Source of the DNA: Bacteroidales bacterium
GTDB lineage: Bacteria; Bacteroidota; Bacteroidia; Bacteroidales; GCA-2748055
DNA length: 48,408 nucleotides
NCBI GenBank assembly: GCA_029938715.1
Contig: JAOZUK010000019.1
Span: 1 to 48,408, forward strand
Reading direction: 5' to 3'
Made by a program: the position numbers and the translations under genes. Numbering within the stretch: position 1 is the stretch's first letter; each line of letters begins with the position of its first letter. Below are positions 1-48,408 of the stretch, piece by piece. The notes beneath the pieces were generated by a model. That model saw only the letters and a program-made list of their open reading frames with translations, made no database searches and was not told the DNA's origin.

Positions 1-129
1 TGTATCGATTCCCAGCGGCTCCTCCATATGCTCACATTTCAAATTTATTACTTCATAACTCCCTGCTCTCTCTGCAGTACAGGCAGCAAGAGCCAGGATG
101 AGTACTACAAGGGATAATGACGTTCTCAT
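1..129 (-). CDS. alpha-L-rhamnosidase (GH78), N-terminal fragment, lipoprotein
   Basis: Only the first 43 codons are in the window; the gene continues past base 1. The protein starts MRTSLSLVVLILALAAC, a lipoprotein signal with the lipobox cysteine at residue 17, so it should be anchored in a membrane. The mature start contains MEEPLGID. This is the usual opening of GH78 alpha-L-rhamnosidases (roughly CEYxxNPLGID...PRLSW) and is matched by LTCEYLTNP in the complete GH78 gene at 16593. GH78 enzymes remove terminal alpha-L-rhamnose by inversion. The family call rests on this short motif; the catalytic region is not visible. A terminator at 210-231 separates it from the operon upstream on the same strand, so it probably has its own promoter in 130-209. 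Confidence 0.6.
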   Translation of the reverse strand, partial: MRTSLSLVVLILALAACTAERAGSYEVINLKCEHMEEPLGIDT

Positions 130-181
130 AATTCCATTATATTAAAGATTTCCATATCAATATTCTCATTCACACTTCAGG

Positions 182-363
182 TTATCTTTCCCGAAATTCA
201 ATTTCACATAAAAACAGGTGCTGACCTGTTTCAGGTGCAATAATCACTTTTTCGCATTTTCTCCATTTACGTTTTCCTGGCCAACCATTATGCTGGCATT
301 GAAAAACATGAGCAACAGCACTGTCGTTCCAATCCAAAATTGCCCTATTAGCTTTTTCTTCAT
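182..363 (-). pseudogene. small secreted protein, apparently frameshifted
   Basis: An ATG at 363-361, 21 bases after the amidohydrolase stop, opens a 39-residue frame (363-244). It has a clear signal-peptide look: MKKKLIGQFWIGTT, then a hydrophobic core, then a small-residue cleavage region near NASIMVGQ. The frame stops just after a run of five A on the coding strand (forward 248-252). Adding one base there would let translation continue as KKVIIAPETGQHLFL to a stop at 182, giving about 62 residues. This reads like real protein, so a frameshift or a homopolymer sequencing error is plausible. It could also be a genuine 39-residue peptide or chance. I do not recognise the family. Confidence 0.35.
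210..231 (-). terminator. intrinsic terminator of the 9987-385 operon
   Basis: On the minus strand an 8-bp perfect stem (AAACAGGT / ACCTGTTT) with a 4-base loop (CAGC) runs straight into five T residues (forward 210-214). It lies about 150 bases past the amidohydrolase stop, with no convincing intact gene between. It is the best rho-independent terminator I found in the window. It also overlaps the frame of the putative broken small gene at 182-363. Confidence 0.65.
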
Positions 364-384
364 CGTTCTAAGTTTGGTTATTGG

Positions 385-1680
385 TTATAGTTGGAATATC
401 CGTTTTGGTGTTTCGACATAAGTGTGCTCCAGGAAATCCAGCGCAACCTTTTCATCAATGATACGATGAGCTATTTGGTCTTCCAAAACGTTGGCGATGC
501 GTTCCCTGGTAATTTCACCAATCCCGACGATAGTCTCCGGAGTGCCACTATCTGAACCCCAACAAAATTTCCCATGTGGAACGATTTCAATCCACTCTGC
601 CAACGCCATATTAAACCGTACCCTTGTCATCCAGGAGATCCAGGTGAAATCGATAAACACATTTGGAAACATTCGAGCCAGATAAGTTGTCTCCCCAACA
701 TATGGATTGCCACCATGCAGCAACACCCATGTAATATCTTTGTACCGTTTGTCAATCAACAGGTTGTGCAAATGGATTGGATTAGAGACCTGAAGATCGG
801 CATGCCCCCAAATCTGAAAACCTGTATGCACAACCACCGGCAAATCGTTGCGCTGACACGCTAACAACGAGTGACGGAAGGCATAGTGCTGCACAATTGT
901 TATCTCTTCCGGTGACATGTCTCGCTTTTTCGCAAATGCGTTTTGAGCCTCCTTTAAAGATGGATCGGCGAACTTCAGCCCAATCGAATAAGCGAGACTC
1001 ACTTTCATAGCAACCACGCGGTAGTCTCTCCATGAATCTATATCCGCGTCCAGTGCGTTCAGGTAGTCGGACATGGTTTTCAACTCTCCTAAACGATCGC
1101 AGATGGCATCGTAATAGTTAAATTCCATATCACGTCCATCGGGCGAAAAGGCTTTTACATCCCCTGCAATGAGATTATCAACGTAGTTAAGTAGCTGCAC
1201 CCGGGATGAAAGCATGGCCTCTTTACTGTGTTTGGGGTGAGCGCCGTAATTGAACACAAGTTGAGTAGAGATATTTGCTACATCCATTGCGGTTTCCAGG
1301 GCTGCTCCCGCTCCCTTTGCCCTTAAACCGGCTGCCCTGCTGAAGATCTCCTCCGATGAATCAGGACGAAGGTAAAGACCTGGATTGATTCCGTAAAGCT
1401 TCCGGCTACCAATGGCAAGAATGGAGCTGCCCACCAATTCAGGAGTATTGATAAAGTCATCCTCTCCTTTAAGTTCAGACATAGTCAGATCATAGTGGCA
1501 ATGGGTATCAATGCGCTCCATAGTCATTGCTTTAAGTCGCACATCACTGTTTGCATAAACTCTCTCATACTGATTTTCAGATTGAGAAGATGCTGATACA
1601 AGAGTTGGCTTTACAAGGACCCCTGCCCCCATACCGGCCAAAGCAGTTTGCATAAATGTTCGTCGCCTGATTCTTTTCAT
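385..1680 (-). CDS. Tat-exported amidohydrolase (amidohydrolase-related TIM barrel)
   Basis: This is a 431-residue metal-dependent hydrolase of the amidohydrolase superfamily. The N-terminus has a twin-arginine signal (RRRTFMQ at residues 5-11, then a hydrophobic core to about residue 30), so a folded, metal-loaded enzyme is probably exported. Visible ligands in the expected order are the H-x-H pair H60 and H62 (DTHCHYD), H285 (VVVHTGF), H322 (LLHGG) and D377 (WGSDSG). The pattern is that of the amidohydrolase 2 branch, which includes sugar lactonases. In a rhamnose- and uronate-related cluster a lactone or ester substrate is conceivable, but the substrate cannot be read from the sequence. 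It is the last intact gene of its operon, 21 bases after the GH99-like gene. Confidence 0.75.
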   Translation of the reverse strand: MKRIRRRTFMQTALAGMGAGVLVKPTLVSASSQSENQYERVYANSDVRLKAMTMERIDTHCHYDLTMSELKGEDDFINTPELVGSSILAIGSRKLYGINPGLYLRPDSSEEIFSRAAGLRAKGAGAALETAMDVANISTQLVFNYGAHPKHSKEAMLSSRVQLLNYVDNLIAGDVKAFSPDGRDMEFNYYDAICDRLGELKTMSDYLNALDADIDSWRDYRVVAMKVSLAYSIGLKFADPSLKEAQNAFAKKRDMSPEEITIVQHYAFRHSLLACQRNDLPVVVHTGFQIWGHADLQVSNPIHLHNLLIDKRYKDITWVLLHGGNPYVGETTYLARMFPNVFIDFTWISWMTRVRFNMALAEWIEIVPHGKFCWGSDSGTPETIVGIGEITRERIANVLEDQIAHRIIDEKVALDFLEHTYVETPKRIFQL

Positions 1681-1701
1681 CTCATATTTCTTAAATCATT
1701 C

Positions 1702-3702
1702 CTATTTTTTCTTTTCCAACTCAACATCATCAAACAGAAGCCATTCGTTTGCAGGTGAAGATGAATAAAACCCTATCCTGCATTGTCCACTCATAATCGG
1801 GATATCTTCAATAGAGATATTGGTCCAGTTATCGGTCTTTTCAATATTACAGACCAGTTTATCACCGCCTTGCCCACTGATAAACATTTGTAAAGTATCC
1901 TGACTTCCACTGCATTTGATGGTTGCAGAGAGGGTGAATACACCTTCCGCTATTTCAGAAATATCCTGGAATGCAGTTACTTTATAATCGGAACCGGAAG
2001 AGATTATACCGCAGTGATCGCTCTGATAACCACCCTCCACTGAGACAAATGCATAGATCATATTCGGATCAGCAGTTTCGTCTATATCGGTGTGCCATCC
2101 AACAGGACGATGCCTCCTGGTTTGATTCACTTCGAACCCGGGATTGAATACCAGGTTTTCTCCCATCTCGATCCTCTTTCTCTCATATTGAACAGGTTCT
2201 CCCGATACAAGTACCTCTTTGAATATCTCCAGTCTCTCTTTTTTTACCGAACCGTTTTCAGCCAATCCGGGACAGATCCATCCGGCCTCGGTCTGAGAAT
2301 CCCAGTCAAACACCGTTAAAATCCCGGCTTCGCAGATTTCAGGATTTTCAACCACATAATCAAGGGCCTCCTGCAAACCCTGCCTTATTTCGTTAGGTTT
2401 CAAAAAAGGTTTATCTACCCCCCAGTTGCCCCATGGCGGTGGATTGGGAGTCCGGCAAACATCGTTCATTCCTGTCCCGAAATTGGGTACAATTCTTAGC
2501 TGGTCCTGGTTTCCATAGTAATCCCAGATATCGGCAATGAACCCATTCGTTCCGTTGTATTCCGATCTGGCATCGGCCATTGGTGTCCCCGGTTTGCCCC
2601 AGTAAGCATCCACAATATAGGGATCATTGAATCCGGCCTCCAGGGCAATTTTACGAAGCTTTTTAACATCAGCATCACTCACATTGCATATGGTATAAAC
2701 CAGCGGCCTGTTATCAAGTACGGTAACATAATTGGGTTCAGAAAAATACCTCACCAGGCGATGACAATACTCCTCCCAGGTCTCGTTCAGGAATGGCTCT
2801 CCCGAATCCGGCAACTCATTTGAAAGATGCAACTCGACACAGAACCCGATATCCTGATAATTAGGAATGCTGAGATACTGCTCGATGGACCAGGAGTGGG
2901 AGCTCGTTTTTTCCGCCATCAGCCAGATAAAGTAATCAACGCCACCTTCCACAGCATATTTGATCTCCTGTTCAAGTACATCCTCATCAGCATAGACAAT
3001 CACAGAGCGATGGTTCGATGGGCTGCCTGAAGCTACCTGAATATGCTCCGAATGATCATAGGTCTCACTAAAATCTAAGCACTCATCAATAAGCATATTT
3101 TTCCATCCATCATAGGGAGAATCAGCGTAATTGATTTCGACCCTGTTGATTTGGGGCGAATCCATGTGGTTCTCTTCATTGTTCCACTGAATCTTCAGGT
3201 AACTGCCTCCCATATCCTTAAAAACAAAATGCTGCACATTGACCCACTCCGGATCATTGGGTTGTGTTACCACGTATATACCTCTTTTCTTCTCGTCCAA
3301 TGTAGTGGCAACCGCTCTCCAGTCTCTCCCGTTCTTTGAAACAAAAAAACTGAGATCGTTGTAATAGTCGCATTCAATACCGGGCTTATTGGTTGTATAA
3401 ACACAATATCCCTGTATGTTTTTCTCCACTTTATAGACGATCTCTTCCTTGCTGTTGCGTGTTCGTGCAAATCGCTCACCATCCTCTTTCTTTCTGGTAA
3501 AAAACGGCCTTAAATAGGCCCACTCTTCCGGCACAAATACAGCCTGTTCATAAATCCTCTTTTCCCCTACCCCGAAAGGAGAGTATTTACTTACGCCAAT
3601 TTTTACACCTTTCTTGTTATCACTCTCTTCAGGAAGATGCTGTTTACATCCCCAAAGATGGAGTACAAGGGCAAACAACAGTATAACTGGTTTATTATCC
3701 AT
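1702..3702 (-). CDS. GH99-like TIM-barrel lipoprotein with C-terminal carbohydrate-binding-like domain
   Basis: This 666-residue lipoprotein has its lipobox cysteine at residue 19 (LHLWGC). Residues of about 50-190 look like a discoidin-type beta-sandwich (FFVSKNGRDWRAV, LKIQWNN). Residues of about 200-505 resemble the GH99-like (WbsX/GH71-type) barrels: an LEQEIKYAVEGGVDYFIW helix-strand unit, RPLVYTICN, then IVDAYWG and TVFDWDS. From about residue 513 a beta-sandwich begins with NLVFNPGFE, the typical opening of CBM4/9-like modules, and ends in LLFDDVELEKK. Family GH99 itself cleaves alpha-mannosides internally, but the similarity is at fold level, so no activity is assigned. It starts 5 bases after the GH116 stop, which indicates co-transcription. 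Confidence 0.6.
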   Translation of the reverse strand: MDNKPVILLFALVLHLWGCKQHLPEESDNKKGVKIGVSKYSPFGVGEKRIYEQAVFVPEEWAYLRPFFTRKKEDGERFARTRNSKEEIVYKVEKNIQGYCVYTTNKPGIECDYYNDLSFFVSKNGRDWRAVATTLDEKKRGIYVVTQPNDPEWVNVQHFVFKDMGGSYLKIQWNNEENHMDSPQINRVEINYADSPYDGWKNMLIDECLDFSETYDHSEHIQVASGSPSNHRSVIVYADEDVLEQEIKYAVEGGVDYFIWLMAEKTSSHSWSIEQYLSIPNYQDIGFCVELHLSNELPDSGEPFLNETWEEYCHRLVRYFSEPNYVTVLDNRPLVYTICNVSDADVKKLRKIALEAGFNDPYIVDAYWGKPGTPMADARSEYNGTNGFIADIWDYYGNQDQLRIVPNFGTGMNDVCRTPNPPPWGNWGVDKPFLKPNEIRQGLQEALDYVVENPEICEAGILTVFDWDSQTEAGWICPGLAENGSVKKERLEIFKEVLVSGEPVQYERKRIEMGENLVFNPGFEVNQTRRHRPVGWHTDIDETADPNMIYAFVSVEGGYQSDHCGIISSGSDYKVTAFQDISEIAEGVFTLSATIKCSGSQDTLQMFISGQGGDKLVCNIEKTDNWTNISIEDIPIMSGQCRIGFYSSSPANEWLLFDDVELEKKK

Positions 3703-3707
3703 GTTGT

Positions 3708-6290
3708 CTATAACTGAAACTCCAGGACCTCACTTTGCCGGGTGGTTTGGAGTTTTTTAAATTTCTTAATCCCAACTCCGTTGAGTGTAAACTGCTTCAG
3801 GCTAACCTCTCCGTGTAAAACCTCCAGCTTCACCCTGGTCTTCCCCTCCTCGTTACTGATGGTACAGGTACCCCAGGAATAACCATTTGACCAGAACCAT
3901 GTGCCTTCTTTCCCTGCAAACTCCATGGATTGGTCAACGGCCGAAAAATGAAATCCCGACTCTGCCAACACCATAGCCCAGCTTGCCAGAGCCCTGGCAT
4001 AGTGGTTGCCATACTCCATCTCGTTGAACGGATTTCGGCGGCTACCCTCAAAACGGTTCCTGGCATCGGTCACAATTTGCAGGGCTTCGTCACGCATCCC
4101 CATATACATCATCCCCGAAGCCGCTGTATACTCCAGTCCCGTCCACACTTCAGAAGAGTAAGGAAATGGAATGTCGGGACTGTCGCCATGGGGCCAGGTA
4201 GCCACGATGACCCCAGCCTCGTCAGCAAGTGCATACCCCCTGGTGGTAGTCAAATGATCCTCCAGGCTTTCCAGGTGGTTGTACTTCCAGATGCTTTCCA
4301 GGGCCTTCTTCACATTTCCGGGATCGGCCAGGTCACCCAGGTTCAGGATGTGGGCCATATTCTGTCCTACCAGCTGGTCGGTCAGGCAACCGTTCCCAAG
4401 TTGGAAATTGGGGTTGTTTACATCCACATCCGGCTCATAATACCCAGCACGAAGTCCAGGAGGGATCTCCTCTTTGGTGCAGGAGGCGCTGATGATCTGA
4501 CGGTAGTACTCCCCGTTAAAAAGTTGTTCATCAGTAAGTTTGCTGCCCGAATCGAACAGGCTTGCACACTCTTTAGCAAATTTTTTCTCTCCCATGGCTA
4601 GTGCCATCTGTTCTGTGGCCTTCAGGGCACCCAGGTACCAGAACTGCAATTCGGGATGGGGACCGAAAAACTCAATGTCCATGGTGTTGTGCTGACAGCC
4701 CTCCATCAGACCGTCCCGGTCTCCATCCCAGCCGTTTTCAATCCATGCAAATTCCACAGCCTTCCTGATCTTAGGCCAGTGCTCTTCCAGAAACCCGTCA
4801 TCACCTGAAAGCTGCCACTCACGGTAGAACCTCATTACCGCTCCCAGCTGTCCATCCGTGGCAGTATACTCCAGTTCCTGAGCCTTCTCCTCCAGAGGTA
4901 AGCCGATACGGAAACTCATCAACCCGCGATCGTTGGTGGCATGGTTGAACTCCACATGCCTCATGGTTTTGGCCAGCTCGCCAAACAGGAAGGGTGTGGT
5001 AAGTTCGTAGTTCCAAACATGTGTACAGTTCCCGTGTCCCAGGGGAATATTATCGGCGATGCCCTCCCATCCGAACATATTCCCATCGGCGGCACGAAAT
5101 ACAGTTTGTGAGCGAAGGGTACTTACATTGAATAGTGCTGCTTCCTGGATGCTTTCCGACAGGGAGCTGTTTACAAAACTGCTGACAAATGCAACCGTCT
5201 GTTCTTCCAGGACCGGCAGTGCAGGATGCACCTTAGTGATCACATCCCATGCATCGGTATAACGGGTGGTATAGTAGTTCCCCACAATGTGCTCCTCATC
5301 CCACCACGCCTTTCGGTTGGGAAAATGCCAGGTAATATAGAAGGTGAATTCGGCGGTCTCCCCGGCCCGCAGAACCCGGGATAATGCAAGTGCCGCAAAG
5401 GGTTTCTGATCCAAGGGGTTATCCAGGGGGCGCAGTTCCCCATAGTGCTTTAGATCGTTCCACATACCAAAAGGCGACGATGCAGTCTGATGGGACAGTT
5501 TGCCTTCCACATTGGCAGAAAGGGCCATTGTCCCCCAGGCAGGGTCGTTTCTGTCCACACTATCGGAGTACATATAGATACCCACTAAACCATGCCCCTC
5601 ACGGTATTGATTCTTGTTGTGACTGCTTCCGAAGGGTAGATACTCCCCTTTCTCGTTAATCTCTGTTTTACTTCCGTCAATCCCTACAAAATTGACCATG
5701 TTCCCGGCTACAGTGACATCCAGTATTCTGGAGGTGCGATTGGTCACCTCATAGGTCAGTATGGCTATAGGAATGCCACTGGCCTCCAGGTCACCGGGGA
5801 TCAATGGATTAAAGGCCTTTAGTTTTACATCCACCGGCAGATCAGGATCTTTAAGGTTCACCTGCACCAGTGGATAGGCTGCATCAAAAGTGGCTGATTT
5901 GAACCTGGGGAATCCGAAATTTGCCGGCTGACGGCCTTCAAAATGGTGGTATTCATGATCCTCCAGGGGTCCTATCAATGCCTTCATTTTTGAATCCTCT
6001 CCTTGCGGCTTTACATAAATAGTGAAAAACGGTGCCCCGTTCTTCCAGATGGGATAGAACCCTTTCCCGGGCCAGTTCATAATCTCCCAATCGCGCAAAT
6101 CGCCCCTGCCCCCGATGGATACTGTTCCCGTACCTATACCTCCCAAAGGCATTGCAATTTGGGAGAGATGATCTTTATCGTAATGTTTAAGCACAGGCCA
6201 ATCATTCTGACTGTCCTGGGCAATCAGGGTGAAGGAACACAGCAATAAACCTATAATTTGGAGTGGAAAGTGCTGTATTAATTTGCTCAT
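3708..6290 (-). CDS. GH116 family glycosidase (GBA2/DUF608 type)
   Basis: This 860-residue protein has a Sec signal ending near LIAQ (residue 25). The N-terminal beta-sandwich starts with the GH116 hallmark MPLGGIGTGTVSIGGRGDL (about 47-65) followed by RDWEI. The (alpha/alpha)6 catalytic domain follows from about residue 380. By recalled alignment with human GBA2, E409 (GWEG) sits where the nucleophile lies and D538 (NTMD) near the acid/base. The spacing between them is shorter than in GBA2, so both are candidates only. SSEVWTGLEY (about 712-721) is another conserved block. GH116 enzymes are retaining beta-glucosidases, beta-xylosidases or beta-N-acetylglucosaminidases; which one applies here is unknown. 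It lies between GH172 (21 bases upstream) and the GH99-like gene. Confidence 0.85.
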   Translation of the reverse strand: MSKLIQHFPLQIIGLLLCSFTLIAQDSQNDWPVLKHYDKDHLSQIAMPLGGIGTGTVSIGGRGDLRDWEIMNWPGKGFYPIWKNGAPFFTIYVKPQGEDSKMKALIGPLEDHEYHHFEGRQPANFGFPRFKSATFDAAYPLVQVNLKDPDLPVDVKLKAFNPLIPGDLEASGIPIAILTYEVTNRTSRILDVTVAGNMVNFVGIDGSKTEINEKGEYLPFGSSHNKNQYREGHGLVGIYMYSDSVDRNDPAWGTMALSANVEGKLSHQTASSPFGMWNDLKHYGELRPLDNPLDQKPFAALALSRVLRAGETAEFTFYITWHFPNRKAWWDEEHIVGNYYTTRYTDAWDVITKVHPALPVLEEQTVAFVSSFVNSSLSESIQEAALFNVSTLRSQTVFRAADGNMFGWEGIADNIPLGHGNCTHVWNYELTTPFLFGELAKTMRHVEFNHATNDRGLMSFRIGLPLEEKAQELEYTATDGQLGAVMRFYREWQLSGDDGFLEEHWPKIRKAVEFAWIENGWDGDRDGLMEGCQHNTMDIEFFGPHPELQFWYLGALKATEQMALAMGEKKFAKECASLFDSGSKLTDEQLFNGEYYRQIISASCTKEEIPPGLRAGYYEPDVDVNNPNFQLGNGCLTDQLVGQNMAHILNLGDLADPGNVKKALESIWKYNHLESLEDHLTTTRGYALADEAGVIVATWPHGDSPDIPFPYSSEVWTGLEYTAASGMMYMGMRDEALQIVTDARNRFEGSRRNPFNEMEYGNHYARALASWAMVLAESGFHFSAVDQSMEFAGKEGTWFWSNGYSWGTCTISNEEGKTRVKLEVLHGEVSLKQFTLNGVGIKKFKKLQTTRQSEVLEFQL

Positions 6291-6311
6291 TAGTCTCTGT
6301 TTTTTTTAAGC

Positions 6312-7542
6312 TTAAGGCAGGTCTGCAATTCTTTCGGCCAGAGGAGCCAGTGGGGATAGCTCGTTTTTGGGGCTGTCCAAGTACCAGTATGCCGTTGCAC
6401 AGTAATCGTCCTCACGTTCAACGAGAACAAAAAACTCCTCCTCTATTCCTTTGATCTCCTCCACACTCCAATGTTCACCAGGCTTTCCTGCCTTCATGTA
6501 TCTGACCGATGGATTTGATTCCATATCCTTAAGTAACCCGGCCTTGAGCATTGCTCCGCCAAGCACCTGAATCTTGACCTTAATGTCCTTATCAAAGTAG
6601 ATCGGATCCGGGACATGAAATCTGTAGAATCCATAGAAATCGTTGAACAATCCCTTTTTTTCCTCCGAAACATAATGACACCCCTGATAGAGATCATCGA
6701 AATGATCCTGTCCCCAGCCGGTGCCTATGAAATCTTCCGTGCCTGTACCGCAAAGGGTTGGCCAATCGGTATCGCCATCAAGAAAGACCTGGAACTCCCC
6801 CTCCCCAAACCAGAAGCTGGTCATGGCCGGATTCTGGCGCATGCCAATGTTACAACCGAGGAATCGGCCCGAACCCTTGATCTCTGGCAGGATCGTGAAA
6901 TCCTCACGGGCTTTTGTGTAGTTCTCGCGCCGCCAATTTGCATGGAAATAGAGCATATCCGGACCATGTATCTCATTCATCGTACAGTCGATCTCATAGA
7001 ACAGACGCATGATCCTGTCACCCTCGTTGGTGAGAACAATTTTAGCAGACTTCCTGAACGGCATAGGTATGTAGCAGTTGTAGGATTGTGCCTCCGGGCA
7101 GGAAAAGAAAACATTCTCGAAACGCGTCATTTTACCGAAAGTATGGCAGAAGAAGTCTCCCATGGGAACCTGGACCGCAGGCTTGCTTTCTCCATCCCAA
7201 AATATCTCGAATTTAAGGCTACGCAGGAATATGGGATCGTCGAAAGGATCCGTGGTCGCCCATATCCTGCGAATCACTCCGCTTCCCTTAATGTCTGCCA
7301 CAACAAAGGTCTCGCCCGGCTTGATAACGGCATTGGGTGATCCCTTCCTTCCATAGTTGGCCTGGCCTCCGGCACCCGGCTTACCATCACGATTCTCAGG
7401 GGAGTACCAGCGTGTCTCCACCGGCCGTTCCGGCTTTGTAAAAAATGAATTGTCCAGATTCTGAGCATCAATTTTTGTTATACAAAGATTTGATATCACC
7501 AGAATACTAGCGAAAACAGTTGCATTAATCCTTAATCTCCTC

Positions 7543-7544
<2 letters not shown>
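6312..7544 (-). CDS. GH172 glycosidase (DUF2961), copy 1
   Basis: This is a 410-residue secreted protein with a signal peptide ending near KIDAQ. I chose ATG at 7544; a GTG nine bases upstream (7553) is in frame but lies inside a heptamer repeat and adds nothing to the signal peptide. The DUF2961 core is clear: IKGSGVIRRIW, FGEGEFQVFLDG and CGTGTEDF. GH172 enzymes are retaining and act on alpha-D-fructofuranosides or alpha-D-arabinofuranosides. The two family glutamates should be in the GEG(E) motif (E248 or E250) and the GTGTED motif (E270). The gap between them is one residue longer than in the second GH172 (21056), and the two copies are clearly diverged, so they probably have different substrates. 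Confidence 0.85.
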
Positions 7545-9987
<2,443 letters not shown>

Positions 9988-10017
9988 GATTTCCAGGTTT
10001 CTCTCTTTCTGTTACTA

Positions 10018-10046
10018 ATTATTCCAGTTATCAAGAGTGCTGTCAA
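10018..10046 (-). promoter_or_regulatory. candidate promoter of the GH5-like operon
   Basis: On the minus strand TTGACA (10046-10041) is followed by exactly 17 bases and then AATAAT (10023-10018), about 30 bases before the ATG at 9987. This is a classical sigma-70 spacing. The Bacteroidota signature TAnnTTTG is not matched, so confidence is limited. Confidence 0.35.
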
Positions 10047-10089
10047 AAGAGGTTAATTCTTGATAAATTATTGATTTTTCCACAATTAG

Positions 10090-10103
10090 CTAAATCGATT
10101 AAG
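10090..10103. promoter_or_regulatory. operator-like near-palindrome, second copy
   Basis: CTAAATCGATTAAG differs at one position from the perfect palindrome at 12933-12946. It lies about 100 bases upstream of the GH5-like start and about 45 bases upstream of the candidate -35. The central CG and flanking A/T half-sites fit LacI-family operators, as recalled from that family. Confidence 0.5.
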
Positions 10104-10302
10104 TTGATCAAAAATACAATATAAAAATGAATAATTCAACATGGGAAATACGATTTAGTAATTCGCAGAATTAAGATGCGAAGAGTAGATATGGAAGTGT
10201 ATATTTACCACTGGAAATTGTTCAGAGACGGATCCCGAAAAACTCAGAAGTGACCTATGATGATAAAACTATCTATTCCAATGGCAGATCTGCTTCCCGA
10301 TT

Positions 10303-10324
10303 ACTATTTTCAACGAAAAATAGT
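10303..10324 (-). terminator. weak AT-rich hairpin after the beta-helix gene
   Basis: A perfect 8-bp inverted repeat (ACTATTTT / AAAATAGT) with a 6-base loop lies 24 bases past the beta-helix stop codon. The stem is nearly all A/T and is not followed by a T-run on the minus strand, so termination is only possible. It may let some transcripts run on into the 9987 operon. Confidence 0.25.
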
Positions 10325-10347
10325 TTTACTTCATTCGAAATATCCGG

Positions 10348-12819
10348 TTACTGCTTGATAATCATTTTGTTTACGGTCCATTGATCGGTTTGAATTCTCA
10401 ACAGATAGACACCTGAAGGCAGGTTCTCGCTGATATGCAGGGTATGATCCGGAGCCATATGAGCGCTGTATTTGCGTCCTGCAAGGTCATAGATACAGAT
10501 CTTTCCGATCTCTGGTTGGGCAGGCAGTTCCACACGGATCTGATCTTCAAAGGGATTTGGAAATACCCTGATTTCGTAAGCCTCCATTCCTCGTATCACC
10601 GTGATCATGCCCGCTTCAAAATCATCCATCGCAGTAATCAGCATGACATATGCCGCACTTATCTCTGCCTGCGAGGAGCTATCCATATCCAGGACTGCCT
10701 GGGCAGAGTCGATGGCAGATTTCAGAATAGCTTTTGACCCCGGAGGATACTCTTCCCTCCCGTCTCCTTCCACTGCTGCATCATGAAGCGCATTGGCTGC
10801 ATCCACAGAATCTGATAACTCTGTCCGATCAATGATCAGTTTCTCGGCATGAATGACGGTTTCTGTATAGCTGTTCCAGTTGCTCTGTGAATTGCCTGTC
10901 CCGTTTATTCTCAGATACCTCCCGTAAATATCTGGAAAATCAATCATTTCCAGTTCAACGGTCTTACCACTGCTACTGCCGCTATATACTTCCTGCCAGA
11001 CCAGATCATCGGCCGAGACCTCAACAGAGAAATCTGTAGTCCTGGTATTCCCCAGGTAGAACGCCATCTCAAGGGAAGATATGGTGTGCATCACGCAGAG
11101 ATCATATTTGATCCATTGAACACCCTCGGCCGACCACCTGGTGTTCAGATCCCCGTCCAGCGTATTCTCAGGGTAGTTGGGGGGCTGTGAAGTACTCGCG
11201 GTCACACTTCCGCAACTGTGTTCAAAGGTCACCCTGGTATCCTCCTCAATCACATTTCCTGTGGGATCTGTAATATGATTAACTGTAAGGGTGTAGGTGA
11301 TACCATCGGTTAGACCTGCAACGAGCAGGGTCACATTTTTCAGATCGGGGCTCAGGAAGGATTCAATAACCACTACACCCTGATCGATGGCATAGTTTTC
11401 TGAATTGGTGGCCGTCACTTCATCCAATCGCTCACTGAAAAGGATGTTAACTGCTTCGGTAGTACTGCTTGAGACTGAAAGGATCACAGGAGCAATTACA
11501 TCAGGACCGGCAGGGTATTCATATGCCCCAACGTCGTAACCACTTCCCTGTGGACGGGTAATCCCTTCAATATCTATAAAAGGAGCCTCTTTGTCGGTTC
11601 CTGCATCAATGGCCGGACAACCCTCCAGAAGTCTCAGGTCAAGATTTTCATAATCCACAAAGAATTTATCGTAATCATCTACAATGATGTTGTACTCCAC
11701 TGTTCCGATACCCTCATCGTTTGAGAGACTCGTGGTCAGGTTATTCCGGATGATATTGCCCGTACCCAGGGTACCGTCCTTATGCCTGGTAATGCTGATC
11801 CATGGAGGACCCGGACTTTCACTATTCCTGTCAACCACGGTGTTATTGACAATCTTACAGTCTTTTGCACCCATCAGTGTGATTCCATGCCAGTGATCTG
11901 TAATGATGATATTGTTTTCCACGATCCACGCTTCATAGATCCCATCGAAGCAACCCATACCCTGCAGGGTACCCCGAAAGGGCTGTGCAGGATCAGTGTA
12001 GTTGATGATTTTATTTCCCCTGAGTATCAATCCCTTTACAGTTCCGGTCCCCACACCACCAGCTCCAACACTCCAGGATTGAAACCCGTCATCATGATTC
12101 TCATCCACATCATAGCAGTTTTTCACCGTATTGTATTCGTAGGTGTTGTAATCCCCCAACCCACGGATTCCGTCTCCCGCAAAATTTTCGATCACATTAC
12201 TCTGTATGAGGTTATGCTGCCCGTCAACTACCTGGATGCCGTGATAAAGATTGAGAAAATGATTGTACCTGAGGATGTTACTATTCCCGTTAATCACCGC
12301 GCCAAAACAGGATTGACCGGACCATTCACCGGCGCCCCACAGCGTATTGTCAATGACAGAATAGAAATAACAGCTGTCGATCACAATGCCTGTTGAAGTG
12401 CCATCTATTTCCAGGAGTGTGGTCCTGTTGTACTCAGTAGCAGTTTCGGGACTGATGACAATCCTGAGAAGTTTCCATTTTTCAGCAGAACTAAAAGTCA
12501 CTCTTTTTAAAGTAGGCTGTTGATCCTCAAAGGGAAGGATCGTCACGTAATCACTGTTGATTCCACTGACAATCACTGTACCGTGATGACCAGACATAAG
12601 AAAAATGGTATCGCCCGGTTCAAACAGTGCACCGGTACTAAACACCTCCTCAAGGGAGCCCCAGGGATTCTCCTGTGTTCCGTTCCCTGCCATGCTTCCA
12701 TTTTCAGGGTCAGCATAATAGTTGGCAGCACTCATTCCCTTAAGCTGAACCAGGCCCAGAACCATCATTGCTAAAATAATCAGGTCCCTCTTGAAGAACC
12801 GGCTTTTAATTCCAATCAT
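10348..12819 (-). CDS. T9SS-exported multidomain parallel beta-helix protein (lyase-like)
   Basis: This 823-residue protein has a signal peptide (to about residue 32) and begins YYADPENGS, typical of parallel beta-helix pectate or alginate lyase-like proteins. Repeated helix turns such as NSNILRYNHF, QHNLIQSNVIENF and CKIVNNTVV run to about residue 400 and end in CPAIDAGT and DVGAYEYP. Then follow a SbsA-type Ig domain (about 445-535, NILFSERLDEVTATNSENY), a discoidin/F5-8C-like domain (about 545-660, NTLDGDLNTRWS), a FIVAR-like helical segment (about 670-735) and a T9SS type A sorting domain (about 745-823, RVFPNPFEDQI and SGVYLLRI). It is probably a surface lyase or glycan-binding enzyme; no catalytic residues can be assigned. 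A perfect operator-like palindrome lies 114 bases upstream. Confidence 0.8.
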   Translation of the reverse strand: MIGIKSRFFKRDLIILAMMVLGLVQLKGMSAANYYADPENGSMAGNGTQENPWGSLEEVFSTGALFEPGDTIFLMSGHHGTVIVSGINSDYVTILPFEDQQPTLKRVTFSSAEKWKLLRIVISPETATEYNRTTLLEIDGTSTGIVIDSCYFYSVIDNTLWGAGEWSGQSCFGAVINGNSNILRYNHFLNLYHGIQVVDGQHNLIQSNVIENFAGDGIRGLGDYNTYEYNTVKNCYDVDENHDDGFQSWSVGAGGVGTGTVKGLILRGNKIINYTDPAQPFRGTLQGMGCFDGIYEAWIVENNIIITDHWHGITLMGAKDCKIVNNTVVDRNSESPGPPWISITRHKDGTLGTGNIIRNNLTTSLSNDEGIGTVEYNIIVDDYDKFFVDYENLDLRLLEGCPAIDAGTDKEAPFIDIEGITRPQGSGYDVGAYEYPAGPDVIAPVILSVSSSTTEAVNILFSERLDEVTATNSENYAIDQGVVVIESFLSPDLKNVTLLVAGLTDGITYTLTVNHITDPTGNVIEEDTRVTFEHSCGSVTASTSQPPNYPENTLDGDLNTRWSAEGVQWIKYDLCVMHTISSLEMAFYLGNTRTTDFSVEVSADDLVWQEVYSGSSSGKTVELEMIDFPDIYGRYLRINGTGNSQSNWNSYTETVIHAEKLIIDRTELSDSVDAANALHDAAVEGDGREEYPPGSKAILKSAIDSAQAVLDMDSSSQAEISAAYVMLITAMDDFEAGMITVIRGMEAYEIRVFPNPFEDQIRVELPAQPEIGKICIYDLAGRKYSAHMAPDHTLHISENLPSGVYLLRIQTDQWTVNKMIIKQ

Positions 12820-12932
12820 TTCGTTCTATTTGTCGTCCCATTTGCCAAAAGAATCAAATATTACAGAACTTTCAAAATCGGTTATCTAATTTTCATTTTG
12901 GATTCGAAGGATTTAGTTGTAATTTTGAGTTG

Positions 12933-12946
12933 CTAAATCGATTTAG
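12933..12946. promoter_or_regulatory. perfect 14-bp palindrome in the divergent promoter (operator)
   Basis: CTAAATCGATTTAG is a perfect palindrome centred on CG, in the 184-base region between the divergent beta-helix (start 12819) and esterase-like (start 13004) genes. A TTTG six bases to its left (12924-12927) could be a -33 element for the plus operon, which would put the palindrome inside that promoter. A one-mismatch copy occurs upstream of the 9987 operon and nowhere else that I found between genes. This fits a LacI-type operator; no regulator gene is in the window. Confidence 0.65.
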
Positions 12947-13003
12947 TCATCTCTTTAATTCATGACACAAAATCAAACCGCTACTTTTCAAATAGGCTTT
13001 CAT

Positions 13004-14461
13004 ATGAAAAAAATATTCATTTCTTTGATCATTTTGTTGGGGCTTATTTATGTTCAAGAGCAAACCCTCTTCGCTCAAACTAAAATAATTACCTCCGAAG
13101 AAGGATTCGATGGCGCTGTTCAGGTAGAAAACACGCAGCAAACAAACGGATTGAATTACGTTACAGTAACCATTCCATATCTTGGAATGAACGGGGAAAC
13201 ACTAAATGGACAGGCCAGGTTTTATTACAAACAGGAACTGGTGGAATCCACTGAAAAGATCCCTGTTTATTGCGGCGTTCACTATGAGTCTTCTGATGGG
13301 ACTATAAGAAAATACTGTGATATGGGAATGGCCGTCGTAACTCCATATTTCGGAGAAATCTCCATAAAATTCCCATTCGGTAATAGCATTAACTTCTCAA
13401 AAGCGATGATTCAATGGGCAAGAAGGTTGCCTTTTGTAGATTGTTCCAAAATGATTTTTGGCGGCGTTAGCGGTGGAGGTTATATGACCCTGGCCATGGG
13501 CTCTGAATTTTTTCCCCTGGGAGCGCTGGTCTCTGATCTGCCATGCCCTAACTGGATCTATGGAATGAATTATCTTCTTGATAACCAGGAATCTTCAGGC
13601 TGTTATCTTCCACAGGATAAACAGAAGCCGCTGCCTGTGCTTGCACTTATCGCCCCGGGTGCGGACCTGGCCCTGACTATCTTTGAAAACGATCTGAAAT
13701 CAAAAACCTGGTACACATTGAGTCCGGTCTCATATGTAGACAGAATCACTGCACCTACAATGGTTCTGGCTGCTACCGGTGATATGCTATGCACCATTGA
13801 AATGATTACATCAAAAAAGTTTTTCGCCTTAAACAGAGGAGAATTTCCTGATAATTATGTGCGCGACCTTGAAACACTTACACTTGAAACAGAAGGCAAC
13901 GTAACATTAGACAATTCTATTCCTAAAGAAAAACTTGCAACTCACATTATACCAGCACCGAAAGACCTACATCAATTTTCCCTTAACGATCCCAAAATTC
14001 TTGATGATGCGGCATACGACCTCGAACCGCCGAAGGAGATTGACCGCCCGTGGTCAAAAGAGAAACAGTGGAACATTGTAATATTGAACGAAGGTGCACC
14101 ATTGCCATATATTGGACACAATCGCTACCTCTGGAATACTTCCAACCGGACTTTTGTGAACTATTATAAAAACAGAGAAGCGGATGTAGAGCAACTCAAT
14201 GCCGCAAAACTTAAACGGCTCTTAGAAAGGTATTCAGGAGAACTTTCTGAAGTTGCTTTGCTTGTAAACGGAAAACCGGCGAACCGGCTTAATTTTGAGC
14301 AGCTCGAAAAACTGGATGTCGTTACCGGACTATTGGACTATGCCAATACCGGACCGGACCATCACGGAAGGCTGCTAGAACTATATGAGTCCTCTTCATT
14401 AAAACCATTTGGAGAGAGATTGGATCTCGGAAATTTGAGAGAATTGGCAGATTCTCTGTAA
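13004..14461 (+). CDS. secreted alpha/beta-hydrolase (esterase-like)
   Basis: This is a 485-residue protein if started at ATG 13004, which gives a normal Sec signal (MKKIFISLIILLGLI..., cleavage near LFAQ). An in-frame ATG at 12962 would add 14 polar residues ahead of the signal and is rejected. The nucleophile elbow GGVSGGGY places the serine at about residue 156. ATGDMLCTIEM further on is a plausible acid-residue loop. The layout suggests an acyl or acetyl esterase, or a prolyl-oligopeptidase-like hydrolase, that strips ester groups from the glycan; the exact family is not recognised. It is the first gene of a seven-gene plus-strand operon whose intergenic gaps are mostly 23-70 bases. Confidence 0.65.
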   Translation: MKKIFISLIILLGLIYVQEQTLFAQTKIITSEEGFDGAVQVENTQQTNGLNYVTVTIPYLGMNGETLNGQARFYYKQELVESTEKIPVYCGVHYESSDGTIRKYCDMGMAVVTPYFGEISIKFPFGNSINFSKAMIQWARRLPFVDCSKMIFGGVSGGGYMTLAMGSEFFPLGALVSDLPCPNWIYGMNYLLDNQESSGCYLPQDKQKPLPVLALIAPGADLALTIFENDLKSKTWYTLSPVSYVDRITAPTMVLAATGDMLCTIEMITSKKFFALNRGEFPDNYVRDLETLTLETEGNVTLDNSIPKEKLATHIIPAPKDLHQFSLNDPKILDDAAYDLEPPKEIDRPWSKEKQWNIVILNEGAPLPYIGHNRYLWNTSNRTFVNYYKNREADVEQLNAAKLKRLLERYSGELSEVALLVNGKPANRLNFEQLEKLDVVTGLLDYANTGPDHHGRLLELYESSSLKPFGERLDLGNLRELADSL

Positions 14462-14493
14462 AAAACATAACTTTTACTTGAACCAAACATAAG

Positions 14494-16569
14494 ATGAGAT
14501 ATTTATTACTTATAGTATTAACGCTCCTTATATCCTGTGGAGACAATCGACCAAATAATACCATACTATTCCAGGATTATATCCCTAAAATCTTCAAGGA
14601 CTATATTGCTGAAATCAGATTTGATTCGTTGGGAGAGTACCAACCTGAAATCACCATAGAAAAATTATCATCGAACCTGATTCACATCAATCTAACATAT
14701 ACACTGAAAGATACCTTGGAACAAAATGACTGGCAGATAACCATACTTCCTGACTTTCAGCCAGACTTTCACTGGTCTCCTCATTTAACCCCCACGGATG
14801 AACATATTATTTCGCAACATGTTTTCCGTGCCCCTGCCATGATTGTGTCCGAAGATCAGAAACAGCTGGTTATCATTCCTGACCTTGATATCCTGCAGAA
14901 AGGTTCACCGGTAAAATGGTATATGGATCTGGATGCACCTGACAATATACTTACCCTGGGAAGCAGTAATGATGCTGTCCGTGAGCATGTCTTGTTTGTG
15001 CGGGATTCCGGAGCTGTTTACCCTCCAGGCACTTTTGAATATGGCTTCTACATCATTGCCAATCAGGATCAGGAAAGTATTTTCAATCCATGGGAAAAGC
15101 CGGTCTCTTTTTTCTGGGACAGATGGGGTAAAGCATTATATGAGCAGGGGCAGCCCATCCAGGGCACCCTCGAACCCTATGTTGAACACACTTACAATTG
15201 GGCTTTCCATACCTGGAAGGATGCTGTTTGGCAAGAGTTTACTTTGAAAGATAAAGAAGTGGGCGCTCCTGCATTTATTGTCAATTATACCCAGAGTCCC
15301 AACTATCCGGGCGAGGTTGATGAGCGGGAATTCAGATCTGTCTGGAACCAGGCCTGGTTTAGTTCGCTTCGCTCGGCTCAGGGAGTATACCGGTATGCCC
15401 TGAGAAGCAATAACAGCGATCTGCTTCAAAAAGCCAGATTGACCAAGGAACTGGCACTCGCTTTCCCTCAGGAGCAAGGGTTCTTTCCATCGGTAATCGC
15501 AACTGAACCAGTTATGGTGGAGATCGGGGGGAAGGTGTACCAACGTTCAAAAGAGTGGGATTCCTACCTATTTGTTAATTCAAACAGGAATCCTTATTCA
15601 CGGGATCCCCGGGAATCCCCCTATCATATACTGGATATGAGTGTAACGGCCGATCATATGCTGGCATGGTATTCCGAGCTGGAGGCAGATCCACGGCTCC
15701 TGGAATATGCGATAATCTATGCAGATGCCCTGGTGGAAATTCAATTTAAAGATGGATTCTTTCCGGGTTGGCTGGATTCGGAACTTCGCCCCATGGAGCA
15801 CCTGAACCAATCCCCTGAATCATCCATGTCTGTGACATTCTTACTGAAATTATATAAATTAACCAGCAACGAAAAATATCTTCATTCGGCAATCAAAGCC
15901 ATGGATGCTGTGATTAAGGAGGTTATACCTGAGGGTCAATGGGAAGATTTTGAAACTTACTGGTCCTGTTGCACATATGGAGTCGATCATCTGAATAGAA
16001 AATTCGAAAGGAACAATATGTACAAGCAGAACAACTTTTCGATTTTCTGGACAGCTGAAGCATTGTATAATACATATAAAATTACGGGTGATAAAAACTA
16101 CCTGAATTGGGGTAAAAGAACACTTGATGAACTGTTAATGATGCAGGCAGTCTGGCAACCTCCTTACATGTATATAAACACGCTTGGTGGATTTGGTGTA
16201 ATGAATGCAGATGGCGAATGGAATGATTCGCGCCAGAGTTTATTTGCAGAACTGATTATCAAATATGGTCTGGAATTCGATGATGAATCATATATTCAAA
16301 GGGGAATTGCTGCATTAAGATCTTCTTTTGTCATGATGTATTGTCCTGAAAATCCAAAAACAAAAGCACTGTGGGAGAAAAAGTATGAATTCTTTGATGA
16401 AAAAGATTATGGTTTCATGATGGAAAACTACGGACATATTGGTTATACCGATCCGGAGGGGATGGGGGTAGGAACATTTACGATCTATGATTGGGGAAAT
16501 GGTGCAGCTTCAGAAGCATATAATAGAATCATTGACCATTATGGGGATGAGTTCATTCTTGAGCATTAA
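14494..16569 (+). CDS. lipoprotein with probable (alpha/alpha)6-type catalytic domain, family unassigned
   Basis: This 691-residue lipoprotein has its lipobox cysteine at residue 15 (LLISC). Residues of about 20-230 are beta-rich (LIHINLTYTLKD, FEYGFYIIANQ). From about residue 270 it is helical with repeated toroid-like units: WFSSLRSAQGVYRYAL, HILDMSVTADHMLAWY, MSVTFLLKLYKLTSNEKYL and FWTAEALYNTYKITGDKNYL. This is the architecture of six-hairpin glycosidases and polysaccharide lyases. I cannot name a family. Acidic residues in WSCCTYGVDHLN and MNADGEWNDS are conspicuous, but no motif decides between hydrolase, lyase and epimerase. It lies 32 bases after the esterase-like gene and 23 before GH78, clearly in the operon. 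Confidence 0.55.
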   Translation: MRYLLLIVLTLLISCGDNRPNNTILFQDYIPKIFKDYIAEIRFDSLGEYQPEITIEKLSSNLIHINLTYTLKDTLEQNDWQITILPDFQPDFHWSPHLTPTDEHIISQHVFRAPAMIVSEDQKQLVIIPDLDILQKGSPVKWYMDLDAPDNILTLGSSNDAVREHVLFVRDSGAVYPPGTFEYGFYIIANQDQESIFNPWEKPVSFFWDRWGKALYEQGQPIQGTLEPYVEHTYNWAFHTWKDAVWQEFTLKDKEVGAPAFIVNYTQSPNYPGEVDEREFRSVWNQAWFSSLRSAQGVYRYALRSNNSDLLQKARLTKELALAFPQEQGFFPSVIATEPVMVEIGGKVYQRSKEWDSYLFVNSNRNPYSRDPRESPYHILDMSVTADHMLAWYSELEADPRLLEYAIIYADALVEIQFKDGFFPGWLDSELRPMEHLNQSPESSMSVTFLLKLYKLTSNEKYLHSAIKAMDAVIKEVIPEGQWEDFETYWSCCTYGVDHLNRKFERNNMYKQNNFSIFWTAEALYNTYKITGDKNYLNWGKRTLDELLMMQAVWQPPYMYINTLGGFGVMNADGEWNDSRQSLFAELIIKYGLEFDDESYIQRGIAALRSSFVMMYCPENPKTKALWEKKYEFFDEKDYGFMMENYGHIGYTDPEGMGVGTFTIYDWGNGAASEAYNRIIDHYGDEFILEH

Positions 16570-16592
16570 TACAATACATATCCTGCAATACC

Positions 16593-19346
16593 ATGAGAAA
16601 ACTATCTTTTCTACTTAGCATCGCATTTTCTTTTGCAATTTCTGTATATGCACAGCTTAATTCGGTTCAGCTTACATGTGAATACCTTACGAATCCTCCT
16701 GTGGTTGACGTACTTCAACCCAGGTTATCATGGATCAACATTGCAGAGGAGGGAGAACGTGGAGAGGCTCAGACTGCATGGCAGATCAGGGTGGCAGGTA
16801 CAAAAGGAAACTTGGAGCAACCCGATCTCTGGGATTCCGGGAAAAAATTGTCTGACCAGTCAACCCGTGTAATATATGATGGTAGTCCCTTGTCTTCGAG
16901 GCAGGAATGCTGGTGGCAGGTGCGTGTATGGAACCGGGATGGCAGAGTATCTGAATGGAGTGAACCGGGAATGTGGAGAATGGGCCTGCTTCAACAGGAT
17001 GAGTGGCAGGCGAAATGGATAGGTGCTCCCTGGCAGGGTGAGGAGACACTGCCTGCTCCGCCAAGAGGTTCGTCAGATTCTGTGCTCCCCCTGAATATAG
17101 AGCCTGCCCCCCTGTTAAGGAAAACTTTCAGGGTTGACAGGGAGGTTACTTCTGCTGTTGCATTTGTGACCGGATTGGGTTATTTCGAACTCTATCTAAA
17201 TGGAGAAAAGGTGGGTAATGATGTGCTGGTACCCAATCAGACCAACTATGGGAAACGACCCCGGTTAGCTAAAGCAGAACCCTTACAACTGGATGACAAC
17301 TTCCGCGAGTACAGAGTGATGTACCTGGCATATGATATCAAAGAGCAGCTGAAACAGGGTGAGAATGCCATTGGAGGTATCCTGGGCAACGGCTTCTATA
17401 ATCCGGCTAAGCACTGGGCTGAAGGTTATGGCTCCCCCAGGTTTTTGTGCCAGGTTCATATCACCTATTCGGATGGAACAGAAGAGGTGATCATTAGCGA
17501 TGAATCCTGGCGTGCCGGCAGATCTCCTGTGATCATGGATATGGTCTATTACGGAGAACATTATGATGCCACAAAGGAACAACCCGGGTGGTGCAGAGCC
17601 GGTTTTGACGAAACGGGTTGGGAACCGGTAACCATCAGGAATGCTCCTGAAGGCAGGCTGGTTGCCCACACTGCACAGGCTGACAGGGTCACTGAGCAAA
17701 TAGTACCACTATCCATTACAAAGAGGGATAACGGAAATTATTATGTTGATTTCGGTGTGGAGATATCCGGTTGGGTACGGCTGAATCAGGTAGAGGGTCC
17801 TGAAGGTCACAAGATCCAGATCACATTTAACGGAAATGAATACTCAGGGGAGAACACCTATATTTTTAGTGGCAAAGGTCCCGAATCCTATGCGCCACGA
17901 TTCAATTGGTTTGTATTCAGCGGGATAGAGATTAGCAACTGGCCCGGTGAATTAAAGCAGGAGCATCTGACCGCTGAGGCCGTAAACACCTACATTGAAA
18001 CATCAGCTACTTTTCATACTTCCAATCCATTGTTCAACAGCATAAACAGGATATGGAGAAGGAGTCAGATCGACAATATGCATGGGGGTATCGCCAGTGA
18101 TTGTCCGCACAGGGAGCGTTCTGCCTATACGGGAGACGGACAGGTGGCCTGTAATACAGTAATGCACAACTTTGATGCTCAGAATTTTTATCAGAAGTGG
18201 ACCAGGGATATCCTGGGAGCGCAGAATCTACAAACCGGATATGTCCCCAACGGGGCACCCTGGCAGCCGGGGTGTGGAGGGGGCGTTGCCTGGGGAGCCG
18301 CCATATGTGTTATTCCCTGGGAATTTTATATCCAGTATGGTGCCAGAGATATGCTTGAGGACAACTATGAAGGAATGAAAGGGTATGTAAGGTATATGAA
18401 AAGATGGGTTGATGAAGAAGGAATCATGTTTTCAAAGCGAACAGGCAGTGATGGCAATCCGCTATACTGGTTTAACCTGGGTGAATGGATCGCACCGGGG
18501 GAGACAGTTCCGGATGAGATGATGCATACATTCTACTACTGGTACTGCGCTACAATTACAGGCCAAACCGCAAGAATATTGGGAACTGAGGATGAAGCTG
18601 AAACCTATGATGCCCTGGCAAATATCACACGAGAGGCATTCCGGAGAAGGTTTTATGATCATGCCAAAGGCACATACGGAAACGGGGGAGGTAACATCCT
18701 GGCACTTAAGATGGGAGTACCCGACAACCAGGTTGATAAGGTAGTAGAAGCATTAAGGTTGAACATCAAAGCCAATAAAGGTCATCATGACACTGGTATT
18801 TTCGGCACCCGGTTTTTCTTTGAAATTCTTGCCGAATACGGAATGCAGGATCTGGCCTATGAGGCGTTAAATAAAACCTCCCAGCCCAGCTTTGGACACT
18901 GGGTTGAAATAGGCTCAACGACCACTCGTGAGAGCTGGGATGAACGCGGCTCGCATAACCATCCTATGTTCGGGGGCGGACTGGTCTGGTTCTATCGCAA
19001 TCTGGCCGGGATGCAGGCCGATCCGGAATCTCCCGGATACAAACACATTATTTTCAGGCCGCAGCCGGTCGATCAGCTGGACTATGTAACCTACACCAAT
19101 ATCACACCCTATGGAGAGGCAGGAATAACATGGGAAAATGAAGAAACATCATTCTCCATGAATCTGACTGTACCTGTAAGCTGCCTATCAACTGTATATA
19201 TTCCGGCCCAAAACCCGGATCTTATCTATGAAAGCGGGAAGAAGCATCATGAAGTATCCGGATTAGAATTTCTTGGTGTAGAGGATGGCTATGCTGTTTT
19301 CAAAACAGGCAGTGGGAATTACCATTTTGAGGTGAGAAGAGATTAG
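16593..19346 (+). CDS. alpha-L-rhamnosidase (GH78), copy 2
   Basis: This is a complete 917-residue GH78 enzyme with a Sec signal ending VYAQ (residue 21). The mature start LTCEYLTNPP...PRLSW is the family's N-terminal Ig-like domain. The carbohydrate-binding-like domain includes GLGYFELYLNGEKVG (about 194-208). The (alpha/alpha)6 domain carries DCPHRERSAYTGD (503-515) with E508 as the expected general acid, and STTTRESWDERGSHNHP with E780 as the expected base. The first motif varies from the usual DCPQRDERxxWxGD by having HRERSAY, which may reflect a different aglycone. It should release terminal alpha-L-rhamnose after the surface enzymes act. GH20 follows almost immediately. Confidence 0.9.
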   Translation: MRKLSFLLSIAFSFAISVYAQLNSVQLTCEYLTNPPVVDVLQPRLSWINIAEEGERGEAQTAWQIRVAGTKGNLEQPDLWDSGKKLSDQSTRVIYDGSPLSSRQECWWQVRVWNRDGRVSEWSEPGMWRMGLLQQDEWQAKWIGAPWQGEETLPAPPRGSSDSVLPLNIEPAPLLRKTFRVDREVTSAVAFVTGLGYFELYLNGEKVGNDVLVPNQTNYGKRPRLAKAEPLQLDDNFREYRVMYLAYDIKEQLKQGENAIGGILGNGFYNPAKHWAEGYGSPRFLCQVHITYSDGTEEVIISDESWRAGRSPVIMDMVYYGEHYDATKEQPGWCRAGFDETGWEPVTIRNAPEGRLVAHTAQADRVTEQIVPLSITKRDNGNYYVDFGVEISGWVRLNQVEGPEGHKIQITFNGNEYSGENTYIFSGKGPESYAPRFNWFVFSGIEISNWPGELKQEHLTAEAVNTYIETSATFHTSNPLFNSINRIWRRSQIDNMHGGIASDCPHRERSAYTGDGQVACNTVMHNFDAQNFYQKWTRDILGAQNLQTGYVPNGAPWQPGCGGGVAWGAAICVIPWEFYIQYGARDMLEDNYEGMKGYVRYMKRWVDEEGIMFSKRTGSDGNPLYWFNLGEWIAPGETVPDEMMHTFYYWYCATITGQTARILGTEDEAETYDALANITREAFRRRFYDHAKGTYGNGGGNILALKMGVPDNQVDKVVEALRLNIKANKGHHDTGIFGTRFFFEILAEYGMQDLAYEALNKTSQPSFGHWVEIGSTTTRESWDERGSHNHPMFGGGLVWFYRNLAGMQADPESPGYKHIIFRPQPVDQLDYVTYTNITPYGEAGITWENEETSFSMNLTVPVSCLSTVYIPAQNPDLIYESGKKHHEVSGLEFLGVEDGYAVFKTGSGNYHFEVRRD

Positions 19347-19388
19347 TTCATGATTAGATTTATCTCACAAAACATCAAAACTATCAAT

Positions 19389-21002
19389 ATGAAACGACTA
19401 TTTCACCTTATAATACTGTTATTCACTGTTTCAAATGCCATTGCTCAGGTGATATCAATAATTCCTAAACCTGCAGAATTGTCTGTTAAATCGGGAACAT
19501 TTTTATTAAACAGTGAATGTTCACTTCAATTTGATGCTGCCAATGAAGAGGTGGTTCGGATTGCAGATTTTTTTAATGATTACCTGCAAAACATGTATGG
19601 TTACAAAATCGAAGAACACTCAGAAGGAAGAGCAATACATTTAAAAATTAGCAGTCGGGTAAAACTAGGCAAAGAAGGATATGTGCTGAAAGTAGAACAA
19701 AATTCAATTGCAATTACTGCTTCAGAACCAAATGGACTCTTTTATGGAGTACAATCATTAAAACATCTACTGCCGATTGAGGCAAAAGATGGTGAATTGA
19801 AAATTCCATGTTTGGATATTGAAGACCAGCCCCGCTTTAAATGGCGCGGAAATATGCTGGATGTGAGCCGCCACTTTTTCCCGGTAAGCTTCATAAAGAA
19901 ATACATCGATATTCTGGCGATGTATAAAATCAACACTTTTCAAATGCACCTGACTGATGATCAGGGTTGGCGAATAGAGATCGAGAAATATCCGCTGCTC
20001 ACAGAAAAGGGTGCATGGAGGGTGGGCACAGGAGAAGAAGCGTGGAATCCTTTTGTGGGACCCGCCATTAAAGGAAAACCAAAATACGGAGGCTTCTATT
20101 CGCAGGAAGAGATAAAAGAAATTGTGCAATATGCCAAAGACCGGTTTATCACGGTTGTCCCGGAGATAGAAATGCCGGCACATTCAAGGTCTGCCCACGA
20201 TACCTACCCTGCCGAGCTCTCCTGCACAGGAGAACCTTACCTGGTATTTAATATGCCGGATTCTATTACAAGCGATTTTGAAATACCGCTCCTCTGTGCG
20301 GGAAAGGAAGAGACTTTCCTCTTTCTGGAAAATGTGTTAGAGGAGGTAATCGAACTTTTTCCATCAGAATATATACATATAGGTGGGGACGAAGCCCTGA
20401 AAACCCGGTGGGAGAAGTGTCCAGCCTGCAATAAACGCATGCAGGATGAAGGATTTAATAATACGCAGGAGTTACAGAGCTACTTTATTAAAAGAATTGA
20501 AAAATACGTTAATTCCAAGGGGCGGAAGATCATCGGATGGGATGAAATACTGGAAGGCGGACTGGCTCCAAATGCCGCTGTGATGTCGTGGCGGGGTACA
20601 GAAGGTGGGATCGCTGCCGCAAAAGCAAACCACAAGGTAGTTATGTCGCCTACAACACATTGTTATTTGGATTATCATCAATTTCAGCACGAGAAAAATG
20701 CCTACCCTGCAGTGGGCAGTTTTCTTCCGGTAGAAAAAGTCTATAGTTACGAACCTATTCCTGAAGAGCTATCTGAGAAAGAAGCAACATATATTTTGGG
20801 TGTTCAAACCAACCTTTGGACCGAATACGTTGCTACCACCAAACATGCGGAATATATGCTTTTACCCCGGTTACAAGCCCAGGCTGAAGTTGCATGGACA
20901 AAGAAAGGTTTAAAAGAGTTTTCCGATTTTGAAAAAAGGTTGGAAAGCGACTATCAACGATTGGAAAAAATGGGGATAAATTTCGGGGACCACAGGAGAT
21001 AA
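19389..21002 (+). CDS. beta-N-acetylhexosaminidase (GH20)
   Basis: This is a 537-residue protein from ATG 19389, which starts a clean Sec signal (MKRLFHLIILLFTVSNAIAQ). An in-frame ATG at 19350 adds 13 polar residues and is less likely. The GH20b-like N-terminal domain is followed by the TIM barrel: LDVSRHFF, MHLTDDQGWRIEIEKYP and PEIEMPAHS. The catalytic Asp-Glu pair is at about D334-E335 in HIGGDEA. GWDEILEGGL and NLWTEY line the active site at the end. GH20 removes terminal beta-linked GlcNAc or GalNAc by substrate-assisted catalysis using the 2-acetamido group. Its presence implies N-acetylhexosamine in the target glycan. It probably acts in the periplasm. Confidence 0.92.
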   Translation: MKRLFHLIILLFTVSNAIAQVISIIPKPAELSVKSGTFLLNSECSLQFDAANEEVVRIADFFNDYLQNMYGYKIEEHSEGRAIHLKISSRVKLGKEGYVLKVEQNSIAITASEPNGLFYGVQSLKHLLPIEAKDGELKIPCLDIEDQPRFKWRGNMLDVSRHFFPVSFIKKYIDILAMYKINTFQMHLTDDQGWRIEIEKYPLLTEKGAWRVGTGEEAWNPFVGPAIKGKPKYGGFYSQEEIKEIVQYAKDRFITVVPEIEMPAHSRSAHDTYPAELSCTGEPYLVFNMPDSITSDFEIPLLCAGKEETFLFLENVLEEVIELFPSEYIHIGGDEALKTRWEKCPACNKRMQDEGFNNTQELQSYFIKRIEKYVNSKGRKIIGWDEILEGGLAPNAAVMSWRGTEGGIAAAKANHKVVMSPTTHCYLDYHQFQHEKNAYPAVGSFLPVEKVYSYEPIPEELSEKEATYILGVQTNLWTEYVATTKHAEYMLLPRLQAQAEVAWTKKGLKEFSDFEKRLESDYQRLEKMGINFGDHRR

Positions 21003-21055
21003 ATGATCAAAACTAAATATATCTATTTCCCAATACTTACAGAAATATAACTGTT

Positions 21056-22258
21056 ATGAAAAAAATGAAAACCTACGTATTACCTTTTCTAATTATCACT
21101 TTATCATTCCTGTTCAGCAATGTCAAATCCCAGACTGCCCTTGATAACATCACCACCATCAGGGAGGGAGTGAAGTCCAAACGAATTAGCAGTTATGACC
21201 GCACGGGTGGTAACAATGACCGGTTTGAGAAAATATTGCCGGGCGAGGTTAGGACAATTGCTGAGATTGAGGGAGCCGGGATGATCAATCACATCTGGAT
21301 CACGATCAGTCCCGAAGCACCTGCATTAAATCGCTCAGATATTATCCTTAAGATGTACTGGGATGGAAAGGAATACCCTTCGGTCGAAACTCCCATTGGT
21401 CCTTTCTTTGGACAGGGATGGGATGAAACCTACCCCTGGGCTTCCCTGCCACTGGCAGCGTCTCCAGTAAAAGGCAATGCACTGGTTTCCTACTTCAAAA
21501 TGCCTTTTGCTAAAGGAGCCAGGATTGAGATTGAGAACCAGGCTGATGTGGAAATCGGGGCCTTCTACTTTTATATTGATTACCTGGAGCTGGAAGAACC
21601 TGCGGAAAATATGGGTTATTTTCATGCATGGTACAACCAGGAGGTTACTGAGGCTGCGCCCGAAGGAGAGAATGAATGGGGCGTGCTGACCAGCGAGATT
21701 GGAGAAAATCCCAAAGGAGAAAGGAATTATACCATACTGAATACTGAAGGGAAAGGGCATTACGTGGGAGTGAATTACTTTGTCAATTCTCCCTCCCCGA
21801 TCTGGTATGGCGAAGGGGATGATATGTTCTTTATTGACGGGGCTGAATACCCTACCCTTCACGGAACCGGAACAGAGGACTATTTCAACTCTTCATGGTG
21901 CCCTAATGAAAGGTATGAACATGCCTATTTCGGTTATGCACGTGTACCGGATGATATTGGCTGGCTGGGCCGTACCCATGCCTATCGGTTCCATATTGAC
22001 GACCCGGTCTATTTTGATGAATCACTCCGGTTTACCATTGAACATGGCCACAATAATTACCTCTCCCTGGAGATGGCCAGTGTTGCTTATTGGTACCTGG
22101 ATAAACCTTCAAAGCTAGAACCCATTCCCACGAAGGAGGAGCGTAAACTAATGCCTGTTATCAACTTCATTGATATGCACCGATGGAGGCATGAGTGGAG
22201 AGAGAATATGGGTTCCGGTTCCAGGCTCTGGGGAGATGAACCAATAATTGAACAATAA
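21056..22258 (+). CDS. GH172 glycosidase (DUF2961), copy 2
   Basis: This is a 400-residue secreted protein with a signal peptide ending near VKSQ (residue 26). The DUF2961 fold is shown by IEGAGMINHIW, YWDGKEYPSVETPIGPFFG, WYGEGDDMFFIDG and HGTGTEDYF. The glutamates expected to act as acid/base and nucleophile are E253 (GEG) and E274 (GTGTED). The 21-residue spacing equals that recalled for the characterised alpha-D-fructofuranosidase of the family (E270/E291). Family members act on alpha-D-fructofuranosides or alpha-D-arabinofuranosides as oligomers. The copy at 6312 is only distantly similar, so this is functional diversification rather than recent duplication. It is in the plus-strand operon between GH20 and GH78. 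Confidence 0.88.
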   Translation: MKKMKTYVLPFLIITLSFLFSNVKSQTALDNITTIREGVKSKRISSYDRTGGNNDRFEKILPGEVRTIAEIEGAGMINHIWITISPEAPALNRSDIILKMYWDGKEYPSVETPIGPFFGQGWDETYPWASLPLAASPVKGNALVSYFKMPFAKGARIEIENQADVEIGAFYFYIDYLELEEPAENMGYFHAWYNQEVTEAAPEGENEWGVLTSEIGENPKGERNYTILNTEGKGHYVGVNYFVNSPSPIWYGEGDDMFFIDGAEYPTLHGTGTEDYFNSSWCPNERYEHAYFGYARVPDDIGWLGRTHAYRFHIDDPVYFDESLRFTIEHGHNNYLSLEMASVAYWYLDKPSKLEPIPTKEERKLMPVINFIDMHRWRHEWRENMGSGSRLWGDEPIIEQ

Positions 22259-22285
22259 CAGACGTATGGATAAATTCTTATAAAA

Positions 22286-25033
22286 ATGAACAGGTCCTTT
22301 ACTGTATTAACAGTTTTAGCTTTTTGCCTGAGCTGTTCAAACCCTGCAGATCTGAGGATATCAGATTTAAAGTCTGCAGGACTTGTGGATCCTTCAGCTA
22401 TCGATGTGAAAGCTCCGCGGCTCAGTTGGATTATTGAATCTGCACAGAAGGGAGAGAAGCAGACGGCATACCATATCCTTATGGCAGGCAGCAGGGAAAA
22501 CCTGGATAAAAACATCGGTGACCTGTGGGATTCACAAAAAGTTGAATCTGACAACTCCACCTCAGTAATCTATGGGGGAACTGAACCTGTGGCAGGCATG
22601 GAGCTCTTCTGGAAAGTAAAAGTATGGAACACAGATGACCGTGAATCTGCCTGGAGCCCCACTGCGAAATGGAGCATGGGACTGCTTCACGAATCGGATT
22701 GGAAGGCTCATTGGATTGGCATTGACAGGGCCATTGGCAACGACAAACCCGATCAGGAACACAGGATATTAACAGCCAGGTATTTGAGGAAGGAATTCCG
22801 GATTGAGAAACCAGTACGAAGGGCAATGGTCTATATCGTTGGACTTGGTGTATATGAGTTGAATTTAAATGGTAAAAAGGTAGGAGACCATGTTCTGTCG
22901 CCCGGACTTACAGAATACCCGAAACGCTCCTTTTACATTGCATATGACATCACCAACATGATTATCGTGGGAGAGAATGCGGTTGGGACCATACTCGGGA
23001 ACGGCAGGTATTTTGCTCCCCGCTTCGAATTGCCTACGCACACCATTACCTACGGATATCCTAAAATGCTTGCACGGATCTCCCTGGAATATGAAGATGG
23101 ATCCAGAGAGATCATATCAACCGATACTACCTGGAAAATCACGACTGATGGACCAATCCTTGAAAACAATGAATATGATGGAGAGTATTACGATGCCAGG
23201 AAAGAGATGTCGGGTTGGAACCAACACGGATATGATGACTCAGGCTGGACGCAGGCAGAGATCGTGGAAAAACCTTCCGACGTGATTTCAGCACAAATGA
23301 CCGAACCCATCAGAATTACAGAGACAATCAAACCAGTAGCCATATCCAATCCACAACCCGGAGTCTACATCGTTGATATGGGGCAGAATATGGTTGGCTG
23401 GACCAGGCTGAGTCTGCGGGCTGACAGGGGGACCATTGTGAAACAGCGTTTTGCTGAAACTCTCAGGGAGGATGGAACCCTGGACATGGACAACCTCCGT
23501 TCTGCCAGAGCAACGGACACATATATCACCAAAGGCAATGGGGAAGAGACCTTTGAACCCCGGTTTGTGCTTCACGGCTTCAGATATGTTGAGTTGACAG
23601 GTTATCCGGGCATCCCCGATCTTTCAGCCATTGAAGGCAGGGTGATTCATGATGCTCTTGACCTTGTGGGCAGTTTTGAATGTTCTGATGAACTGATCAA
23701 CAAAATCTATCAAAACGCTTATTGGGGAATCAGGGGAAACTACAGAAGCCTTCCGGTTGACTGTCCACAGCGTGATGAAAGACAGGCCTGGCTGGGAGAC
23801 CGTGCAGTAGAGTCACGAGGTGAAAGTTATATGTTTAATGTATCAAATCTCTATGGCAAATGGCTGACTGATATTTTTGATGCACAGAAGGAGAGCGGAA
23901 GCATCTGTGATGTATCTCCGGCTTACTGGCCGTTCTACAATGACAATGTTACGTGGGCCGGAACCCCGGTTGACCTGGTCAGTATGCTGTGTGATCAGTA
24001 TGGAGATCATGGTATAGTTGAGAAGAGCTACTCCTCACTAAAGAAATGGGTGGATTATATGGTTGGGAATTTTATGGAGCGGGACCTGATGCCAAAAGAT
24101 CAGTACGGGGACTGGTGCTCCCCCCCCATTGATCCGAAGAGGAACACCCTTGTGGACGATCCAGCGCGCATCACAACCGGAGAGTACCTGGGCTCATCCT
24201 ATTTTTATCATTACCTGAGACTGATGGAAGGTTATGCCGGGATGCTTAATCGTACGGAAGATGTGGCATATTTCGGTGACCTTGCTGAAAGAATGAAGAC
24301 CGCTTTCAATAAGGAGTTCTTTAACCCTGAAACCCGACAATACAGCAATAATTCGGCCACCGCCAACATCCTGGCCCTTGCTTTTGAGCTGGTCGGGCCA
24401 GAGCACGAGCAGGAGGTTTTTAATAACCTGGTGGAGAAAATCGAAGTGGATAATAACTCCCACGTGGCCACCGGCCTGATCGGTCAGCAATACGTGAACC
24501 GGATCCTGACCAAATATGGACGGGCCGACCTGGCCCATACAGTGAATACACAAACGGACTTTCCGGGATACGGATATATGATCGAAAACGGAGCCACAAC
24601 CATTTGGGAACTGTGGAATAGTAATATGATCGGTCCCATCATGAATTCAAGGAATCATGTGATGATGCTTGGCGATTTCCTGATCTGGCTATATGAGGAT
24701 CTGGCAGGTATCAAACCCGATGTTGAAAATCCCGGATTTAAGCACATCATAATGAAACCAACTCTCATTGAAGGACTTAGCTTTGTGAAAGCATCCCACA
24801 AATCGCCCTACGGGATGATTAGAAGTGAATGGAGAATAGAGGGTAAAGATTTTGAATGGGAATTGAGTATCCCGGTGAATACCACTGCAACCCTCTTCCT
24901 GCCGGTGAAAGACAAACCTGAAATTTTAGAGGAAGGTAAAATTTATCAGGTTTCGGATAGTACTCTTCAGAACGGTGTTGTAACCTTAAACCTCTCCTCC
25001 GGGAACTATCACTTTGTGAGTACATTGGAATGA
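22286..25033 (+). CDS. alpha-L-rhamnosidase (GH78), copy 3, lipoprotein
   Basis: This 915-residue protein has a lipoprotein signal (LAFCLSC, cysteine at about residue 17). N-terminal KAPRLSW and the GLGVYELNLNGKKVG segment (about 187-200) mark the GH78 accessory domains. The catalytic motif is canonical: DCPQRDERQAWLGD (492-505) with E498 as the general acid, and ENGATTIWELWNS with E775 as the base. It is more canonical than the 16593 copy and shares only family-level similarity with it, so the two probably release rhamnose from different positions. The 3' end is followed immediately by a small hairpin (25034-25052). Confidence 0.92.
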   Translation: MNRSFTVLTVLAFCLSCSNPADLRISDLKSAGLVDPSAIDVKAPRLSWIIESAQKGEKQTAYHILMAGSRENLDKNIGDLWDSQKVESDNSTSVIYGGTEPVAGMELFWKVKVWNTDDRESAWSPTAKWSMGLLHESDWKAHWIGIDRAIGNDKPDQEHRILTARYLRKEFRIEKPVRRAMVYIVGLGVYELNLNGKKVGDHVLSPGLTEYPKRSFYIAYDITNMIIVGENAVGTILGNGRYFAPRFELPTHTITYGYPKMLARISLEYEDGSREIISTDTTWKITTDGPILENNEYDGEYYDARKEMSGWNQHGYDDSGWTQAEIVEKPSDVISAQMTEPIRITETIKPVAISNPQPGVYIVDMGQNMVGWTRLSLRADRGTIVKQRFAETLREDGTLDMDNLRSARATDTYITKGNGEETFEPRFVLHGFRYVELTGYPGIPDLSAIEGRVIHDALDLVGSFECSDELINKIYQNAYWGIRGNYRSLPVDCPQRDERQAWLGDRAVESRGESYMFNVSNLYGKWLTDIFDAQKESGSICDVSPAYWPFYNDNVTWAGTPVDLVSMLCDQYGDHGIVEKSYSSLKKWVDYMVGNFMERDLMPKDQYGDWCSPPIDPKRNTLVDDPARITTGEYLGSSYFYHYLRLMEGYAGMLNRTEDVAYFGDLAERMKTAFNKEFFNPETRQYSNNSATANILALAFELVGPEHEQEVFNNLVEKIEVDNNSHVATGLIGQQYVNRILTKYGRADLAHTVNTQTDFPGYGYMIENGATTIWELWNSNMIGPIMNSRNHVMMLGDFLIWLYEDLAGIKPDVENPGFKHIIMKPTLIEGLSFVKASHKSPYGMIRSEWRIEGKDFEWELSIPVNTTATLFLPVKDKPEILEEGKIYQVSDSTLQNGVVTLNLSSGNYHFVSTLE

Positions 25034-25052
25034 AAATAAACCTGGTTTATTT
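25034..25052 (+). terminator. hairpin directly after the GH78 stop codon
   Basis: An 8-bp perfect stem (AAATAAAC / GTTTATTT) with a 3-base loop begins at the base after the TGA of GH78. The right arm is T-rich but no extra T-run follows. It may be a weak attenuator that lowers expression of the deacetylase 49 bases downstream, or an mRNA-end stabiliser. Confidence 0.3.
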
Positions 25053-25101
25053 GATTGGTGATTGGTGTTGAAAGCGCTATATTTGAGAAAATTAAAAAAA
25101 C

Positions 25102-26082
25102 ATGAGAATACCGTCATTTGCAACTTTGCTAACTCTCATTTTTATAAGTACAATCTTTAGCTCCTGCGTTAAAAAAAAGGAAGTGAGTGAACCAGCAACC
25201 TGGGCTGAGAGACTTGGATTTCCTGCCGGGAAGAAGGTAATTATACTTCATGCCGATGATGCAGGAATGTGTGAAGAAGCCAATATTGCCACAGCTCAAT
25301 TGCTTGAAAACAATGAGATACAATCAGCAGCAGTGATGCTCCCCTGCCCCAATGCTGAAGAGTTTATCCAGTGGGCCATTGATCATCCTGATTCAGATGT
25401 GGGGCTGCACCTTACCCTGACCAGTGAATGGAAGACTCACAGGTGGGGTCCCGTTTCAGATCCTGCATTAGTTCCCGGACTGATCGACCCGGAAGGTATG
25501 TTATGGCCTACTGTTCCTGAAGTTTTGATGAACGCCACAGTGGAAGAAATCGAAATAGAAATAAGGGCCCAGATTGATAGGTCCATTGCCCTTGGATATC
25601 AGCCCGGTCATATTGACACACATATGGGTACGTTGTACAGTCATCCGGATTATGTGAAGGTGTTTTACAAATTGGCCGAAGAGTATCAAATACCTGCAAA
25701 TGCCATAGATCTGTCTGATTCTACTGTTGTCGAATTCTTAAGAAATGCAGGTTACCCCATAGATGATCAAATCATTGGACTGGCAGATGAATACTCCCTG
25801 CCAAAACTCGATTTCATCACATGGGTACCCTTTGGCGAGACTTATGAGGAGAAAGTTGAAGACTTTATGACCCTGATCAGGTCATTCTCTCCAGGTCTGA
25901 CTGAAATTGTTTTTCATCCTTCAGTGGAGACGGAGAACCTGAAAACCATTACCAATTCATGGCAACAGAGGGTCTGGGAGGTTAAAATGTTCTCAGATCC
26001 TGATCTGATCAAGTTTTTTGAAGAGGAAGGAATTATCTTCACAAACTGGATTGAGATCATGAGTAGGTTTTCGGAACTATAG
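25102..26082 (+). CDS. ChbG/YdjC-type carbohydrate deacetylase, lipoprotein
   Basis: This 326-residue protein belongs to the YdjC/ChbG superfamily. These are metal-dependent deacetylases of N-acetylated oligosaccharides such as chitobiose. Key elements are HADDAG (50-55, the Asp pair with a metal-binding Asp), GLHLTL (101-106) and HIDTHMG (170-176). The N-terminus is unusual: IFSSC gives a lipobox cysteine at residue 22, so the enzyme should be exported and membrane-anchored, whereas E. coli ChbG is cytoplasmic. With the GH20 of the same operon it points to N-acetylated sugars in the substrate. It is the last gene of the operon and converges on the 26122 gene with only 39 bases between; I see no clear terminator there. 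Confidence 0.82.
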   Translation: MRIPSFATLLTLIFISTIFSSCVKKKEVSEPATWAERLGFPAGKKVIILHADDAGMCEEANIATAQLLENNEIQSAAVMLPCPNAEEFIQWAIDHPDSDVGLHLTLTSEWKTHRWGPVSDPALVPGLIDPEGMLWPTVPEVLMNATVEEIEIEIRAQIDRSIALGYQPGHIDTHMGTLYSHPDYVKVFYKLAEEYQIPANAIDLSDSTVVEFLRNAGYPIDDQIIGLADEYSLPKLDFITWVPFGETYEEKVEDFMTLIRSFSPGLTEIVFHPSVETENLKTITNSWQQRVWEVKMFSDPDLIKFFEEEGIIFTNWIEIMSRFSEL

Positions 26083-26121
26083 GTAGTTTACTTCTACTAA
26101 AAAATAGCTTTCATAACATCC

Positions 26122-27432
26122 CTACTTAACACTCAATTCTATCACTACAGATCCACCGGGCTCCAGGGTCCAATCTGTGAGTGACCCCTCTGCGGAAGTG
26201 GCATCAATGGAGGCAAAAATCCCTTCTGCGTTCCATTGAGGTAAAACTTTCAGCGAAAATGCAGCAGGTTCTTCACAACTGCTGTTGGAAATCACAACAC
26301 GGGCCATTTGATTCATTTTGTATGTCCCGATAACAATATTAGCATTCTCACCTTCTGGAGAGATGACAGGAGAGTATCCACCCTGGATCAGCTTACCTTC
26401 CTTATAGCGTGCCACATCCGAATTATCCCAATCCAGCAATCCCTTTCCAGCCTTTTTCAGATAGAAATTGGCTTCACTCACATGGTCATATAATTCAGTA
26501 CGGATACCATTTATATCTATCATTGCATTGTAATGGGATTCAACCAGAAACGGTTCTGCCTCTTCATCCTGCTGAAAGCCCTGGTCAGGTAGTGGTGTCC
26601 AGTAGCAAAACCAGCCAACTCCACGGGTCCCATATGCCAGAGCAGTGTTGACCTGCCATAGTATTTCCTGCCTGTTTGGTACCCGAAGTCCACCTTTGAT
26701 CCCTTCACTCTGCATAAAAACAATGAAGGGTATATTTGCCTTCCTGGTCTCCTCTCTAACAGTTGTCAGGTCATTGAACCATTCATCATACCAAGTGGCT
26801 CCTTCTCTGAGTGCATAATTATCATAAGAGAGCAACCCAGGTTTGACCGTTTCAATAAATGAAATGATATGGGAGCGGTAATCATCAAACCCAAGCTGCA
26901 CAGGACTACCATAGGATGGCAGAAGATTGATAAGCGGCTCATGCAATGGGTCTTCTGCTCGAAAAATGTCAGAGATATCCCTTAAACCAGGGAAAAGATC
27001 ACCACTGGGTTCGTCCCTGACCACGTAGGCAGCGAATGCCTTATGATCTTTGTAGTCATTTGCAATTTCTCTGATGGCCGATGTATCCACTGAACCAACC
27101 TTCTCCAACGTAAAGGGCATGAGCCGCATATCAACTGGAATGATCTTTATACCGGTCTTCTGGCCAAGGTCCATTGCTTTGAGATTTTGTTCTCCATTGA
27201 AAGTCCCGTTGCCCGGTACCAGGTATTCTATCCCCGATTCAGCAATCTCCTGGTATCGTTCCAGGGTGACCTCTTTCAGGGGCGGCCCCGAATAGCCAAT
27301 GATTTTAAAATCTGTCAGAAATGTGGGCTCATCCTGATCGGTGGTCGCTTGATCCCCGGTATTACCTGTACCACAACTCACAAGGAGTCCCAGAAGAACG
27401 AAAATGAGGAAATGAAAGGCTGCTTTTCTCAT
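26122..27432 (-). CDS. TIM-barrel lipoprotein, paralogue 1 of a tandem triplet
   Basis: This 436-residue lipoprotein has its lipobox cysteine at residue 20 (LLVSC). The strand-helix pattern of a glycosidase-type TIM barrel runs from about 40 to 350: FKIIGYSGPP, IKIIPVDMR, AAYVVRDEP with D140-E141, LLSYDNYALR, IPFIVFMQSEG, and RVPNRQEILWQVN leading into GVGWFCYWTP. Residues of about 360-436 form a beta-sandwich like those after clan GH-A barrels. DEP at the end of strand 4 is a plausible acid/base position, but a nucleophile glutamate is not obvious. I do not recognise the family. The two following genes are close paralogues with identical numbering through residue 141. Confidence 0.6.
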   Translation of the reverse strand: MRKAAFHFLIFVLLGLLVSCGTGNTGDQATTDQDEPTFLTDFKIIGYSGPPLKEVTLERYQEIAESGIEYLVPGNGTFNGEQNLKAMDLGQKTGIKIIPVDMRLMPFTLEKVGSVDTSAIREIANDYKDHKAFAAYVVRDEPSGDLFPGLRDISDIFRAEDPLHEPLINLLPSYGSPVQLGFDDYRSHIISFIETVKPGLLSYDNYALREGATWYDEWFNDLTTVREETRKANIPFIVFMQSEGIKGGLRVPNRQEILWQVNTALAYGTRGVGWFCYWTPLPDQGFQQDEEAEPFLVESHYNAMIDINGIRTELYDHVSEANFYLKKAGKGLLDWDNSDVARYKEGKLIQGGYSPVISPEGENANIVIGTYKMNQMARVVISNSSCEEPAAFSLKVLPQWNAEGIFASIDATSAEGSLTDWTLEPGGSVVIELSVK

Positions 27433-27442
27433 GGCGTTTGAA

Positions 27443-28735
27443 TTATTTCAGATCGATCGTCACTGAACCGCCTGGTTCCAGGGTCCATTCTGCGAAGGAT
27501 CCCTCTGAAGAAGTTGCATCAATCGATGCAAAAATCCCGCTAATTTCCCAATCGGGAGAAACTTTCAGAGAAAATGTGGCAGGATTATCCCAGTTGCTGT
27601 TGGATAGTACAATGCGGAGCCTCTCATCCTTCCGGAATGTCCCGATAATCAGGTTGGCATCAACACCTTCTGGTGTGATCACAGGAGAGGATCCCTGAAC
27701 AAGTTCCCCTTTCTCAAATCTTGCTGCATCTGAATTATCCCATCCCAGGAGACCCTTTCCGGCTTTAATCAGATACTGGTTTTCCTCCTTCACATAATCA
27801 TAGAGTTTGGTTCGATTACCCTCAAGATCGATTATGGCATTATAATGAGGTTCTATCAGCCGTGGTTTATCATCCTCATAGGCAATGCTCCATCCGTGAT
27901 CAGGCAGCGGGTTCCAGTATGCAAACCATCCGACCCCATTTGTACCATAGGCCAGGGCTGAATTTGCCTGCCACAGTATTTCAGCCCTGTCAGGCACCCG
28001 AAATCCATTGGTAATCGCTTCACTTAGAACAAACACCATGTAAGGAATATCTGCAGCTCTTGCAGCTTCCCTTACTATGGCCAGGTCACTGAACCACATT
28101 TCGTGTGTTGTTGTATCTATCCTCAGGGAATAATGGTCATAAGAAAGCAATTTCGGTTTTACGGTTTCAACGTAATTCTGGATATAAGCCCTGAAATCAT
28201 CCCCCACAGGTCCGTATGAAGGATTCACATTGATTGTAGACGCATGTGACGGATCAGCAGTCTGTAACAGCTCTGTGATCACTTTCAGTTCAGGGAACAG
28301 GTCAGCCTTAGGTTCATCCATGATTAAATAGGCAGCCAGTGCAGGGTGGTCCTTATAATCATTGACCATGCCAATCAGTGCGGCTGTATCGATTGTAATA
28401 CTCTGGTTAGCTGTAAATGGTAGTGTTCTGATGTCCCATGGTATGATTTTTATACCGACATCCATGGCAAGATCCATTATTTTCAGGTTCTGCTCAACAC
28501 TGAAATTCTGGTTGCCCGCCACCAAATATTCGATTCCTGCATCAGCGATTTCCTGGTATCGTTCAGGAGTAGTCTCCTCCGGGGGAGGACCTGAATAGGC
28601 CATGATAATAAAATCATTAAGGATAGTTAGCTCTGTGGCAGCGGTTTCTGTTTGATCTTCTTTAAGCCCTGTTCCGCAACTGATTATAAGTCCCGAAAGA
28701 ACTAAAGTGATGAGATACTTCGCATTTTTTTTCAT
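27443..28735 (-). CDS. TIM-barrel lipoprotein, paralogue 2 of a tandem triplet
   Basis: This is a 430-residue lipoprotein (IISC, cysteine 20). It shares all landmarks of its neighbours without gaps over the first 140 residues: FIIMAYSGPP, QEIADAGIEYLV, IIPWDIR, YKDHPALAAY, D140-E141 (MDEP), LLSYDHYSLR, RVPDRAEILWQ and YWNPLPDHGW. It ends directly after the beta-sandwich (GGSVTIDLK). It differs from the others in PW for PV at residues 99-100 and in the loop after strand 5, regions that would line a binding cleft, so substrate divergence is plausible. The gap to paralogue 1 is 10 bases. Function unknown; an exported glycosidase-like hydrolase is the best guess. Confidence 0.6.
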   Translation of the reverse strand: MKKNAKYLITLVLSGLIISCGTGLKEDQTETAATELTILNDFIIMAYSGPPPEETTPERYQEIADAGIEYLVAGNQNFSVEQNLKIMDLAMDVGIKIIPWDIRTLPFTANQSITIDTAALIGMVNDYKDHPALAAYLIMDEPKADLFPELKVITELLQTADPSHASTINVNPSYGPVGDDFRAYIQNYVETVKPKLLSYDHYSLRIDTTTHEMWFSDLAIVREAARAADIPYMVFVLSEAITNGFRVPDRAEILWQANSALAYGTNGVGWFAYWNPLPDHGWSIAYEDDKPRLIEPHYNAIIDLEGNRTKLYDYVKEENQYLIKAGKGLLGWDNSDAARFEKGELVQGSSPVITPEGVDANLIIGTFRKDERLRIVLSNSNWDNPATFSLKVSPDWEISGIFASIDATSSEGSFAEWTLEPGGSVTIDLK

Positions 28736-28775
28736 TGGATTCTTGGTTTAGTGTAAGGTTCTTTTATTAAGTATT

Positions 28776-28922
28776 TTATTGCATAGATTCCGCTCCAGTG
28801 GGAGTTTCCGAGTACCCGAAGGCTGTGGAGGTCCACATGGGGTTTATGACAGACATGCTATCAGTGAGGGCCCATTGTTCCTCTATTACCGTTATATTCT
28901 CCTGAGCCTGTACCGTGATAAC
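28776..28922 (-). pseudogene. gene remnant between paralogues 3 and 2
   Basis: Directly after the stop of paralogue 3, in the same frame, 48 further codons read as believable protein without a usable start. They begin VITVQAQENITVIEEQWALTD and end GAESMQ at a stop (28776-28778). The opening looks like the end of a signal peptide (VQAQ) plus the mature start of a secreted protein, and QWA-TD resembles the start of the 37834 protein (DQWAATDALGR). The sibling proteins end where paralogue 3 ends, so this is not simple loss of their C-terminus. It may be a deleted neighbour gene; chance cannot be excluded. Confidence 0.35.
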
Positions 28923-30245
28923 TTAGTGGCCTTTCATTTTCACCTCGATTACAACCGAACCACCCGGTTTAATGGCCCACTCCAGGAGGGATTCGTTTTG
29001 ACCTGACGGATCTGCGTCAATTGAAGCAAACACCTCCGCCGACTCATATCCGGGATCTAAATTCAGAGCAAATGATGTCGGTTCATCGCAACTGGCGTTG
29101 GAAATAACAAGGCGGGCACGATTGTCTTTGCGGTAGGTTCCGATAACGATATTTGCCTCCTCTCCTTCCAGTGATACAACAGGAGAAGATCCTTTCTGGA
29201 TTATCTTACCACCCTCATAGCGAGCCACATCCGTATTATCCCAGCCCAGAAGTCCCTTTCCTGCCTTCTTCAGGTAGAGATTGGCCTCGCGCACGTAATC
29301 ATACATTTCCGTACGGTTCCCGTGGATGTCAATGGGGCCATTGTGAAAATGTTCAATCATCGGGGGGGCTGCACCTTCAACATGAGGCACTCCCAATCCC
29401 GGATTTGGGGTCCAGTAGCTTAACCATCCGATTCCCCGGGCTCCATACGAAAGAACAGTATTCACCTGCCAGAGTATTTCGGCCCTGTCCGGGACACGCA
29501 ACCCCTCTTCCACGCCGTGGCTTTGAATAAATACCAGAAATGGAATACCTGCTTTACGGGTCTCCTCCCGAACAAGGGCAAGGTTACTGAACCACTCCTT
29601 GTATAGTGTAACTTCATTCCTTAGTACATATGAGTCATAGGAGAGTAAACCGGGTTTCACTATTTCAATAAAAGAGGTGATGTAGGCATCATAGTCTTCC
29701 ACACCAAATTGTGTGAGCGTGCCGTAGTTTGGAAAAAGACAACTCAACGATTCATTGTCCGGGTCCACAGTATGAAAAACATCGGCAATCTCCTTCAGTG
29801 CATGATACATGCTTATATTCGGTTCATCTTTGACAAAATAGCCTTCGAATGCCGGATGATCTTTGTAATCTCTTGCCATTTGTTTTATCACTGCGGTATC
29901 AATAGAAACATCCGGTTTCAGAGCAAACGGTATCAGGCGCATATCAACCGGGATGATCCCGATACCCACCTGTTCAGCCAGATCCAGGGCTTTCAGATTC
30001 TGCTCCAGGTTAAAGGTTCCGTTGCCCGGGACCAGGTATTCGATCCCTGCATCAGCAATCTCCTGGTACCGCTCCAGCGTGACCTCCTCAAGGGGCGGAC
30101 CGGAATAGGCCATGATGATGAAATCGTTTATTAGCCCCGATTCGTGTGTGCCGGTATCTGCCTGATCATTCGTGCCCCTGTTTCCACAACTGATCAGGAG
30201 CATGGAGAGCACAGCAGGTGATAGTAACTTAATTATTGCTTTCAT
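28923..30245 (-). CDS. TIM-barrel lipoprotein, paralogue 3 of a tandem triplet
   Basis: This is a 440-residue lipoprotein (LLISC, cysteine 20). It is closest in sequence to paralogue 1 in the GNGTF and VDMR segments and to paralogue 2 in FIIMAYSGPP. Shared motifs are D140-E141 (KDEP), LLSYDSYVLR, IPFLVFIQSHG, RVPDRAEILWQVN and GIGWLSYWTP. The C-terminal beta-sandwich ends GGSVVIEVKMKGH. As the first of the three in transcription order, it may be the ancestor of the duplication. No family name is offered; fold and context suggest an exported glycosidase-like protein. It begins 46 bases after the 30292 gene, itself a related barrel with a WDEPD motif. Confidence 0.6.
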   Translation of the reverse strand: MKAIIKLLSPAVLSMLLISCGNRGTNDQADTGTHESGLINDFIIMAYSGPPLEEVTLERYQEIADAGIEYLVPGNGTFNLEQNLKALDLAEQVGIGIIPVDMRLIPFALKPDVSIDTAVIKQMARDYKDHPAFEGYFVKDEPNISMYHALKEIADVFHTVDPDNESLSCLFPNYGTLTQFGVEDYDAYITSFIEIVKPGLLSYDSYVLRNEVTLYKEWFSNLALVREETRKAGIPFLVFIQSHGVEEGLRVPDRAEILWQVNTVLSYGARGIGWLSYWTPNPGLGVPHVEGAAPPMIEHFHNGPIDIHGNRTEMYDYVREANLYLKKAGKGLLGWDNTDVARYEGGKIIQKGSSPVVSLEGEEANIVIGTYRKDNRARLVISNASCDEPTSFALNLDPGYESAEVFASIDADPSGQNESLLEWAIKPGGSVVIEVKMKGH

Positions 30246-30291
30246 GCTGATTGTTTAAGTAATTGTTTTTGAAAGAATTGTGATTCACAAT

Positions 30292-31341
30292 CTATTTCTC
30301 ATCAGTACCGGGTTTCATTGCCTCTTTCACAATTTCCGGCACCGGTGGTTCTTCGCTTATGGCCCAGGGAAGCCCCAGGGGACTGGGCCTCCCAAAAATG
30401 GAACCGGCTATTTCCCGGTGGACCTTCATTAAATCCTGCGGGGGTCCGTCAATGGTAACGCCTGTTATGTTTTCGGCCGTTTTCAAATATCCATACTGAA
30501 ACCAGAGCAATCCGGTACATTTTGGTTGAGTAAGAGATATCATATAGTACCATAAACTTACTTCCGGAGTGGGAAATCCCTTTCCCTCTCCCGAGAGTGA
30601 GCCAAAGGCATCACCCACCATTAGAAAAGGCTTGTCCCATTTGTTTACCCACTCCAGGGCCAGGGCCAGCCTGGAGCGGTAAAACCTCTCAAAGTCTGCA
30701 GCAGCATGTTCACTGGCTTCATTCATAAGTACATAAGGATCCACCATCAATAGGTCATAATTATCCGGCGGCACCACATCGAGCGATTCTTCATTGATAA
30801 TGGCATAGCAGGTGGTTACTTTTACAGCCGGGAATACATTTTTAAACTCTGCTATATATTTTTCCATTATCTCTGGTCCCGGGATATGGTTCAGGTCCGG
30901 TTCATCCCAGAAGTATAAATAATCCAGGCTGTCCATCCATGGAACCCGTTCCTTAAGGATCATTAACGTCCTTTTATAATTGTCAAACTTATCAAACCTG
31001 ATCAGCGGGTAGAAGGGCGCTTCAGCTACAGTAACGTAATCGAGAGATTCGAGCAACTCAATCCTTCTGTTCATCTCGTCAAATACGGAGGGGGCAAATT
31101 TATCTATATTTCCATCCGCAATATCACGGATCATCCCGGATGTAATGCTGTCGAAACGGACCATTGAAAAAACAAGTGTATTGGCAAATTCTCTGATCTC
31201 CTTCAACTCTTTGTGTTCCAGATTCTCATTTTTATAGAAGTAACCATGGAATTTGAACCTGCTTGTGTCTGTAAGGCTTTGAGCATTTCCCTGAACCAGG
31301 AAAACCATCAATATCACTAAGAAAATATTAGTTCGATTCAT
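30292..31341 (-). CDS. secreted TIM-barrel protein with WDEPD motif
   Basis: This is a 349-residue protein with a Sec signal ending GNAQ (residue 21). A single barrel without a C-terminal domain is suggested by FKFHGYFY, YVTVAEAPFYPLIRF, YLYFWDEPDLNH (D146, E147), KVTTCYAI, YDLLMVDPYVL, KPFLMVGDAFG and GLLWFQYGYL. The DEP position matches that of the three following paralogues (D140-E141), so I infer a shared superfamily, though overall similarity is low. Acidic residues in MVGDAF and MVDPY could complete an active site. Function unknown. Confidence 0.55.
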   Translation of the reverse strand: MNRTNIFLVILMVFLVQGNAQSLTDTSRFKFHGYFYKNENLEHKELKEIREFANTLVFSMVRFDSITSGMIRDIADGNIDKFAPSVFDEMNRRIELLESLDYVTVAEAPFYPLIRFDKFDNYKRTLMILKERVPWMDSLDYLYFWDEPDLNHIPGPEIMEKYIAEFKNVFPAVKVTTCYAIINEESLDVVPPDNYDLLMVDPYVLMNEASEHAAADFERFYRSRLALALEWVNKWDKPFLMVGDAFGSLSGEGKGFPTPEVSLWYYMISLTQPKCTGLLWFQYGYLKTAENITGVTIDGPPQDLMKVHREIAGSIFGRPSPLGLPWAISEEPPVPEIVKEAMKPGTDEK

Positions 31342-31362
31342 TAAAATAGAGGCATTAAATGA

Positions 31363-32133
31363 TTAAAGGTTCTCAGGATCAATGGCATCAAATTCCCTTC
31401 TCATTCTTTTGTACCAATCTTCCAGGGTGGCCTCCACAAAGTAAATACGAGTAATGGCTGCAGCTGTCTCTCCGGGTTTAAGAGGTCCAAATGTGGGGGC
31501 GCTGTGTATGCATGAATACTCCCGGTTCTGAAATGTATAGAGCGCTGGTTTTGAAACCACTGCCACCATGTGCTTGTCGTCCATGGACCGGATGGCCATC
31601 CATCCCTCAATAGCCACATCTTCGGGTGTGGATTTGAATGCATCTACGAAAGGAATATCTTTACCCTCGGGTGCTCCCTCAACGCTGTATAGCTGTAGGG
31701 CAGGACGAGGTCCGAAAACACGCGGAATTTCGGTCAGCCGTTTGAACTCACCTTCTGATCTAATCCAATGGCGCTTGCCTTCATGGTCACGTATGGAAAT
31801 AGCTTCTTCACTATTAAAACAGTTAAATGCCTGGGTCTCATTCCATATTTCATTACTCCTGTTTGTAAGTCGAATTACAAAATCAACATAATCAGAATGA
31901 ATAATCACGTCAATGGTGTACTCGAGCACTTCCTCAACCCAGCCCCGGCCGGTCCAGTTTCCATCTTCAGCCTCCTGCCAGGTGCATTTGATCACATCAA
32001 ACCAGCGGGATTGATCGGTGGCGCCAATACTTTCAGGAAAGTTCACTTTGAAGATCTCACCTTCGAATCCCGGAACGTTGATAATCTGTGCACCCATTTG
32101 ATCAGGAGGAGCAATAAATTTTATTTTTTCCAT
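31363..32133 (-). CDS. beta-sandwich protein without signal peptide, unknown function
   Basis: This 256-residue protein starts MEKIKFIAPPDQMG, with no signal peptide, lipobox or membrane segment; nearly every other complete product of the cluster is exported. It is beta-rich, with alternating segments such as EYTIDVIIHSDYVDFVIRL and HMVAVVSKPALYTF, and ends EDWYKRMRREFDAIDPENL. It starts 7 bases after the FGE-like gene, so the two are tightly coupled. It could be a cytoplasmic partner or a sugar-binding sandwich, or the detached part of a larger exported protein whose N-terminus was lost. I do not recognise the family. Confidence 0.55.
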   Translation of the reverse strand: MEKIKFIAPPDQMGAQIINVPGFEGEIFKVNFPESIGATDQSRWFDVIKCTWQEAEDGNWTGRGWVEEVLEYTIDVIIHSDYVDFVIRLTNRSNEIWNETQAFNCFNSEEAISIRDHEGKRHWIRSEGEFKRLTEIPRVFGPRPALQLYSVEGAPEGKDIPFVDAFKSTPEDVAIEGWMAIRSMDDKHMVAVVSKPALYTFQNREYSCIHSAPTFGPLKPGETAAAITRIYFVEATLEDWYKRMRREFDAIDPENL

Positions 32134-32140
32134 AGTCAGT

Positions 32141-32944
32141 TTAAATTACACATCGAAAACCGTAAAAAGAACTTGGATTATTTATATGACCGCTGTTGCC
32201 ACGGGCAGCAGGGCGCAGATCGAGAATTTCTGTGGTTATCCATGCACCACCCTTCAGGAAAGCTGAATACTTAACGGCCCGGTCAAGATTTGAGTCATCG
32301 GCTGGTCCGTCACCGCACCATTCGAAAAGGTTCCCGGCCATATCCATAACCCCATAGGGACTGGCCCCGGAAGGGTGCGCATCTACAGGGTCTGTTGTTA
32401 GTACATTAGTTTCTGCGCGGTTCCAGCAACAGGCCTCCGGATCGAACTTATCTCCCCAGGGAAACATCCTTCCATCGGTCCCACGTGCTGCCTTTTCCCA
32501 TTCAGCTTCAGTAGGCAGTCTTTTACCAATCCATTCTGCATAGGCCATGGCATCCTCCTGGTTCACACTGCATACCGGATGGTTCAGGATTTCAGTTCCG
32601 GGGACGGCATCCATCCAGTGCTTTGGGGAGGTGTGGCCGGTCTCCTGACAGAATTCATGGTATTGTCTATTTGTAACAGGATACCTGTCAATCGTGTAGT
32701 CGGGCAGGTTGATTTCCTTTTGAGGGACCTCACTTTCCAGCCAGGAGGGATGATAACCGTACTCAGCAGCCAGCTTTCGCACCTGCTCAGCTGTGGTTCC
32801 CATAAGAAACTTGCCCGCCGGGATCAGGATCATATCCGCAGGATCTTTGGTCCGGCTACATGCACGGCTGATTCCCGGTAAACCCAGAAGAACTCCCCCA
32901 CCTGTGGCGGCCAGAATTCTTCCAATGAAATTTCTTCTTTTCAT
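32141..32944 (-). CDS. Tat-exported FGE-like (sulfatase-modifying factor domain) protein lacking catalytic cysteines
   Basis: This 267-residue protein has a twin-arginine signal (KRRNFIGR at 2-9, then a glycine-rich hydrophobic core). The rest is one formylglycine-generating-enzyme-like domain: MILIPAGKFLMG, YPVTNRQYHEFC, RLPTEAEWEKAARG, FPWGD, DMAGNLFEWCGDG, LKGGAW and FYGFRCV. True FGEs need a pair of cysteines between GG(S/A) and AAR (as recalled from human SUMF1, C336 and C341). Here that segment reads ITTEILDLRPAAR, with neither cysteine. It is therefore more likely a non-catalytic or otherwise adapted family member, such as a C-type-lectin-fold binding protein. No sulfatase is encoded nearby. 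Confidence 0.8.
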   Translation of the reverse strand: MKRRNFIGRILAATGGGVLLGLPGISRACSRTKDPADMILIPAGKFLMGTTAEQVRKLAAEYGYHPSWLESEVPQKEINLPDYTIDRYPVTNRQYHEFCQETGHTSPKHWMDAVPGTEILNHPVCSVNQEDAMAYAEWIGKRLPTEAEWEKAARGTDGRMFPWGDKFDPEACCWNRAETNVLTTDPVDAHPSGASPYGVMDMAGNLFEWCGDGPADDSNLDRAVKYSAFLKGGAWITTEILDLRPAARGNSGHINNPSSFYGFRCVI

Positions 32945-33152
32945 AACATTAGACGTTTTTAAGTTTTTATGGTTTTAACTACTATTTCATCTTTAACATC
33001 GAACAGTTTCCCACAGTACCGGCAAGGAGAAGTAAATCCATATAGAGAAACGCTGTTTTAATAATTGATTTCTCTATGCTGACTTTATAAAAATACGCTA
33101 AAAGACAATCCATAACAATGCACTATTCGGGAAATGATTTACATTAAATGAC
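32945..33152. other. non-coding stretch between gene remnant and FGE-like gene
   Basis: About 210 bases without a credible gene. Minus-strand frames are interrupted by stops; one short open stretch without a start (CRYCGKLFDVKDE) may be chance or debris of the truncated gene at 33153-33305. No clear promoter or terminator is seen. Confidence 0.4.
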
Positions 33153-33305
33153 CTATTGATAAATCTCCGAAGCATCATGTGATCCATGCCAGAGAAAATA
33201 GAATACCCCTACATATTTATTAACCCGGGGAGTACCGGTCTCCTGTGCAAAGAGTGTTGAGAAAATCAATAACAGAGCTGCTGAAATTGCTATTTTAATT
33301 ATCAT
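33153..33305 (-). pseudogene. truncated secreted glycosidase-like gene, N-terminal remnant
   Basis: An ATG at 33305-33303 lies inside the last codons of the GH115-like gene (11-base overlap) and opens 50 codons. They encode a good signal peptide (MIIKIAISAALLLIF..., cleavage near LFAQ) followed by NKYVGVFYFLWHGSHD and a TAG stop at 33153. The segment KYVGVFYFLWHG matches the first barrel strand of the 604-residue protein at 37834 (KVIAMFYWTWHQG). The rest of the gene is missing in all frames downstream. I infer a deletion that left the start and signal peptide of a paralogue behind. Confidence 0.6.
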
Positions 33306-35475
33306 TCTCAAGAGCAATTATTTTACAAACTTCAGACATGGCATTACATGCATCCACTGTTCGATCCACATGAATGGCCCAGGCGCTACGCTCCCAAAAG
33401 GGATTGTTTGCTCCACTGAACCAATTCTCCCATTGATCGTGCTCAGCTTTTTTTCGGTAATCCCCGATCTTTATGATGCAATCAGAAGCCTTAATGAAAT
33501 ATTCGGAAGCCGCATTAAACTCTTTTCTACCGGCAGCCTCCATTCCCAATAGAAAGTTTCGGCCAAATTCGCGGGAATAGTAGGAAGAGATGAGATGGAG
33601 TATTACTGAATCAAAATAGAAGGATCTCCTTTCGGTAATTACCTTATCTTCAAGATCAAAAGCCAATTTCAATAATTCTCCCCACTGATCAGCCGAGGAT
33701 TGAAGATGGCCCAGATTAGCCTGACCATAACGGCCACCCTCTTTAAGTTTAAATTCAGTGGAATATCCGGCAATGGCTTCCGGATTGTTGTAGTTGTCTT
33801 TATAGAATTCAAAAATGGGTTTGGTAATTACCTCTTTAAGATCGTCATGTATATTGCTTAAGGGATCTATATACAACAGAGGAACAGTTACAGTTTCTAT
33901 GATGCTGTTGGCCCGGCACTCCGATTCCATCTCCCAGTAATTCATAAGTAGCTTTCCAATTTCATCACCCACATCTTCTCCGTACTGTTTACTGCACCAA
34001 TGATTGATAAACTCTGAATGATATGTGTTATCATTCATCCATGGCTCCGCATTGAAAGCAATGTCCATTCCGGCTGCTATCGTTAGCGGAATCTCACGGA
34101 TATCACCCACATTATACATAACCAGTGAGTTTGCACCAGCATCTATGACTTTTCTAAATTCATCCTGAATCTTCTTTACAGGTACATACTGCACCCACTG
34201 GTTGTCGCAATAGCTTAAGTGATAATAAACACCATGATTTTGATTGATTGAGAGATCCTTTTGAGACGGTAACGCAGGAAAAGTATTAAAACTACCTGCA
34301 TCGTTCCAGACAACAATGGTACTTTCAGGCAACTTCACAGCCCCTGTAAGGTATTGGGTCAGAAGATCGCCTCTCATTGAATAGGTTGTAATCGGATCAT
34401 CATCCAGGTGTTTCTCCAGGAGACTAATCTGTTTATCTACTGCCCCGGATGTTAATCCAGCCCTCTCTTCCGGGGATTCTGGTGCATCCGGATCCACATC
34501 TACATAATCTCTGTCATCCAGATACCTCAGACCAATGGGCCAGATGGTCTTATAGGGCATTTGCTTTTTAACTGCCTCTTCCCAATAGGCAGCAATGGAA
34601 TTTTCATGTTCTGACGATTTATAGAAAAGGTAATCCAGATCCTTGTTGAAATTTTCCTTACAAAAAAGAGCCCATTCAAACCGCGGATAGGTCATTAATA
34701 CCTGTAAATGTGAAGCGGAGTAATAGAGCCCCCGCTCTGTGGCAAGTTTTTTTATTTCGTCACCAAAGGGTAATGCATATTCACTTTCAACAAAAAAATT
34801 GCCCCGCAATCTCAGTATATATTCAAAAATTTCTGCCAGCACTTCCTTTTCAATATCATCATCATTACCCTTCCAGCTCATCAGGAAATTCTCATCATTG
34901 ATAAAAAATCCTCTGAATTTAAATGTGGGTGGCCCCTGAAACCTTGTGGGTTCATTCCATGTGACATTTTTTCGTTGGGTTGGGATAGCATCTGTCCAGT
35001 ACTTCTGCGGGTCCGTTCCAAATGCTTTTTCGCTTACCTCATAAAGTCCATAAATTACACCACGAATATCACTGCCGGCTATGATCAGCATCTGATCAAT
35101 CTGGTCCAGGTTGAGATCTACTTGCTGAATAAGGGTTGATTCCCATTTACCTTCCAATGCTCCTAAATCGAGCTGCGCTTCCAATTCCTTAATTCCATAC
35201 GATTCAAGATCCCCAGCTACAATTGGTATAATAACATGTCCAATTCCATCCTGGAGATTGCTTATTACAGGCAATTTGGTTCCACAAACATCCATGCAAT
35301 CTTCATTAAAATCCTCCACAGCATATTTGAGGGCGCCTGATGCATGATCCGGTAAGTAAATTGAAGCTGCTGGTTTTGATGACCTGACAATCTGGAAAGA
35401 CTGCTCCTGTTTATTGCAGCCTGATAAAGATGATAGTAAGAAGAAAAAGATCAATGTATTAATAAGGTTTCTCAT
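33295..35475 (-). CDS. GH115-like (alpha-glucuronidase family) lipoprotein, divergent
   Basis: This is a 726-residue lipoprotein (lipobox cysteine 20, SLSGC). It follows GH115 landmarks: GVIYGLYEVSEKAFGTDPQKYWTD (about 139-162), FKFRGFFINDENFL (185-198), LRLRGNFF (221-228), MYNVGDIREIPL with AGMDIAFNAEPW, and HWCSKQYG. GH115 removes 4-O-methyl- or plain glucuronic acid alpha-1,2-linked to polysaccharide backbones. It is shorter than the usual 800-950 residues and lacks the C-terminal domain. The segment recalled as SHHEPM in canonical members reads SHLQVL here, which may mean altered substrate or activity. It is coupled to the remnant gene by an 11-base overlap and starts 9 bases after the 35485 stop. 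Confidence 0.75.
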   Translation of the reverse strand: MRNLINTLIFFFLLSSLSGCNKQEQSFQIVRSSKPAASIYLPDHASGALKYAVEDFNEDCMDVCGTKLPVISNLQDGIGHVIIPIVAGDLESYGIKELEAQLDLGALEGKWESTLIQQVDLNLDQIDQMLIIAGSDIRGVIYGLYEVSEKAFGTDPQKYWTDAIPTQRKNVTWNEPTRFQGPPTFKFRGFFINDENFLMSWKGNDDDIEKEVLAEIFEYILRLRGNFFVESEYALPFGDEIKKLATERGLYYSASHLQVLMTYPRFEWALFCKENFNKDLDYLFYKSSEHENSIAAYWEEAVKKQMPYKTIWPIGLRYLDDRDYVDVDPDAPESPEERAGLTSGAVDKQISLLEKHLDDDPITTYSMRGDLLTQYLTGAVKLPESTIVVWNDAGSFNTFPALPSQKDLSINQNHGVYYHLSYCDNQWVQYVPVKKIQDEFRKVIDAGANSLVMYNVGDIREIPLTIAAGMDIAFNAEPWMNDNTYHSEFINHWCSKQYGEDVGDEIGKLLMNYWEMESECRANSIIETVTVPLLYIDPLSNIHDDLKEVITKPIFEFYKDNYNNPEAIAGYSTEFKLKEGGRYGQANLGHLQSSADQWGELLKLAFDLEDKVITERRSFYFDSVILHLISSYYSREFGRNFLLGMEAAGRKEFNAASEYFIKASDCIIKIGDYRKKAEHDQWENWFSGANNPFWERSAWAIHVDRTVDACNAMSEVCKIIALENDN

Positions 35476-35484
35476 GTCAGAACA

Positions 35485-37797
35485 TCAATGTTTATATTCT
35501 GAATACGGGGAGGGTAAGCCCAGGCGCGCCCAATTATTTGTAATCTCCAAGAGTTGTGGAGGGATATTCCCACTCCACCCCTGGATAACACCTTCAAATT
35601 CTCCATCTTGATTGATCCATAATGCCAGGTCTGTACGTTCATCCAACAAGATCTCCAAATCCCCTGATCTAAATGATTTCAATCCACCGGCTGCCAGGGC
35701 CTGTACCCGTCCCTTCTTATCCAGGCGAACTGCTGCAATGCCAACAGCATCAAAAGAAACATTTTGTTTTTGGATTACCATATCAGATTGAATCGGATCA
35801 CCTTTAACATTATCGGTCCCGGCTACCTGGATCACTGTACCATCAATCAGGCGGCAAAATCCTGTAGAGGGTGGAGAGCTTGAAATACGTAAAAAACCAT
35901 CCAGTAAATCTGTTGCTGGAGTTTGCAAAGCAATTTTCTGTTTCTCCAAAGCATTACGGATTTCGGACAGGGTAACATGAATATCGCTTGAAGCAATCAT
36001 GGATTCCGGAAGCGCTGTGTTTCCATTGAAAACAATGCCATTAAAATCTTTCGTCCAGTCTCCCATACGAAACATGCGGGTTTGTCCTTTTGAAGCCCTG
36101 CTAAAAAATTCGGCTGTCGGCATATTTTCGAATTCCGGATGGTATAATACAACTGCTTTATAGCGCTGCGCTCCATACCTGATCCAACCATCTTTATCGA
36201 TTTGCAGGTTACCGCTTTCGATTTCGTCGGACGGGATCAGGTCGGTGGGAATTCCCGCACGCCAGAGACTATCCACCAGCTCCATCCCTACATCATCATA
36301 GGCAGGGCCTGCCCAGTTCATGGTACAGGCATGTCCGAAGATTACCGCAACAGGACAATCCAGGGGGCTCTGACTGATATAGTTCAAAAGCCTGACCCTG
36401 CTTTCAGCCTGCATAAGATCACCTTTTAAAAGTTCAATATGTCGATCCACCAGACTTCCGTCGTTGGGATAAATGGGATGATAATTAATTCTTCCTCCAG
36501 CAAGGGCACCGGACCAGACCGAACGTTCATAATCATGGATATTGTCTGCATAGTACATATTATACCAAACCGGGCTCCCCCATTTCTTTGCAAGAGCCGT
36601 ACGAACAGCATAAGGAGTAAGTTCATCGGTCTGCGCCCAGTCACGTGTTGCGATCCACCAATCCAGACCATTTTTTTTATACTCGCGAAAGCCAGGGTAA
36701 GGGTACCAGGTGGGATGTACCAGCACCAGAGCATCTGCACCAAACACTTTCTTTGTGGTCTGGTAAAAATCATCCTCCAATGCTCCGTTTCTCTGCCAGG
36801 ACATTTTCCTGAAATGATTGATTGCCATCTGGCGTTCATTCTCCTTCCCTTTAATACCATAACACATCAGCAAACAGTCTGCCAGCAACTCACGACCGCC
36901 AGTTCTCTCCGCATATGCCTCTGCCCGGTATTTCGAATACCAGAATTCACTTATCGTATGATCAAAACTGGGCGGAAAGCCCCATTCATCCTTGCTGAGC
37001 CCCACAGCCTGAACATCGGCATACCGGTGAATGATCTCACGTTGAAATCCCATCAGATGTGGCGCAAATACAGCCCCGGCAAGATGAGTGAAAGAGACCA
37101 TCACACAGGCCTGAGATCGTATATTTTTTATATCAGCAGGTATCCTGATCCGCACCGAATCCTTCGAAGCAATATCCACAATACAGTCATCAGTAATTTC
37201 AACCAGTGAATTTGGCTCTATACCACCGGTTGCACGGTCGTAGGAATAGACCCGCAGGAGGGACCCCTGAAGCGAAATATAATTTGTGGTATTGCCTGTG
37301 TAATGATCGATTAGCTCATGGCTGCGTACAACTGTCTCTATGGTATCCTTCCCGGAAAATTCAACCTCCTGAAGTATTAACATTTCCTGAAGTTCATCAG
37401 GGTATTTTGCCTCAAAGGCCCTTCGGGCCAGACGCACATCCAGGTCCACCGTCATCGGGATACCCTTTTCCATTGCATATTCAGCAGCCAGTTTGATCTG
37501 CCTGTACACATCATCATCCGTTACTTCTTTCTCAAATGCCCTGGTAGACTGTACCAGAATATTGTATGGAGAATGTATGTTCGCCTTATCAATGAAGTTT
37601 ATATATCCCTGTGGGTTGAACTCATCTCCCCTCCAAAACCAGCAACCCAGTACCGGCATTACATCATCTGGAAGACGAATCGAAACATCACCTGAGTCTG
37701 TCAATGTGGAAGCAACCGGGTATTTCTGCTGTGCCTGGCTGATAACCGGGATGAACGGCAAGCACCAGATGGTAATTAAAAATAGAGTGGATCTCAT
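35485..37797 (-). CDS. large GH42-like TIM-barrel protein with Rossmann-like middle domain
   Basis: This is a 770-residue protein with a Sec signal ending ISQAQ (residue 22). The N-terminal TIM barrel spans about 45-450 with YNILVQSTRAFE, IPMTVDLDVRLARRAFE, an inserted beta segment (about 165-225), AVGLSKDEWGFPP with E271 in an acid/base-like position, and VWYNMYYADN. Residues of about 465-560 (CPVAVIFGHACTMNW, GIPTDLIPSDE, YKAVVLYHPEF) resemble the glutamine-amidotransferase-like trimerisation domain of GH42 beta-galactosidases. The rest is beta-rich. This GH42-like architecture suggests an exo-acting glycosidase, but the motifs do not match a family I can name. It lies in a tight operon (36 and 9 base gaps). 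Confidence 0.55.
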   Translation of the reverse strand: MRSTLFLITIWCLPFIPVISQAQQKYPVASTLTDSGDVSIRLPDDVMPVLGCWFWRGDEFNPQGYINFIDKANIHSPYNILVQSTRAFEKEVTDDDVYRQIKLAAEYAMEKGIPMTVDLDVRLARRAFEAKYPDELQEMLILQEVEFSGKDTIETVVRSHELIDHYTGNTTNYISLQGSLLRVYSYDRATGGIEPNSLVEITDDCIVDIASKDSVRIRIPADIKNIRSQACVMVSFTHLAGAVFAPHLMGFQREIIHRYADVQAVGLSKDEWGFPPSFDHTISEFWYSKYRAEAYAERTGGRELLADCLLMCYGIKGKENERQMAINHFRKMSWQRNGALEDDFYQTTKKVFGADALVLVHPTWYPYPGFREYKKNGLDWWIATRDWAQTDELTPYAVRTALAKKWGSPVWYNMYYADNIHDYERSVWSGALAGGRINYHPIYPNDGSLVDRHIELLKGDLMQAESRVRLLNYISQSPLDCPVAVIFGHACTMNWAGPAYDDVGMELVDSLWRAGIPTDLIPSDEIESGNLQIDKDGWIRYGAQRYKAVVLYHPEFENMPTAEFFSRASKGQTRMFRMGDWTKDFNGIVFNGNTALPESMIASSDIHVTLSEIRNALEKQKIALQTPATDLLDGFLRISSSPPSTGFCRLIDGTVIQVAGTDNVKGDPIQSDMVIQKQNVSFDAVGIAAVRLDKKGRVQALAAGGLKSFRSGDLEILLDERTDLALWINQDGEFEGVIQGWSGNIPPQLLEITNNWARLGLPSPYSEYKH

Positions 37798-37833
37798 ACG
37801 AAATTTTAAAGTTTGGATTTATTTCATTTTGGT

Positions 37834-39648
37834 CTATTGGATTGTGTAAACAAAATTGAATCGTCCGCCGGGTGCTGTATCACCGTTGATATAGAAGTCC
37901 ATAATATTCCCATTTTCCTGCATATTATCGTTCCATTTAAACTCTATATCAATCGCTTCTCCTTTGAGATTCAATATACTCCGTTTGATCTCCAGTTCAA
38001 GTTTGTTGTTATTGACTGCGAACTCTGTCTGAGCAACAGCTTCCCATTCCCAGCGGTCACCAACATTTTTCTCAATAATTGCTTTGCCATCTGATGGACT
38101 CACCCGGTTGATGATAAAATCATAGCCATTCCACCCGGTTGATTTATCTCGATCCGTATCAATAAAGAGCATCATCCAATTGCGGTCATTAATGGGTGAA
38201 AGTTTTTCCGCCGTTTCTACGTAGAAGAAGATTTTGTCTGCATCACGGGCCACCTTTGCTCCAATAATGTCATTCCTTCCCGTATTATTGGTATAGTATT
38301 GGTCATATCGGCCTCTGTGATCCCGATGTATGGTATTTCCTTTATAGTGTTTGTAGTATGGTGCAACATCAGTCCATTCGTTTGCTTTACCAATCCTGAT
38401 GGTTGTTGGATCCGAAACTTTTACAGGAGCCTCCATCCCCTTAAATTTCCTGATATTGTCAATGAGTTGCATATAATACACATCACCTTTATCCCCCCAA
38501 CCTTTATTGGGTTCAATATCCCGGCTGTGGTCCCAGTCAAACTGATCGACAAACGAGAAAGGATCGCCTGTCCAGCTATGTTCAGGTAGCCATTGACCAG
38601 CAATATATTCGTTCCATCCGGTGATGAATACAAGCTCAGGGTCAACTTCGAAGGCGCGTTCCCATTGCTCCTGAAAATTCCATCCGTATAAATACCCATC
38701 CACCCTGGGATCAAAACCGTTTCTTTTACTGTAACTCCGTGCGAAGGCTCCGGGCAGGTTAAAGGCGCTACAATGTCCGTTTGTAGCCGGACATGCATTT
38801 TGTGCCACACCCACAGTAAGCTGCTCAAAACGGCCGTTCTCACCTTCTATATAGCCATGTTGCGGATAATTTTCCAGCCAACCCCATTGGTCATTTCGTC
38901 TGGGACCATCCACATAATCGGGCTGACCCGGACGGAAGGTAAAGAAATCGGCAATCTCTTTATCTTCTGCTGAATTGGTCAGGTTATCGGGGTAGCCCAT
39001 GATACAGGGTTTTCCTTTCCAGATAAACCACAGGTTTTTGTACCGGCCTGGTTTGTAGACATCGCGATAAAGCTGTCTGAGCGAAACCAGTGAATGGGGA
39101 AACGGGCCAAACGGCAGCAAATAGGCAATCTTAGGAACATTAACGCCGTCTTTATGCGCCTGGTCCCAGGTTTTCAGCAGCGCTTCGTAAGATTCCCGCC
39201 AGGTAATACTGCCATTGGTGCAGTCGAAAAAAACGGCATCAACTCCGGCATCGGCCAGCATTTCGGCATGTTTGCGTAAAACCCACGGATCAGTTGTTTT
39301 ATAATACCCAAGCAGTGGCTGCTCCCAGAAGAAAAACCCGGGTTGTTTGTCTCCCCAGGCTGGATGATGGTAGTCTTTCATTGCTTCTGGATACTCCCGG
39401 ACAATTTCAGTGATGTTTTTTACCCCATAGGTGGTGTCGTCATCTCCCTGATGCCAGGTCCAGTAAAACATGGCAATAACCTTATCCTCTCTCTTCTCTC
39501 CTGCATCGTTGTAATCACTGACTTTTCGGCCCAGTGCATCTGTTGCTGCCCACTGATCACTTGAAACAAGCTGTGCTGTAACGTTTTCTGTACAAAATAC
39601 AATTATGGCAAAAGCCGCGATTGATTTAAATAGATTTCGCTTTTTCAT
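37834..39648 (-). CDS. secreted TIM-barrel glycosidase-like protein with C-terminal CBM9/DOMON-like domain
   Basis: This is a 604-residue protein with a Sec signal ending VTAQ (residue 26). The GH71/GH99-like barrel (about 30-400) contains VIAMFYWTWHQGD (57-69), HAEMLADAGVDAVFFDCTNG with D142, CIMGYPDN and FITGWNEYIAGQW with E347; the acid pair D142/E347 is a plausible catalytic set. Residues of about 415-604 read as a CBM9/DOMON-like beta-sandwich (KIFFYVETAE, MMLFIDTDRDKSTGWNGYDF, LELEIKRS). The product may act on, or bind to, polysaccharide outside the inner membrane. No family number is offered. It overlaps the upstream gene by four bases (ATGA), so translation is coupled. A truncated relative remains at 33153-33305. 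Confidence 0.6.
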   Translation of the reverse strand: MKKRNLFKSIAAFAIIVFCTENVTAQLVSSDQWAATDALGRKVSDYNDAGEKREDKVIAMFYWTWHQGDDDTTYGVKNITEIVREYPEAMKDYHHPAWGDKQPGFFFWEQPLLGYYKTTDPWVLRKHAEMLADAGVDAVFFDCTNGSITWRESYEALLKTWDQAHKDGVNVPKIAYLLPFGPFPHSLVSLRQLYRDVYKPGRYKNLWFIWKGKPCIMGYPDNLTNSAEDKEIADFFTFRPGQPDYVDGPRRNDQWGWLENYPQHGYIEGENGRFEQLTVGVAQNACPATNGHCSAFNLPGAFARSYSKRNGFDPRVDGYLYGWNFQEQWERAFEVDPELVFITGWNEYIAGQWLPEHSWTGDPFSFVDQFDWDHSRDIEPNKGWGDKGDVYYMQLIDNIRKFKGMEAPVKVSDPTTIRIGKANEWTDVAPYYKHYKGNTIHRDHRGRYDQYYTNNTGRNDIIGAKVARDADKIFFYVETAEKLSPINDRNWMMLFIDTDRDKSTGWNGYDFIINRVSPSDGKAIIEKNVGDRWEWEAVAQTEFAVNNNKLELEIKRSILNLKGEAIDIEFKWNDNMQENGNIMDFYINGDTAPGGRFNFVYTIQ

Positions 39649-41891
39649 AATCCAGACTCAACCAGAATTTGCAAACCATCTCCCATTATTTCAAGCACAT
39701 CACCCTGTTTCACGCTCCTCACCTCTTCAAAGGGCGAATATAGTTGGGCCTTTTTAATGTCCTTATGGGTGAATTCCCAAACATAACTGATTGGCTCCGG
39801 AGAATCATTTACAACTACAATGGCACGCTGACCGGTGTCCATGTCACCATGAACACGGTAATGAAGGAGGGTGGATTCCTTTAACTGATCCCCGGATCCA
39901 CCACCCATACCGGGCATTTCTCCGGGTGCGGCCACATTTACTGATTCACCACCTTCACTCTTCCCGGTAGCATTCTCAACCACTTCCATTACGGAAGCAT
40001 CCAGTTTGTCGTAGTATTTACCCAGGAAAATAATATCCAACAGATCCTTACGAATACGCTCCACTTCCTGAATATAATTGGCAAGGTCCTTATAAAGTGG
40101 CTGATCCAGTGATCCCTGGTAACTATCGGGTTCCACACAGATCACTGATCCGGTCAGCAATGCTCCATTTATACCCCGGAAATCCCGGGGATTGGAAACA
40201 TGCATGCATGAAGTCCATTCCGGAAAGACATACCTGAAGGTAGAAATATCCAGGCCCCAGGCATTGCGGTACCCCACATCGAAATAGGGGATCAGGCGGT
40301 CAAAACCAAATTCAGAGGCCATGCGGAAATCGGGATCTATTTCCAGGCATTGATCATAGAGCCGGCCAATGGCCTGTACCAATCCTTCACAGAGTGCCAC
40401 ATCAGGCTTCATGGTATTCAGGGGATTGAAATCGAGGGCCCCACCCACACACACTTTGTCGATCTGAAATCCATGGGCGCCATCTCTGACCAGATCCAGA
40501 AACTGATCAGATAGTATCTTTTCTATTTCAGGAGTTACAGATGAACGGACATGGTACCGTACATTCAACTGCTTTCTTGCCATCAGTGTACTTTCTCCCC
40601 AGCCCATCCAAATGTTTTGTTGCCCGTACCCATCCAGTTGCTTGTACTTATTCAACTCACTTTTATACCAATCCGTATTCTGATCAAGGATGTTGTAATT
40701 ATTGAATACCAGGCATTTACCACCCTTTGAATCAATGGATTTCATCAACGCCCGGAATCCTTCCCGACCCCCCAGCTTTTCCTCTGGCTGGTATACCGGG
40801 TAATCCCGTTCCAGTCCACCCTTGTCCCAGCCTATCAATTCAAAGCAGTCAATGCCATATTTCTGCGCATCCACTGTCCAGCTGTCATAGGTTTTATAAT
40901 CTGCTATGATCTTATCTTCCGGCTGATAAATAATGGAAGTGAACCATGCACTTTTTTTCCTCAGCCAGCTATTGGAATTATCAAACGGGAAATGTGCCAT
41001 GAACCATTCTCTGTAAAACTGCGATCCCTGGTGCCAGTCTCCCTGGTGAGCACGGATAATAAACTCTCCCGCTTCCAGTGTTTCTCCTGAATGGATATAG
41101 GGATACCGTACATGCGAGAATATCAAACCCACCGGGTGTCCTGCTGCCTGTTCGGTGGTCAGCCAGGCCTCCCGTCCGCCACTTCTGTTAGGCATGAGGT
41201 AGGTATGCCAGGTACTGAAGCGAAAGACAGGATCGTGGTAGGCCAGGTAAAGGCCCAGGTCAGCCTCCTCATCGTAGATATCCCACCAGGGCATCACCAT
41301 GCCCGGATAATCCAGAGACCATTCTGCTGCCTCAGCACCCAGTCCGCGTCCTCCCGGATAATGTTTGAATAGGGATATGTTATGGCTGGAATTGGTATTA
41401 TAATTGGGGGTGGCCAGTTTAGCGTCCCGATGGGTTCCAAACTGTTTCCATCCGCCGATGCGGGGAAACCAGAATTCTGAGATGGCTTCAGAATGATGAT
41501 TAGTGAGGCTTGATTTGAAGCTCACATAATCATCAACAAGTGAAACAGAATAACTCAGATCCACCGGGAATTCTCCCTGGGGGGAAGACATGCCTGAAAA
41601 TTTCACGGAAATTGAATTCCCGTCTCGCGTGACTTCATAGGGCTTTTGATCCATTCCGTCGATATAATTGGCCTGGTAGTCTTCCAATGGCAGACAGATC
41701 CGGAAATTTGATACCAGCTGTTTCTCTTCGATGAGTTCAGATTGGTTCGCTTTCACAAATAAGGAGGTGATCGCCCCGGTTTGCTCATCCACCGAAATCC
41801 TGAAATGATCATTCTCAATGGTAAGCGATGTCCCGAAAAGTGTTATAACACTTATAAATAGTGCAACAAGAATAAGGCTTGATCTTTTCAT
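39645..41891 (-). CDS. DUF6259-like TIM-barrel glycosidase candidate
   Basis: This is a 748-residue protein with a short signal peptide (to about residue 21). Residues of about 22-290 are an N-terminal beta-supersandwich (LTIENDHFRISVDEQTGAI), as in clan GH-D and GH31-type enzymes. The barrel (about 310-620) includes IDCFELIGWDKGGLERDYP, GGKCLVFNNYN, HGFQIDKVCVG with D478, and FRMASEFGFDRL with E527; D478 after strand 4 is a good nucleophile candidate. A C-terminal beta domain follows an unusual Gly/Met-rich insertion (about 644-670). I associate it with the DUF6259 family with moderate certainty; its substrate is unknown. It shares an ATGA overlap with the 37834 gene. Confidence 0.55.
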   Translation of the reverse strand: MKRSSLILVALFISVITLFGTSLTIENDHFRISVDEQTGAITSLFVKANQSELIEEKQLVSNFRICLPLEDYQANYIDGMDQKPYEVTRDGNSISVKFSGMSSPQGEFPVDLSYSVSLVDDYVSFKSSLTNHHSEAISEFWFPRIGGWKQFGTHRDAKLATPNYNTNSSHNISLFKHYPGGRGLGAEAAEWSLDYPGMVMPWWDIYDEEADLGLYLAYHDPVFRFSTWHTYLMPNRSGGREAWLTTEQAAGHPVGLIFSHVRYPYIHSGETLEAGEFIIRAHQGDWHQGSQFYREWFMAHFPFDNSNSWLRKKSAWFTSIIYQPEDKIIADYKTYDSWTVDAQKYGIDCFELIGWDKGGLERDYPVYQPEEKLGGREGFRALMKSIDSKGGKCLVFNNYNILDQNTDWYKSELNKYKQLDGYGQQNIWMGWGESTLMARKQLNVRYHVRSSVTPEIEKILSDQFLDLVRDGAHGFQIDKVCVGGALDFNPLNTMKPDVALCEGLVQAIGRLYDQCLEIDPDFRMASEFGFDRLIPYFDVGYRNAWGLDISTFRYVFPEWTSCMHVSNPRDFRGINGALLTGSVICVEPDSYQGSLDQPLYKDLANYIQEVERIRKDLLDIIFLGKYYDKLDASVMEVVENATGKSEGGESVNVAAPGEMPGMGGGSGDQLKESTLLHYRVHGDMDTGQRAIVVVNDSPEPISYVWEFTHKDIKKAQLYSPFEEVRSVKQGDVLEIMGDGLQILVESGL

Positions 41892-41906
41892 CGATATATT
41901 TTTTAG

Positions 41907-43106
41907 TTATTGAATATTGTGATCCGTTTTTAGTTCTGCGGCCTTTTGCAAATCACTTAGCTTAAATTCTGAAATCTCGATATCCTCTTTATTTGTGGCA
42001 TAGATTACCCAGAGCGAACCTTTGTGCTCAATGGCATGAGGATACTGAAAAGTGCGGCTGTTCTTGGCGCTTCCCGGGTAACGCAGTTCAGGTGCATTAT
42101 ACCGGAGCAGGGATGTATTGGAAAAAGTCCATCCGTCAAGGCTGAATGTGACCGCCAGTGGATCCCGCGTCTTTCCGGGATTATTGATAAGATAGTACTC
42201 CCCGCTTGACAGGCGGCCCGTAAAACTTTTTGCGGGGGTGTCGGGGTAGTTTGTCTTAAGGGGAGTCGAGAATGTAAGACCATCATCCATGCTGATGGAA
42301 TGATACAAAAAACCTTCACGCGCCTTATCCCGAAAGATAAGGTGCACAACTTCATCAGGTCCGATGTACCAGGTTGGTTCACTCATGCGGGCGACAGGTG
42401 GTTCCTCCGGCAATATAGTTGAGGTCCACACCTCGCCCTTTAGTGTATTGGAAAGTACAGTGTACACCTTACGTTGGGGTCCGTCTCGACGTGTCATGAA
42501 CAGCCTGTTCTTAATGGGACGTGGCGGATAATTATTCATGAAATCATCCAGGAAAATACCACAATCGATCCATTTTTCCCCGTCCCATTCAAAGCGCAAT
42601 AGCTTCAGATTCTCCCATCCTCTTTTATAAACATCTGGTCCAAGACCGATAATACTATCCATATATCCCACAAGTGCAATGAACTTACCATCAAGCTCAT
42701 AAAAACCGCGTGCAACAACCAACCCGGGTTTTCCATCAGAGGCAACAGGCGAATCAGTGATAACTATGGGAGGATCCCAGTGATGGCCATCCGTGGATGT
42801 GGAGTAATGGATGACCTGATCCCGGTCGCTCTCATTGACTGGACCTGAAGACCACATGGCCCAGAACTTATGATCATACCTGATCAGGTAGGAATGCAGG
42901 TTAAACTGCCATTCACCTTCATTTGCACGGTACACAGTGCTGGTTTGAGAAGGAATCAATGACAGGCTGCTGAAATCGTTGAAAGCATCCGGATCATTAA
43001 GCAGCTGGGTAACATCATGCTTATCCGGGGATGCCTTCTCACGTTGTTCGCCTTTACATGCGACGAGCAGCAATAAGAAAATTATTAGAAATGTTCTTTG
43101 AATCAT
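41907..43106 (-). CDS. sialidase-like beta-propeller lipoprotein
   Basis: This is a 399-residue lipoprotein (LLLVAC, cysteine 17). Repeated segments with degenerate Asp-box character are visible (YSTSTDGHHWDPP, SISMDDGLTFSTP, FSLDGWTFSNT), indicating a five- or six-bladed propeller of the sialidase/BNR type. A canonical GH33 FRIP motif and a convincing arginine triad are not visible, so sialidase activity is not claimed; other exo-glycosidases and polysaccharide lyases share this fold. The C-terminal part (FQYPHAIEHKGSLWVIYATNKEDIEISEF) closes the propeller. It begins 118 bases after the DoxX-fusion stop and ends 15 bases before the DUF6259-like gene. Confidence 0.65.
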   Translation of the reverse strand: MIQRTFLIIFLLLLVACKGEQREKASPDKHDVTQLLNDPDAFNDFSSLSLIPSQTSTVYRANEGEWQFNLHSYLIRYDHKFWAMWSSGPVNESDRDQVIHYSTSTDGHHWDPPIVITDSPVASDGKPGLVVARGFYELDGKFIALVGYMDSIIGLGPDVYKRGWENLKLLRFEWDGEKWIDCGIFLDDFMNNYPPRPIKNRLFMTRRDGPQRKVYTVLSNTLKGEVWTSTILPEEPPVARMSEPTWYIGPDEVVHLIFRDKAREGFLYHSISMDDGLTFSTPLKTNYPDTPAKSFTGRLSSGEYYLINNPGKTRDPLAVTFSLDGWTFSNTSLLRYNAPELRYPGSAKNSRTFQYPHAIEHKGSLWVIYATNKEDIEISEFKLSDLQKAAELKTDHNIQ

Positions 43107-43211
43107 ATCTCATTGATTTGTCTTCACAGGCAGAGTGAATAAATATACATCAATGGATAAAGCTGAACAATGCACAAACCGGACTTTGATTTGCATAAAA
43201 TGATCACACAT

Positions 43212-43233
43212 TTTGCCTGAGCACTCAGGCAAA
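43212..43233 (-). terminator. perfect 9-bp hairpin containing the stop codon of the DoxX-fusion gene
   Basis: TTTGCCTGA / TCAGGCAAA form a perfect 9-bp stem with a 4-base loop. The gene's last codons (Phe-Ala-stop) are the 5' arm on the minus strand. No T-run follows, so it is either an unusual terminator or an mRNA 3'-end or processing element between the DoxX-fusion gene and the propeller gene. Confidence 0.45.
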
Positions 43234-44802
43234 CCAGCTTCTTTCTCTTTTTAAGTCGGAATTTAGAATGTTGTAAGCAATATTGGCATTGGGGATCACC
43301 TGGAAATCAAACATTCCAACGCAAATAAAGTCTGCTCCATTTTCAAAGGCGTATTTAAATCCCTCTTCAGGTTTAATGGCTCCTGCAGCAAGCACTTTAT
43401 AGCCAATCCAGGGTGTTTTACATTTTTTAAAAAATGCAGTTACTTCCTCAGCCGAAGCACACCAACTGTTATCATGAAATTGATCTCGATCCAGACCTCC
43501 ATTTTTAAGGTCATGCATAAATTCATTGCGGTTTTCAGGGGGAATAGCTGACCAATATTTATCGTGATGAAAGGTTTTCATGAAAAAATCCGTTTCAATT
43601 CCATTTTCGACACATGCCATGGGTACCTGGATCGCGTGACCAGCTGTTCCGGCAATTAAACCCTGACTTCTGATATATTCGATGGGTTTTGCGAGATCTT
43701 CCAGGCGATTTTCATATACCAGCTCATCGGCAATGCCACCCATAACAAAAGCCCCGACAGCCCCGGCATCAATTGCCATCTGAATGTTGGTAAAGTCATC
43801 ATCTTTCGGATATGTCTGTGCCAGCCACTGAATTTTACCACCTCTTTTCCTGTACTTTTCCAGTATTCTGATGGTTTGTTCATCTGTTCTGAAAACAATT
43901 GTATTGATACCACAGGCTTCATACAGCCATAGATTTTCAATCACCTTCTCATCGGTAAAGTAATTCTTAATCATATCTGACACATAGATCAAATCCCGGG
44001 CATGGGCAAAACCAGCTACCAGGTTCCCTCCCGGTAAAATTCTGCTCATCTCAACATGTTTGATTTTACCTTTCGGAACTTTTCCTTTTAGTTCGCTAAT
44101 ATCCCAGGTTTTCGCACTCATTATTGTAGCGCTGGATATGGCGTTGACCTCATTTAAATTACTCTCCTCAAAACTTAACCAACCGTTCCTTTTTGCCATC
44201 CCAAAAAATGCAACCCCCAGTACAGGTACTGTAGCAAGATTTTTAATCATTTCTCTCCGGGTATTTATGCCCGATTCATGGCTCTCATGGTTTTCTGCCT
44301 GAGGAAATACCCTCTCCTTACGACGTTGATAGATAACTTTTAAAAACCGATCAAGGCTCCATAGGTAGTTCTTCTTCAATACAACAAATACAACTAATAT
44401 TCCTGCTTCAATTAAGGTTAAATTGACCAGGAAGAAATGGCCCTGAGCGGGTATGCTCGAGTCAATAAATGGAGGATTTGCCACGTAATACATAAGCAGT
44501 ATCAGGATACCTGAAATACTGGCCAAGCGCGTAAACAGGCCCAAGAACAGACCTAAGCCAATCAATACTAATCCCCAGATATTTAAAAAATCAACAAACT
44601 CCAGGGCTGCAGGATTGGAGATGATCCAATGAAAAAAACCAGACAGGAGCCATTTTGATTCCATTAAATAAGAGGCACTTGACCAGCCTGGTAAAGCCAG
44701 CTTCGATAGCCCTTCATATAAGAAGTGCCACCCCAATAATACCCGTAGTGTAGTTAATACCACTACTTGCATATTTGCTTGTTGATCTCTATTTTCTTTC
44801 AT
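43225..44802 (-). CDS. DoxX-family membrane domain fused to a TIM-barrel domain
   Basis: This is a 525-residue protein with no N-terminal export signal. Residues 13-35, 72-91, 94-110 and 120-145 form four membrane helices of the DoxX family (GWHFLYEGLSKLALPGW is typical). A charged linker (about 155-180) is followed by TRREMIKNL, a twin-arginine-like start, and a hydrophobic segment to about 201. From about 230 on there is a soluble TIM-barrel-like domain: IKHVEMSRILPGG, NTIVFRTDEQTIRIL, AIDAGAVGAFVMGG, IAGTAGHAIQVP and GYKVLAAGAIKPEEGFKYAFENGADFICVGMFD. The barrel would sit outside the cytoplasm if the internal segment is exported. The substrate is unknown. An alternative start at Met11 is possible. 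Confidence 0.7.
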   Translation of the reverse strand: MKENRDQQANMQVVVLTTLRVLLGWHFLYEGLSKLALPGWSSASYLMESKWLLSGFFHWIISNPAALEFVDFLNIWGLVLIGLGLFLGLFTRLASISGILILLMYYVANPPFIDSSIPAQGHFFLVNLTLIEAGILVVFVVLKKNYLWSLDRFLKVIYQRRKERVFPQAENHESHESGINTRREMIKNLATVPVLGVAFFGMAKRNGWLSFEESNLNEVNAISSATIMSAKTWDISELKGKVPKGKIKHVEMSRILPGGNLVAGFAHARDLIYVSDMIKNYFTDEKVIENLWLYEACGINTIVFRTDEQTIRILEKYRKRGGKIQWLAQTYPKDDDFTNIQMAIDAGAVGAFVMGGIADELVYENRLEDLAKPIEYIRSQGLIAGTAGHAIQVPMACVENGIETDFFMKTFHHDKYWSAIPPENRNEFMHDLKNGGLDRDQFHDNSWCASAEEVTAFFKKCKTPWIGYKVLAAGAIKPEEGFKYAFENGADFICVGMFDFQVIPNANIAYNILNSDLKRERSWFA

Positions 44803-44807
44803 AAAAA

Positions 44808-44815
44808 CAAATTTA
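44808..44815 (-). promoter_or_regulatory. candidate -7 box (TAnnTTTG) of the DoxX-fusion gene
   Basis: TAAATTTG on the minus strand matches the Bacteroidota -7 consensus exactly and ends 5 bases before the ATG at 44802. If used, the mRNA would be nearly leaderless, or translation would start at Met11 about 30 bases further on. A convincing -33 TTTG at the right spacing is missing; a TTG lies 16 bases upstream of the box. Confidence 0.35.
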
Positions 44816-44888
44816 AAATAATGAAGAGTAACAATTAAACTAGTACAAATTTTCTCATAATTCGGGCATTTATTTGTATTAAGTGCTT

Positions 44889-47800
44889 CTACTTCTCGGC
44901 TGTGATAGCCACAATACCCAGGGCTGGCATTCTGCCCACACTGTTTATAGTGATACTTTCCACCTCATCTCCCTGGTTCAGATCAATGGTGATGATGCTA
45001 AAAACTGATTTTTCAGTTGAGATGACCGGACTTGTACTCCATCCTCTACCTGCGCTGTGATAACCATGGCTGCCTGATATCGGCATCCAGTTATCAATAT
45101 TCCCCGGATAACACAGGGTTTGCTTGACCAGATGAGGTTCAGGTGAACAAATTGCTACCTTTTGCTCTTCCTCCGGCTTATTACATCTCACAATAATTTG
45201 GCCCACTTCATCAGCAAATACATCTTTGTTATTTACATAGGACAATACCAGAAAGTGCATTTTACTTATCTCTTTGTCAACGTGAAATGTTACAGAAGGC
45301 GTTGATAAATTGTCACTCACAACCAACAGGCTGTCAGAGTGGAAATCAAAAACCTGTCCCATATCACTCTTTATGCGAAATATACTATCTCCAAGGCTTT
45401 CCCCCATATCTTTGAGTCCCTGAAGTGGATTCACAATCTGGTTTAAACCGAGTGCCCGGGTAGCATCAAAAATTCTGAACTTTTTCCAGTCCGTAGCTGT
45501 CTGATTTTTAGGGAATGGTAGAGAAAAACTCTGGCCGGTTCTTGCCTGTTCTATTAACTCGATCTCCATCACACTTTGTTCAACTTTAATATCTACAGGC
45601 CAGTAAAATGGCTGTTCTCCTCCATCCAATTTCACAAAGAAGGTGCGCCGGGAGAAGGTTTCCCCGGCCAATGATCCAAATTTCATGAAATCTTTCATCA
45701 ATCCCTGTGCAAGGATAAGTTCAGCCTTGTTTTTATTAAACTCTACACTTGTAAGCAATCCCGAGGGATCTCGTATTCCAATAATGGGACTGTTACCCGA
45801 ATGACACTGGAACTCGGTGCCTTCTTTAATTGTTGACGGGTACTCAAGATTTATTTCCAGTGGAGAAAAGTCAACTTTTACTGTATGGCGGGTTGATTTG
45901 GGGAGATCAATATTCATCTTTATCCCCTTAACAGCAGGTTTATACTGTGGTTGAACGGTCTTCCCATTTACAGTCACTTTATAGGAATTTGCAGGGGGCA
46001 GGATCCATTCCAGGGAGGTTGTTATAGCCTGGTTAAGCGTAAGATTCATCTCTCTTGATGTCTCCGTTTGCAGGATATCAAGTTCAATGTCCGGCAAAGA
46101 AATTGAAGCCTGGGGCCATGTGTCTGGAAGAGATGGAGCCAGCGTCAACACTTGCCCCCGATCTCTCCACCTGATTCCAAAAAGTCCCTCGATAATACCC
46201 TCAAGATAAAAAGATGCAGTAGGAGAAAAGGAAGTTCCTTCATTTTGAGCTGTTTCAGGAAAACAGCCCAGGTTTTGAGGTGCCATCACCAAATCCGCAA
46301 AGGCTTCAAACATCTCTCCTCCCTCATTGGAAAATCCTCCTGCACTGAAGGCCTGGGCAGCAATGGGCGTTTGTGGTGCCCCTTCCTGGCAACCAGTTGT
46401 GTGGGCAACATGCTCCGGGAAGTTGTTGCTCACATAAATGAGTCCACTGGGCGAAATTAAACGCTCCTTCATGTAGCGTAAAGAAGTGTACTTTCCGAAC
46501 ATGTCGGAGAAACCATACATTGAAGGCCAGGAAAAGGTGTGGTATTGTCCGTCCCAGTGTTTGATACCGTAATGGTCAACATAATAGAGGTACCTGCCCA
46601 GACCCGTATCCCAGATTTCTGCATCAAGGGTCGCCCGGGCAATTTTTTCCTGTTGGGCATACTTTTTAGTATCCTCTTCATTTCCAATGGCTTCTGCCAG
46701 TACCGACATGATACGCAACATCTCAATTCCGGCCATGCCGGCTGATCCCCCATCATTGGGTGTGTTAACGAAATCTTCCTGGTAACCAATCTGCTGATCG
46801 AAACCAATCAACAGATTTTTATCTTTATCATAGGTATTAAAAGTTTGCTCGAACACCCGTTTGGTTGGCTCATACAACTCCCGAATGGTGTTAAGATCTC
46901 CGGTTTTATCCAGATAGTGCTCCACATCCCACAGAAAATGGTGGTTCCATAAGAAGTCATTTCTGACCTTCCCACTGGGACAAAGATTATTGATTCGTCC
47001 GGTGGGATCAATATTGCGGCCATGTTCGAGCAGGCACAGCTTCGAACGTGTGGTCTGTCCCAAATGATCTGCTACTCTGGGATACATCATTGAATAGAGT
47101 GTGAGCCAGTGATCCAGCGATTCGATCCACCCCAGGGGTTGATAGTAACAGTACTCCAAACATAATACTCCCCATTTAAAGGTTTCATCGATATTATGTA
47201 CCGGAGTCTTAATGGCAGCAATGCGAACAATATCTTCAAAGTAAGAGGTGGTTTCTTGCAGTGCCATCCCCGGCTTGTCTGGAAGGAAACTATTTAGTTT
47301 TTTCTCCTCCTCGGCAAAACCTACTATTACATACAAATCATCGGTTTTGGATTTATCCGGACTGAAGATGGCCCTGGCCACATTTAGATCCGGATGCTTA
47401 ACAAACGGTACCAGCTTGCCATTTTCAAGACCCTTCACCCCAACAATTACCGACAAGTCGGGAGAAGAAATCACAGCCATACCGCTCTCTGCTTTTACGG
47501 AATTATTAGCTGCACATTCAAACCCATCCGATGCCAATAATTCGTATCTTACATGGGGCAGGACAAAACCTCCCCGGGCAAGACCACCATAGTTCACCAC
47601 AATCTGATCCCCTTTCTTCAATCCTGAAAGATTGGTTTTAAATATGGCTGCACCCTCCCGGTCAGGCGATTCTCTGCCATGTATAACGGGTACACATTCA
47701 ATATTGAAAAATACCCCTTCTACTGTTCCCGTGAGTCTGAATCCATGATTCTCAGGGATCCATCTTGCATCACCCGCATGATGAAACAGAAATTCCGTCC

Positions 47801-48041
47801 CATCTCTTTCAAGGGCAAAACTGGCTTTTCCTAATACCTGTTGCCGCAGCCACATGTCTGGTTTAGCCGGATAGGTTATCAGTCCAGGCTCAAGACCCTG
47901 ATGATCAACACAAATAATGGCATCATGATAGGCTGTAAACCAGTCGTTGTATCCTGCAAATTTCACCTGTGCGTTTAATGAAACCAGGGTGAACAATATA
48001 GACAATGCTGAAACTGATAATCTGATATTGATTTTTTTCAT
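44889..48041 (-). CDS. large secreted (alpha/alpha)6-type glycosidase-like protein, family unassigned
   Basis: This is a 1050-residue protein from ATG 48041, which begins a good Sec signal (MKKINIRLSVSALSILFTLV, cleavage near LNAQ). An upstream in-frame ATG (48104) would add a second, poorer hydrophobic stretch. Residues of about 25-290 are a beta-supersandwich; about 300-660 a helical toroid (ETFKWGVLCLEYCY, FLWNHHFLWDVEHYLDKTGDL, DFVNTPNDGGSAGMAGIEML, EGGEMFEAFADLV, SFYLEGIIEGLFGIRWRD). The SFYLEGIIEGLFGI stretch resembles the end of GH78/GH95-type toroids. About 670-1050 is beta-rich with several modules. It looks like a new or distant glycoside hydrolase; the catalytic acids cannot be assigned. 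Confidence 0.55.
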   Translation of the reverse strand: MKKINIRLSVSALSILFTLVSLNAQVKFAGYNDWFTAYHDAIICVDHQGLEPGLITYPAKPDMWLRQQVLGKASFALERDGTEFLFHHAGDARWIPENHGFRLTGTVEGVFFNIECVPVIHGRESPDREGAAIFKTNLSGLKKGDQIVVNYGGLARGGFVLPHVRYELLASDGFECAANNSVKAESGMAVISSPDLSVIVGVKGLENGKLVPFVKHPDLNVARAIFSPDKSKTDDLYVIVGFAEEEKKLNSFLPDKPGMALQETTSYFEDIVRIAAIKTPVHNIDETFKWGVLCLEYCYYQPLGWIESLDHWLTLYSMMYPRVADHLGQTTRSKLCLLEHGRNIDPTGRINNLCPSGKVRNDFLWNHHFLWDVEHYLDKTGDLNTIRELYEPTKRVFEQTFNTYDKDKNLLIGFDQQIGYQEDFVNTPNDGGSAGMAGIEMLRIMSVLAEAIGNEEDTKKYAQQEKIARATLDAEIWDTGLGRYLYYVDHYGIKHWDGQYHTFSWPSMYGFSDMFGKYTSLRYMKERLISPSGLIYVSNNFPEHVAHTTGCQEGAPQTPIAAQAFSAGGFSNEGGEMFEAFADLVMAPQNLGCFPETAQNEGTSFSPTASFYLEGIIEGLFGIRWRDRGQVLTLAPSLPDTWPQASISLPDIELDILQTETSREMNLTLNQAITTSLEWILPPANSYKVTVNGKTVQPQYKPAVKGIKMNIDLPKSTRHTVKVDFSPLEINLEYPSTIKEGTEFQCHSGNSPIIGIRDPSGLLTSVEFNKNKAELILAQGLMKDFMKFGSLAGETFSRRTFFVKLDGGEQPFYWPVDIKVEQSVMEIELIEQARTGQSFSLPFPKNQTATDWKKFRIFDATRALGLNQIVNPLQGLKDMGESLGDSIFRIKSDMGQVFDFHSDSLLVVSDNLSTPSVTFHVDKEISKMHFLVLSYVNNKDVFADEVGQIIVRCNKPEEEQKVAICSPEPHLVKQTLCYPGNIDNWMPISGSHGYHSAGRGWSTSPVISTEKSVFSIITIDLNQGDEVESITINSVGRMPALGIVAITAEK

Positions 48042-48145
48042 CACCTTAAAAATAACGATAAGAATCAATTTCAATGTATACCTTCGTTTTATTGTGCATA
48101 TCAACTTATTTTTTAAGCATCATTTAAAAAGAAGAGACTGAATCA

Positions 48146-48408
48146 ATGAAATCAATAATCTATCTGATATCGACCTTCTGCATCTCATTTTTTCTGGGTT
48201 TCCACCAGGATTCATTTGCACAGCCAAGTGTACTACAAGCTGTTGATACTGAATTATCAACTGCCCGAGTGTATACATCAGGAAACCAACTCGTGGTCTC
48301 TTCTGGTGTGGTGAAAAGGAGGTGGAACTGGACGGGCAGCGGATTCCAAACGGTTGGTATTGAAGACTTAGAATCAGGTCGTGAATGGTGTACAAAAGAA
48401 GCTCGTTT
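48146..48408 (+). CDS. secreted protein, N-terminal fragment, possibly glycosidase
   Basis: Eighty-seven codons are present before the window ends. A Sec signal (MKSIIYLISTFCISFFLGF..., cleavage near SFAQ) is followed by a beta-rich start: ARVYTSGNQLVVSSGVVKRRW and GFQTVGIEDLESGREW. The pattern of a short strand, GLVKRxW, then a TTVSLKDLxTGxEW-like strand is seen at the start of some alpha-galactosidase-like (GH36-type) enzymes, so a glycosidase is plausible but unproven. It is divergent from the 44889 gene with 104 bases between the two starts. Confidence 0.45.
   Translation, partial: MKSIIYLISTFCISFFLGFHQDSFAQPSVLQAVDTELSTARVYTSGNQLVVSSGVVKRRWNWTGSGFQTVGIEDLESGREWCTKEAR

Follow-up and report, generated by a model that had tools for sequence, protein, structure and literature searches.

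The window analysed here, a stretch of DNA of 48,408 nucleotides, carries three neighbouring genes for putative lipoproteins of 436, 430 and 440 residues (paralogues C, B and A), with a fourth open reading frame, encoding 349 residues, immediately upstream (gene 30292; Table 1). The three proteins align without gaps through the first 178 columns, the other two being 58% and 53% identical to the 440-residue paralogue A; the motifs D140-E141-P, LLSYDxYxLR, RVPxRxEILWQxN and GxGWxxYWxP are all found in the triplet alignment, and in each protein a lipobox-like cysteine can be read by eye behind an N-terminal hydrophobic stretch. On these points the open reading frames and the alignment agree with the preliminary description of the locus, which had also placed the triplet in glycan-degrading surroundings, as is borne out by the GH20, alpha-L-rhamnosidase, GH115 and YdjC-like genes around it. 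Close copies of the 256-residue protein occur in three genomes, always clustered with a member of the family to which the triplet belongs.

Table 1. Genes of the triplet and its surroundings in the window
Gene or product	Coordinates	Strand	Remarks
Second alpha-L-rhamnosidase-family protein	16593-19346		
GH20-family protein	19350..21002	plus	
Alpha-L-rhamnosidase-family protein	22286..25033	plus	Bac_rhamnosid6H
YdjC-like protein	25102..26082	plus	deacetylase-type; convergent with paralogue C
Paralogue C	26122..27432	minus	436 aa lipoprotein; motifs as in paralogue A
Paralogue B	27443..28735	minus	430 aa lipoprotein; motifs as in paralogue A
Paralogue A	28923..30245	minus	440 aa lipoprotein; D140-E141, D204-x-Y206; 239-241 non-acidic; structure predicted from this one
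Gene 30292	30292..31341	minus	349 aa; signal-peptide-like N-terminus; D146-E147-P, D201-P-Y203; Asp244 at possible strand-7 catalytic place
256-aa protein	31363..32133	minus	no evident signal peptide; no Pfam family over cut-off
SUMF1/FGE-sulfatase-domain protein	32141..32944	minus	Tat-like N-terminus (by eye); same conserved cassette as 256-aa gene
GH115 protein	33295..35475	minus	upstream; same strand as triplet

None of the triplet proteins or the 30292 protein exceeds a Pfam or NCBIfam cut-off. The triplet has no match at E<=10 to PF02449 (GH42) or to PF00728 (GH20 catalytic domain), the latter also finding nothing at E<=0.1 among the 28 aligned family rows; DUF4091 (GH123) gives no match in triplet or family rows, despite the DE pair there, and the Ta1207 and DUF4434 matches stay below cut-off. 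Searches of PDB sequences with paralogue A alone, the three-row alignment, gene 30292, gene 37834 or the C43 protein discussed below returned nothing usable. A profile search of PDB sequences placed GH42 enzymes at the top (5.8e-7), and the PF02449 cut-off was passed by three of nine wider-family members checked singly (L022, L028 and L031) and failed by six. The earlier statement that no assigned family is recognisable thus holds, in Pfam and NCBIfam, for the four window proteins, but not for the wider family, which is GH42-related. No relatives were found in two viral-contig scans. In the open-access literature on GH42-like new families, missing nucleophiles and substrate assistance, the family is not described in titles and abstract openings, and there was no paper on DUF4434 with a glycoside hydrolase or on rhamnose/GH20 loci with GH42-like proteins.

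Gene 30292 is likely a remote relative of the triplet, as had been proposed. Its product has WDEPD at the position matching the triplet DEP and a weak similarity to the triplet (BLASTP E 9e-4 in one single comparison), and hhalign against the family profile gives a score of 37.1 (probability 45.7%), above the maxima of 29.4 over 200 shuffles of 30292 and 30.4 over 22 other window proteins. It has no relatives in the other 392 of the 393 genomes searched in its order. The triplet itself had been attributed to local amplification, which is doubtful: paralogues A, B and C each have their own orthologue in another genome, that of paralogue C in locus L009 being placed after the SUMF-like/256-aa gene pair, and sequence comparison therefore indicates that they are old paralogues, not the products of recent local amplification.

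A model of paralogue A predicted from 10 sequences (pLDDT 79.8, pTM 0.82) has a TIM barrel, its eight strands in order, and a C-terminal beta-sandwich; a single-sequence model (pLDDT 35.8, pTM 0.23) was set aside. Strand 4 spans residues 135-140, with E141 just past it, and strand 6 residues 201-204, with D204 at its end. Domain B is absent from the model, in which, within a total of 440 residues, the last barrel helix ends at 331 and the first sandwich strand starts at 336. Among the 50 structural matches listed, whose ranges state only the outermost aligned residues, GH42 comes best (4uoz, Z 29.7, rmsd 3.0, 350 residues) and GH164 next; no GH123 or GH20 chain appears in these 50, which does not speak for a different fold. 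The triplet fold is thus predicted to be a GH-A-type TIM barrel with a GH42-type sandwich, in line with the barrel first suggested.

In clan GH-A enzymes, strand 4 and strand 7 each carry a catalytic Glu. Asp140, Glu141, Asp204 and Tyr206 are invariant in the 28 aligned family members, even though the distant ones are 21-31% identical to paralogue A, and none of the 28 has Asp or Glu at 239-241, the place of the strand-7 nucleophile. In alignments to 3tts and 5e9a (the latter with a profile of eight wider-family members), the GH42 nucleophile lies opposite a non-acidic residue and D204-x-Y206 lies opposite the GH42 D-x-Y; Asp140-Glu141 align with the GH42 Asn-Glu (sugar-binding and acid/base residues). 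D140, E141, D204 and Y206 thus match residues of the GH42 minus-1 subsite, and the strand-7 nucleophile is absent from all 28 members. E141 had been expected at the end of strand 4, facing a carboxylate on another strand: the model places it there, but its strand-7 acidic partner is missing, while the D204 of strand 6 is present in all 28. The position equivalent to the nucleophile is 240 or 241, depending on alignment register; the former is non-polar in 27 of the 28 (Thr in one), and the latter is Leu in 16 and Gln in nine. The apparent non-polar lining of this position depends on the same register and is given little weight.

The GH42 beta-galactosidases (BiBga42A, BlGal42A (4uoz) and the Rahnella enzyme (5e9a)) share with the triplet the barrel and C-terminal sandwich predicted for it, the strand-4 acid/base Glu and the strand-6 D-x-Y. 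The triplet differs in lacking the strand-7 nucleophile and space for the trimerisation domain B, in falling below the Pfam cut-off, and in having Asp where GH42 has Asn ahead of the acid/base Glu; moreover, the O4/O6-binding residues (Glu366 and His369 in BiBga42A) are apparently replaced when the wider family is aligned to 5e9a. GH164 beta-mannosidase Bs164 resembles the triplet in the fold predicted for paralogue A (Z about 27.5) and in the location of the acid/base, but it has Asn159 before Glu160, the strand-7 nucleophile Glu297 and domain B, according to PMC7105311, and the last two have no counterpart in the triplet. In BiBga42A, as described in PMC10688820, O2 is bound by Asn159 and Asp285 and the anomeric O1 by Asp285 and Tyr287, and the kcat of 580 per second on pNP-Gal drops to 6 on Y287F substitution. 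The same paper bears on the possibility that the triplet proteins are inverting glycosidases, in which E141 would be the general acid and D204 a general base activating a water at the place of the former GH42 nucleophile carboxylate: nucleophile-less BiBga42A has a water at the nucleophile position, hydrogen-bonded to Asp285, the homologue of D204, and BiBga42A E318A retains some hydrolysis of LNT when the enzyme concentration is high, with alpha-Gal product seen, although alpha-Gal appears in other GH42 structures too (PMC10688820). The invariance of D204 would fit such a mechanism, as would a Gln at 241 that could hold a water, but this Asp is already present in retaining GH42 enzymes, so that its conservation is not specific to the triplet family; the mostly non-polar residues at 240 and the frequent Leu at 241 also speak against inversion, which leaves the Asn-to-Asp change at 140 unexplained, and we consider it unlikely.

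The loss of the nucleophile in all 28 aligned family members, the lipoprotein signals and the retention of the paralogues across speciation would also suit GH42-derived, lipid-anchored glycan binders that no longer hydrolyse, the paralogues binding different decorations of one glycan. However, a general acid is seldom kept by pure binders, and the acid/base Glu, the neighbouring Asp and the D-x-Y are strictly invariant despite the divergence of the family, making this explanation improbable.

The reading that best fits the alignments, the predicted structure and the analogy to known enzymes, and which we put forward tentatively, at somewhat less than even probability, is that the triplet family comprises nucleophile-less GH42-like enzymes whose substrates are 2-acetamido sugars and whose catalysis is substrate-assisted. 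E141 would be the general acid/base, and D140, in place of the O2-holding Asn of GH42, would orient the 2-acetamido group of a HexNAc residue, which D204 and Y206 may help to hold; the acetamido oxygen would stand in for the lost enzyme nucleophile, with retention via an oxazoline-type intermediate, the route taken by GH20 and GH123. Adjacent Asp-Glu pairs are described as serving substrate assistance in GH123 (PMC11087588) and in GH20 (PMC4752478); the likeness to the triplet is confined to arrangement, and the Pfam models of these families give no sequence match.

Asp-Glu in place of Asn-Glu, on a related fold (5gsm, Z 20.9), is also found in the exo-beta-D-glucosaminidase GlmA, which is GH35-assigned but GH42-like; we take 5gsm to be a GlmA. 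The Asp of GlmA binds the C2 amine and the nucleophile Glu347 is retained, whereas the triplet family has Asp-Glu and no nucleophile; counting against substrate assistance, that Asp is said to clash with a 2-acetamido group (PMC6566704). A sister family (G000:C43 type) has Asp-Glu in six of six members and, in five of the six, a strand-7 Glu as well, one place off the GH42 register. These six rows are the C43 matches in the catalytic region for which the locus was retrieved, G396 having a second copy that is left out of the six; a C43 match occurs in 45 of 80 genomes, most spanning the C-terminal secretion tail only. The chance figure of 1.3e-8 that goes with the C43 comparison was calculated after the fact and presumes random placement of invariant columns. 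Since the sister family combines both features, Asp-Glu alone does not imply substrate assistance. The displaced Glu also lends something to the proposal that the triplet proteins are conventional retaining enzymes relying on another carboxylate, for example E243 in those members that have it, D204 acting as the nucleophile or, for gene 30292, D244. Glu243 is present in paralogues B and C, and 30292 has an Asp at strand 7; Glu243, however, occurs in only six of the 28 members, with His in paralogue A, and we regard this proposal as very improbable.

The likely substrate, if catalysis is substrate-assisted, would be a beta-linked HexNAc within a rhamnose-containing heteroglycan, processed jointly with the neighbouring GH20, GH78-type, GH115 and deacetylase-type proteins, different linkages or decorations perhaps falling to each of the three old paralogues. 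Neighbourhoods were compared over 19 loci from 15 genomes; the named-genome loci L008-L012 were not counted (the L010 genes are the same as G408:C229), the G140 hit (E 4.5e-7) was left out as no L059 open reading frame matches the 28-row profile at 1e-5, and G000:C43 was left to the sister family. GH20 lies within 10 kb at five of the 19 loci, against 0.44 expected under uniform placement, a null that ignores gene clustering; as a cluster-aware control, the GH78 genes of these genomes have GH20 nearby in 6 of 124 cases (p 0.007, one-sided Fisher test), the 124 including fragments and the neighbour counts being read by eye and recounted once. One family member is fused to GH20, and GH89 (NAGLU) adjoins the L009 member. 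The remaining 14 loci have no GH20 within 10 kb, and three of the 15 genomes have none at the cut-off used. GH78 turns up as a neighbour more often than GH20, at seven of the 19 loci, and therefore the scissile sugar could be another. Proximity to RhaA was dropped as a main argument, being seen at two of the 19 loci (by eye), both in one genus; four RhaA rows of G416 were counted as two.

It is possible, if rather doubtful, that the triplet represents a new glycoside hydrolase family in the GH42/GH164 branch of clan GH-A, one that has dropped the covalent nucleophile for substrate-assisted catalysis on N-acetylhexosamines, with the sister family as an intermediate state in which GlmA-like recognition preceded the loss. 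If so, the switch between covalent and neighbouring-group catalysis could be tested by comparing or swapping residues between the triplet family and its sister, and a role would be suggested for proteins of HexNAc and rhamnose loci that family models leave blank or weakly match as beta-galactosidase.

The DEP-motif lipoproteins A, B and C belong to a family that is GH42-like but trimmed and devoid of the nucleophile, and that lacks at least one of the membership features tested for each of GH42, GH164, GH20, GH123 and GlmA. The observation behind the preliminary description, which proposed a candidate new glycosidase family, is real, and more specific than first worded. The three genes lie head to tail with gene 30292, a candidate fourth relative (table below). 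Identity to A is 58% for C and 53% for B, the three align without gaps across the first 178 columns, and all of the motifs originally listed are present in each protein; moreover, none of the four matches a Pfam or NCBIfam model above cut-off, in line with the initial impression that they have no assigned family.

Family genes and their upstream neighbours in the window
Feature	Position	Strand	Description
Gene 30292	30292-31341	minus	349 aa ORF
A	28923-30245	minus	440 aa ORF
B	27443-28735	minus	430 aa ORF
C	26122-27432	minus	436 aa ORF
256-aa protein	31363	minus	upstream of family genes; family cassette neighbour
SUMF-like protein	32141	minus	upstream of family genes; cassette neighbour
GH115 protein		minus	upstream, same strand

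A model of A built from ten sequences (pLDDT 79.8, pTM 0.82; residues 1-35 and 279-298 unreliable) has strands at 43-47, 70-72, about 96-97, 135-140, 165-170, 201-204, 236-240 and 271-274, and a C-terminal beta-sandwich at 336-437. The top structure by VIA-align is GH42 4uoz (Z 29.7, rmsd 3.0, 350 residues), followed by GH164 (Z about 27.5), a beta-1,2-glucosyltransferase group (Z 24.1 and below), GH2 glucuronidases and a GH140 apiosidase (Z about 21.6) and 5gsm (Z 20.9); a GH42 chain is also the best Foldseek match, ahead of GH157, GH35, GH164 and others. The structural alignment begins where the GH42 barrel begins and reaches the last GH42 domain; the 440-residue chain of A has no space for domain B. 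The sequence evidence is concordant: GH42 structures are the best PDB matches of the profile of A3, the 28-row family alignment (5xb7 at 5.8e-7), and PF02449 is matched at E<=0.1 by 17 of the 28 members, its cut-off being exceeded by three of the nine listed individually.

When an 8-row wider-family profile is aligned to 5e9a by HMMER (numbering from excerpts of PMC7105311, with a hand-counted offset of 25), the acid/base of 5e9a lines up with E141 and its D-x-Y with D204-x-Y206, and its nucleophile falls on a non-acidic position; A3 aligned to 3tts gives the same correspondences. In BiBga42A, O2 is bound by Asn159 and Asp285, the anomeric O1 by Asp285 and Tyr287, and the Y287F mutant has a kcat of 6 per second with pNP-Gal as substrate, down from 580 (excerpts of PMC10688820). 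Because of these alignments and roles, the counterparts of Asn159, Glu160, Asp285 and Tyr287 account for four of the six invariant columns (D140, E141, P172, D204, Y206 and G268), an overlap with a chance of about 1e-8 if invariant columns were random, a rough figure computed after the fact. The Asn159 counterpart is Asp in all 28 members, and none of the 28 carries an acidic residue at positions 239-241, the nucleophile being lost. An acid facing E141 from another strand is present only as D204, on strand 6; the strand-7 partner typical of GH-A is absent.

A protein of the same genome (contig C43) is a remoter relative (E 1.6e-11 with the 28-row profile) and, with five relatives, typifies a sister family, split in the tree from the 28 rows with support 100/99 (five sister rows; L069 excluded for an internal stop, L070 a long branch). 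Asp-Glu and D-x-Y are present in all six sister proteins and the strand-7 Glu in five, in a KPVWxWIETT-like context one place off the GH42 register; L070 has Gln there. The one-place offset puts the counterpart of the nucleophile at either 240 or 241, and the loss in the 28 holds at both. The C43 protein (5358-6773; L042, L065) carries a Por secretion tail, and the adjoining ORF resembles, by eye, an alpha-L-fucosidase.

Gene 30292 is probably, though not certainly, a relative: its DEP aligns with D140-E141-P and its D201-P-Y203 with D204-x-Y206. The hhalign score against the family profile is 37.1 (E 2.1e-4, probability 45.7%); 200 shuffles reach at most 29.4, and 22 other proteins of the window at most 30.4. 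It gives no signal with the sister-family profile (score 15.1), and a search of 393 genomes of its order detects no relative outside its own genome. Since it has Asp244 at the nucleophile-equivalent place, it may not share the nucleophile loss. The score of 30.4, the highest after the four genes, belongs to a 604-aa protein without Pfam match (37834-39648), which has relatives close to family members at four further loci (L044, L046, L047 and L051; two copies in L046, a fragment in L044).

An Asp-Glu pair without a nucleophile fits, by analogy, neighbouring-group participation, in which the 2-acetamido group of the substrate would replace the enzyme nucleophile. In GlmA, Asp-Glu stands in place of Asn-Glu, the Asp contacts the C2 amine and the D178N mutant has no activity (excerpts of PMC6566704); the DE pair of GH123 comprises the acetamido stabiliser and the acid/base in substrate-assisted catalysis (PMC11087588, in part), and a GH20 enzyme has an invariant Asp437-Glu438 pair (PMC4752478, in part). 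Against this, the authors of the GlmA study argue, in the excerpts, that an acetamido substituent would collide with this Asp in GlmA, and the sister family combines Asp-Glu with a strand-7 Glu. Alternatively, the reaction could be inverting, with D204 as the base, for which nucleophile-less GH42 mutants offer a precedent (excerpts of PMC10688820).

Of 395 genomes of the phylum, three match the A-C profile (the source genome and G140, later dropped, among them), as do 14 of 393 from the order (source genome included). A scan of genome contigs yields five loci, one from a Eubacterium; at 1e-10, the 28-row profile finds no genome but the source among 295 of the class. Eight A3 rows form a close group, in which the GMC6 genome is represented by a single orthologue for each of A, B and C (78%, 72% and 74% identity), so the duplications are older than the split of the two lineages, which disfavours a recent local amplification. 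A 199-aa copy (G000:C242:49621-50205; L061:9610-10206) joins residues 1 to about 144 in frame to about 383 onward, right after DEP, at an N-A-S stretch also found at the corresponding C-terminal place of A; either a deletion within the gene or a collapse in the assembly would account for it.

The SUMF-like, 256-aa and family genes recur as a trio in L009 and L010; in the window, 30292 sits between the 256-aa gene and A. Close copies of the 256-aa protein occur, among the 393 genomes of the order, only in the window and G408 (L010); outside the window, the source genome also has a weak match to it (E 3.5e-8). The pair of a SUMF1-like protein (Tat-like start) and the family-less 256-aa protein (window 31363-32944, L009:3253-4831, L010:6389-7986) lies in a cluster with a family member in each of the three genomes seen to have close copies. 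The window also encodes GH20, two GH78-type, YdjC-like, GH116, GH5-type and two DUF2961 proteins; large ORFs without Pfam match at 0.001 (1702-3702, 35485-37797 and 44889-48104) lie in the same glycan-degrading cluster.

The 19 family loci considered, from 15 genomes, have GH20 within 10 kb in five cases (0.44 expected), GH78 in seven (0.91 expected) and RhaA in two (0.10 expected). Merging three loci of one genus leaves 5/17 for both GH20 and GH78, and leaving out the window as well, 4/16 for each (p 0.0005 and 0.004, respectively). As a control for clustering, the 124 GH78 genes of these genomes were treated likewise: six have GH20 within 10 kb (one-sided Fisher p 0.007 against 5/19; 0.001 once the three of these six that lie at family loci are removed). 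A fusion also occurs: in L037, identical to L057, the GH20 catalytic domain and a family member form a single 961-aa chain (L057:7810-10692). The Eubacterium member has a GH20-like gene two genes on and, later, sugar-kinase- and RhaA-like genes; that of L009 is followed by GH89, and in one genus the member has rhamnose-catabolism genes on one side and a GH78-type gene on the other. Neither association is present at other family loci. A glycan containing both HexNAc and rhamnose would explain the association of the family with GH20 and with GH78.
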